Source: Trametes villosa
Lineage: Eukaryota > Basidiomycota > Agaricomycetes > Polyporales > Polyporaceae
DNA length: 46,612 bases
NCBI GenBank assembly: GCA_002964805.2
Contig: PUDQ02000028.1
Coordinates: forward strand, 1 to 46,612
Direction of reading: 5' to 3'
The notes beneath the pieces are model-generated. The model did no database searches. It was not told the DNA's origin and worked only from the letters and a program-made list of their open reading frames with translations. Numbering within the stretch: the first letter of the stretch is position 1; each line of letters begins with the position of its first letter. Of the stretch, positions 1 through 46,612 are shown piece by piece. The translations under genes and the position numbers were made by a program.

Positions 1-1842
1 CGCGCGCAACTCAGGTGAGATCGACAGGAGCTCCTCTGGCGAAAGCGTGATCACCGGGGTCTTCATTGAACGCTCAAAGATCTCCTCCGCGAACTTGGCG
101 TTATAGACCGGGACGTGCGTGCGGTAGGCTGTCTCGCGCTCGGATTCCTTCGGCTTCGCAGGCGGCGCTCCGAAGTTACGGTTCTGCGGAGGAGCGTACG
201 TCGCGTCGCGCGACTTCGCGAACGGGTGCTCGCGACTACCGCTCGGCGCTGCTTCGCGGGGCGCGGCAGGTTCCTTGAAGGGGGTAGGTGGCCGGGTCGC
301 TGCGCGTGGCGCTTCCTGCTCTCGCGCGGAAGTGCTGATAGTCGTGTCACGAGCCTCGCGCGCGCCCGAGTCTCGTGGGGGCGCTGGCTGGTGAGGCGGA
401 GGATCGCGCTGGCGCTGCCCTGCGCCGGCTGGGTTCGACGGGGGGCCGATCCTTTGCTGGGAGGGGTCTCTGGTGCGCGGCTGCTTGGAGCGCGCGTCAC
501 TAGAGCGCCCTCGCTCAGGTCGGAACGGCGACGTCGGGCGCGAGCGCGGACCCCGGTAAGGCGGGATCTCTACTCCGTCAAACCGACTCCCACCCTGTCG
601 CGCACTAGCCTGCTTGAGGGCGTAGATCTCGTGTTCCAGCTGCGCGATGCGGTCCACGGCACTGAACTGAAAGCTCTGCAGCGGGGGGTAGTCGTAGTCG
701 TCGTTCGCGATCTCGAAGCTGAGCTGGGCGGCCGCGGGCGCGTTCGCGTTATGCGCCAGCGCGTTCGGGTTGCGACGGTGCCACTCGTAGACGCGGTCGC
801 GGATCGTCACGCCTTCGAAGTGAGGGTTGGAGAGCGTCCTCGGGATGAAGTTACCGTTCGGGAGTACCACGTAGCCCTGCTCGTTGCGCATGACGCGACC
901 ACCACGCACGTCTTCCTCCACGAACGGGCAAGTCCTCATCTGGCAGTTCGCGTTGCCGCAGTAGTGGCAGAAGTTCCCCCCGGGCCCGTTGCCAGGCGGA
1001 TAGCGAGCGTCCCCTCGAGCGTGCGGTGGGGGCTGGAATCGCTGCGGACCGCCTCCGGGCGGACCTCCGACGCGGTTCGCGACGTTCGCGATCGCGTTCG
1101 CGCTCCCTTCGCCAACCGACTGCGCGAGGAGCCTGAGGATCGAGCCCAAGTCCTCGACCTTCACGGTCGCACCCCCGCTGCTCGGCGCGCCTCGCGCTTC
1201 GCTTGCTGCGGGAACCGAGGGCGGACTAGAGGCCAAGGTGCCATGAAGGACGAAGGCCGCCGCGTTGTAGACGGTCTCGAGCGGGTACGGGTCGTCGGGG
1301 TAGTGGTCGGGCTCCTTAAGCTGAAGACGCTGCGAGACTTGCTCCCATAGAGGCGAGCGGATGCCACGAACGAATAGGCGCGACTGCTCGGACTTCGAGA
1401 TGCGGTCCTTGCTGATGAGGTAGGTGGTCATGGCGAGGAAGTCGCGGTGGTAGCTCGATAGCTCCGTGATGCTGGTGATGGGGCGCGCGCCGCGTGCCGC
1501 AACTAACGCCTCGACGTCGGCGACGGAATACTTGCGCGTCTCCCCTGCCCCAGGGTACAACTCGGTGATCGCCTTCTTCAGGTCCTCGTACGACTTCGCG
1601 GCCTCGGTGTAGGCGGGTAGCCCTTCGCAGAGGTCGCTCACGGCGATCGGGAGGTAGCGGATGACCCACCGCTTCTTGGCTTGGTCGTCCTCCACCTCGC
1701 AGATCTCGAAGAGCGCCTCGAGGTCCTGGAAGAAGCGACGCAGCGTGCGTACCTCCTGCGGGTCGAAGATCGGCGCCGTGGAATGGCGCGCGGGCGGCAT
1801 AGCGCGCCGCGAGCGCGATTGGTCGTCGTGTTCTCCCGGCAT
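1..1842 (-). CDS. Retrotransposon Gag-like protein with zinc knuckle, partial at its C-terminus
   Basis: Gag packages element RNA into cytoplasmic particles. The frame is open from 2400 to the left edge; the first ATG in it is at 1842, but the stretch from 2400 to 1842 also reads like protein (charged helix, then Ser/Pro-rich), so the true start may lie upstream across an intron or have been lost. A capsid-like helical core (FFQDLEALFEICEVEDDQAK and following) starts about 30 residues after the ATG. A Cys-rich knuckle, C-X2-C-X4-C-X4-C, lies near residue 290, with Cys where His is usual. A long Pro/Arg/Ser linker follows. At the edge the frame reads TPVITLSPEELLSISPEL, which normally precedes the protease in such elements. 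The long opposite-strand frame here is a GC-driven shadow. Confidence 0.8.
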   Translation of the reverse strand, partial: MPGEHDDQSRSRRAMPPARHSTAPIFDPQEVRTLRRFFQDLEALFEICEVEDDQAKKRWVIRYLPIAVSDLCEGLPAYTEAAKSYEDLKKAITELYPGAGETRKYSVADVEALVAARGARPITSITELSSYHRDFLAMTTYLISKDRISKSEQSRLFVRGIRSPLWEQVSQRLQLKEPDHYPDDPYPLETVYNAAAFVLHGTLASSPPSVPAASEARGAPSSGGATVKVEDLGSILRLLAQSVGEGSANAIANVANRVGGPPGGGPQRFQPPPHARGDARYPPGNGPGGNFCHYCGNANCQMRTCPFVEEDVRGGRVMRNEQGYVVLPNGNFIPRTLSNPHFEGVTIRDRVYEWHRRNPNALAHNANAPAAAQLSFEIANDDYDYPPLQSFQFSAVDRIAQLEHEIYALKQASARQGGSRFDGVEIPPYRGPRSRPTSPFRPERGRSSDARSKQPRTRDPSQQRIGPPSNPAGAGQRQRDPPPHQPAPPRDSGAREARDTTISTSAREQEAPRAATRPPTPFKEPAAPREAAPSGSREHPFAKSRDATYAPPQNRNFGAPPAKPKESERETAYRTHVPVYNAKFAEEIFERSMKTPVITLSPEELLSISPELRA

Positions 1843-2393
1843 GTTGGCGCTAGGTGTCGAGGGCGAGCGCGAGCGAGACGACAGAGTCGGGGATGGAGGG
1901 CTGATAGACGGTACGCTTGGCGACGACGGTGTTTCAGAACGCGGTTGCGAGGCCTGTTCGTCGGAGGCGGACTGGTCGATGGGAGAGAGCTCGGTACGGC
2001 GCAAGTTCGGACTCGCTGCTGGAGTCTGGAAGATTGCCGAGTCGTCGAGGATGGAGAGGTCGTCGAGCTCTTCGGTCTGACGGGGTTCGACAGCGGATTC
2101 GATGACTTGAAGCGCAGTGTCGCGGATCCACGCGGTCGCGTCGGGGTCGCGAGCGAGTACTGCTGCTCCCTTTTCGAGGATAGCGTGAATGGGTTCGAGG
2201 ATCGCCTGCGTCTGCTCGAGGTCGAGCCTGTTGCGGAGTCGCGAGACGGCCTGCTTGAAGCTAGTGAAGAGGAGCTCCTCTGAGAGGGAAGCCTGTCGCG
2301 AGCGGGAGCGAGTCTTTCGCGTAATCGCGACGGGGACGGCGCTGTTGCCGTCGAAGGAGGAAGCCGACTGTGAAGTTCTAACTCCACCCCCCT

Positions 2394-2406
2394 GCGGTGG
2401 TCACCA
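2394..2406 (-). other. Putative tRNA primer-binding site of the left retrotransposon
   Basis: On the minus strand the sequence TGGTGACCACCGC follows the putative LTR end after TTC. It begins TGG, as expected for pairing with a tRNA 3' CCA end. The tRNA is not identified. Confidence 0.45.
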
Positions 2407-2409
2407 GAA

Positions 2410-3148
2410 TGATGCACTCAACTATCCCCTAGGGACAACCAGAGACAGGCCGAGGGCCTTCGGAGGACGAGGCCTGTAGGGAAGCTAAGCGCGAAGCGGA
2501 GGAGAAGGGAGGTTCGAGTCGGGGTGCCCTTGCGGCGAAAGCGCGATGCGCTGGCAAGTCTCGCGCGGATCGCAACGCGTACGCGGAGCGCTGGCGGGTA
2601 GGCTTCGCAGCGGGAGCGCAAGCGGAAACGCTAGGGAGGACGCAGGGGCGCAGTTCGCAACGCAACGCAACGCAACGCAGGACGCTATTCGCAGAGGGGA
2701 CGCAGACGCAATTGAGCTCCTGAGGGTGAGGGGGAAAGGAATCTGAATTCTCTGGCGCCCGGGGCGCGTAGGTACATGGATGAATCGTAGCTACCAAGCC
2801 TAGACCAGCGAAAGGATCCAGAACCCCTTCAGAGGCCCGCGCCGTGAACCGCGAGGACAGCGGCCCCGCCGCGCGCGAGTCCACGCGCGCTCGCGAATGC
2901 CCGCCCTACGATTGGCGGCCGCGCCCGATAAGGCGGCCCGCGTGCTGCGCCCACCCTTGGCGATGACTCGCGCTCCGCCCGCTCGGCCGATAGTCCCGCT
3001 CAACGCGCGCGAAGCCTCCGGGCCCGTCGCGAGCGGAAGCACCGCGCCCTTGCGGATACCTGAGGGGAGGGACGCGCGCCCTTCCGCGAGCGCGTGCATA
3101 ACGCGCGGTGCGCCGAGCGTAGCGGCCTGGCGAAGGATCCTGGGGTCA
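2410..3148 (-). repeat. Putative 5' LTR (739 bp) of the left retrotransposon
   Basis: Minus strand: begins TGACCCC and ends GTGCATCA, so it has TGA/TCA ends. It is followed by the primer site and preceded directly by the disrupted F-box gene. A pentanucleotide tandem (CGCAA, about 4-5 copies) lies at 2656-2679. The second LTR is outside the window, so the boundaries rest on end signals only. Confidence 0.4.
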
Positions 3149-3607
3149 GAGTGGCACCGTGCGCATCACCGCACGGCCCCCTTGTGTGCAGATTGGCTCA
3201 CTTTGATGGACGCCGACCCGGTGCCGTTTGAACAACTCGCCACCCACGCGGAGGAGGTCGAAGAGCAACGGCTCCTGTCGGTCACTGCACTTCCCGCGCG
3301 ACTCGCGGATGCCATCCCGTCCCTGCGCTTCCTCACCCTCGCTGCGGCAGGAGCCATGGAGGTGCCGTGTTTTCCCTTGGCTGGGCCGGACTACCCAGAC
3401 GCCTCAGACAAGGTGAATTTGTTTACCAGGTCGCGGTCGTTGCACGTGTATGAAGAGAATCATATTACACGCTACTGGAGGACTGAGAAAGGAGGTGCGA
3501 GCGGGCAGACCCGATGCTCGGGCTTGCAGGAGCTGTCCGCGAGGGAGGGGGAACGTATACAGGCACTTGCGGAGGATTTGCAGCTTGATACCTTGATGTA
3601 CTTTTAA
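3149..3607 (+). pseudogene. 3' remnant of an F-box paralogue (subfamily of genes D and E)
   Basis: The frame ending in TAA at 3605-3607 encodes about 152 residues matching the C-terminus of F-box gene D (30944-32653). Shared features are CADLLTL/CADWLTL, RRLSVDALPARLA versus QRLLSVTALPARLA, IPSLRFL, the RYWR...GGASGQTR block and LQELSAREGER. The C-terminal frame is intact, but the F-box and all N-terminal sequence are missing: homology stops at 3149, exactly where the retrotransposon LTR ends. I infer that the element inserted into the last exon of a third subfamily-2 gene whose 5' half, if it survives, lies left of the window. Confidence 0.8.
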
Positions 3608-3900
3608 TTTCCGGTATCTCCCTCTCGAACAATGGTCATCATGTAGTCGATTAATTCCGCTTGTCTGCTCTTTGCTCGAGCTCCTAGATCTCAGCGCTGC
3701 GCCTCATCCGACTCAGTGCAAATTGAAAGTGCCCATGCCCCGGCGCACCTTGGCGCTTCGCAAGATCGGCGGCTAATGACCATAACGGTGCGGCTGCGGT
3801 CGCGTCGTTCGCAACTCTCTTGTTGTCACCACCCGACATATTCGCTGCAGCCTCTACGGTAGATTCCAGGGTTAGGTGATAACATCACCCCATGTCCATC
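3608..3900. other. Gene-free stretch between F-box remnant and DIRS-like element
   Basis: Probably the 3' flank of the truncated F-box gene. I see no reading frame, repeat or RNA gene here. Confidence 0.5.
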
Positions 3901-4342
3901 TGAACTCGGGCGCCTCCCGGCGTGGCCTTGTGGCACGAGCGCCCGGGGGAGGCACCCAGAAACTAAGATTGACCGCTCTCAAAACTGACCACATCACATG
4001 ACCCAAAAGCGTCACGCTTGGGGCGAATTTGGCTGGGCGAGGCTGCAGAGAGAGAAACAAAACACCACTCAGGTAGAGAAAATCACAATTGCGCAAAATC
4101 CCTCGATCCAATGCTTGAAAGCGTTCTTCCCAACAGTTTGACTGAGGGAATAGGCAAACACGGCCGTCTACAGGAATAGGTGGTCGTTTTCGTTGCGCCA
4201 GGATGGGTGAAAGCGAACGGGCGTTTAGTCACGCCCTGCGCCAGGACGCGGTGAAACGCCCAATTCACGTGCATTGTCACGATGTGACGATAGTGGTCAG
4301 GTTTGAGCGGGGTCAATCTTAGCATTATCCGGAACAAAACGC
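3901..4342 (-). repeat. B2 split repeat of the DIRS-like element (86 bp, interrupted by a MITE)
   Basis: 3901-3965 plus 4322-4342 match B1 (4800-4885) except for one CpG transition (GGAACG versus GGAACA). The repeat itself can fold: GGGCGCCTCCC pairs with GGGAGGCACCC. It marks the 3' terminus of the element. Confidence 0.85.
3966..4319. mobile_element. 354-bp MITE with TA target duplication (Tc1/mariner-like)
   Basis: The ends AGATTGACC and GGTCAATCT belong to terminal inverted repeats of about 27 bp with three mismatches. TA flanks both sides (3964-3965 and 4320-4321). The empty site is present in the same window: repeat B1 reads CAGAAACTAGCATTATCC uninterrupted at 4863-4864. There is no coding capacity. 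A TA duplication is the hallmark of Tc1/mariner/pogo transposases, which must have acted in trans. Confidence 0.9.
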
Positions 4343-4403
4343 AAGTACATGGAGGTCTCGGAATGTATGTAGGATAAACTATGCAACAGGGAGGGAAGGT
4401 GGG

Positions 4404-4739
4404 TAGCTAAAAAGCCCGCGCTGGCAGCGACGAGGAGAAAAGAGTACGATAAGTACTCTGAAGGGGCCCGCGCGAGGGACGAATGGATGCTTACCTGGCA
4501 GCGATGAGGAGAAAAGAGTGAAGGTCTTTTTCCGCGGCTGGCCAGGAAAGGGCCCTCTGCGCGGCACAACGCCGGGACGGCACCCAGAAAGGCAACTGGG
4601 CGCGGCTCGCTGCCGGGTGGCGCGAGACGACGGAGGGGCCGGCGCCTGGGAAGGGCGTCCAGGCGCGGTTCGCTGCCGAGCGCGGCGCGAGACGATTGCC
4701 CCTCCGATTCGACTTGTGTAAACATTCCTTTAAACTCGA
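4404..4739 (-). repeat. A2 split repeat of the DIRS-like element (336 bp)
   Basis: Direct copy of A1 (27772-28107), beginning TAGCTAAAA and ending AAACTCGA on the plus strand. Differences: GGATGC for GGACGC, GCGATG for GCGACG, GGCACC for GGCGCC, and CGACGAGG where A1 has CGACAAGG. It is separated from B1 by 60 bp and from B2 by 61 bp. Confidence 0.9.
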
Positions 4740-4799
4740 CGAATCGTCGTAGCCTACGCGCGCGTGTATAGCTCGACCACGGGGTCCGCTGGGCTAGGC

Positions 4800-4885
4800 T
4801 GAACTCGGGCGCCTCCCGGCGTGGCCTTGTGGCACGAGCGCCCGGGGGAGGCACCCAGAAACTAGCATTATCCGGAACGAAACGC
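4800..4885 (-). repeat. B1 split repeat of the DIRS-like element (86 bp)
   Basis: Uninterrupted copy of the terminal repeat found split at 3901-4342. It lies between the tyrosine recombinase gene and A2. It serves as the pre-insertion reference for the MITE. Confidence 0.85.
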
Positions 4886-5050
4886 TACAAGCCTAAATAG
4901 AAGAGAAACGAGATGAGTCGCAAGATGGAGAAGGAAAGAGAATGCGTAGTGGAAAGGACACGGGCGCGAGAAAACGGGAGACAGGGATGCAGCCGCGGAG
5001 GCACGGGACCGGCGTGTGGCGGGACGTGCGCGGGTGCGTTTTAGGTGCGC

Positions 5051-6067
5051 CTAGACTCGGGCAAGCGCTGCGGGAGCGTCGTGAAGGGACCGGCCGTCGC
5101 TCAGCATGGCGCTGAGGAGGGCGGGGTGTTTTCGTATGTACACCAGCCAGGTGTCGGACGACCATCATCCGAGGGCCTGGATGGTCGCGGGGGGCGCACC
5201 GGCTGCGGCCAGGGAGGTAGCACCTCCGGCTCGCATCGAGTGGCCGGACACGTCGCGCGGGAAGACAGCGCGCAGGCGGCGGATGAACCATGCACGGGTC
5301 GGCACGGCACCGTTGTCGTGGATCCAGAGTTCCGCGCGCAGCGGGAACTTCGCGTCGCGTGCGCGTAGGTACTTGGCGAACACGTCGTGCGGGTCTGGCG
5401 CGGAGGCGGTGCGCTGCACGAGGACGTGGTTGCCGCTGAAGAAGGCGTCGGTCTTGTTCGCGGGCAGGAGGAACTCGAACGAGTTCGCGTCGATCTTGAC
5501 CGAGGTGCGCAAGGTCAACTTGCGGTAGGACTGGAGCTCGCGGTTGTCCGGCCAGACAAGCTCCCCCAGGCGGAGCAGCGCGTGGAAGCCGGTGAGTAGT
5601 ATGGCGAGGAAGAGGTGGTCGTCGAGGGAAGGAGTGGGGGGCATGGCGGAGACGGCGAGCAGGAGGTCAGCCCGCGTGAGCGCGCGTTTGCGTGCTACGG
5701 GCTTACTCCGGAGCCGTTTGAACCCTTTCATTGTGCGTGTGACGATGGGGGACGCGCGCGCGGCGCGGACGCTGGGGTAGAGCACTTCGAGCTCGCTGCA
5801 GATCCCCGAGAGGTAGGAGTCGACGGAGCGGGGCTCAATGTGATGACACATGAACGTCGCGTAGAGACTGAGTGTGTCGGTGGTGGGCTTGATGGGGAAA
5901 GCGTGGAGGTGAATGAAGTTCAAATAACTGTTGAGAGCTGACGAGTATGTCAGCTTTGTGCTGCTGTCGAGGGCGTACCCGAGTGCGATCGCCCTCTCGT
6001 GGAGCAGACGCTCCTTCGTCCACGGCTGTCTTGACGGCTGCCGGGACTTGCGCGCAGAGGTGATCAT
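5051..6067 (-). pseudogene. Tyrosine recombinase of the DIRS-like element, premature stop before the nucleophile
   Basis: The enzyme would recombine the circular cDNA into the genome. The ATG at 6067 overlaps the RNase H stop in an ATGA. An N-terminal SAM-like half (TKLTYSSALNSYLNF) is followed by the catalytic half: the first Arg in FHALLRLGEL, then His and Arg in SGHSMRAGG. After IQALG an in-frame TGA (5165-5167) stands where the family has Arg (GRW), so CGA has become TGA. Beyond it the frame continues WSSDTWLVYIRKHP, which contains the expected tyrosine nucleophile, to a natural TAG at 5051-5053. As it stands the protein lacks its catalytic Tyr. The rest of the gene looks intact, so the lesion is recent unless the stop is read through. 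Confidence 0.85.
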
Positions 6068-6435
6068 GACGGGCACGCCCCCAGCGCGTCTCGAGGGGGT
6101 AGTAGGGGGAAGAGGGCGATCCCGGGCACGAGGGTGCGGACCAGGTCAAGCTTGCCGCGCGACAGGGCGTCGGCGACGACGTTGAGCTCTCCGGCGATGA
6201 GCTCGACGCGCACATCGAGCTCACACTCGAGCATGACGTCCACAGCGCTTTTGAGGATAGGGTTGTACGCCGGGGACGCTCGGAGCGAATTGAAGATGGC
6301 GACGGAGTTGCTGTTGTCTGAGAGCACAGCGAGGCGCCTCACGAAACGGCCCGCCGAGTGCCACGCGCGAACACGGTGGATAGCGGCGCAGATGGCGAGC
6401 GCCTCGAAGAAGAAAATGGTGTCGACGGGCGCACC
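6064..6435 (-). CDS. RNase H 3' part of the DIRS-like RT-RNase H gene (separated by the copia insertion)
   Basis: Continues in frame from 25036 once the copia element and its AGACG duplication are removed (DLPS | GAPVDTIFFFEALAICAAI). The residues FEALAICAAI, LSDNSNSVAIF and LNVVADALSRG are the C-terminal RNase H signatures of DIRS-type polymerases. It ends in TGA that overlaps the ATG of the recombinase (TCATGA), an arrangement suited to termination-reinitiation. It cannot be expressed jointly with its 5' part now. Confidence 0.8.
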   Translation of the reverse strand, partial: GAPVDTIFFFEALAICAAIHRVRAWHSAGRFVRRLAVLSDNSNSVAIFNSLRASPAYNPILKSAVDVMLECELDVRVELIAGELNVVADALSRGKLDLVRTLVPGIALFPLLPPRDALGACPS

Positions 6436-6440
6436 AGACG

Positions 6441-6860
6441 TGTTGAATGTGGTGATTCTTCGCGTTCTTTGCGTCCGTTTGACTTCAGACTTTGCACAGC
6501 GCTCGCGCGCGGTGCCTCCTTCCTATTCTAGAATTCTTAGGCGCCGGCGCCCAGAAATGCGCCGGCACCAGCTGGAATTGAACTCTCAACCTTCTGGGTT
6601 TTCCTACTGAACGCTTCACAGCGCTTATTTCGTTTCCTCCATAGCTCGCTTACTTAATGCTTTTGTTGTCGGATATTTGGCCCACGCCTCGTCCTCCCTG
6701 CGGTCCTCGTCGTCTGCTTTCCTCAGCAGCTCAACTTGGACCACAGGTGAGATACAGGTCGTTCTTCATGTAATGTATTCAGCAGCTCAACTTGGACCAC
6801 AGTTTGTTGTCTGTCAACTTGAGCCCCAGCCTTCGCTCTCAGCAGCATCAGGCTTTAACA
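6441..6860 (+). repeat. 5' LTR of the copia element
   Basis: 420 bp, TGTTG...TAACA. It holds two copies of a 24-bp motif containing AGCTCAACTTGGACCACAG (6723-6746 and 6779-6802) and a strong palindrome GGCGCCGGCGCC near 6538. Confidence 0.97.
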
Positions 6861-6880
6861 GGTTATGAGCCCTGCGCTCT
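6861..6880 (+). other. Primer-binding site complementary to the tRNA-Met anticodon arm
   Basis: GGTTATGAGCCCTGCGCTCT directly follows the LTR. Its complement carries the loop CTCATAA with a CAT anticodon, so it pairs with the anticodon stem-loop of a tRNA-Met rather than with a 3' CCA end. Priming by an internal initiator tRNA-Met fragment is established for Drosophila copia. Confidence 0.8.
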
Positions 6881-7071
6881 GACTGCCCCTGCTCGACTCC
6901 CTGCTCCCTGCTTGCCATCCAGCCCCATCTGCGCTCTGATCTTCCTTCAAGAGTCACCCCCTCCTCTCTCTGTGCTTTCCAGCCCCTATCTGAGCGAAAA
7001 TTTTCCCTGGATCTCTCCTGATCCCAAATCTCGTCGTCGTCGCTCGCGCTTCCGCCCACCGCTCCCGCACC

Positions 7072-8985
7072 ATGTCGTCGTCCTCCACTCCAAGTTTCAA
7101 GCCCCTCTCGTCGTCCAACTACCCCCAATGGAGCGGAGAGATGAGGGCCTGGCTGATGAAGCATGGCCTCTGGTCTCTGGTCAAGGGGACCGAGTCCATG
7201 CCCTCCGAGGACGAGGAGAAGCAGAAGGAGTGGCTGAGGCGCGAGGAGAAGGCTGCCGGTGAGATCTTCCTTGCTGTGGAGCCTGAGCAGCGAATCCACT
7301 TTGCTGGCTCTGAGGACAATCCTGTCGAGATCTGGAAGAAGCTGGAGGCTGCCCACGTCGTCCGTCGCCCTGGGGCACGCTTCAACGCCTACAACACCCT
7401 CTTCTCCATCCGGAAAAGCGAGGATGAGTCCCTCTCCTCGCTTTCTGCTCGCGTTGAGGAGTCCATGCGCTCCATCCAGAATCTCCGCCCCCAGAACTTC
7501 ACCCTGAAGGACCTCGACGACGAGCTGCAGTCCATGGCGCTCATCCGAGCCCTCCCAGACCAGTACACCTCCCTCATCGACGCCCTCCTGCTCCAGGACA
7601 AGCTCAGCAAGGCCACCATCGTCTCTGCCTTCCAGAACCACGAGATCAACCGCTCCCACACCTCTGAGACGTCCCTGGCGTCGTCTACCGCCCTCTCTGC
7701 CTCTGCGACGCACTCCCCTCGCTCCAAGTGCGAGTTCTGCCACCGGGACAACCACACCATGTCCCAGTGCTTCAAGTTCCAGCGCGCGCAGAAGCAGGCC
7801 CAGGAACCGCGCAAGCCGCGCGCTGAGAGCGCGAACAAGGCCCAGGACGCGTCCCCCACCACCTCCTCCATCCAGGAGTTCGCTGGCAGCGCAAGTCTCC
7901 GTCTCCCTGACCCTGGGGACGCTCTATCTCCTCTCCAGCTCGATGCTGACGTCGATTGGAATGCAGACACAGGGGCCACGTCTCATATGACTCCCCATCG
8001 TCACTGGCTTCGCAACTACGAGCCTCTGCGCGTTCCGATCCATCTGGCGGACAACCAGGTCGTCTACTCGTCCGGGGTGGGCTCGGTCGTCTTCAGACCG
8101 CTGGTTGGGGGGAGAGAGGGCCGAGACGTCGAGTTCACGAGGGTTCTGCATGTCCCTGCGCTTAGAAACAACCTCCTGTCCGTCCTGTTCTTGACCAAAC
8201 ACCGTCGTTTCACCGTCTCCATCTCCTCTGCGCGTATGGACTTCGCCCTCGACGGCAGGACACTCTTCTGTGCCCCCATCAACGAGCGCAACACCGCCCT
8301 CCTTGCCGGCACCACCATCGCTCCAGATCCCCCTGCAGCAGAGCTAGCTCAGCTCGCTTCGACACTCCCCATGGATCTTGCGCTCTGGCACCGTCGCTTT
8401 GCCCACTGCGCCCCAGACAGCGTCAGGACACTGCTCGACAAGGGCCTGGTCAGTGGGCTTGTGCTCAACTCGACGGCGCGCCCAGATCCCATCTGCGAGC
8501 CTTGTCTTGCTGGCAAGATGCACGCCAACCCCTTCCCCTCCTCGTCGCATCGTGCGCCCTCCCGGGGTGTCCTCGTCCACTCGGACTTGAAGGGCGCTCT
8601 GTGGAAGCAGACCCACCAGGGTTTCCGCTACTGGGTCATCTTTGTGGACGACCACTCGCGTTTCCGGGCTCTCTTCCTGCTCAAGAGGAAGTCCGACGTG
8701 TTTGGCGCGTTCAAGGCCTACTGCACGTGGGTGGAGACGCAGACTGGCTCGCCGGTCAAGGCCCTGCGCGACGACAAGGGCGGGGAGTACATGTCCCAGG
8801 AGTTCATCGACTTCTGTGTGGACCACGGCATTGAGCGTCAGCACTCTGTCCGGAACCGTCCCCAGCAGAACGGCGTCGCTGAGCGCACCAACCGGATGCT
8901 GTCGGACGGGGTTACAGCCATGCTGGCAGAGTCAGGACTCCCTCAGACGTTCTGGGGAGAGGCCATCCTCTCGCTGGTCCATGTG
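7072..8985 (+). CDS. copia Gag-protease-integrase (5' part of Gag-Pol, interrupted)
   Basis: The ATG at 7072 lies in ACCATGT after a pyrimidine-rich leader. Order of domains: UBN2-like Gag (about residues 10-200, SNYPQWSGEMRAWLMKH), zinc knuckle C-X2-C-X4-H-X4-C near residue 220, aspartic protease with DTGAT near 300, the GAG-pre-integrase HHCC zinc site near 435-485 (LWHRRFAH...CEPC), and the integrase core with Asp in VHSDLKG, Asp in LRDDKGGEY and Glu in QNGVAERTNRML. The frame is cut after codon GTG (8983-8985) by the chromovirus and resumes at 19366. All catalytic residues are present, so only the nested insertions disable it. Confidence 0.95.
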
Positions 8986-9278
8986 TGTAAAAACTCACGG
9001 TGGGGTGCCTTTGCGGCCCCTATTCCCTCGGGTGTACTGGACCGGGCTCGTATTAGCTCGGCGTACTCCTGGGGGGATGGTGGGGGTGTGCAAAGGACTT
9101 GCCCCCACCAGGCGCCCGGGGTCCGAATACCCGGGGCCGTACGCGTAGATTAGATACATGAGGTAGGCGCGCGCGATAACGCGCGCGCAAGTATTTCTAC
9201 GCAGGACGGATGCACGAATAAGTGCATCCGTTAAGGATATACGATACGAGGAGTGCGCTATATTGCGCACTCCTTACA
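8986..9278 (-). repeat. 3' LTR of the chromovirus
   Basis: 293 bp; on the plus strand TGTAAAAACTCACGG...CTCCTTACA. It is full of hairpins: arms GCGCGCGC, CGGATGCAC/GTGCATCCG and AGGAGTGCGC/GCGCACTCCT, each with a six-base loop, plus TGGTGGGGG/CCCCCACCA. Confidence 0.97.
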
Positions 9279-9291
9279 CTCTCCCCCTCCA
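9279..9291 (-). other. Polypurine tract of the chromovirus
   Basis: GGAGGGGGAGAG on the minus strand directly abuts the 3' LTR, the expected start point of plus-strand DNA synthesis. The stretch 9292-9625 between here and the third ORF holds no gene, only small inverted repeats such as GTCAC/GTGAC and GGCCAC/GTGGCC. Confidence 0.8.
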
Positions 9292-9625
9292 GACCCGTGT
9301 ACGGGGCGAAATAAGAATTATTATAGTAAGGTGGGGGGCCACAACTAATAGTGGCCAGTACGCCCTAATTACAAGACATCACCGGGGCGTTAGGTGAGCT
9401 CGAGGGGCTGCAATAATAGCAGCGGCGTCTGGATGTACACGACGATACTCGACGAGGTATCGCGCGGCAGTGAGCAGGGGAAGAAAGATTACGAAGGAAG
9501 TCACAGTAATAGTGACCCCCTCTGGCTGCGAATAGTAGCAGCGAGTATGCCGTATGGTGGTAGTCCCGAACAGCTGGCATGGCTGTGGGGTGGTCTCGGA
9601 GGATCGCTAACGTACATGGAGACGA

Positions 9626-12142
9626 TTAAGTCTCCATGTCCTCGTTCGCGTCGTTAGGCGGGGGAGCATCTGCCCCAGCGTCCTCTCGAGGTTCTTGACG
9701 AGCCTCCTCACCGTCGTTTGATACGGCGGGAGGCTCGGGGTCTTCAGCGGAAGCAGCCGTGGAAGACTGCACCGCTGGCTCAACGTCCATCTCGTCGTTG
9801 GGCGGAGGATCGTTGGGGGTGGATGCGTTGGTGGAGGGAGGCGCGGGAGGTATAACTCCCAACGCCTCGAGAGTGGGTACAGTGGGGACGTCCGCGATAC
9901 TGCGGACGCCCGTGAATACGAGGTCGCGGTCGTCAGGCATCATGCCCTGTTGCCCGGCGCGCGACCGGTACGCCGCGACTTGGTGCTCGTCGGCCCATTC
10001 GAAGGTGACGCCGATTTGAGCGTACCATCGCGCGACGTGGAAGAGCGAGAGTGCGTCCTCGGCGAAACTGCCGGGGTATGTGGTAGAGCCTCCGTCGGTA
10101 TTGACGGGGTATCCGCCGCGTTGGACGATGTCGCGGTACAGCCCGCGCACTGAAAACAGTGTGTTGGCCATGACGATCCAACGTCCCCGAGATTCGGGCT
10201 CGGTGCCGCGCCGAAGCGGCAACCGAGCCATCCGATGGAACTCGACGTGGGTGAGTTGAGGACGGCCGGAGCCATCAACAATCATCCACGGAGGGGTTCG
10301 GTCGCGGTACAACGCGAACCAGTCCCTGAGCTCGGTCGCGGGTGCGTCGTACCGGGGCTGGGGACGACGTCCTTGACGGGCGCGAGTTCGAGGTTGGGGA
10401 CGCAGTCGGCTTGAGGGGATCGGTAGGTGGCCCGTGTGCATAGGCACGAGACCAGGCGGAGTGTAGGCCGTGGAATGGCCGATGGTGGCGAGATGGGGAG
10501 GCTTGTCGGGATTCCGCCAAGAATCGGCGAGAACCCGTAGCCCGCGCACGCTAGTGTACGACGGGTTGTCGTTGACCTGCGCCAGCAGGTGTTGTATCCG
10601 GTGGCGCGCCTCGCCCATGTCGATAGCGGCAGCGTCCATAATCGACCGCGCGTGGGCTTCAGTCACTGGTACAAAGTCGTACCAGTGGTTCGCACGCTGC
10701 GGGTCGGTATTGGCCGGCAGCGCGAGGAGGTGGTGGGGCCAGCCGGGCACTTGACGATCGGGCTGCTGCCAACCGCTGGGTAGGAGGACCGTCGGCTGGG
10801 TCTGGGTGACCGACGCGGGGATGGGGAGGCCTCGACGATTGTACCGACTGATGGTACGATCCTTGAGTCGTTTGAATCGACTCTCGTCGAAGTCCTCCTC
10901 GTCGCCCGAGCTGTTCTCCCAGTCGACCATGGGATGTTCTCGCTCAGGCGCCGGAAGCGACACCCGAGGCGCGTTTGGCGACGACGACGGGCCAGCAATG
11001 GGCTGCGTCGTCGCGGATGCCGACGCGGACGCGGAGCCTGTTACGGACTCACGCGGTGGCGGGTTTGTGGGGCGAGGAGGTGACCGAGCACGAGGCGGCG
11101 TCCTCGCCCTTCGTGGCGGGGAGGTTGCACGACGCGACGGCCCTTGTTGCGGCGAATACGGGCGGCGAGAGGGGCCCGACGTCGATACTGACGCCTGGCC
11201 TCGGTCTTCTTGTCGACGAGGGCTGGCTTCGCGTGCATCCCGAGGCCTATCATAGGTCCTCGGGCGGCTTCGCAGCTGCCGGTTGGCCTGCTCCAGCTGC
11301 TCCTTCAACCGCGAGTTTTCGTCGCGGGCCTGCTCAAGCTGCTGGGTAGCGGTATTCCGCTCCCGTCGATACCGCTCCATGCGGTCGTTGTTCTCGGTGC
11401 CCTGTCGTCGAGCTTCCGCCAACTGCGACGAAAGCTCCTGCATCCTCCGCGTGTGCTCTTCGCGCTCTATCGCGCGCTCGGCCGCGGTTCCTCCCCCTTC
11501 GGAGCGTTGATGCTCCTGGAAGTACTGCCAGAACCGAGACTGCAGTTGAGCTTGAACGCTCGACTGCGCGTCCCGGAACGACGACTCGTTCTGTGCAGCA
11601 ACGTAGTGCCGCACGAACTCCTCACACAACGGGCATTGGGCCGTGTGAGCGACCAGCAACGACTGATTGGGCACCGGGCCCCAGCTCATGTGGTTGAGGG
11701 GCATGAGCGGGGGCATGCCGGGCATCGTCGTGGCGGGCGTCGGGATACTTGACGAACCGTACGCCGATTGAGGCGCACGGTTGAGGGCCGCAGGGTTCCC
11801 ATAAGGTATGCCCAATGGCTGCTCCGGCGACCAGCCGTACGTTGATGCGTACCCGAACGGGTTCGAGGGCATCATAGCCTGGCGTGGCTGTTGCTGTTGA
11901 AACAGCTGCTGCACTTGGGGCGGCAGCTGTGCGGCATACATGCCCTGCATCGAATAAGATGCAGGGCCCGGAGCAGGCACGCCCATTTGGACGGCCTGCA
12001 CGTCGTGAGGGGGGTTCTGGGGCATTGCGGGTGGCGGTTGTGCCGGTTGTGGCGGTTGAGCGTCCACGACCATTTCGGTCGTGGACGCGGGGACTTGGGA
12101 CGTGGGCGGCGCGGAGCCTTGAGGTTGCTGGTTTGGGTCCAT
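9626..12142 (-). CDS. Third ORF of the chromovirus, function unknown (838 aa)
   Basis: The first ATG (12142, in CCCCATGGAC) gives MDPNQQPQG. Visible parts: a Pro/Gln-rich N-terminus to about residue 165; a C-P-L-C pair near 170 in CPLCEEFVRHYV; a heptad-like coiled coil at about 220-292 (MQELSSQLAEAR...LKEQLEQANRQL); an Arg/Ser/Pro-rich stretch at about 293-385; and a folded-looking C-terminal region at about 480-760 with many aromatic and hydrophobic residues (ELRDWFALYRDRTPPWMI, SLFHVARWYAQIGVTFEWAD). There are no transmembrane spans or envelope signs. The upstream hydrophobic stretch in the same frame precedes any ATG. The 300-bp gap to pol suggests its own or a spliced message. Gag-like composition and the coiled coil hint at a particle or nucleic-acid role, but I do not recognise the family. 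Confidence 0.8.
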   Translation of the reverse strand: MDPNQQPQGSAPPTSQVPASTTEMVVDAQPPQPAQPPPAMPQNPPHDVQAVQMGVPAPGPASYSMQGMYAAQLPPQVQQLFQQQQPRQAMMPSNPFGYASTYGWSPEQPLGIPYGNPAALNRAPQSAYGSSSIPTPATTMPGMPPLMPLNHMSWGPVPNQSLLVAHTAQCPLCEEFVRHYVAAQNESSFRDAQSSVQAQLQSRFWQYFQEHQRSEGGGTAAERAIEREEHTRRMQELSSQLAEARRQGTENNDRMERYRRERNTATQQLEQARDENSRLKEQLEQANRQLRSRPRTYDRPRDAREASPRRQEDRGQASVSTSGPSRRPYSPQQGPSRRATSPPRRARTPPRARSPPRPTNPPPRESVTGSASASASATTQPIAGPSSSPNAPRVSLPAPEREHPMVDWENSSGDEEDFDESRFKRLKDRTISRYNRRGLPIPASVTQTQPTVLLPSGWQQPDRQVPGWPHHLLALPANTDPQRANHWYDFVPVTEAHARSIMDAAAIDMGEARHRIQHLLAQVNDNPSYTSVRGLRVLADSWRNPDKPPHLATIGHSTAYTPPGLVPMHTGHLPIPSSRLRPQPRTRARQGRRPQPRYDAPATELRDWFALYRDRTPPWMIVDGSGRPQLTHVEFHRMARLPLRRGTEPESRGRWIVMANTLFSVRGLYRDIVQRGGYPVNTDGGSTTYPGSFAEDALSLFHVARWYAQIGVTFEWADEHQVAAYRSRAGQQGMMPDDRDLVFTGVRSIADVPTVPTLEALGVIPPAPPSTNASTPNDPPPNDEMDVEPAVQSSTAASAEDPEPPAVSNDGEEARQEPREDAGADAPPPNDANEDMET

Positions 12143-12443
12143 GGGGTCGTTGGCGAGGTTGAGCGGGTGAGCGAGAGGGTGGTGGGCGAGTGTGAGTGCG
12201 AGAGCGAAGAGGAGGGCTACGACGCGCGAGCTGGCAAGTCTCGCCAAGTCCGCTAGGGTCGGCGGGCGCTTCCGAATCGGAGCTCCAATTGACTTTCAAT
12301 CGCGTGTCGCGTCGCGTCCTCTGGTCTCGTGACCGTTCTGGCCGATCTCGATTATTGGGATCGGCCCGGACGGTGGCTGTGCTCGCGCTTACCCCGTCCG
12401 AATAGTTCGGACTGGTACTTGAGCTCGACCATTACGGTCGGGT

Positions 12444-15400
12444 TCAAGGCTCTCGGGTTACGGCTATTGTTGCCGTAGCCTTGTCTTTCCTCGGCAACGC
12501 TCGCCAGTCTCGGGCCCCCATAAGCTGGCAGTACTCATCGAGTGCTGCCAGGTCCTTACAGTGATCGTAAGGTTCCCAAGTATGGTCGCCAAGAGTCCAC
12601 CGAACATGGAATTGGCACTTATTGCCCTTCCACTCGTGTCCGACTATTTCGTCCACGAGCCACTCGGTATCGTCGGGTTGTCCAAAATCGTAGAAGGCCT
12701 GTGCTTCCCGATGTGGGAATACAGCATCGTCATTGGGCTCATGCCGCCGTAACAGCGAGACATGAAACCTCGGATGTATACGCCTGTCTCGCAATTCCGC
12801 GGGCAGGTCCAAGACATAGTTGGACGTGTGCGGAAGGCACTCGACTATTCGGTACGGTCCGACGTATTTAGGTACGAGCTTTCTCGCTCGTCCCTTAGGA
12901 ATAGCCAGGTTCTTCGTGGACAAATATACCATATCGCCCACTTCGAATTCGGGCTCTTCTTGCCTATGCTTATTGGCATAGTGCGTCTGGGATACACGCG
13001 CGTCGATAATGGTGTCGTGTGCTGCTTCAAGGTTTGCCTTGGCTCGTTGCGCAAATTCGCGCACACCATGGAAAGGTGATTCGGTTTTAATACCGTTCAT
13101 CGAGCGGGGCAAATACCCGTAGTTGAGCTCGAACGGAGCAAAGCCTGTGGTCGAGCTCGTAGCTGAGTTCATTGCGAACTCAGCTAACGGTAGCTTCTCG
13201 TACCAATCGAGCTGATTGGGCGAGACTATGGCGCGTAGGATCTGGGATACCGACCTTATGGTGCGTTCGCTCAGGCCATCCGTTTGCGGGTGGAATGAGG
13301 TGGACATTAATAGTTTGGCACCCATTAGTCGGTGGAGTTCACGCCAAAATTTTGACGTGAACTTGCTGTCCCGATCCGATACAATAGATTCCGGGATCCC
13401 ATGCAGTCGTACTACCTCACGGAGGTAGACCAATGATAGGTCTGCCGCGGTATCGGTAGTACGGACTGGTATGAGATGAACCATGGACGTGAGCCGACAT
13501 ACGACTACCCATATGTAGTCGTATCCGTGAGACCGCGGAAAAGGTCCCACGAAATCCATGGACAATGAAGTCCATGGAATGGTCGCGATCGGGAGATTGT
13601 GTAGAAGGCCGGTGGGTAGCTTCGTAGAGGTCTTGGCGGCGTGGCATATGCCGCACGTCAAGCAGAATTTATCGACGTCTTTACGAAGAGTGGGCCACCA
13701 GAACCATCGACGCAAATACTCCGAGGTACGCTGAGGCCCTAAGTGGCCTAGCGTAGTGTGCGCTCGATCCATAGCCAATTCGACTATGGATCGTTTATGG
13801 AATAACGCACGAGGAAGACATAATACTTCCTCGTCCGCTCGGTTCTTGGTATACACGAGCCCGTCTTTCACGGCGAACGTGTGGTAGTGGGAGGGGTTGG
13901 ACAGTACTTTGCTAAAGGTACTGTCCCGAAGGTACCCTTCACGGATAGCCTTCAAATACCCCTCTTCACGGGCAAGATCCGGACGTAAGGACGGTCCTGC
14001 GGTTAGCGATTCAGCCACCGTAGGATTATCCTCTTCCGTGGAGGATCGGGTCGGTAGTGGTTCGGGCGGTTGAGCTGCCGAATAACTGGCAGCCTCAACT
14101 ACTCGGTCTTCTACTGTTTCAGTAGGGATCCGATCGCGCTTTTCCTTGAGCCGTTCGGACTGACGAGTGACGCGAGCCGCCCGAAGCTCCAATAGCCTCG
14201 TTTGGGGCAGGTCATCACCCTCGGGATCCAGCCGAACATCTGCGTTCACGATGTCATAGTCTGGGACTATATCATCGGCGTGGTCGTTTTCGTGGTAGCG
14301 CGACAAACAGTCGGCCACCTTGTTAAGTCGTCCGGGGATGTAGGTAATATCGTAGTCAAATCTGGCTAGATATTCGTACCATCTAATCTGACGGCGATTG
14401 GGGTTCGCAACGCCCTTCATGAACTCAAGAGCCTTATGGTCCGTGACGATTCGAATGTCACGGCCCAGAAGTTTGTCCTCCCATTTGAGGAGTCCCTCCA
14501 TTATGGCTAGAGCTTCTTGCTCGTAGGTATGGTAAGCCCGTTGCGCGCTGGTGAATTTCTTTGAGAGAAATCCAGCCGGGCGACAGGTCTCCCATTTCTC
14601 GCCTTGTCCATAGAGCGTCCCAATGCCGAATAGTGATGCATCGCAGATGAGCCAAATAGGCTCAGGCCTGCGTGGGTCGATAGGTCTCAATATTGGGACC
14701 TTACATGCTAGAGCCTTTATCGACTCGAAGCATTTATCGTGTAACGATCGCCATACAAACGGCCTGTCGTTGTGAACCATATCGGATAAGGGCGAAGTAT
14801 ACGCCGATATATCCGGTAAGAAGTGCGCTAAGTAATTAACGAGGCCCAGAAATCTCTGGACTTCGTTATACGACCGTGGCGTTCTCCAATTCCGTATTCG
14901 ACTCATTTTGTCGGTATCGGCATGAAGGCCTCGGTCATCTATTCGGTGACCGAGACAGTCGAGGTCCTTGGAGAACAAGTCGCATTTGGACTTGCTCAAG
15001 AACAATTTCGCCTTGCGGAGCGCGTCGAATACGAGCCGCAAATGCTCTTCATGTTCTTCTTTCGTATCGGAGAACACGAATATGTCGTCCAAGTATACAT
15101 GGACAAATCGTCCGATGTATTCGCGGAATATAGTCGTCATCAACCTTTGAAAGGTTGATGGGGCATTCGTATCGCCCTGCTGCATAACTTCGCTCACGAA
15201 CGTTCCAAACGGCGTGGCGAAAGCAGTCTTCCATATGTCCTCTGCTACGATGCGTACTTGTTCGTACGCATCGGATAGGTCTATCTTCGAGCGATACTTC
15301 GCTCGAGCGACATCCATTCGTATTTGATCTTGGTCCGGAAAGGGCGTAAGATCATGAACTGTATTATCGTTACGCTGTCTCGCGTCGATAACCGTTCGCA

Positions 15401-15995
15401 ACTTGCCATTCTTCTTGGCTACGCACAATAATGGTGCGGCCTGGGAGACTGTTTCCGGTCTCCACCAACCCGCTTTTACATAGCGGTTGATCTTCGATAG
15501 AAGCTCGCCCTTTATCGCCTCCGCACATCGCGGAAGGTGATATCGGTAAATCTTCTTCTCGTCGATCAGTGGTATTTTGTGGTTTACCTCTCGATATGGA
15601 GGCAAACTGTCAGGCGCAGGACGCATAATGTCCTCCGTCTCCTTGTACCACTTGTCTCGAAGAGCGTTAAGCTCCTCTTCTTCTTCGTCGATCACAAATC
15701 CGACATGAGTGCGTCGGATTTGCTCATCATCCCATTGCTCTTTCGCAATGTGATCTAGGAGTTCGTTGATCCCTAATGGGTCTTCGAACCCGAATCTATC
15801 ACGTCTTACTTCTTTTGATGAGTGTAGACTGGGCAAAAATCGCTCAGCTATGTTGGGGGGAACACTATTTCGTGCTCTCCCTTGGTGTCTAACCGGTGGA
15901 TTCACGGCTTCAATGCCGTTCCCTCCCCCTTCCGGAGACACTGTGGTCTTAGCATAGCGAGTGTGGGAGGGTTCCACTTTCGTGGACTCAGCCAT
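12444..15995 (-). CDS. Chromovirus Pol: reverse transcriptase, RNase H, integrase, chromodomain (1183 aa)
   Basis: Copies the element RNA and integrates the cDNA. RT at about residues 165-340 with YLDD at 301-304 (VYLDDIFVFSD). RNase H follows (WLICDASLFGIGTL, TDHKALEFM). The integrase zinc site HTTLGHLG...CLTCGIC is near residue 745, then the core with Asp in SMDFVGPF, Asp in VSDRDSKF and Glu in HPQTDGLSERTIRS. The C-terminal GPYRIVE region and a chromodomain (WLVDEIVGHEW...FHVRWTLGDHTWEPYDHC) place it among chromoviruses, which target methylated histone tails. It is in the same frame as gag, separated only by TAG-CAG-AGC before the ATG. No disabling change is seen. Confidence 0.97.
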   Translation of the reverse strand: MAESTKVEPSHTRYAKTTVSPEGGGNGIEAVNPPVRHQGRARNSVPPNIAERFLPSLHSSKEVRRDRFGFEDPLGINELLDHIAKEQWDDEQIRRTHVGFVIDEEEEELNALRDKWYKETEDIMRPAPDSLPPYREVNHKIPLIDEKKIYRYHLPRCAEAIKGELLSKINRYVKAGWWRPETVSQAAPLLCVAKKNGKLRTVIDARQRNDNTVHDLTPFPDQDQIRMDVARAKYRSKIDLSDAYEQVRIVAEDIWKTAFATPFGTFVSEVMQQGDTNAPSTFQRLMTTIFREYIGRFVHVYLDDIFVFSDTKEEHEEHLRLVFDALRKAKLFLSKSKCDLFSKDLDCLGHRIDDRGLHADTDKMSRIRNWRTPRSYNEVQRFLGLVNYLAHFLPDISAYTSPLSDMVHNDRPFVWRSLHDKCFESIKALACKVPILRPIDPRRPEPIWLICDASLFGIGTLYGQGEKWETCRPAGFLSKKFTSAQRAYHTYEQEALAIMEGLLKWEDKLLGRDIRIVTDHKALEFMKGVANPNRRQIRWYEYLARFDYDITYIPGRLNKVADCLSRYHENDHADDIVPDYDIVNADVRLDPEGDDLPQTRLLELRAARVTRQSERLKEKRDRIPTETVEDRVVEAASYSAAQPPEPLPTRSSTEEDNPTVAESLTAGPSLRPDLAREEGYLKAIREGYLRDSTFSKVLSNPSHYHTFAVKDGLVYTKNRADEEVLCLPRALFHKRSIVELAMDRAHTTLGHLGPQRTSEYLRRWFWWPTLRKDVDKFCLTCGICHAAKTSTKLPTGLLHNLPIATIPWTSLSMDFVGPFPRSHGYDYIWVVVCRLTSMVHLIPVRTTDTAADLSLVYLREVVRLHGIPESIVSDRDSKFTSKFWRELHRLMGAKLLMSTSFHPQTDGLSERTIRSVSQILRAIVSPNQLDWYEKLPLAEFAMNSATSSTTGFAPFELNYGYLPRSMNGIKTESPFHGVREFAQRAKANLEAAHDTIIDARVSQTHYANKHRQEEPEFEVGDMVYLSTKNLAIPKGRARKLVPKYVGPYRIVECLPHTSNYVLDLPAELRDRRIHPRFHVSLLRRHEPNDDAVFPHREAQAFYDFGQPDDTEWLVDEIVGHEWKGNKCQFHVRWTLGDHTWEPYDHCKDLAALDEYCQLMGARDWRALPRKDKATATIAVTREP

Positions 15996-16001
15996 GCTCT
16001 G

Positions 16002-18962
16002 CTAATGTGCAGGGCGTGGCTTGGCCTCTTGAGGCACGTCGCGGAAGAGCGGAATGCTCTTCCCGCCTACCCATACTCGATCCTTCCCAAAGTCGAGCAC
16101 TATATTGTGCTGTCGACAGAATACAGTGCCGAGTATGGCATCGTATTTATCGATGTCCACTACATCAAAGTAGTGCTGTTGTCGCACTGGACCTATCGCA
16201 ATTTCGGCTTGTGCGCCGAAATTGATCTTCGTGCGACTGCCTTTGGTGCCTAGTTGTAGGCCCATTGGTTCTGTAAGGTCGATCCGTCCGGCCTTACAGA
16301 TGTACGCGAACTCCGGGGTAATGGAGTCCGTCGTACATCCTGAGTCGAAGAGCACTAAGGCTCGGATGCCGTTTATGGGCAATTCGGCGCATAACGTGCG
16401 CTGTTCTTCCTTCGCTCTTCGAGGTTGGGCGGCCGGGTCTTCTATACGACGCACTTTCGCGTCGTACATCCACCCGTGCCGAGCATCGCGGTCTTTTCCG
16501 ACCGCCATGCTGTGGATCCTCACAGCCTGTGCAGTCTCAGAGTCTATAATCGACTCGAGTCTCATACCTGCGAAATGTACGGCATTATCGCCGTCATTCC
16601 ATCCCTCTTGGCCATCATCCGGCTCGGACTCGTACTGAGATCCTCCCCATCCATATTCGGATGTTGGATAATCACCAGCCTCGTCCTCTCCTGGGTCATA
16701 GTTTTGATGGTCGGCCCTATCATCGGGTTCGACCTGGTCCTGCTCGGGTGTATCTTCAGCCGGCTCGGGTGGTTGTTCGCCATCCGAGTTGTCGTCCACA
16801 ACACGTTGGGCAAACATTCGTGGCGGGTTCGAGTCCCGCTTGCCCGCGTTGGGACAGACCGGATCGGACGCATAATGTCCGATTTGCCCGCACGAGAAGC
16901 ATTTGACTGCGGCCTTCGTGGCCGGATGCCCCGAGGTAGGCTTGGCCGCTGTACTGGCGGAAGGCCTAGGACGGTCGGGAGGTGTACTCGCAGTACGATT
17001 ACGGTCCTGCGAATAGACTCGCGATGGTCCACTCCTCGGTTTGGAGGAGCTCGGATTAGACGATTGCGGTCTGGAGGAACTAGGGGTAGCTTTATGCTTG
17101 CCCTTAGCTTCATGGGTGGTGCGATGGCTTGAAGACGAGGCATGAGCCGTAGAAGACTCACGCTGCCGCCGGCGCATTTGCATTGCGCGGGTGTTCTCCT
17201 CTATATCGAGGGCAGATTGGTACAACTCAGTTAATGTGTTGTACTTCACCGATAGTCCATTAACGACTGTGATGATTTGTTCATAGTGCTCTGGAAGAGC
17301 ATCTATGAATCGCGTTCTCATTTGGAACCGTGAGGGGCGTTCCCACATACGATCGGAGGTGTACAGTAGCCGTTCGTAAAGAGCGGCTACTCCACCCTTG
17401 CTTGCATCGAATCGCAAACGGTCGAATTGTTGAGCCGCGTACAAATAGTTATCTCGGTGTATAAACCGTCGGAACAGCCCTATAACGGCTTCCTCGAATA
17501 ACCAATCACGCCTTTCACGTGTAGAAGATTGTACAGTATTGTAAAACCAGAGTGCGGCATCCCCTGAGAGGCTCGCACTGAGTAGACGAAGACGATCACC
17601 GTCCATAGAAGGACCGGTGATCCGCAACATATGGAAATATTCCAATAAGTTACGCAACCACAGTTCAAAGTGGTCGAGGTCGTCCTTGCCGTCATAAGCC
17701 TTTGGGGCTTGTAGTTTGGACATCTTCAGATAGGCCGGAGGAGGCGAAGTTGCCTCCTCACTAACCATCTCTTCGATCATGTCCAGTAGCCTCTGTACCC
17801 CGAAGTTGTCTCGGGGCAGACTACTAGGCCCGGTATACGCCAGTTCTTCCGTAACCGCTCTATTGCGGTCACGGCGATCATCAGCCGGCTCCCGGTATAA
17901 TCCCGGTGCCGCGGAGGGTGCCATAGAACAGCGTGGTCGAAGGCCAGGTACGGCGGGAGGAGGTAATGATCGCGGTCCTCGGGATGGACCCGCATCCGCA
18001 TGAGACGCTGATCCATACCCAGCCCAGCCGATGGATGGCGAGGGTTGAGCCTCTTCGGGGTCAAACACGACATTTCGTCGTACTTGACCGTAACCGGGTT
18101 GAGCGGCACGCGGTGTAGAAGTTTGAGGCGGGGGCCGCGAAGCACGCGCAGCGATGTCCGACTCGCTAAGGCCCGCCCTTTTCAGGCGTCTTCGACGTTC
18201 TTCCTCGAGTCGTAGTTCTTGAGGAGGTGGGACTAATTCGTCCTCCACCTCATATTCTTCATCGTCCATTCTCGGGTCATCCTCGTCTGATCCTTGGACT
18301 ATATCGTCCAATGGATCTTCTTCGGATTCTTGCATTATGGCTAGCCTGTCTATCTGGCGGGCTAGCTCGTCCTCGGCATCTTGAACTTGATTCCGCAATG
18401 CTTTAAAGCGTTGCGCCGAGGCTTGCAAGACGTTCATCAACTCGATCGACGTTGACGGTCGAATCGAGTCACGACGACTTTTCCCTCGTATACGCTGCCA
18501 GCGCGAGCTGACTTTCGCTAGACCCTTAGAGTCTAACGAAAGTTGCGAACTACGGCTCGCGGACCGTCGGGGCTGGTCTTCGCCCACGGCGTGTTCTCCG
18601 CCGTGTCGTTCGTCTTCATGAGGTTCGCCCTCGTGCAGTGGGGCGGGTTCGTCGCGTGCTCGGGACCGTGATGGTCCCGCGGATGGCGGCCGTTGGTGCT
18701 CAGCCGTTCGTGGGCTGCGCGGGTGGCCGCTGGCAGAAGGCGCGTCCGTTCCGCGCGGTTGACGAGAAGGCTCGCGCGGCTCTGATGCCACGCGAGGTGA
18801 TTGGGCCCGAGTGGACCTGGACGAGAGAGGACGCGTCGCACTTGGCGCGCCCTGAGGATTCGAGGAGGCTCCTCGAGCCGATCCGGCTCGAGGAGGTTGT
18901 TGCTGAGGTGTTGGTTGGCGTTCTGGACGCTGTTGTCCGTCACCGTTGTTACCACGGTCCAT
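16002..18962 (-). CDS. Chromovirus Gag with C-terminal aspartic protease (986 aa)
   Basis: The ATG at 18962 opens a long Arg/Ser/Pro-rich N-terminus. A capsid-like helical region lies around residues 420-610 (FELWLRNLLEYFHML, LFRRFIHRD), a zinc knuckle C-X2-C-X4-H-X5-C near 686-699 (CFSCGQIGHYASDPVC), an acidic Asp/Glu-rich segment follows, and a retropepsin active site DSGCT is near 869 (LVLFDSGCTTDSITPEF). The protease therefore sits in the Gag frame. The frame ends CAT-TAG and continues in the same frame into pol after CAG-AGC-ATG. The 105 bp between the ATG and the 5' LTR hold no obvious primer site. Confidence 0.93.
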   Translation of the reverse strand: MDRGNNGDGQQRPERQPTPQQQPPRAGSARGASSNPQGAPSATRPLSSRSTRAQSPRVASEPREPSRQPRGTDAPSASGHPRSPRTAEHQRPPSAGPSRSRARDEPAPLHEGEPHEDERHGGEHAVGEDQPRRSASRSSQLSLDSKGLAKVSSRWQRIRGKSRRDSIRPSTSIELMNVLQASAQRFKALRNQVQDAEDELARQIDRLAIMQESEEDPLDDIVQGSDEDDPRMDDEEYEVEDELVPPPQELRLEEERRRRLKRAGLSESDIAARASRPPPQTSTPRAAQPGYGQVRRNVVFDPEEAQPSPSIGWAGYGSASHADAGPSRGPRSLPPPAVPGLRPRCSMAPSAAPGLYREPADDRRDRNRAVTEELAYTGPSSLPRDNFGVQRLLDMIEEMVSEEATSPPPAYLKMSKLQAPKAYDGKDDLDHFELWLRNLLEYFHMLRITGPSMDGDRLRLLSASLSGDAALWFYNTVQSSTRERRDWLFEEAVIGLFRRFIHRDNYLYAAQQFDRLRFDASKGGVAALYERLLYTSDRMWERPSRFQMRTRFIDALPEHYEQIITVVNGLSVKYNTLTELYQSALDIEENTRAMQMRRRQRESSTAHASSSSHRTTHEAKGKHKATPSSSRPQSSNPSSSKPRSGPSRVYSQDRNRTASTPPDRPRPSASTAAKPTSGHPATKAAVKCFSCGQIGHYASDPVCPNAGKRDSNPPRMFAQRVVDDNSDGEQPPEPAEDTPEQDQVEPDDRADHQNYDPGEDEAGDYPTSEYGWGGSQYESEPDDGQEGWNDGDNAVHFAGMRLESIIDSETAQAVRIHSMAVGKDRDARHGWMYDAKVRRIEDPAAQPRRAKEEQRTLCAELPINGIRALVLFDSGCTTDSITPEFAYICKAGRIDLTEPMGLQLGTKGSRTKINFGAQAEIAIGPVRQQHYFDVVDIDKYDAILGTVFCRQHNIVLDFGKDRVWVGGKSIPLFRDVPQEAKPRPAH

Positions 18963-19067
18963 TTCGGGCAGGTGGCAACTTTAAAGTCTATTAAGGTTAG
19001 TGATGTGGCGTTGACGTGGTAACGTCGAGCTCGAATACGAGCAGTATAAGCACGGAGTACAAAAAAG

Positions 19068-19360
19068 TGTAAAAACTCACGGTGGGGTGCCTTTGCGGCC
19101 CCTATTCCCTCGGGTGTACTGGACCGGGCTCGTATTAGCTCGGCGTACTCCTGGGGGGATGGTGGGGGTGTGCAAAGGACTTGCCCCCACCAGGCGCCCG
19201 GGGTCCGAATACCCGGGGCCGTACGCGTAGATTAGATACATGAGGTAGGCGCGCGCGATAACGCGCGCGCAAGTATTTCTACGCAGGACGGATGCACGAA
19301 TAAGTGCATCCGTTAAGGATATACGATACGAGGAGTGCGCTATATTGCGCACTCCTTACA
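19068..19360 (-). repeat. 5' LTR of the chromovirus
   Basis: 293 bp, no difference from 8986-9278 found by eye. Confidence 0.97.
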
Positions 19361-19365
19361 ATGTG

Positions 19366-19470
19366 CTCAACCGCTTGTACTCCTCTGCCTGCCCAGATGC
19401 TACACCCTACGAGCTCTGGTATGGTCGCAAACCGGACGTGTCCCACCTCTGTGTTTGGGGCTGCACGGCC
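19366..19470 (+). CDS. copia integrase fragment between the two nested insertions
   Basis: 35 in-frame codons starting CTC AAC CGC (LNRLYSSACPDATPYELWYG...VWGCTA), directly continuing VHV from 8985 and continuing as YVHVQRDKR at 22051. This is the segment just after the integrase catalytic core in copia polyproteins. Confidence 0.9.
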
Positions 19471-20097
19471 ACAAGCTGTGGCAGTTCTGATGCATCAGGT
19501 TCCGTCAAACGGCCTGCGCCTTATTGCATCAGGTTCCGTCCTCGGCCGTGTCGTAATTTTCCCCCGGTAAAGCCCCCGGTGAAGCCACCGGGCCCTGCTA
19601 TATATGGTAGGAGCCCGGCGGCAACAGTGCTATCAGCCCGAGATAAGCTCATTGGGCTTATCTTGGCTAGATAGCACTGCTAGCAGATCTCCGGCGCCCC
19701 CGGGCGCTTTTTTTTGATCAGCCACATCCCGATTAGGCAGGCCTGCCTCTGCCCACCACTATAGGGGCACTCTTTACTCAATTACTCGGCGACACCTGGG
19801 CGGATCCGCCTCGCAAATGGCGCGTTCTGTTCGCATTTTCAAGGGCTACAAGGCGCCGCAAACACGCAGGAATTCCGGTAAGTACTGACTGTTCTAGCAG
19901 ATGGTGTAGTAGGCAGTTTAGGGCGACGCGATCCGGGCGATAGCTCGCCCGTTTCGCATCGCCCCTGCGCGCGTGTGGGCTCCCCGGAAAGCCCTTGTAT
20001 ATGGCTTTCTAACGAGCCCTTGCGCGCGCGAATCCGCCCAGCGGTTGTGCCGCTGTCCTCTGCCCACTCTGGGCAGGAGGGCAGGGTCACCTCCCTG
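19471..20097 (+). repeat. Left terminal inverted repeat
   Basis: Inverse of 21415-22042. It contains an internal hairpin (GTGCTATC...GATAGCAC, 19628-19676) and subterminal direct repeats of GCATCAGGTTCCGTC. The outermost about 15 bp match imperfectly. Confidence 0.9.
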
Positions 20098-21414
20098 CCC
20101 CAGATCTTCTTGGATTCGCATCGGCTGCCCGCCATACGTTCACTAACCTCCCAAAGTGCGTAGGGCATGTCCTCATCCGACCCTCCGGCATGGTGGGACC
20201 CCCAGGGAAGGCCCGGGAGCTTGGCTCTCTGGGCCAGCCCCCAGGCGACGACTTCGGGCATAGCGCGACGACGCCCTCGCGTGCCGCCACGATATGCATA
20301 TCCCCGGAAAGCCGCGTTTAGCAGCTTTCCGTCGGTATGCTTATTGTGGCGATCCGACCGCTGGGTGCGGCGCGACGACCTCCCCTTCCCGTCACACCCT
20401 TCAGGGCCTTCCCTCACCCACTACTCCCTCATTTCCCGGCCGTTTTGGCTAATTCCTGTGTTAGATGATCAATGTATTGTATTATAGTACATATATGAAG
20501 TGCGATTGGAGCCCCTATCCCTCGCTGCCCGACTGTGTGCTTATCAGTTGCTCCAACAGAGGGTGCACTTTCCAGCACCCTCGCCGACCCTCCTCCCACC
20601 CGATTAGCCTGAAAATACAGATCCCATTAGTCGTACTGCCTAGCTACTATCCTGCAAAATTTGAGGGCTATGCAAGCTTCCCTGAGGGAGTTATGGACAA
20701 ATCTCCTCGGAGAGCGCTCAGCCACAGGCCGTCTTAAGACGGTCTCGGCGGCTGCCTGGGGCTTGCACATCCTGCAACACTGTGGTAAGCCCCTGTAGGA
20801 TAGTAAAATGTCTATCTCTGCGAGTTTCTCATCGTTTTCCTTCATTCCAGATGCTATAGAGAGCTGTATCCTACCACTATGTACCTGAGCTATGTGAAGT
20901 CCCACTCACACCGCCGTTGATAGCCAAATGGAGCATGATCCTATGCATTCTATGCTACAAATAGGCAGTATCAAAATCTCGAGGAATAGAGGGAATATCT
21001 GGGCCTGTGGATGACTATGGCATGTATGTAGCATATAGGGGGACCTAATGAACGAGTTTTGGGAGGGCCCAGGTGGGAGCTAGAAGAAGGGAGGGGAGGG
21101 GAGGGAGAGAATGACATGGGGAGGTGGAGGGGGGACAGCGCAGCGAGGAGCGGTCGGATCCCCATGAAAAGCATACCTACGGAAAGCTGCGTTCAGCGGC
21201 TTTCCGGGGATATGCATATCATGGCGGCGCGCGCCCGGTTCCCCGAGATATGGAGCGAATTGTCGCCCTGGAGTCAGCCCCAAAGGCGAGCCTGTCTAGG
21301 CTTGTCTACCAGGTGTATCTGGCCTGGGTGATTGGATGAGCGCATGCCTGTCGTGTTTTAGACGGTCTCCCGGAGTTCTGAGGGTGTACAGTACAAATTG
21401 AGGCATGTATGAGC

Positions 21415-22042
21415 CAGGGAGGTGACCCTGCCCACCTGCCCAGAGTGGGCAGAGGGCAGCGTCACAACCGCTGGACGGATTCGCGCGCGCAAGGGCTCGT
21501 TAGAAAGCCATATACAAGGGCTTTCCGGGGAGCCCACACGCGCGCAGGGGCGATGCGAAACGGGCGAGCTATCGCCCGGATCGCGTCGCCCTAAACTGCC
21601 TACTACACCATCTGCTAGAACAGTCAGTACTTACCGGAATTCCTGCGTGTTTGCGGCGCCTTGTAGCCCTTGAAAATGCGAACAGAACGCGCCATTTGCG
21701 AGGCGGATCCGCCCAGGTGTCGCCGAGTAATTGAGTAAAGAGTGCCCCTATAGTGGTGGGCAGAGGCAGGCCTGCCTAATCGGGATGTGGCTGATCAAAA
21801 AAAAGCGCCCGGGGGCGCCGGAGATCTGCTAGCAGTGCTATCTAGCCAAGATAAGCCCAATGAGCTTATCTCGGGCTGATAGCACTGTTGCCGCCGGGCT
21901 CCTACCATATATAGCAGGGCCCGGTGGCTTCACCGGGGGCTTTACCGGGGGAAAATTACGACACGGCCGAGGACGGAACCTGATGCAATAAGGCGCAGGC
22001 CGTTTGACGGAACCTGATGCATCAGAACTGCAACAGCAGCTG
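21415..22042 (-). repeat. Right terminal inverted repeat
   Basis: Reverse complement of the left repeat with few differences, ending AACCTGATGCATCAGAACTG and then a short CAG-rich tail before the target duplication. Confidence 0.9.
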
Positions 22043-22050
22043 GCACGGCC

Positions 22051-24537
22051 TACGTCCACGTCCAGCGTGACAAGCGACAAGGCCTGTCTCCTCACATGGA
22101 GAAATGCGTCTTCATTGGGTACCCGGAGGGCTACAAGGGCTGGAAGTTCTACAACCCCACGACGAAGCGCACTGTCATCAGTGAACGCGCTGAGTTTGAT
22201 GAGCGGTTCTTCCCTGGCCTCAAGCGGTCGAGCACGGAGTCAGATCGCGTCGCTGCGCCTCCAGCTCCCGCCCACGCCCCTGGGCCCATGGCCCCTCCCT
22301 ACGCTGGCGAGCGCGATGCTCCTGTGCCGCATTTGGGGGGAGAGGACGAGGCTTTGCCTCCTGTGCAAAATGCGCCTCAGGACCATCCACTGCCGGAGGA
22401 CCCCCTGGAGCACGCCGACGACGACTCCGATGCGGACGCGCCCTCGCCCCCAGCTCAGGCACCTGCCGATCTACCCCCTCACGCAGTTGCGCCGCCGTCG
22501 CCGCCCGTTCAGGCCTCGAACAGGGCCCCTCGTCCTCGAAGCCCTGATTCACCTCCATCTCCTCCTCCTGCGAAGCGCAGACGAACTCCCCCCTCCCAGG
22601 CCGGACCCAGTGCTCCCCAGTGTCGCACCACCCGGGTGAGCCGTCCGCCTGGTGAGTGGTGGAAGGCCCCAAAGCCGCGCTCCGCTGCGCCCTCTCCTGC
22701 GCCCTCTGCAGCTCCATCTCCATCTCCTCCTCCTGTCGACCATTCTGTGCGCCACCAGCATCCTCCCCTCGACTCCATCCCAGAGACCCCCTCGCCGCTC
22801 CAGTCGCCCCCAGACTCTCCCGTCGCGTCAGGGTCCATCTGGCACGCCCACGAGCCCACACCTGCGATTGCGGACTCTGAGGACGAGGATGAGGACGTCG
22901 AGGAAGCTGTCAACTTTGTCTTTGCTCGTTCTGAGCTTGATGATGATGAGGAGTGCGCACTCTTCGTTTCCGAGGCTGAGCCCTTGACGTACGAGGAGGC
23001 CATGCGCCGTCCTGACGCGGACGAGTGGCGCAAGGCAATGGACGAGGAGCTGGCAGCGCATCGCTCCAACGGCACATGGGAAGTCACTGCACTTCCCCCG
23101 GGCAAGCGGGCAATTGGCTGCAAGTGGGTCTTCCGCTTGAAGCGCAAGGCAGACGGCTCCATCGAGCGCTACAAGGCCCGCCTCGTCGCCAAGGGCTTCT
23201 CCCAGCGCCCAGGCTTTGAGTACACGGAGATCTTCGCCCCCACCATCCGCATGTCCTCCATCCGCCTCATCCTCGCTCAGACAGCGCTCCAGGACCTCCA
23301 CATGCGCTCCATCGACATCTCCCATGCCTTCATCAATGGCGACCTCGACGAGGAGCTGTACATGAAGCCGCCCCCTGCGTTCACCCAGAGCCAGTGGGGC
23401 GAGGTCCTGCACCTGCTCAAGTCGCTCTACGGCTTGAAGCAGAGCGCTCGGATGTGGAACAAGAAGCTGCACACTGCGCTTCAGGAGCTGGGCTTCCGCC
23501 GGGTGCGCTCTGACGCTGCCATGTACGTCTTTGAGCGAGACGGCGTCCGGATCTTCATGCCCATCTACGTCGACGACATCACCATTGTCTCCAACTCCGA
23601 GTCCTCCATCGACTCTGTCGTCTTCCAGCTGTCCCAGCACTTCAAGCTGCGCGACCTGGGCTCCACATCCTACCTCCTGGGCATCGAGATCATCCGGGAC
23701 CGTCCCAACCGCTCTGTGGCACTCTCACAGCGCCAGTACGTCCTTGACGTCCTTGAGCGGTTTGGCATGGCGGACTGCAACCCTGTGTCTACTCCCATGG
23801 AGCCTGGCCTCTCCCTCTCGTCCTCGATGGCTCCCTCGACGCCTGAGGACGTTGCCTTCATGCGCAACGTCCCCTACATCTCCATCGTCGGTGCTCTCAT
23901 GTACCTGGCGACCTGCACTCGCCCAGACATTGCCTACTCCGTCTCCACCCTCGCCAGGTTCAACTCGAACCCTGGGGTCGCGCACTGGAAGGCTGCGAAG
24001 CATCTGCTTTGTTACCTGAAGGGCACAGCCGACCTGCGCCTCACCTACCGTCCAGACCCGTCCCTTGACGCTCCGTTCGTCGCATTCTGCGATGCAGCTC
24101 ATGGGGACAACCCAGACAATGGGAGATCGACGGGAGGTTACCTGGTGCGCGTTGGCAGCGGTGCGATCAGCTGGAGCAGCAAACTGCAGCCCATTGTGAC
24201 GCTTTCTTCCACGGAAGCTGAATTTGTGGCCGCAGTTGAGGCAGGCAAGGAGATCTTCTGGGTGCGCAACATGCTCTCTGAGTTTGGGGCCCCAGTCGAC
24301 GGCGCATCCTCCCTTCGCATTGACAACCAGTCTGCGATCTCTGTGGCGAAGAACCCAGAGCACCACGGGAGGATGAAGCACCTTGACCTGCGCTTCTACT
24401 GGCTGCGCGACGCAGTTGAGGCCGGCAAGATTGCTCCTGATTTTGTGCCCACTGATCAGATGCCTGCGGACATGCTCACCAAAGTGCTGCCTCACGCTAA
24501 GGTCGAGCTGTTCAGGCGGATGATGGGCTTGGAGTGA
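22051..24537 (+). CDS. copia Pol 3' part: integrase tail, reverse transcriptase, RNase H
   Basis: Resumes the copia frame at TAC (YVHVQRDKRQGLSPHMEKCVF). An integrase C-terminal region (FIGYPEGYKGWKFYNP) is followed by a long Pro/Ser-rich linker. RT_2 starts near EWRKAMDEELAAH, has WVFRLKRKADGSIERYKARL and the catalytic YVDD at 23566-23577. RNase H has Asp in FCDAAHGD, Glu in SSTEAEF and Asp in RIDNQSA. The frame stops with TGA at 24535-24537, about 70 bp before the polypurine tract. No frameshift or stop was found. Confidence 0.95.
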   Translation, partial: YVHVQRDKRQGLSPHMEKCVFIGYPEGYKGWKFYNPTTKRTVISERAEFDERFFPGLKRSSTESDRVAAPPAPAHAPGPMAPPYAGERDAPVPHLGGEDEALPPVQNAPQDHPLPEDPLEHADDDSDADAPSPPAQAPADLPPHAVAPPSPPVQASNRAPRPRSPDSPPSPPPAKRRRTPPSQAGPSAPQCRTTRVSRPPGEWWKAPKPRSAAPSPAPSAAPSPSPPPVDHSVRHQHPPLDSIPETPSPLQSPPDSPVASGSIWHAHEPTPAIADSEDEDEDVEEAVNFVFARSELDDDEECALFVSEAEPLTYEEAMRRPDADEWRKAMDEELAAHRSNGTWEVTALPPGKRAIGCKWVFRLKRKADGSIERYKARLVAKGFSQRPGFEYTEIFAPTIRMSSIRLILAQTALQDLHMRSIDISHAFINGDLDEELYMKPPPAFTQSQWGEVLHLLKSLYGLKQSARMWNKKLHTALQELGFRRVRSDAAMYVFERDGVRIFMPIYVDDITIVSNSESSIDSVVFQLSQHFKLRDLGSTSYLLGIEIIRDRPNRSVALSQRQYVLDVLERFGMADCNPVSTPMEPGLSLSSSMAPSTPEDVAFMRNVPYISIVGALMYLATCTRPDIAYSVSTLARFNSNPGVAHWKAAKHLLCYLKGTADLRLTYRPDPSLDAPFVAFCDAAHGDNPDNGRSTGGYLVRVGSGAISWSSKLQPIVTLSSTEAEFVAAVEAGKEIFWVRNMLSEFGAPVDGASSLRIDNQSAISVAKNPEHHGRMKHLDLRFYWLRDAVEAGKIAPDFVPTDQMPADMLTKVLPHAKVELFRRMMGLE

Positions 24538-24606
24538 TCCAGCTGCGCTGGTTTGGGGGGGAGCTTCGCTCTCTTGCAGTTGCAGGAGATGCAGACAGCT
24601 CGAATC

Positions 24607-24615
24607 AGGGGGGAG
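24607..24615 (+). other. Polypurine tract of the copia element
   Basis: AGGGGGGAG immediately precedes the 3' LTR. Confidence 0.85.
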
Positions 24616-25035
24616 TGTTGAATGTGGTGATTCTTCGCGTTCTTTGCGTCCGTTTGACTTCAGACTTTGCACAGCGCTCGCGCGCGGTGCCTCCTTCCTA
24701 TTCTAGAATTCTTAGGCGCCGGCGCCCAGAAATGCGCCGGCACCAGCTGGAATTGAACTCTCAACCTTCTGGGTTTTCCTACTGAACGCTTCACAGCGCT
24801 TATTTCGTTTCCTCCATAGCTCGCTTACTTAATGCTTTTGTTGTCGGATATTTGGCCCACGCCTCGTCCTCCCTGCGGTCCTCGTCGTCTGCTTTCCTCA
24901 GCAGCTCAACTTGGACCACAGGTGAGATACAGGTCGTTCTTCATGTAATGTATTCAGCAGCTCAACTTGGACCACAGTTTGTTGTCTGTCAACTTGAGCC
25001 CCAGCCTTCGCTCTCAGCAGCATCAGGCTTTAACA
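24616..25035 (+). repeat. 3' LTR of the copia element
   Basis: 420 bp, no difference from 6441-6860 found by eye; followed by the duplicated AGACG. Confidence 0.97.
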
Positions 25036-27723
25036 AGACGGGAGGTCGCAGTATAGTCCGATGCGGAGCCACGGGAAGTAGACTCCCAGTCCGCGGCCGG
25101 ACGCGTCGGTGAGGGCGAACTCGTCCTCGAGCGCGTGCTCGCGGAGGTCTGCAGGGGTCCACGCATTCGCGGACAGCAGGTGGACACCAGACGAGTTGAG
25201 GACGTGCGCCTTGAGCCACTGCAAGTCGCGCACGACGGCCGCGTTGAGGTAGATGCCGGCGTGACGAGTTGACTTCCCCGCCATTTTGTCGTAGATGTTG
25301 GAGAGGGCGGGTTTGAGCAAGGGGTAGACGTTGAACGCCCAATTGGTGTAGCCGGTGAAAGACTGGAACGCCGCGAGGGGCCGGCGCCGATGGCCGGCCG
25401 CGACGTCGCAGAAGTCGTCGATGGCCTCGACGAAACGCTGCCTGCCCTCCTGCGGCAGGGTGACGGTCATGGCATTGGGGTCGACCTCGAAACCGATAAT
25501 GGGTAGGGTGAGGCCGTGCAGCTGCTTGCCGATGTCGTGCGGGATGCCGAGCTCGTCCCAGAGACGGAGCAGACGCGCCTGCGGGGTCGGGAAGTAGCGT
25601 TGGTAAGGTTCGTACCACTCGACGGAGCCGACGGTGGCGAAACCGTAATCGTCGTCGACGTAGTTCAACTTGAAGTCGACGCCAGCCTTGTGCTCCGCGA
25701 TCCAGGCGACCAGGCAGTTGAACGCGGAGAAGACTTTGAGCGAACCGCGCCCGCCGAACAAGTTGCAGTGGTCGACGTGACGTCGCTCGTCGATGGACAC
25801 GACCTGTCGGATCTGCCAGTACGGCGAGACGGGCATGCGGCGGTAGGCTTGGGAGACGTCGGACTTCCACATCATCAGTGTTTCGCCTGCGTGCTCGCGC
25901 CGAAAACGCCGGAGCGCGTCTCCTAGTGCAGGGATACCGTCGAGGACGACTCCCTTGATCGCCTCCGGGCGTATCATCGAGTTGAGGGAGAACTCCCCCG
26001 CGCTCTGGTCGTTCACGAGACGCAGTTTTGCGGAGTGCGGTTTAGGTACCACGTGGACCGGCATGCAGTACATGCCGGGGAGGAGATCGGGCCCGAACGC
26101 TTCGGAGTAGCGTCCCGGCCGGATCTCCTCGTCGCGCTGATCACGAAGGAACTGCGCGGCCGCGTCGTCTTGCGGCGGTGGGCGTGCCTCGTCCCACGTG
26201 TCGGGGTAAGTCGCCGGCTTGGCGTCCGCGTACAGCCAGAAACCGTTACGCAGCGCGTCGACAACAGACTGGACAAGGTCTTGATTGGGATGCTCTTGGA
26301 GGAGCTCCTCGAACCGACCGATGTTGATCGGGGTGACGATTTTGAAAAGATGGGGGGGGTCGCGGATCGTGTCGTTCACGACGGGGTCATCGCGAACAGC
26401 TTGCGGGACTTGCGGTACGGGTGCGTGCGTGAGGGAGAGGTCGCCGAAACGACGCGGCGGAGCGCGGCTGTCGTCCCACACGAAAGAGCGCAGGAAACGC
26501 GGTTGGGCTACGTGCTCATGACGAACGTCGGGCGGGCTTCCCGCAGTCGCCCCGTCTGTGTCCCTCGGCGCCGCAGATTGCGCACGCGTGACGGAACCGG
26601 CACTCGCTCGCCTTGTTGTGGCACTCCCCTGCGTTCCATTTCCTGCACGCGTCCTTTTGGCGGCTCCCTGTCCCGCGACGTCCTCCTCCACCTCCGGATC
26701 CCTGCGGCGCTTCGACGCGGTAGACGTTTGCACCGCACGCGTCGATGTACTGCAGTCGCAGGTCCGCGAACTCGTTGACGTCGGTGAGGAGGAGTCGGCG
26801 CGAGCTGCTGACGCGCTTTCGCACCGCACGGTCGAAGTCGAGAATGCGCGAGTGAACTTCCGGCGCGAGTGCCCCGAAGAGGCCGATGATGTGCTCGCCG
26901 TAGGCGTCCAGCTCGTCTCTTCGGTGGGGGAAAGCGAACGCGATTGCGAGCGTCGCGCGCTTCCACGCGGTGACCCAGTCACCGAAACAGCTAACCTTCT
27001 TAGCAGGGACGGGCGCGCGGAAGGAGATCTCGAGCTCGCCGATCCGCTCAGAGATCTTCTCCTCCGATCCCGGCGTGTAGCGCCCAGCGAAGACGTGGTC
27101 GAGGTCGACCGAGCGCCCGGCGAGGACGTTCGCCCACTCGGACTCCGGGAACTCGGGCGCAGCCGCTGACGCGCTGAGGTGTCGTCGTGCCTGGGCGAGG
27201 TCCTCTCCATAGATCTTGATGAGTTCGATCGTACGGAGGACGCTGGGGTGTAGTCGCATCTCGAGGAGAAACTCAGACGCCGCCCACGCATATTCGGCGG
27301 GGTTCGGTCTGATCTTCTTGGCGGGGGACTCGTGCTCCTCCGACTCCTCGCTTGCGGCGCGAGAACGGCTTCGGCGAGGCGGCTGAGCAGAGTCGGGCGC
27401 ACCGGTGTCCGTGGTTCCTGGTCCCACTCCTCCGGTCCCTCCTCCCTCAGGTCGGGTGATGGTGTCCTCTGATCCGGCGTTCGGTAGCTTGCGCCGGTCG
27501 ACCTCGTCAAGCATCGCGAGATACGACTGGACAGTGGAGGCTTCGCCGGCGGTTCCGGACTGCGGGGCCTCGTCGCTGACGAGCTGAGACGAGATAATAA
27601 AGAGCGCCTTTGCTTTGCCGATGGCGCCGTCCCGGTATTCTTCCACGGCTCGAGTGCACTCGGCGAGGATCCTCTGGACGGCGGTGTTGGCGTCCGGGTT
27701 CTGCTCGGGCGTTGTCGAGGCAT
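25036..27723 (-). CDS. DIRS-like reverse transcriptase (5' part of RT-RNase H, cut by the copia insertion)
   Basis: The conserved polymerase runs from about 26480 to 25036: GMYCMPVHVVPKPHSAKLRLVNDQ-like fingers, SDVSQAYRRMPV, FGGRGSLKVFSAF, the catalytic YVDDDYGF (25639-25669), then GFEVDPNAMTV and the RNase H start (FALTDASGRGLGVYFP). Joined to 6435-6064 it would encode up to 1019 residues. Upstream of about 26500 the frame stays open through the whole gag gene in another register, with an ATG at 27723, ten bases after the gag ATG. That N-terminal part is Arg/Ser-rich and may be only a shadow, so expression could be by frameshift, leaky scanning or reinitiation near the gag stop. Confidence 0.85.
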
Positions 27724-27733
27724 CGTGTGACAT
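26516..27733 (-). CDS. Gag-like protein of the DIRS-like element (405 aa)
   Basis: First ATG after repeat A1 (MSHDASTTPEQNPDANT). A helical N-terminal part and Ser/Arg linker are followed by a region like those in other tyrosine-recombinase elements (NPAEYAWAASEFLLEM, ...DWVTAWKRATLAIAFAFPHR). Two Cys-rich motifs close the protein: a C...C...C...H cluster (CRKWNAGECHNKASECRFRH) and a classical knuckle C-X2-C-X4-H-X4-C (CAICGAEGHRRGDC). It would bind and package the element RNA. The frame also extends upstream through A1 without a stop, but that stretch belongs to the repeat. Confidence 0.85.
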   Translation of the reverse strand: MSHDASTTPEQNPDANTAVQRILAECTRAVEEYRDGAIGKAKALFIISSQLVSDEAPQSGTAGEASTVQSYLAMLDEVDRRKLPNAGSEDTITRPEGGGTGGVGPGTTDTGAPDSAQPPRRSRSRAASEESEEHESPAKKIRPNPAEYAWAASEFLLEMRLHPSVLRTIELIKIYGEDLAQARRHLSASAAAPEFPESEWANVLAGRSVDLDHVFAGRYTPGSEEKISERIGELEISFRAPVPAKKVSCFGDWVTAWKRATLAIAFAFPHRRDELDAYGEHIIGLFGALAPEVHSRILDFDRAVRKRVSSSRRLLLTDVNEFADLRLQYIDACGANVYRVEAPQGSGGGGGRRGTGSRQKDACRKWNAGECHNKASECRFRHACAICGAEGHRRGDCGKPARRSS

Positions 27734-27771
27734 GGGAAAATGATACGATAGATGGGAGCGTGCGACTGTAA

Positions 27772-28107
27772 TAGCTAAAAAGCCCGCGCTGGCAGCGACA
27801 AGGAGAAAAGAGTACGATAAGTACTCTGAAGGGGCCCGCGCGAGGGACGAATGGACGCTTACCTGGCAGCGACGAGGAGAAAAGAGTGAAGGTCTTTTTC
27901 CGCGGCTGGCCAGGAAAGGGCCCTCTGCGCGGCACAACGCCGGGACGGCGCCCAGAAAGGCAACTGGGCGCGGCTCGCTGCCGGGTGGCGCGAGACGACG
28001 GAGGGGCCGGCGCCTGGGAAGGGCGTCCAGGCGCGGTTCGCTGCCGAGCGCGGCGCGAGACGATTGCCCCTCCGATTCGACTTGTGTAAACATTCCTTTA
28101 AACTCGA
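27772..28107 (-). repeat. A1 split repeat, 5' terminus of the DIRS-like element (336 bp)
   Basis: Direct copy of 4404-4739. Its outer end AAACTCGA at 28107 is the 5' end of the element, 37 bp upstream of the start codon of F-box gene A. Confidence 0.9.
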
Positions 28108-28144
28108 TTAACTGTCCTTCAAGTTCTCTTGACATAGGGCACGC

Positions 28145-29970
28145 ATGGAGGTACCCGTCGCTGCGGAGTTCCGCTCGGAGCTGCTCGACGACGACGTCCT
28201 TCTCTCAATATTCTCTTACCTTCACGGAGAAGACGCACTCAATACTGCTCTGGTCTCAAGGAAGTTCTACGAGCTTGCTATTCCTCGTGTGGCCGCCGAG
28301 GCGTACTGCTCATATCCGGCGGTGGTCGCCCGGCTCTGCGACTACATGTTGTCTCCCCTTGGTGTCCTACCCCGTGCTCGCTACTTACAAGCCCTCGTCT
28401 TGATGCCTGACGCCTTCGCTCGGAATCCCGGAGGGCTCGAAACCACCTCTCTCACACCGCTGGACGAAACACTCCAGCTCGGCGGCCTACTCATACAGAC
28501 ACACGGGCTGCGCACATTACGATGGGGCGCGGACTTCCGCTCTCATTGCGCCCGCGATCCGCGCCTCCACCAAGCGTTCGGGACCTGGAGCAATCTCGCT
28601 GTCCTGCGATTGTGTGGGGTGGACAACAGCATCATTTCACTCTTGCAATCCGTCGTCACCCTCCAGGTTTTGACCTTGGAGGAGTACATCTCAGAAGTGA
28701 CTGGGCCGGATACGGAGCAGACGGCCGATTATGACGGCTTCCAAACTTTGCTGAAGACACTAACCCACCTCCGCCAGCTCCGCACCCTCTCTCTATATAG
28801 ACTGCAGTCCGGTGACTCCACGACGCAAACGACCACGGACTCGGCGCCAGCACCTCCCACGGCGTCGCTCGCGTCCATCGTCGATCTGTCCCTGGAAGCC
28901 TGTTCCGCCAACTACTTCCTCCTGGTCCCGCTGTGCCCCCGTCTATCTCGGCTTACCATCAAGTATCTCGGAGAGCCCCTCGCACACTCTGCTCTCCCTC
29001 GTGGGCTCCCGCTTCCCCCGCTAAAGTCCCTCGCCATTCCAATCCGTGATCTAGACGTCTTGGATGTGGACCGGCTTTCCACTACTCAGACGCTGCGCTG
29101 CGTCACACCCTTTGAGCGCCCTACAAGACCTGTTAAGCTGGCCCTCGCCCTCCCAGCGCTTTCCCCTGTGTCGATGTCCGTCAACGCCTACTTGGCGACG
29201 GGGGCGAATCCTTCCTGGGACGTGCTCGCAAGTCAGCAGCCCGGAGTGCGCATGTTGGACGTCGTCCCGCTTCCCGCTGTCGTCTGGTCTTGGCGTGACG
29301 CCGGCTGGCAGGTAATAGCAGCCGTCATACGCCCTGCATGAAACGTGCCACTAACACACGCACTCTGTACAGCATTACCTCCCTAAGGTGCTCGCCCGAA
29401 TTCCGCTGGCCTCCCTGCGGCTGGTCGTGCATTCCGATGCGCAGCCCGAGGATCCACGGGGTTCAGGACGACCGGCGGAAGCAGGCCCCGCCATGGCGCC
29501 TCCCGCTGATAGTATGCCGCTGCAGATGACATACCCATGGACGGACGTGCTCTCGGCAATCCAGACGGAGCTCTTCGAGGCGCTGCCCACGCTGCGCCTC
29601 CTCGCCGTCGCCTCGGAGCGCGCACTGCCCGCGCAAACGGACCCACGGCAGTACATGAACGGCTTGAGCGAGGGACCCGCTGCGCACGGCGGGTACCCGG
29701 GCGGTTGGGACACGCTCGACCGGCAGCGGTTCCGTTTCCACTGGTGGTGTCGTACTGCGCATGGAGGAGAGCCCGTGAGCGTCACGGAGGAGGAAGGCCA
29801 GCGGGTATATGGAGGGATCATGCGCATCTGTGTGAGCCCGGAGGGCAAGGCAAACCCAACGCTGTACATCGACAGTGAGTACTTGAGAGCGAGGTTGCTT
29901 ACTTTTACGCGATTTTTGGCTGATATGCAACCTGTGCGTAGAGCTCTTTGAACCTAAGTCGCAACGGTAG
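28145..29970 (+). CDS. F-box protein A (subfamily 1, 565 aa, three exons)
   Basis: Likely substrate adaptor of an SCF ubiquitin ligase. The F-box lies at about residues 12-50 (LLDDDVLLSIFSYLHGEDAL). Exons 28145-29311, 29373-29874 and 29942-29970; introns of 61 bp (GTAATA...TACAG) and 67 bp (GTGAGT...CGTAG). The splices are supported by paralogue B, whose exon 2 has exactly the same length (502 nt), the same phases and a matching last exon (KLFEPKSQR here, QLFASMSLG in B). The C-terminal exon shows DTLDRQRFRFHWWCR and EEEGQRVYGGIM, shared with B and C. There is no recognisable LRR or WD40 pattern, so the target is unknown. The transposon nest ends 37 bp upstream of the ATG, so little of its native promoter remains. 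Confidence 0.9.
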
Positions 29971-30412
29971 GCACGCCTGTGTCGGCATCCGTACCGACAT
30001 TTGTGCCCGACTGTTCCTCCCGCAAGCATCGTATGCACGTAAACTGGCGTTTCTGATATGATGGGTGATGTACAGTAACTCACGTATTTCGTTCTGATTC
30101 AAGTTCAGTTTAGTGAGGAGTCCCTGACCGGCCAACTGACGGGTGAAGCTGGAGGTAGTGCTGGTCCAGAGCACGCGTTGCAGCGCTGGCGCATGTGGGG
30201 ATGAGCGATTGCAATGGGAGATAGCTCATTGAGTATTTCGGAGCGACGCTGAGATGCAAGTTGTCCTGGTAGTATTAGGTACGTGACAAAGTACGATCTG
30301 ACCAGACGACGTTAACGTTTCTATAACATGCGCGAATGCACAGAAGCCAGATGTTCAGGTCCAGCGGTGATCACACACGAGGCCCAAGCTACCAACTCAC
30401 ACTGTGCCCGAT
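29971..30412. other. Intergenic stretch between gene A and the X-fragment
   Basis: No gene seen. Its length matches the X-to-B intergenic distance (35971-36461), as expected if both derive from one duplicated tail-to-tail pair. Confidence 0.5.
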
Positions 30413-30650
30413 GCACGCTACAATTTGCCTCCACGCCCGCGAGGACCGAGAAGACGGCGTCCCGCTGCTCGTGGAACGCGCCCACCGGCTTCAAGTCTGT
30501 CATTGTGAGCGCGCGCGCGTTCACGCGGTTCGCCAAGGTCACGGCACGCCCCATCGTGCTCGTCCTCGGCGTCTGCCACGCCTGGGCCCTAGGTCCGGTT
30601 CAAGCACCCTGTCTCCGCCCTCTACGCTCATCGTCCAGTGCGCGCTTGGG
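30413..30650 (-). pseudogene. Decayed copy of the 3' end of gene X
   Basis: The minus strand encodes GRAVTLANRVNARALTMTDL and FSVLAGV, matching GRAVTFANRVNALALAMTKL and FKVLAGV at the C-terminus of gene X (34471-35970). Upstream, EGGDRVLEPDLG resembles EGGVGHTFSEAELRG but in another register, so there is at least one frameshift. The stop codon is changed, yet similarity runs on past it (TAGCGTG in both). The rest of the gene is absent. It lies tail to tail with F-box gene A, as X does with B. Confidence 0.8.
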
Positions 30651-30826
30651 CCTCTCGCGATGCTGTTGCGCGCGGCAGCGCCAGGGCCCACTTGCGCGCC
30701 ATGACCGTGTGCAGCCGCGGCCGGGCGTGCGAGACAAAACACGGCTCGGTGGCGGACGGTGCATGCAACCGTGGAGGGAGTAGCGCGCGGGCCCGGGTGC
30801 GCGTTGTCCGGGATATATCTCGTTGA

Positions 30827-30845
30827 TATAAATCGTGCAGGTCTC
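30827..30845 (+). promoter_or_regulatory. TATA-like core promoter block of F-box gene D
   Basis: TATAAATCGTGCAGGTCTC, 117 bp before the ATG. Gene E has CATAAATTGTCCAGGTCTC at 94 bp. Conservation of this block, and of the CATCCTC/TATCCTC that follows, between otherwise divergent leaders supports a functional role. Confidence 0.55.
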
Positions 30846-30943
30846 TCATCCTCACGTTCTGTCCACCACTGGCTCGTGGCCTTCTCCTCTGCGACAGTGA
30901 CACCGTCGCGTTCGCTAGACCGACCACAAACCCTCTCGCACGG

Positions 30944-32653
30944 ATGGCGCCTCCCGCTCTCGACGACGACGTCCTCCGGCAGATCCTCTCCTACCTGCAC
31001 GGACGCGATGCGCTCAACGCCGCCCTCGCCTCGAAGTACCTCTACGAGCTCGCCGCGCCCCGCATCGCCGCCGTGGCGAAATGCGAAAAGCCCTCCGACC
31101 TGCGCAAGTTGCGTAACTACATGCTCTCCGGCTCGCCGCCGCACGCACGCGACCTCGAGGACCTTGCGGCCTCCATCATGGCGTTCGACTCACCCGAACA
31201 CGAGCAGGCGGACACCGGCGGCTTCCGTCCTTGCAGGGTCTTCTCCGAGTCCCAGGCCCTGCTCCTCGGGGACATCCTCGCGCAAGCACCGCGGTTGCGC
31301 TCCCTGGAGCTCTTGCAGCTCCGTTCTTGCGTTCTTGCGGACCCGCGCATCGCGGACGCACTGGCGGCGATGGACCGGCTCACCACCGCGGACTTTGCGG
31401 GAGTCACGGACGGGGTGTGGGCGCGCGTGCCACGGCTGCCTGCCGCCCTGCGCGAGCTGTGGCTGTTGTGCTCCAGGATCATTAACGGGAACTTTAAGGA
31501 GGACGATGATCCGAGCACGGTCCCGCCGCTCCTAAAGGCGCTCGCTCCGCTGCAGCATCTGCACACGCTCGAGCTGTGGCATTTCCACCCGCCCCCGACC
31601 CCTGGCGGCGAGAGCAGCCTGCCGTGGCTGCCGTCTGTCCGCAACCTCAAGATTTACCAGTCGGCGCCGAGCGCCTTCGAGGTGGTCGGACGCTGCTCGC
31701 GCTTGGTCAATCTCAGCATCACTTTCGCGCCAGCATACCGTGACACAGAGGCTCGGCGCAAACCTCTCCATGACGGACCCCAGTGGCCTGCCCTGCGCAC
31801 CCTTACTCTCTGCAGGCCCAAGCATATCAAATACATCCTTCATCGGGTCGGCACGGTAGAAAGCGTACGCATTCCGCACAAGGACCTGGTCGTCGGCACT
31901 TGCGGCTCTGCACGTGCTGATAAGGCGCGGATTGAGGACTTTCTCCAGCTCCTCGCGCGCACGTCTCCCGTCAGCCTCTCCATGTGCGTTGCGGTGTCGG
32001 AGAAGACCTCCGGGGTAGAGATTTGGCGACGCGTCCCTGCGCTCGCTCCCCGCTTGCGGTTTCTGCAGCTGCAGGTGTCGGTGGCTGCTTTACCTATCGA
32101 CAACAAGTACTGGCTGGTATGTAGATCCGGCTGTTGCGTATGGCGTCAGCTGACTGAGCATCCCTTGCAGGACACCGTCCCCGCGGCCCTCGACACCCTC
32201 CCGCTTGTCTACCTGTCGGTCGTGGCGCGGACGGGTGCACACCACGCGACTCCAATTTGCGCAGATTTGCTCACTTTGCAAAGCGACGACCCGGTGAAGC
32301 AAGCGCAACTCGCTGCCCGCGCGGTGGAGGCCGAAGGGCAGCGACGCCTATCGGTCGATGCGCTTCCCGCGCGGCTCGCGGGGGGCATCCCTTCCCTGCG
32401 TTTCCTCGCCGTCGCTTCGGCGGAACCCCAGGTGTCTCCGTCGGAGTACCCAGGCTTAGATGACCCGCGGTCCGTATTCGAGATATCGCGGTGCATTAAA
32501 GCGGATAAAGAGGATTTCGTCGCTCGCTACTGGAGGATTGAGGAAGGAGGTGCGAGCGGACAGACCCGAGGCTTGCAGGAGCTGTCCGCGAGGGAGGGGG
32601 AGCGCACACAGGCACTTGTAGATGATTTGCAGTTTCAGACCTTGATGATGTAG
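30944..32653 (+). CDS. F-box protein D (subfamily 2, 551 aa, two exons)
   Basis: Starts MAPPALDDDVLRQILSYLHGRDAL, an F-box at residues 4-45, as in paralogue E. Exons 30944-32116 and 32171-32653, joined YWL | DTVPAALDTLPL. The 54-nt intron (GTATGT...TTGCAG) is a multiple of three without a stop, so the unspliced message reads through as 569 aa. Paralogue E, whose intron has a stop, confirms the splice. The C-terminal half carries LSVDALPARLAGGIPSLRFL and LQELSAREGER, also found in the remnant at 3149-3607. Likely an SCF substrate adaptor with unknown target. Confidence 0.9.
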   Translation: MAPPALDDDVLRQILSYLHGRDALNAALASKYLYELAAPRIAAVAKCEKPSDLRKLRNYMLSGSPPHARDLEDLAASIMAFDSPEHEQADTGGFRPCRVFSESQALLLGDILAQAPRLRSLELLQLRSCVLADPRIADALAAMDRLTTADFAGVTDGVWARVPRLPAALRELWLLCSRIINGNFKEDDDPSTVPPLLKALAPLQHLHTLELWHFHPPPTPGGESSLPWLPSVRNLKIYQSAPSAFEVVGRCSRLVNLSITFAPAYRDTEARRKPLHDGPQWPALRTLTLCRPKHIKYILHRVGTVESVRIPHKDLVVGTCGSARADKARIEDFLQLLARTSPVSLSMCVAVSEKTSGVEIWRRVPALAPRLRFLQLQVSVAALPIDNKYWLVCRSGCCVWRQLTEHPLQDTVPAALDTLPLVYLSVVARTGAHHATPICADLLTLQSDDPVKQAQLAARAVEAEGQRRLSVDALPARLAGGIPSLRFLAVASAEPQVSPSEYPGLDDPRSVFEISRCIKADKEDFVARYWRIEEGGASGQTRGLQELSAREGERTQALVDDLQFQTLMM

Positions 32654-33688
32654 TTTCAACTGCTTGTATTGGACTCTCAAGAATTGGACGCTTTAGGTTA
32701 CTGGTCTCCGTACCTCCTCGCTAGTCGGTGGTCCTGACATGTATCTTGTCAGGTTCGGCGAACATTATGCCTGCGATTCGAGGTGATCGGTGCAACTCAG
32801 TCGGCCATGATGCATGCGCGCCTGTAACCCCGCCCCCGCCCTCGTGATTGTGACAGACCGCGTCCACCGCCTCGCGACGTCCGCCCGGCCTGTGCTTTCC
32901 CGCGTCCTCCCTCTTCTCTCCCTCATCTTCGCCTCTGACAACTGCAGCTACTGGGCACATCTACAACACTCGCCGACAGGACACCATCCACTCTTGCAAG
33001 ACGGGACATACACTGAGCCCAATTGCTTCTGTCAGACTAGTACTAGGCCCGAAGTTTCAAGCCTACCGCTAGACTTTTGGGCTCTTTTCTACACTTCTTG
33101 TACAACGCCCATTGCAAAGCTTCTCGACCTGGAACTCTTTTCGACGCAGTCTTTTCCTAGGAAGCTCTCGGAACCTGAGCGCCCTTGTCTTCCTCGAACC
33201 TCAGATGGGTCTTGGCACTACCGCTCTCATCTGTCGATATCCTCATCTCGGGGCCCGCTGTACATCTCCAGCTAGCGTTCTCCTGGCTACTCTATGGTCT
33301 CGTATGCATCCTACACACTTGGGAAGCACAACTTTGTCCTCGACCTGCAGCTGGCTTTGGTATCTGCACCAACCAACATATTCCGGTTTTCCTCCTCTGC
33401 TCGAGCTCCCCTCGACTCTGTGCCTTGCCAGTGGTCCCCGGTATCGATCGACACCACCTTTGCGGCGTTTACCCTGCTCAGTCCGCTGCTCCACGTTGTG
33501 CCTTGCCAGGAACGGTGTGGTCAAAGTCCACTCGCTCCCCTCGGACGCCCCCTCCGTACGGCTTACATCCTTGACCCGACGCTCCCCGCTCGGGCAGTGT
33601 GCGCATCGCCCCATCGCCGGCCTCTTTTCTGCGCTGCAACAGCTTTCCCGCCCTGCCGCCGCGCGCGCAGGCTCCGACCGTCCAAGAA
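32654..33688. other. Gene-free stretch with pyrimidine-rich sequence
   Basis: About 1 kb between gene D and the inverted repeat. Several plus-strand frames are open, but their composition is low in charged residues and none resembles a known domain or a paralogue in the window. I cannot support a gene; a decayed mobile element or long untranslated region is possible. Confidence 0.4.
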
Positions 33689-33857
33689 ATTTGAGGTTAA
33701 TGTCCCACCAGGTTTGCTCGGGTATTCAAACTCCGCTGTGGCGCCATCAACCGTTTGCATCTTATCTCGCTCGCCCGAACCGGCGCTTAGCGCGCACATC
33801 TCGCGCGGCCCCGCGCGGACTCGCGCAGCGGTCACGCGACCCCGCACACGTCGCGCA
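33689..33857 (+). repeat. Left arm of a 169-bp inverted repeat upstream of gene X
   Basis: Matches the reverse complement of 34108-34276 at about 163 of 169 positions; all six differences are transitions. The arm begins ATTTGAGGTTAATGTCCCACC. Confidence 0.9.
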
Positions 33858-34107
33858 GCTCATTTGTACATGCCTCTAGTAGCCCAGAAATGCCATAATT
33901 GGATGTTTAAACTGCTTAGGAGTCTGATAACGCGATGTCTCTAATAGTGCATTGATGCAACACGTAGACGGCGGGCACTGGAATTTGAGTTCATATACTA
34001 CTACATACATCAAGTTCTCTGACCTCTGGGCGGTTCAAAAGGCTACTTGCAGTACTTTTGGGACGTTTAATGCATGCATAAACAGAATGCGCGAAGACGC
34101 GAAGGCA

Positions 34108-34276
34108 CGCGCGACGTGCGCGGGGTCGCGCGACCGCTGCGCGAGTCTGCGCGGGGCCGCGCGAGATGTACGCGCTAAGCGCCGGTTCGGGCGAGCGAGA
34201 TAAGATGCAAACGGTTGATGGCGCCACAGCGGAGCTTGAATACCCGAGCAAACCTGGTGGGACATTAACCTCAAAT
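34108..34276 (-). repeat. Right arm of the 169-bp inverted repeat, in the promoter region of gene X
   Basis: Ends 194 bp before the ATG of gene X. The 250-bp spacer between arms has no gene. Either two copies of a short dispersed repeat or a local inverted duplication. Confidence 0.9.
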
Positions 34277-34361
34277 GTCCAAGAAGGCGGTGCCGCCCCA
34301 CGTGCTCCACCCAGGCGCGCGAGCGGTATATCTGCGCGCTCGGCGCTCGTTCCTCTCTCTC

Positions 34362-34414
34362 CTCACGCTCACGCTCACGCTCACGCTCACGCTCACGCTC
34401 ACGCTCACGCTCAC
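34362..34414 (+). repeat. Hexanucleotide microsatellite (CTCACG), about 8.8 copies
   Basis: Perfect tandem array in the presumed 5' untranslated region of gene X, 57 bp before the ATG. Confidence 0.95.
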
Positions 34415-34470
34415 CCTCCTCCTCCTTATCCTCTTCTTCACTCTTAGCCACACGCACCGTTCGACCATCG

Positions 34471-35970
34471 ATGCCCCCTGTTGTCAATGCGGTCGACAGC
34501 GGCGAGCCTGTGCTGTCCGAGGAGTTCGTACAGGAATGCTTCCACTCATACCTCAAGTCGTCTCTCGCGCACGCAAAGGTCGAGGGCCTTCTTGACCCCG
34601 ACATGCTTTCCAGCGCAGAGGCCGATCTCATGATCACTGGTGCGTCCTTCTCCCTTTCCAGCTGCGTCAGATCCTGACAAAGAAAATCAGGCCCCGCGCT
34701 CTGCCTATACTTTGCCTCGCTCCGCTCAACCACCTCCCCACCCTCCGTCCCCCTCCCACGGCGCGCCAAATCCGGCGCCGCGCTCCCCGCGACCGACCTC
34801 TCCCTCACAAACTGCCCACCCGCCTTTCGCCCCTTCCTCCTGGTATGGTCGCAGCTCGTCCCACAAATCCAGGCGCTCACGCCCGAGCACCAACACGACC
34901 TCGCGCGCGTCATCTGCGGATTGCCCCCGCTCGCCTCCCCCTTGAACCCGCGCTTGAACGGGCTCGCCGCGGACATGCGCGCGGTCGCGATCGAGATCAG
35001 CATGCGCCGCACGTTCCAGGAGAAGTACGCGGACGACCTCCAGGCCGCGCTTGACACCGGCCCGAGCCGCGGCGACCGCCGATTGAAGGCGAGCTTCATG
35101 CCACCGCCGAGCTACGACGAGAGCCCGTCGCACTCGCCCGCGCACTCTCCATCGGCATCGACACACTCCCTTGCACCCGTCTCTCCCCCACCCACGTCTG
35201 CGCGCCATAGCCACTCACGTACCTCCTCACGTACCTCCGCCACCTTTTCCTCCCCACCAACGTCGCCCTCGCCTCTCCCGCCCTCGCTGCACAGCCAAGG
35301 CCCTCCGACACCGACGATTCTCGCCTCGGACAAGCCCGGGCTGGAGTTCGTGCGCGAGACGCTCTACGCCGCGCTCGCGGACGTGCTCGAGCGCCGTCCA
35401 CAGCTGCGTCGGCTCCTCCGCGCAGACGCGCCCCGCGCGTACTTCGCCGCAGTCGCCTTCGCCATCCTCGACGTCGCCGCATCCTCCGCAACGCAACGCG
35501 ACCCGACTTCCAAGACGCTCGCCGAGGTCCTCCCTGGCCGCGGATACGCGCAGGAGGAACCTGTCATTCGGGGCGTGCTCGGCCAGACGCTCGCGCTGAG
35601 CGAGTGCCCCGCCGCGCTCCGGCCCTTCATGGCCGAGCTGTGCGCCATCGGCGCCGCAGCGCACGCGATGGAGGAAGAGGACTCCGAGGAGACCGTGCGC
35701 GCGCTGCAGGAGGGCCGGGAGCCGCCCGCGCCGCGCCTCGAGCGCGTGCGCGAGATCATCGAGGGCGGCGTCGGGCACACCTTCAGCGAGGCGGAGCTGC
35801 GCGGCGCGGGCGGGCCCGGGGAGGCGCAGCGGCGGCGGACGAGCACGGCGGGGCGCGCGGTGACGTTCGCGAACCGGGTGAACGCGCTCGCGCTCGCGAT
35901 GACGAAGCTGCGCGCGTTCCGCGAGCGGCAGGAGATCGTGTTCAAGGTGCTCGCGGGCGTCGGGAGCTGA
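34471..35970 (+). CDS. Gene X: unrecognised fungal protein (482 aa, two exons)
   Basis: The ATG at 34471 gives MPPVVNAVDSGEPVLSEEF. Exons 34471-34639 and 34691-35970, joined ADLMIT-G-PALCLYFASL; the 51-nt intron has GTGCGT, a CTGAC branch site and ATCAG. The frame then runs unbroken (FLLVWSQLVPQIQALTPEHQ, LNGLAADMRAVAIEISMRRT). A Ser/Pro-rich linker at about residues 215-265 separates two helical halves. The second begins LEFVRETLYAALADVLERRP and ends ANRVNALALAMTKLRAFRER. No motif tells its function, and I do not know the family. A broken copy of its last about 80 codons lies at 30413-30650, with the ANRVNA motif kept, so the C-terminus is the best-conserved part visible here. Confidence 0.8.
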
Positions 35971-36461
35971 TTCTAGCGTGTGGGGTGTGTGGATTGTTTG
36001 TTGGACCTCTTGTGTACTTGGACCTGGACCTTGGCTTCTGTGCTTTCGCTGTGTTTTGTCGCGCATGTTGTAGGAACATTAACGTCGTCTAGTCATACCG
36101 TACTTCTTATACCTAATACCAGATCTGCTTGCGATTCCATAAGCGCCCCCAAGTGTCCGAACAGCTGTTCTTGCTTGCGCTCTTGTGGGTGCATACCGTT
36201 TCATCGAGCTTCGAGCCCGGGCTGACTTGTATCAGAGTTACGGCCAGAGTTCGAAACACGTTCCGCCCCCTGCATAAACACCCTTGGCGGACGCCCTGCG
36301 GCCGGTCTTGGAGCGCTTCCCTCTTGCACTAGGCGCGTTCGAGCACACGAGCTCAACTCTACAACAGCTATATCGTACAGAAACTAATACTCAGAAACCC
36401 CGGTCTACATGCATATGGTAGCCTGAGGTGCATTTAGAGGGAATTATAGTCGGATGCATGC
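35971..36461. other. Tail-to-tail intergenic region between gene X and F-box gene B
   Basis: Contains the 3' untranslated regions of both genes. No further gene seen. Confidence 0.5.
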
Positions 36462-38321
36462 TTATCCCAGAGACATCGAGGCAAAGAGCTCTACACGTGG
36501 GCGGCACGTTAGCCCAGCATCGCGCGAGGAAAGCTAACTAACTGGCACTCACGGTCGAGGTTCGTCGTTGGGTTCGACCCGCCCGTCGTACTCCCATAGA
36601 TGTCCATAATCCCCTCGTACACCCGCTGGCCTTCCTTCTCCGTAACCCGCACGGGCTCTCCTCCAGGGACATCGCGGCACCACCAATGGAACCGGAACCG
36701 CCGCCGATCGAGCGTATCCCAGTCTACCGGACGCCTGGCGTCCTCAGCGTCATCCTCTATCCCGCCGTCCATGTAGCTGTGCGGAGCCCTTGGGAGCGTG
36801 CTCATTCGCGTAGCTCTATCCTCCTCCGCAACGGCCAGGAGGCGCAGCGTGGGGAGTGCCCCGAAGAGCGCCTTCTGAACCGCGGAGAGCGTGTCCTTCC
36901 ATTCGTATGTCGCCTGTAGCGGGGTACGAGATTTCGTCCTGGCCGCTTCAGCCCGCGCCCGCCAACCTGCACCCGGGTGGTCCTGTGCACCGGCATGCAC
37001 AATGAGTCGCAGGGATGCGAGCGGGATACGGGCGAGCACCTTGGGGAGGTTATCCTACGCAGATCACTTGCGTCAGTACGCCGATGCTTTGTGCAAATCG
37101 CATGACGGTGATCAGCACCTGCCACCCAAGACCAGGTCGAGACCAGGGGCCAAGGCTACGAAGCACGCCGAATTTGAGCTCGATGTCCAATATGTGCACC
37201 CCGGGCCCGTAGTTCGCTAGCACATCCCAGGAGGGGTTTGTCCCATCCGGCAAGCGGGCGCTGACCGCGATCGAAGTGGGAGAGAGCGCGAGGAGGGCGA
37301 GGGCTAATATGTCAGGCGTCAAAGGGCTCTCGAAGGTCGCGTCGCAAAGGTGCAATTTCCGAACAGCATTCAGCCGCTCCACGCCCAAGAAGGCGAGGTC
37401 CGGGCTCGATATCGTGAGGGATTCCAGAGGGGGAAGCTGGGTTCGATGGGGTAGAGGAAAGTCCACCCGGGGCCTCGGTGGTCCGCTGGTGGGACAGGCG
37501 ATCACGAGTCGGGATAGGTTGGGGCATAGCGGGATTAGGAGGAAGGTGGTAGAGCTACAGTCGGAGAGTGTCAGATCGACAATGGACGCGAATGATGCTC
37601 GGGGAGGTGCCGATGACGACACCCCGGTTATTCGTGTCGTGGATTCCGCCGGAAAGCCATCGAATAGGGACAGGGAGAGGGTGTGCAGGCGGCGTAGCCG
37701 GGATAGCGTCTTCAGCAACGTACGCACTCCGTCACGGTCGGCCGACTGCTCTGTTTCCGGCCGAGGCTCTTCTGAGACATACATTACCAAGGTCAGAACC
37801 TGGAGGGTGACGACGGATTGCAAGAGGGCGATGATGCTGTTGTCTACCCTGCACAGTCGTAGGACGCTGAGGTTGCTCCATGTTCCGAACGCCTGTCGGA
37901 GGCGCGGGTCGCGGGCGCAATGAGCGCGGAAGTCCACGCCCCATCGCAATGTGCGCAGCCCGGGTGTCTGTACGAGTAGATCTCCGAGCCGAGATGTCTC
38001 TTCCAGCGGTATCAGCGAGGTGCTGTCGGTAAGTTCGGGTGCCCGGGCGAAGGCTGTGCGCATCAAGACGAGGGCTTGCAAGTGTCGAGCTCGAGGCAGG
38101 GAACCAAGGGGTGACAACATGTAGTCGCAGATCCGGACGACCATCGCCGGATTCCAGCAGTATGCCTCGGCGGCCACGCGAGGAACAGCGAGCTCGTGGA
38201 ATCGCCTTGAGGCAAGAGCAGTATTGAGTGCATCTTCTCCATGGAGGTATGAGAATATCGACAGAAGGACGTCGTCGTTGAGCTGATCAGAGTGGAACTC
38301 AACAGCTTTGGGTGTATTCAT
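36462..38321 (-). CDS. F-box protein B (subfamily 1, 577 aa, three exons)
   Basis: Starts MNTPKAVEFHSDQLNDDVLL; F-box at about residues 13-52 (DDVLLSIFSYLHGEDALNTALASRRF). Exons 38321-37119, 37054-36553 and 36490-36462; introns of 64 and 62 bp (GTGCTG...GCGTAG and GTGAGT...GTGTAG). Exon 2 (502 nt) and exon 3 (29 nt) are the same size as in gene A, and the joined ends are homologous, which validates both models. The middle holds repeated SIVDLTLSDC and PNLSRLVIAC-like lines, as in leucine-rich F-box proteins, but without a clean LRR period. Likely an SCF adaptor with unknown target. It lies tail to tail with gene X. Confidence 0.92.
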
Positions 38322-38706
38322 ATGTGTCTTGTGATAAGAGAAGGGTAGTTAGACGTGAGGTAGTTATGCGATGGTGTAATCATCTTACTTCGGGGGAAGC
38401 TGGCGTGAAGGCTGCAGCGAGTGGTGGGAGAGCGACGGTAAGAGAGTTGCAGACGACGCGATCGCAGCCCTGTCCTCGGGTTCTCAGTCTTGCAAAGCGC
38501 TCATTTGCTGCGCCGGGGCGCCTTACACTGCGCCAATGATTAGATTGAACGTAATACGGGCAACGCACCGTATTGGAGGTGAAAGAACCCAGCGTGTAAA
38601 GTCGTTTTCTACAAGCACATCATAGCGAGCTTCTCCCATTCGAAACGCCACGCGGCCACTCTCGTACATGCGCCTCGAGAACAGCTTGACTAGAAGTACA
38701 CCAGCC
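38322..38706. other. Intergenic region between F-box genes B and C
   Basis: Promoter side of B and 3' side of C. A TTCTCTT lies just upstream of the ATG of B, as in gene A. Nothing else seen. Confidence 0.4.
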
Positions 38707-40473
38707 TTACACGGATATGGAAGCCATGAGTCCTGCGCATTGTGGTTTGGCATCAGCCCAGTATGGTATGAGGCGAGCAAAGGTGGACTGCTCACGTTCG
38801 ATTGCCGCTGTCGGACTTGATCCCTCGGCTGGGATCGCGCATGCGCTCATGACACCTCGGTATGCCCGCTCGCCTTCACTCTCGGAGACCCGCAAAGGCT
38901 CTCCCTCGCGGTGCGGCCGACACCACCAATAGAAGCGGAATCGTGCAGGATCCAGGGTGTCCCACTCCGCTCGACGCTCCGGTTCCGCACGTCTCTCCTG
39001 CGGCCCGACTCCGCCGTTCATGTACTGATACTGGGCTTTGGGCGCCGCGGCATGAAGGGCGCGCAGGCCAGCTTGGTCGACTTCCTCGGCAATGGCGAAC
39101 ACGCGAAGGGTGGGAAGCGCGTCGAAGACCGTCTTCGGAATCGCAAATAGTGTTTCTTTGCGGCGGTTCGTCGTTTGGATCCGTTGCGTAGGATCCTGCA
39201 GGCGCGCATCCAACCCCCACGAAGAATGCCCGTGCACCATCAGCCTTAAAGAGACTAGAGGGATGCGTGCAAGCGCCGTAGGAACGTTTTCCTGCATGTC
39301 AATTAACAAAGTGCCCACGAACAACCTCATGTCCGAACTCACATGCCATTTGTCGGACCAGGGTTTGTAGGCCGGCGGGTTAACGTCGATGTCCAAAACG
39401 CGAATCCCACGCTCGTGGTTGGCCAGTACGTCCCACGAGGCATTCGTATCCACTCTGAAGCGAGCGTTGAGAGATATCGACACCGGGGAGAGCGCAGGCA
39501 GAGCCAGGGCTAAGATTTGTGGTGTCGTTGCGCTCTCGAACGGCGCATCCCAAAGGTGCAACTGACGAACAGCTTTGAGGTGATCGAATCCGCACAGGGC
39601 CAAGTCTCGGGTGGATATGGCAAGGGAGTCCAGAGGGGGCCAGAGGGGGCCAAGTTGCGCTCTAGGGAGGGATTGAGATGCGAGTGGGATACCGATGGGA
39701 TAGCAAATGGCGAGTCGAGAGAGGTTCGGGCATTGTTGTACCAGTATCAGATAGCTAGTGGTGCAAGTGGTGAGGGATAGGTTGGTAATTGAAGGGAACC
39801 GTAGCTCAGGCGACGGCCCTTGCGCCCTACGAATCGAGGTGTCATCATAGCGGAAATGTGATAGGGAGAGGGAGTGGAGATGGCGTAAATGCGACAGAGT
39901 CTCGAGGAGCGTGGATATGCTGCGCTCCTCGCCATGTTCTGGGTGGTCCGACGGGAGGTGGGTCCGCAGTGTCAAATCCTGGAGAGTGGTGACGGATCGT
40001 AGGAGAGAGATGATCTCGTTGTCGACTTGCTCCAGCTCGAGGACGCTGAGGTGGCTGAAGGATGTGAAAGCAGACGCTATGCGCGCATAACGCAAGAAAT
40101 ACTCCTCGAATTCAGCACACCATCGAAGTACCCGCAGCTCGTGCGCCTCTGCGAGTAGGTCGCCGATCCGGGAGGTTTTATCGGAGACCAAGGAGGGATC
40201 AAAAGGTCCAGACGTCTGGTAGAAAGCGGCCGGCACAAGGACAAGGACGTGCAAATGACGAGCCCGAGGTCGCGAAGCGGGACTGGATAACATGTAGTCG
40301 CACAGTCGGGATACCATATCAGGTTCCCAGCAAGATGCCCTCGCCGCCACACGGGAAATCGCTAGATCATGGAAATGCTTCGAGGAGAGCGAAACATTGA
40401 GAGCATCTTCTCCGTAGATAAAGGAGAATATGTGGAGGAGGACATCGTCGTTGAGTTCGGTGATCCCTGGCAT
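38707..40473 (-). CDS. F-box protein C (subfamily 1, 550 aa, three exons)
   Basis: Starts MPGITELNDDVLLHIFSFIY; F-box at about residues 7-46. By alignment with A and B, exons are 40473-39343, 39291-38796 and 38732-38707. The introns are 51 bp (GTGAGT...ATGCAG) and 63 bp (GTGAGC...GCGCAG). Both are multiples of three with no in-frame stop, so the genomic frame is open across the gene (588 codons unspliced) and a gene finder may call it intronless. Spliced, it ends RLMASISV, matching QLFASMSLG of B. The DTLDPARFRFYWWCR and ESEGERAYRGVM motifs are shared with A and B. Likely an SCF adaptor with unknown target. Confidence 0.9.
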   Translation of the reverse strand: MPGITELNDDVLLHIFSFIYGEDALNVSLSSKHFHDLAISRVAARASCWEPDMVSRLCDYMLSSPASRPRARHLHVLVLVPAAFYQTSGPFDPSLVSDKTSRIGDLLAEAHELRVLRWCAEFEEYFLRYARIASAFTSFSHLSVLELEQVDNEIISLLRSVTTLQDLTLRTHLPSDHPEHGEERSISTLLETLSHLRHLHSLSLSHFRYDDTSIRRAQGPSPELRFPSITNLSLTTCTTSYLILVQQCPNLSRLAICYPIGIPLASQSLPRAQLGPLWPPLDSLAISTRDLALCGFDHLKAVRQLHLWDAPFESATTPQILALALPALSPVSISLNARFRVDTNASWDVLANHERGIRVLDIDVNPPAYKPWSDKWHVSSDMRLFVGTLLIDMQENVPTALARIPLVSLRLMVHGHSSWGLDARLQDPTQRIQTTNRRKETLFAIPKTVFDALPTLRVFAIAEEVDQAGLRALHAAAPKAQYQYMNGGVGPQERRAEPERRAEWDTLDPARFRFYWWCRPHREGEPLRVSESEGERAYRGVMSACAIPAEGSSPTAAIEREQSTFARLIPYWADAKPQCAGLMASISV

Positions 40474-40845
40474 GATGAGCTGTCAACTCGCATTTGTCCT
40501 GTCGTCATCGGACTGTCAGAAGACTAGAGCAGATAGATGCCGCCAAGAGCATACACCTACATATGAGCTCATACAGATACCAGACCAGGAATTTTCCTAG
40601 ACATGCGAAGCACACGATAGAGTGAGTAGAGCGAGTGTAAGAGTGCCGAGGCTACCGTGGGCATGCATAGCTTTCCCTACGTGAGGCGCCCAAGCTCACA
40701 CCGGAGGCCTCAATTGGTAGGCGTAGTGTTCGCTGAACGTAGCGACACTGACATGCGTAGACCCGCCCAGCAGGTACTCGGCCCATCTACATTTCGTTTA
40801 GGTTATACATACTACATACTACATGCGCAACATGTCGCTGGGACG
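40474..40845. other. Intergenic region between F-box genes C and E
   Basis: Promoter side of C and 3' side of E. A short tandem ATACTAC lies near 40807. No gene seen. Confidence 0.4.
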
Positions 40846-42517
40846 TCAATCTTCCGCAAGTGCCCGAATCCGCTCCCCCTCCGCCGCCGACAGTTCCTGC
40901 CAACCCTGGGTTGATCCAACATCGACCCCATCCACAATGCTCCAATACCGGGTAGTCGTATTCACTTTCCCCTGGAGCGACGACCGTTCCTCATCCTCCG
41001 GGTCTTGAGCTTCCGGAGTCTCCGAGTCCGAAAGGTTCGCTTTGTTAGCCTCCTCCATGGCCACGGAAAGGAAGCGCAGGGAAGGAATAGCCGCTACGAG
41101 TCTCCCTGGGAGCGCAGCCACCGACAAGCGTCGATGCTTTTCAATCTCCTCCAACTCGGGATCACCGCCCGGAGGCGGCACTCCGTCGACGACCATCGCG
41201 TTGGCGGGGATCGTTGGCGAGGGAGGGGCTGTTTTCGCTTCAGGCACCACAACTGACAGGTACACAAGCGGAAGCGCCCGCAACGCCTCGGGGACGTTGT
41301 CCTGTAAAGCACGGCCAGTTAACTTAGGCAAAGCTTCATCAGAAGGATATCCGTACCAGCCAACATTTGTTCTCCGCAGACAGTGCCGCCAGGGACACCC
41401 TGAGTTTCAGCATCCGCAACCGTGGCGCGAGCGCAGGCATGCGGACCCAGAACGTCATGGGAGCAGCGCTGTACACACCGACAGAAAGGGAGAGGCTGAT
41501 AGGGGATGTCTGGGCAATGAGCTGAAGCAAACCGGCCACCTCCGCCTCCTCTTCCTCCCCGCCGCGGCCGACGACCAAACAGGCTGGGTCCGGCAAACAG
41601 GCTGAGTCCGGGATCCGTATTCTGTCGACCGCACCGACGCGGTGGAGGATGAAGCCGATCTCAGAAACATTCCCGAGAGTGAGACTGCGCAGCGCTTGCC
41701 ACCGGGGGCCATCCACGAGCGGCTGAAGCTCAGGTTCGCAACGATTGAAGGAGATTTCGAGGTTGACCACGTTTGGGCAGCGCTCAAGCAGCTCGAGCGC
41801 ACTCGGCGATGCCGATCTGAGCAAGAGGTTGCGAATGGACGGCAACCACGGTAGGAGGCTCTCGTCGCTCGGCATCCGGGGCGGGTCGAAGTTCCACAGC
41901 TCCAGGGTGTGCAGGTACTGTAGCGGAGCGATCGCCTCCACGAGCGGCGGGATCGTCTTCCTCTCCCCCTCGAGGTCGTCGTCCTCGGCCCAGAAGTACG
42001 ACAGGCGCAGGATGCGGAGGGCCGCGCACAGCTTCGGCACGTAAGCCCACGTCCCGTCCGCGAAGGTGCCAAAATCCGCGACGACGAGCCGGTCCATCGC
42101 CACCAACGCGTCCCCGATGCGCGAGTCCTCGAGGAGGCAGGGATGCAGCCGGTCGAGCACGAGGCGGCGCACCCGCGGCGCGTGCGCGAGAATGTCCCCA
42201 ATCAACGATGCCTGCGAGAAATCCCAGTAGTCACTGTAGCCGGTGTCCATCTGCTCCGGATCGTCGGGGTAATCGAACGCTGTGAAGGAGATCCTGAGGT
42301 CCTCCAGATCGCGAGCGTGCGGCGGCGAGCCGGAGAGCATGTAGTGATGCAGCTTGGTCAGCGCGGTGGGCTTTTCGCACTTAGCCACAGCGGGGATGCG
42401 TGGCGCGGCGAGGCCGTATAGGTGCTTCGAGCTCAGCGCGACGTTGAGGGCATGGCGCCCGCGGAGGTAGGAGAGAATGTGTCGGAGAACGTCGTCGTCG
42501 AGAGCGGGGGGCGCCAT
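40846..42517 (-). CDS. F-box protein E (subfamily 2, 538 aa, two exons)
   Basis: The start at 42517 (MAPPALDDDVLRHILSYLRG) matches paralogue D; an upstream in-frame ATG at 42730 would add a leader that overlaps the promoter block. F-box at residues 4-45. Exons 42517-41357 and 41301-40846, joined CWL | DNVPEALRALPL across a 55-nt intron (GTACGG...TTACAG). The C-terminus has LSVAALPGRLVAAIPSLRFL and WQELSAAEGERIRAL but stops at LAED, about ten residues before D, where a one-base loss turns the equivalent of TTG into TGA. Likely an SCF adaptor with unknown target. Confidence 0.9.
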
Positions 42518-43170
42518 CCGTCCAAGCGTGCGTGTGGTCGGCGCGACACAGAGGGGAAAAGCGACGAGCTGGTGGTGTGGACAAGAGGATAGGAGACCTG
42601 GACAATTTATGAGCGTGATATAACCACAACGCGTCCCCCGCCGCGAGGCTAGACTCACTTTGGCCTCCATTCTCCTCCCCCCCATGAATGCAATCACCGT
42701 CCGCCACCGAGCCACGTCTTGTCTCAACATGCGGCCGCGCCTTCACAAAGCCACGGCTCGGGGGTGGGCCCTGACTCCGCTGCGCGCAACAAGACACGCA
42801 AAAGGCCCAAGCGGGCAACGAGCGTGAAACACGGACGTCATCGATCGGGGGTCTAGGTGTATCAATACATATTCACAGGGGCGACTAGTAGGAATAGCGG
42901 TAGGGCGACGAGACGCAGCGACTGACAATGCGCAGGGATACAGCGGGGACACGATAGACAAGCAGAGGGAGACGGAGAGGAGAGGGAAGGGGAAGCACGG
43001 GATCACCCGTCCGGGAGGCGGGCATCTAACGCTACATGTGAATGACTGGGGACCGACAGCGAGGGCGAGCAGGGACAACGAGGAGCGAGGGGGTGGTCTA
43101 GCGACAGCGTATGCCAACAGAAAACATGGAAGCGCACCAAGCGGCTATGGCACGCCACGAAGGCCACAGC
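42518..43170. other. Intergenic region between F-box gene E and the transcription factor
   Basis: Contains the E promoter block (42593-42611) and the 3' flank of the transcription factor gene. No further gene supported. Confidence 0.5.
42593..42611 (-). promoter_or_regulatory. TATA-like core promoter block of F-box gene E
   Basis: CATAAATTGTCCAGGTCTC on the minus strand, 94 bp before the ATG, nearly the same as the block in front of gene D. Confidence 0.55.
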
Positions 43171-46100
43171 CTACGCCCCCGGCCCTGGAGGCTGTGTCGG
43201 GCCCTGCGGATGGCTCATCCCGCTCACATTGTTGATGTACGTCCCCCAGTCGGCCCACCTGCGCAGACAAACATCCTTTGAGTCAGTAGCCACAGGGGAA
43301 GGATAACCATTGAATACTCACTCAAACCCAGTCGGCGCCGTGGACCACATATCCATCGTATTGTCCGCGAACGCCAGCTCCTGCGCTGACATCCCCGGGA
43401 TGGACGGCTCTCCACCGCCTGTTCCAGTAGGCTTGGCGCCCGCTGCCGCCATCGTGTGCATCTCCTGTACGAACGGACTGGGATACCCCGGCGCGTCGGA
43501 CACGGCGGACGGCGGCGGCGTCGCGAACATCTCCGGGAACCCTGCATGTCCAGGGACGTTGAACATCGACAGCACGCGCGGGTCGAACTGGTTCCCGGTC
43601 GCCCCGGGCGCTGGCGTACGCGGCGACGCAGCCGAGGAAGCAGGCATCGGGGGCATCGGCGGTTGCTGCTGTTGCGCCGCGCCCTGCGGCCACTCTGGGG
43701 GGTACGTCCCGGTGAATCCGGGGTGGAGCGGCAGGCGGCCGAGCTCGTCGGTGTGCAGCGGGAGCTCGAAGAACGAGCTGTTGCTGCCGTTCCCCGGGGT
43801 CGGCGCGGCGGACGTCGACGTGGACGCGGATGCAGACTGCGATGCCTTCTCCGAGTCAGACACGCTCGGGGGCGTGGACGTGGCAGACTGCGACTGCGGA
43901 CGCAGCGGCTGTGCAAATGTCGCAGAAGCGAAGGACGGGCCTTCCTTGGAGCGTCTGCAGCCGGCGATCTGCCGCGCGTCCGCGGCGGCCGCATGAGGCG
44001 CAATTGGTGGGTCAGAGGGCATACAAGGCGGCGCAGAGTGGATGGGGCTGTCCGAGCCGCGCTCGCGCTTGTGGTTCGGCGCAGGCGAGGCCTGCGGCAG
44101 CGGGAGGTCTCCGACGGACGCCAGTTCGTACAAGATGTCCCTGTGACGCGGAGTTAGCGGTCAGATCCATGCACGCATCCCACGCAGCACTGCCGCACCA
44201 TAATCGTCCAGCCGTGTGCCAACTACCCGTCGACGTGTATCAGTATTTCGCGGCAAAATAGCGGGCAGATAGACGGCTTACTGGGCCTCCAGGAGCTTCA
44301 GCATCTTCATGCACTTGTGCACGTCCGCCATCTCCTTCGTGGGGTCCGTGGACAGCCCAGAGCGCTTCCCGCCCCAGATGTTCAGCAGCAGCACGATGCC
44401 CGCCGTGAACAGCGACATCTGGTTGAAGTACGTCACGCCCGAGCGCTTGTACTGCAGGTCGAGGACGTGGATGCACGAGCGTGCCGCGTTCGTGCAGATC
44501 GCGAGCGACGGGAAGGAGAGCGGGGACGGCTTGCGCGGTGACGGGATGAACGGGCGGTGCACCGCGATCTGCAGCTGGTAGTAGTGCGCGTACAGCGTCG
44601 CGGACTGGTTCAGGAACAGCAGGTTTTCGCGGTTGGGGTCCCATCGCACTGCCCGCAGCCGCAGTTAGCAAACTATCCGCTGATGACACGGCGGAGACGC
44701 ACGGTGGTCCGGGACGGAGTCGATCCACTTGTTCAGCGCAGAGTCGAGCTCGGCCACGATGTGCTGCTCCCACTGCTGTCCCACGAATCCCAGGAGCGCC
44801 TTGGACTTATTGATGGAGTACTGCGTAGAGAAGGGGAAGGCACGGGAGTCGTCAACACGGCAGCTACACGGCACGAAGCACGCAAGACGGCGTCTACTTA
44901 CGATCGTGCGCAGGGCGAACGCAAGGATCTGGTGCAAGCGGATATAGCAGTTGAAGAACGCGATGCTCGACGGCTTTCCGGCCGGCTGCTTGAACGCCTG
45001 CTCTGGGTCCGGGTGCGACCAGTATTCATCGTCGCACTCCGTGGGGAGGTCGAGGTCGAAGCTGCACAGCGTAAGCGAACACGTTGAAAGCCCGAAGGCG
45101 GTGTCGGACGCCCAGGCACTCACTCCTCGTCCTGGATCGCGCAGGGCCGCCCGAGGGCGAAGCTCGCGTGCCTGTCCATCGCAACAAGGGTCCTGCGCAG
45201 CACGAAAACAAGAGAGCGTGAGCAGTGTATCAGCGCGCGCCAAAGAGAGCCGAGCCTCACCAGAACGCGCGTCGCCAGAGCTCCTCCTCCATCGTCGGCT
45301 TTGTGCTGTACACCTTCTTCCGGTGGGCGCCGACGTCTTGCGCCATCCTGATGCCGATGCCGATGATGGTCCAGCACGCTTGCGGTGCAGACGTCCCTTG
45401 CAGGAAGCTCGCCGTGAGCTGCAACGTGGACGCGTACCCAAGCGGAGCGGACGCGGAACAAGGAAAAACGGCATGAACATCCGTGCTCGCCATGCGGGGC
45501 TCTGGCGCGTGCGCGCGTGACGTACCGCGTATATCTGCAGGTCGTACAGCCGCGGCGGCGCGAGCAGCGACTTGCGGACCATCTGCACCTGCTGGAACCA
45601 CTTCCAGCCGGAGGACTGCGTGGTGTCGTAGCCCTCGAGCAGCACGCGCGCGTCGTCCGTGAAGCGCGCGCCGTTCGCGCACACGAGCAGCACCGTCGAG
45701 CCGAAGCCCTCGTCGTGCAGGTGCAGGCGCTCGCGGATGCCCTGCTCGAACGTCGGCCGGTGCAGCAGCGGCATGTAGCAGTTCATGTTCCGGAAGTACA
45801 GGTCCACGAGCTTGTCCAGCAGCTCCGGCGGCGGGAAGTCCTTGTGCGGCGGGATCTCGTCGTGCACTGTGGAGGTGAGCCACTGCGCGGCGCGCGTCAG
45901 ATCTGGGCGGTGGCGTGTGTAATATCCGGTGCGCGGGCACACGCACGGGGTGGAGGCTCCAATGCAGCTGGTCCCGGCGCGACATCGTGCTGTGCGCGTC
46001 CGGGTCGACGCCGCGCGGGAGGTGCACGCCCGCGTACTCGTGCTTGAGGTCCATCGCGGTCTGGATGAACAGCAGGCTGCTCGACTTGCCGTGGTAGCGC

Positions 46101-46593
46101 ATCGCGCTCGGGTGCACGGACATCTTCTGGAGCTTCGCAACGATGTTCCGCTGGGCGATCACCTCGTCGTCGCTCGGGTCGAGGTCGTCTGAGTCGACGC
46201 CGGCGGGGGTCGAGAGCGCCGGCGGGGACGCGATGACGGAGGACGAGGGCTGGCCGGGGATGCCGTACGGGGACTTGCCCGCCCCGGAGGACTCACCGTT
46301 GCGTTCGCGCTCGGCGAGCCAGGCATCCTTGTCGAAGCTGCCGCCGAGCTCCTTCGTAAAGTCCGCGTTCGGGCAGAGCTGCGCGCACGGAGCACAGCAA
46401 ACGTACCGTCACCACCGCGCGCGATCGGGCGGACGGGGAAAGGGCGGGGCGGCGTACCTTGTTCAGCAGCTTCTCCATCTTCTCGAGCCTGGTCTCGAGG
46501 CTCTCCACGTACCTGTGCGCCGGCATCCATGACTCATCCGCGCTGTGACGGTGTGCACGGGCGGCTTACTCACCCTTTCGGAGGCCCTCGTTT
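43171..46593 (-). CDS. Zn(II)2Cys6 fungal transcription factor, 5' end beyond the window (880 aa visible)
   Basis: Nuclear regulator. Eleven exons are visible: 46593-46574, 46512-46458, 46378-45947, 45882-45526, 45418-45261, 45192-45124, 45061-44902, 44820-44703, 44648-44282, 44140-43322 and 43258-43171. Phases agree throughout (2643 nt, 881 codons with stop). The visible protein starts KRGPPKG-YVESLETRLEKMEKL, the linker and coiled coil that directly follow a Gal4-type zinc cluster; the six cysteines lie in exons off the right edge. The middle is a fungal-specific regulatory domain (PF04082 type): LVDLYFRNMNCYMPLLHRPT, FLQGTSAPQACWTIIGIGIR, MAQDVGAHRKK, FWTLVAMDRHASFALGRPC. A Ser/Pro/Gln-rich tail ends FEWADWGTYINNVSGM. 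The last exons and the 20- and 55-nt exons would be easy to miss. Target genes cannot be told from sequence. Confidence 0.92.
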
Positions 46594-46612
46594 CTACAGG
46601 AGGCCGGAGGTA

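Follow-up and report, generated by a model that had tools for sequence, protein, structure and literature searches.

Pervasive RNA structure maintained by selection is known from RNA viruses, although its purpose there is still inferred. Perfect inverted repeats with short loops are also made by quasi-palindrome correction through template switching, a process expected to leave templated clusters and compensated arms. The element described here differs in this respect, as neither was seen among its copies.

In RNA viruses with genome-scale ordered RNA structure, folding energy is raised across the coding sequence in many consecutive stem-loops, positions and pairings are poorly conserved between relatives, and paired sites are less diverse. 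One coronavirus paper puts the genome mean of folding excess at 15% in SARS-CoV-2 and at 23-24% in the coronavirus with the highest value, which also has a local peak above 50%. In yeast, stable and highly structured regions are reported to account for as much as 30% of Ty1 and Ty3 RNA (PMC11381356). In the umbravirus-like CY1 RNA, hairpins are reported to have set thermodynamic properties, and inserted hairpins to persist only if they conform (PMC11998532).

The locus analyzed here, a Ty3-type LTR retrotransposon of the fungus Trametes villosa, shares all the listed features of these RNA viruses. It is unlike them in being an integrated LTR retrotransposon, in the perfect stems of its pol, which span about 30 nt at most, and in being structured nearly as strongly on the antisense strand; the mean folding excess of its pol and that of a sister family is 27-34%, against the coronavirus genome means given above. 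Yeast Ty3 belongs to the same retroelement superfamily and the structured regions of its genomic RNA are likewise dispersed, but the portion of that report drawn on here mentions neither short perfect hairpins in numbers above those of shuffles nor synonymous-site constraint (PMC11381356). CY1 also has a hairpin-bearing RNA genome but is an RNA virus of plants, and its secondary structure has been solved (PMC11998532). Among the titles listed in our literature search, subscription journals excepted, we found no report of this property for an LTR retrotransposon, in agreement with the original prediction that no described element family has it.

Architecture and hairpin content of the element

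The window, i.e. the whole stretch of DNA analyzed, comprises 46,612 nt of contig PUDQ02000028.1, and its flanks and ORFs served as the baseline. The element, which we call family A, occupies positions 8986-19360 on the minus strand. It is bounded by two identical 293-bp LTRs with TG...CA ends (3' LTR, 8986-9278; 5' LTR, 19068-19360) and by the 5-bp target-site duplication CACAT, read from the sequence at 8981-8985 and 19361-19365, so that the limits first proposed for it were exact. Three ORFs lie on the same strand. ORF1 (16002-18962, 986 aa) encodes gag with a CCHC zinc knuckle and an aspartyl protease, ORF2 or pol (12444-15995, 1183 aa) encodes reverse transcriptase, RNase H, integrase and a possible C-terminal chromodomain, and ORF3 (9626-12247, 873 aa) is an extra ORF with weak coiled-coil-like matches. 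The order of reverse transcriptase, RNase H and integrase, together with the LTRs and the 5-bp duplication, is that of Ty3/gypsy elements. As to the integrase chromodomain that marks the chromovirus branch of Ty3/gypsy, the C terminus of ORF2 weakly matches two chromodomain-bearing proteins, cpSRP43 (E 2.6e-4, although none of the individual stretches passes) and MPP8 (E 0.02-0.03), and the Pfam chromodomain model gave no report on ORF2.

We defined a hairpin as a perfect inverted repeat with arms of at least 8 bp and a loop of 3-12 nt. The element contains 29 of them, or 2.80 per kb. Each LTR carries three, with arms of 9, 10 and 10 bp and loops of 4, 6 and 6 nt (9167-9188, 9206-9231 and 9249-9274; 19249-19270, 19288-19313 and 19331-19356). 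One lies at the end of ORF3 (9614-9639, arm 10, loop 6) and one in the spacer between ORF2 and ORF3 (12340-12366, arm 8, loop 11). Within ORF3 are those at 10664-10687 (arm 9, loop 6), 11942-11967 (arm 10, loop 6) and 12060-12088 (arm 12, loop 5). The hairpins of pol are at 13160-13186 (arm 11, loop 5), 13336-13363 (arm 8, loop 12), 13499-13524 (arm 10, loop 6), 13555-13578 (arm 9, loop 6), 13765-13793 (arm 10, loop 9), 13809-13834 (arm 9, loop 8), 13899-13926 (arm 9, loop 10), 14930-14954 (arm 8, loop 9), 15138-15160 (arm 10, loop 3), 15248-15273 (arm 10, loop 6), 15287-15306 (arm 8, loop 4, the same in sister family B) and 15695-15722 (arm 10, loop 8). Those of gag-protease are at 16043-16063 (arm 8, loop 5), 16199-16224 (arm 10, loop 6), 16445-16466 (arm 8, loop 6), 17365-17391 (arm 8, loop 11), 17738-17759 (arm 8, loop 6) and 18869-18895 (arm 12, loop 3). 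All ten examples on which the prediction had been based are perfect, and eight had the arm length given for them; the hairpins at 12060-12088 and 15695-15722 turned out to be one pair longer, with arms of 12 and 10 bp. Loops of 0-2 nt gave little signal; we draw no conclusion from this, because palindromes too are able to fold by leaving a small loop open.

Excess over shuffles and folding energy

Against 100 codon-preserving shuffles, pol has 12 hairpins (shuffle mean 0.58, maximum 3) and gag-protease 6 (mean 0.44, maximum 2). The three hairpins of ORF3 (mean 0.55, maximum 4) fall within the range of its shuffles when this ORF is taken alone. Positions 9279-19360 contain 26 hairpins against a mean of 1.05 and a maximum of 3 in 20 dinucleotide shuffles, an excess of about 25 times, and one LTR contains 3 against 0.00. 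The 347 nt behind ORF3 contain none, as do their dinucleotide shuffles. By the same criteria there are 4 hairpins in the upstream flank (1-8985, 0.45 per kb; dinucleotide shuffles 2.25, maximum 6) and 15 in the downstream flank (19361-46612, 0.55 per kb; 5.9, maximum 9). Taken as a whole, the flanks are somewhat above their shuffles but far below the element. Some inverted repeats of the flanks are present twice with identical arms. Eleven other ORFs of the window were tested; they have 0 or 1 hairpin each and none exceeds the maximum of its 30 shuffles. The original observation is confirmed by the proposed density comparison, with an excess in pol and gag over codon-preserving shuffles and over neighbouring ORFs.

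The shuffle counts rule out chance or base composition as the cause. General repeat content was likewise rejected: pol of the element has 12 inverted repeats, 2 direct and no mirror or parallel-complement repeats, and across three pol types the other kinds number 0-2 each against 11-30 inverted. In 53 hairpins, third codon positions pair with second positions in 21, with first in 20 and with third in 12, against 38, 39 and 38 in shuffles. Along pol, the hairpins show no clear regularity of spacing beyond that of random placement.

Folding energy was compared in two ways. In 150-nt windows of the sense strand measured against codon shuffles, z was -14.3 for pol, -13.6 for gag and -8.1 for ORF3, and -24.6 for pol of sister family B; control values were -1.1 and -1.6 for the ORFs labelled copia, -0.2 for the F-box ORF and +1.7 for ORF 41339. 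In 350-nt fragments measured against dinucleotide shuffles, the folding excess was 27% in pol, 26% in gag and 16% in ORF3 of family A, and 34% in pol, 33% in part of gag and 19% in ORF3 of family B. In one B copy, the sequence that follows ORF3 reached 54% (two fragments). The nine control segments ranged from -4 to 7% overall, with -4 to 5% for the F-box and four other ORFs, 1% for ORF 25030-27723 and 7% for the copia ORF 22096-24537. ORF 25030-27723 has no Pfam match and we do not claim it as copia. The hairpin excess over shuffles is therefore found in pol, gag and LTR, and folding energy is raised in ORF3 too. In pol of both families the energy gain peaks at a pair span of 30 and does not grow up to 500 (6 shuffles), indicating that the gain is complete with pairs no more than 30 nt apart.

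Relatives and variation among copies

Sister family B resides in the same genome and its pol is 77% identical to that of A at the amino acid level. Hairpins were counted in pol of five B copies, each of which has 29-31 against 0.65-0.88 in shuffles, and with arms of at least 6 bp the non-overlapping perfect hairpins number 66 in B pol and 30 in A pol, i.e. many consecutive stem-loops in coding sequence. Only 3 of the 12 hairpin centres of A pol are common to B and none is common to the relative C17. Positions therefore turn over between families, and pairings are not kept among relatives that share the property. Amino acid identity between A and B is 0.75-0.76 in the arms and 0.77 outside. Together with the codon shuffles, this equality rules out protein constraint as the cause, as had been predicted.

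Relatives more distant than B have from 11 down to 0 hairpins. Four relatives in the same host with 57-60% amino acid identity have 0, 0, 2 and 2 in pol; three of them retain a mild folding excess of about 8%, and one an excess of 17%. The lineage as a whole thus does not depend on strong structure, a point against the explanation preferred below. Two sampled families of other Ty3 elements (L041 and L042) have one hairpin each (shuffles 0.47 and 0.18) and a folding excess of 2.6% and 6.5%. Searches of viral contigs and genome contigs gave no relatives in other organisms; 475 related proteins were found, and hairpin counts are confined to the T. villosa genome.

We then compared arms with the remaining sites, separating variants shared by several copies from private variants present in one copy. 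In 23 copies of B pol, with arms of at least 6 bp taken from any copy, shared variants occupy 19 of 426 arm sites, 28 of 163 loop sites and 81 of 666 sites outside (p=8.6e-6; 0 of 1170 circular shifts as low). With arms of at least 8 bp the figures are 11/220 against 106/970 (p=0.0057; 1/1170 shifts). Loops of B pol show no depletion of shared variants, nor do its arms show depletion of private variants (448/1170 shifts as low). In A pol, shared variants are found at 10/188 arm sites against 113/1007 (p=0.013; 11/1176 shifts) with arms of at least 6 bp, and marginally at 4/92 against 126/1151 (p=0.05; 67/1176 shifts) with arms of at least 8 bp. Private variants are lowered in A pol arms as well (32/1176 shifts, arms of at least 6 bp). 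This is not expected from selection during replication alone and counts against the explanation we prefer below. Arm depletion was not significant in B gag (2/186 against 6/267, p=0.48), B ORF3 (2/203 against 20/606, p=0.086), part of A gag (1/83 against 6/409, p=1) or A ORF3 (1/65 against 2/353, p=0.4, in the opposite direction). Depletion of shared variants in arms is thus significant only in pol, clearly in B and more weakly in A.

The proposed search for arms that co-vary between copies gave a negative answer: no compensatory change was found among 604 pairs in B and 272 in A. Templated change was sought as 10- or 12-mers that differ at 3 or more positions and whose reverse complement lies no more than 80 nt away in that copy. 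The pol copies of A and B, taken together, gave 0 such alleles in 827 and 1331 overlapping comparisons of 10 and 12 nt; at 8 nt there were 3 alleles among 432, all self-complementary. Six variable hairpins were inspected: in five, the closest alternative form was one substitution away, and in the sixth two. The depletion of shared variants in arms, with neither compensatory nor templated change, favours selected RNA stem-loops over template-switch repair.

Explanations and significance

The hairpin excess beyond what proteins and composition account for, together with the lower variability of pol arms between copies, leads us to conclude that the hairpins of the element, and more strongly those of the sister family, are likely maintained by selection as local RNA stem-loops (probability roughly 0.7). 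We infer that the selected molecule is RNA rather than cDNA, and that the sum of the structure would matter rather than any single hairpin, as in genome-scale ordered RNA structure. The interpretation originally put forward is partly supported. Of its three causes, selection for structured RNA has support from the arm depletion in pol, the span of at most 30 nt and the folding excess over shuffles. Template-switch repair is disfavoured by the lack of templated clusters and compensatory pairs and by the single-substitution forms. The free variation of loops and the turnover of positions from one family to the next speak against specific protein-binding sites along the cDNA.

What the structure is for can be proposed only as a guess, namely shielding from small-RNA silencing. 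The genomic RNA would double as mRNA and lie folded on itself; in this state it would offer host small RNAs little to pair with and would serve host RNA-dependent RNA polymerases badly as a template, and its 8-12-bp stems would fall below the length that Dicer needs. It is possible, if on balance doubtful, that synonymous codon changes in this lineage of fungal LTR retrotransposons turned the entire RNA into a chain of ~30-nt hairpins serving as armour against small-RNA silencing. This property, which comes and goes between families and in pol surpasses the viral genome means cited above, would represent evasion in the style of RNA viruses by a transposon resident in the genome.

Alternatively, the stem-loops could be dispersed packaging signals, bound in number by Gag through its CCHC knuckle so as to condense the genomic RNA into the particle. 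The zinc knuckle, the occurrence of hairpins throughout all three ORFs and the LTR, and the conservation of stems but not loops in pol agree with this idea, which we nevertheless consider unlikely: the loops vary freely, no common loop was seen by eye, the spacing in pol lacks clear regularity and related elements in the same host manage with few or no hairpins. That the structure prolongs mRNA life or tunes translation, unconnected to silencing or packaging, would fit its presence in coding regions, but the still more structured stretch behind B ORF3 goes beyond the need of translation and makes this rather improbable.

The hairpins could also act in single-stranded cDNA or as DNA cruciforms, for example against recombination or as sites for DNA-binding proteins. 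The strand evidence that bears on this is weak. Folding gains of sense and antisense are close, and in five ORFs summed G-U interruptions of the sense strand (42 against 11.7 expected) are no more enriched than A-C interruptions, which are G-U in antisense (50 against 17.4); this argues against a purely RNA-level constraint, which should favour G-U. Shared variants toward G-U and A-C number 13 and 7 in B and 2 and 3 in A. On the other side, 12 of 13 element segments fold more strongly in sense than in antisense, compared with 6 of 9 control segments, and the sense gain is larger in 5 of 6 ORF segments of A and B, strongly so in B ORF3 (strand z of -5.4, compared with -1.9 to 0.5 in seven control ORFs). 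We consider an action at the DNA level quite improbable. Least probable of all is a purely mutational origin, in which reverse transcriptase perfects imperfect palindromes by template switching without benefit to the element: the lack of a clear G-U preference, the hairpins in the LTR and behind ORF3 of a B copy, and the A 5' arms lying closer to B than the 3' arms (20 against 38 differences in 12 hairpins; 8 hairpins against 2) speak for it, but the two arms of B differ equally (79 against 78; 29 of the 30 hairpins were used, the other being left out because of a gap), protein divergence is no higher in arms than elsewhere, and arms are depleted of shared variants although no pairs have been restored.

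If the hairpins are selected RNA stem-loops, as we favour, some transposons have synonymous sites that do not behave as neutral clocks, a warning for their use in dating or dN/dS. Strong, weak and bare families occur together in one fungal genome that carries Argonaute (Piwi), RdRP and RNase III domains, and so offer a natural comparison for testing the purpose of such structure.

Hairpin excess in the Ty3-type element

The element occupies positions 8986-19360 on the minus strand, with LTRs, ORFs and a CACAT target duplication. Because its two LTRs (293 bp each) are identical, the element is probably young. On the same strand it carries ORF1 (gag-protease), ORF2 (RT-RNase H-integrase, here pol, with a possible chromodomain at the C-terminal end) and ORF3 (9626-12247), an extra ORF of 873 aa behind pol. 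The nearest named pol relatives among the matches listed come from Trametes pubescens (85% aa), T. sanguinea (74%) and T. versicolor (59%), which makes Trametes, or a genus close to it, the probable host. ORF3 had four relatives in a database of 5.8 billion proteins (7995 candidates scored), two of them under names from Lenzites betulinus, and no Pfam family scored above the cut-off. Copia-domain ORFs flank the element on either side (7072-9153 and 22096-24537), and identical arm sequences paired at 6543/24718, 4642/28010, 19641/21849 and 20305/21180 point to further nested or duplicated repeats around them.

The original prediction held that the element is saturated with short perfect inverted repeats. 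All ten hairpins that it listed proved exact on recount, and its definition (arms of at least 8 bp, loops of 3-12 nt) returned 29 hairpins in the element. The whole-element count lies far above dinucleotide shuffles, and those of pol and gag far above codon-preserving shuffles. In ORF3 the count is raised without being significant (3 against 0.55, shuffle maximum 4), and the folding energy is significant against shuffles (z -8.1). Eleven other ORFs of the window fall within their own shuffles; the flanks taken whole are mildly above dinucleotide shuffles. The hairpin excess is a real and strong feature.

Distribution among families and geometry in pol

The property was followed through the 46.7-Mb genome (140 contigs), where we tabulated seven loci of the element's own family (A, window copy included) and 23 of a sister family (B, pol 77% aa identical to A, copies 0.3-3.4% from the reference copy). 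The excess extends to these relatives: pol holds 29-31 hairpins in each of five B copies counted, against 0.65-0.88 in shuffles. More distant pol types (C types, 57-60% aa) hold 11 (loci L017, L018), 2 (L019), 2 (L020) and 0 (L015, L016), and two further Ty3 families one each; since counts differ so widely, hairpin richness is family-specific and graded. Families A and B have 3 of A's 12 hairpin centres in common, with five overlapping, and A and the type C17 have none. L019 pol, with just two perfect hairpins, nevertheless folds far beyond codon shuffles (z -15.9), with longer-range pairs.

Other observations concern single copies. L038, an A-like copy, is split into two pieces about 5 kb apart; in pol it matches the window copy at 93-95% identity. 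Upstream of a B copy lies a 927-bp stretch that recurs inverted at 91% identity (L021 3488-4414 / L009 125-1051). Behind ORF3 of the B copy L009, positions 7877-8577 (presumed 3' non-coding and LTR) carry nine perfect hairpins in the first 624 bp and, measured over two fragments, fold with an excess of 54%.

In pol the excess lies mainly at loops of 3-12 nt and becomes larger the longer the arms; longer loops show a smaller excess (A, loops 16-20, 4 against 0.55; B, loops 21-30, 6 against 1.60). When pair span is capped at 20, 30, 45, 70, 150 or 500 nt, the gain in folding energy relative to codon shuffles peaks at 30 in A and B and keeps rising up to 70-150 in C17 and C19. B pol, 3.5 kb long, contains 66 non-overlapping perfect stems with arms of at least 6, and A pol contains 30; in neither are they clearly regular in spacing. 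The paired-base fraction is barely raised (A, 0.47 to 0.52; B, 0.49 to 0.58); therefore stems are improved in quality more than they are much raised in number.

Variation in hairpin arms

Variants were compared at synonymous-capable pol sites, and those in two or more copies (shared variants) have probably passed through replication. In B pol, shared variants are rarest in arms (19/426, against 81/666 outside and 28/163 in loops), even though arms were taken from any copy, a choice working against depletion. None of 1170 circular shifts, made in codon register with clustering preserved, reached the observed value; private variants showed no arm depletion (448/1170 shifts as low). Depletion of shared variants is weaker in A pol (11/1176 shifts at arms of at least 6, 67/1176 at arms of at least 8), where private variants are lowered too (32/1176 and 7/1176). 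Shared variants are few in gag and ORF3, where arm depletion is not significant.

No change from one Watson-Crick pair to another was found among copies in 604 B pairs or 272 A pairs. Six variable hairpins were inspected, and the nearest alternative form lay one substitution off in five of them and two off in the sixth; no changed 10- or 12-nt stretch had been copied from the nearby opposite strand. Compared with the B copy L007, A hairpins have 20 differences in the 5' arm and 38 in the 3' arm (8 hairpins against 2); B hairpins are without arm bias (79 against 78 differences). Codons are the same in A and B more often in A arms than at other sites (41/69 against 337/830) and less often in B arms (63/166 against 315/733).

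Probable RNA structure and its possible role

The hairpins are most likely selected RNA structure. Perfect pairs do not tell strands apart, and the cDNA is a possible alternative as the molecule concerned. Of 13 element segments, 12 have a greater folding excess in sense than in antisense, but 6 of 9 controls do so as well. B ORF3 (z -5.4) and B gag (-2.5) show a clear strand difference and A a moderate one (-1.0 to -1.8); there is none in B pol (0.5) or among the C types (-0.2 to 0.6), and values for seven control ORFs run from -1.9 to 0.5. G-U and A-C interruptions of stems are enriched to a like degree. We infer that RNA is the molecule concerned.

The closest known kind is genome-scale ordered RNA structure. 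In the part of one coronavirus study covered here, the SARS-CoV-2 genome has a folding excess of 15% and the highest coronavirus 23-24%, pairings are poorly conserved among relatives and paired sites are lower in diversity (PMC7642675). The element shows these marks, and its folding excess in pol and gag is above the values in that part (10 shuffles, non-overlapping 350-nt fragments; ORF means set against coronavirus genome means). A Ty3 probing study reports no such hairpin excess in the part covered (PMC11381356), and among the matches listed in a literature search, whose scope lay outside subscription journals, there was no report of one in any retrotransposon. The host genome encodes Piwi, RdRP and RNase III domains, so the hairpins might shield the element from silencing, which is our leading guess at their purpose.
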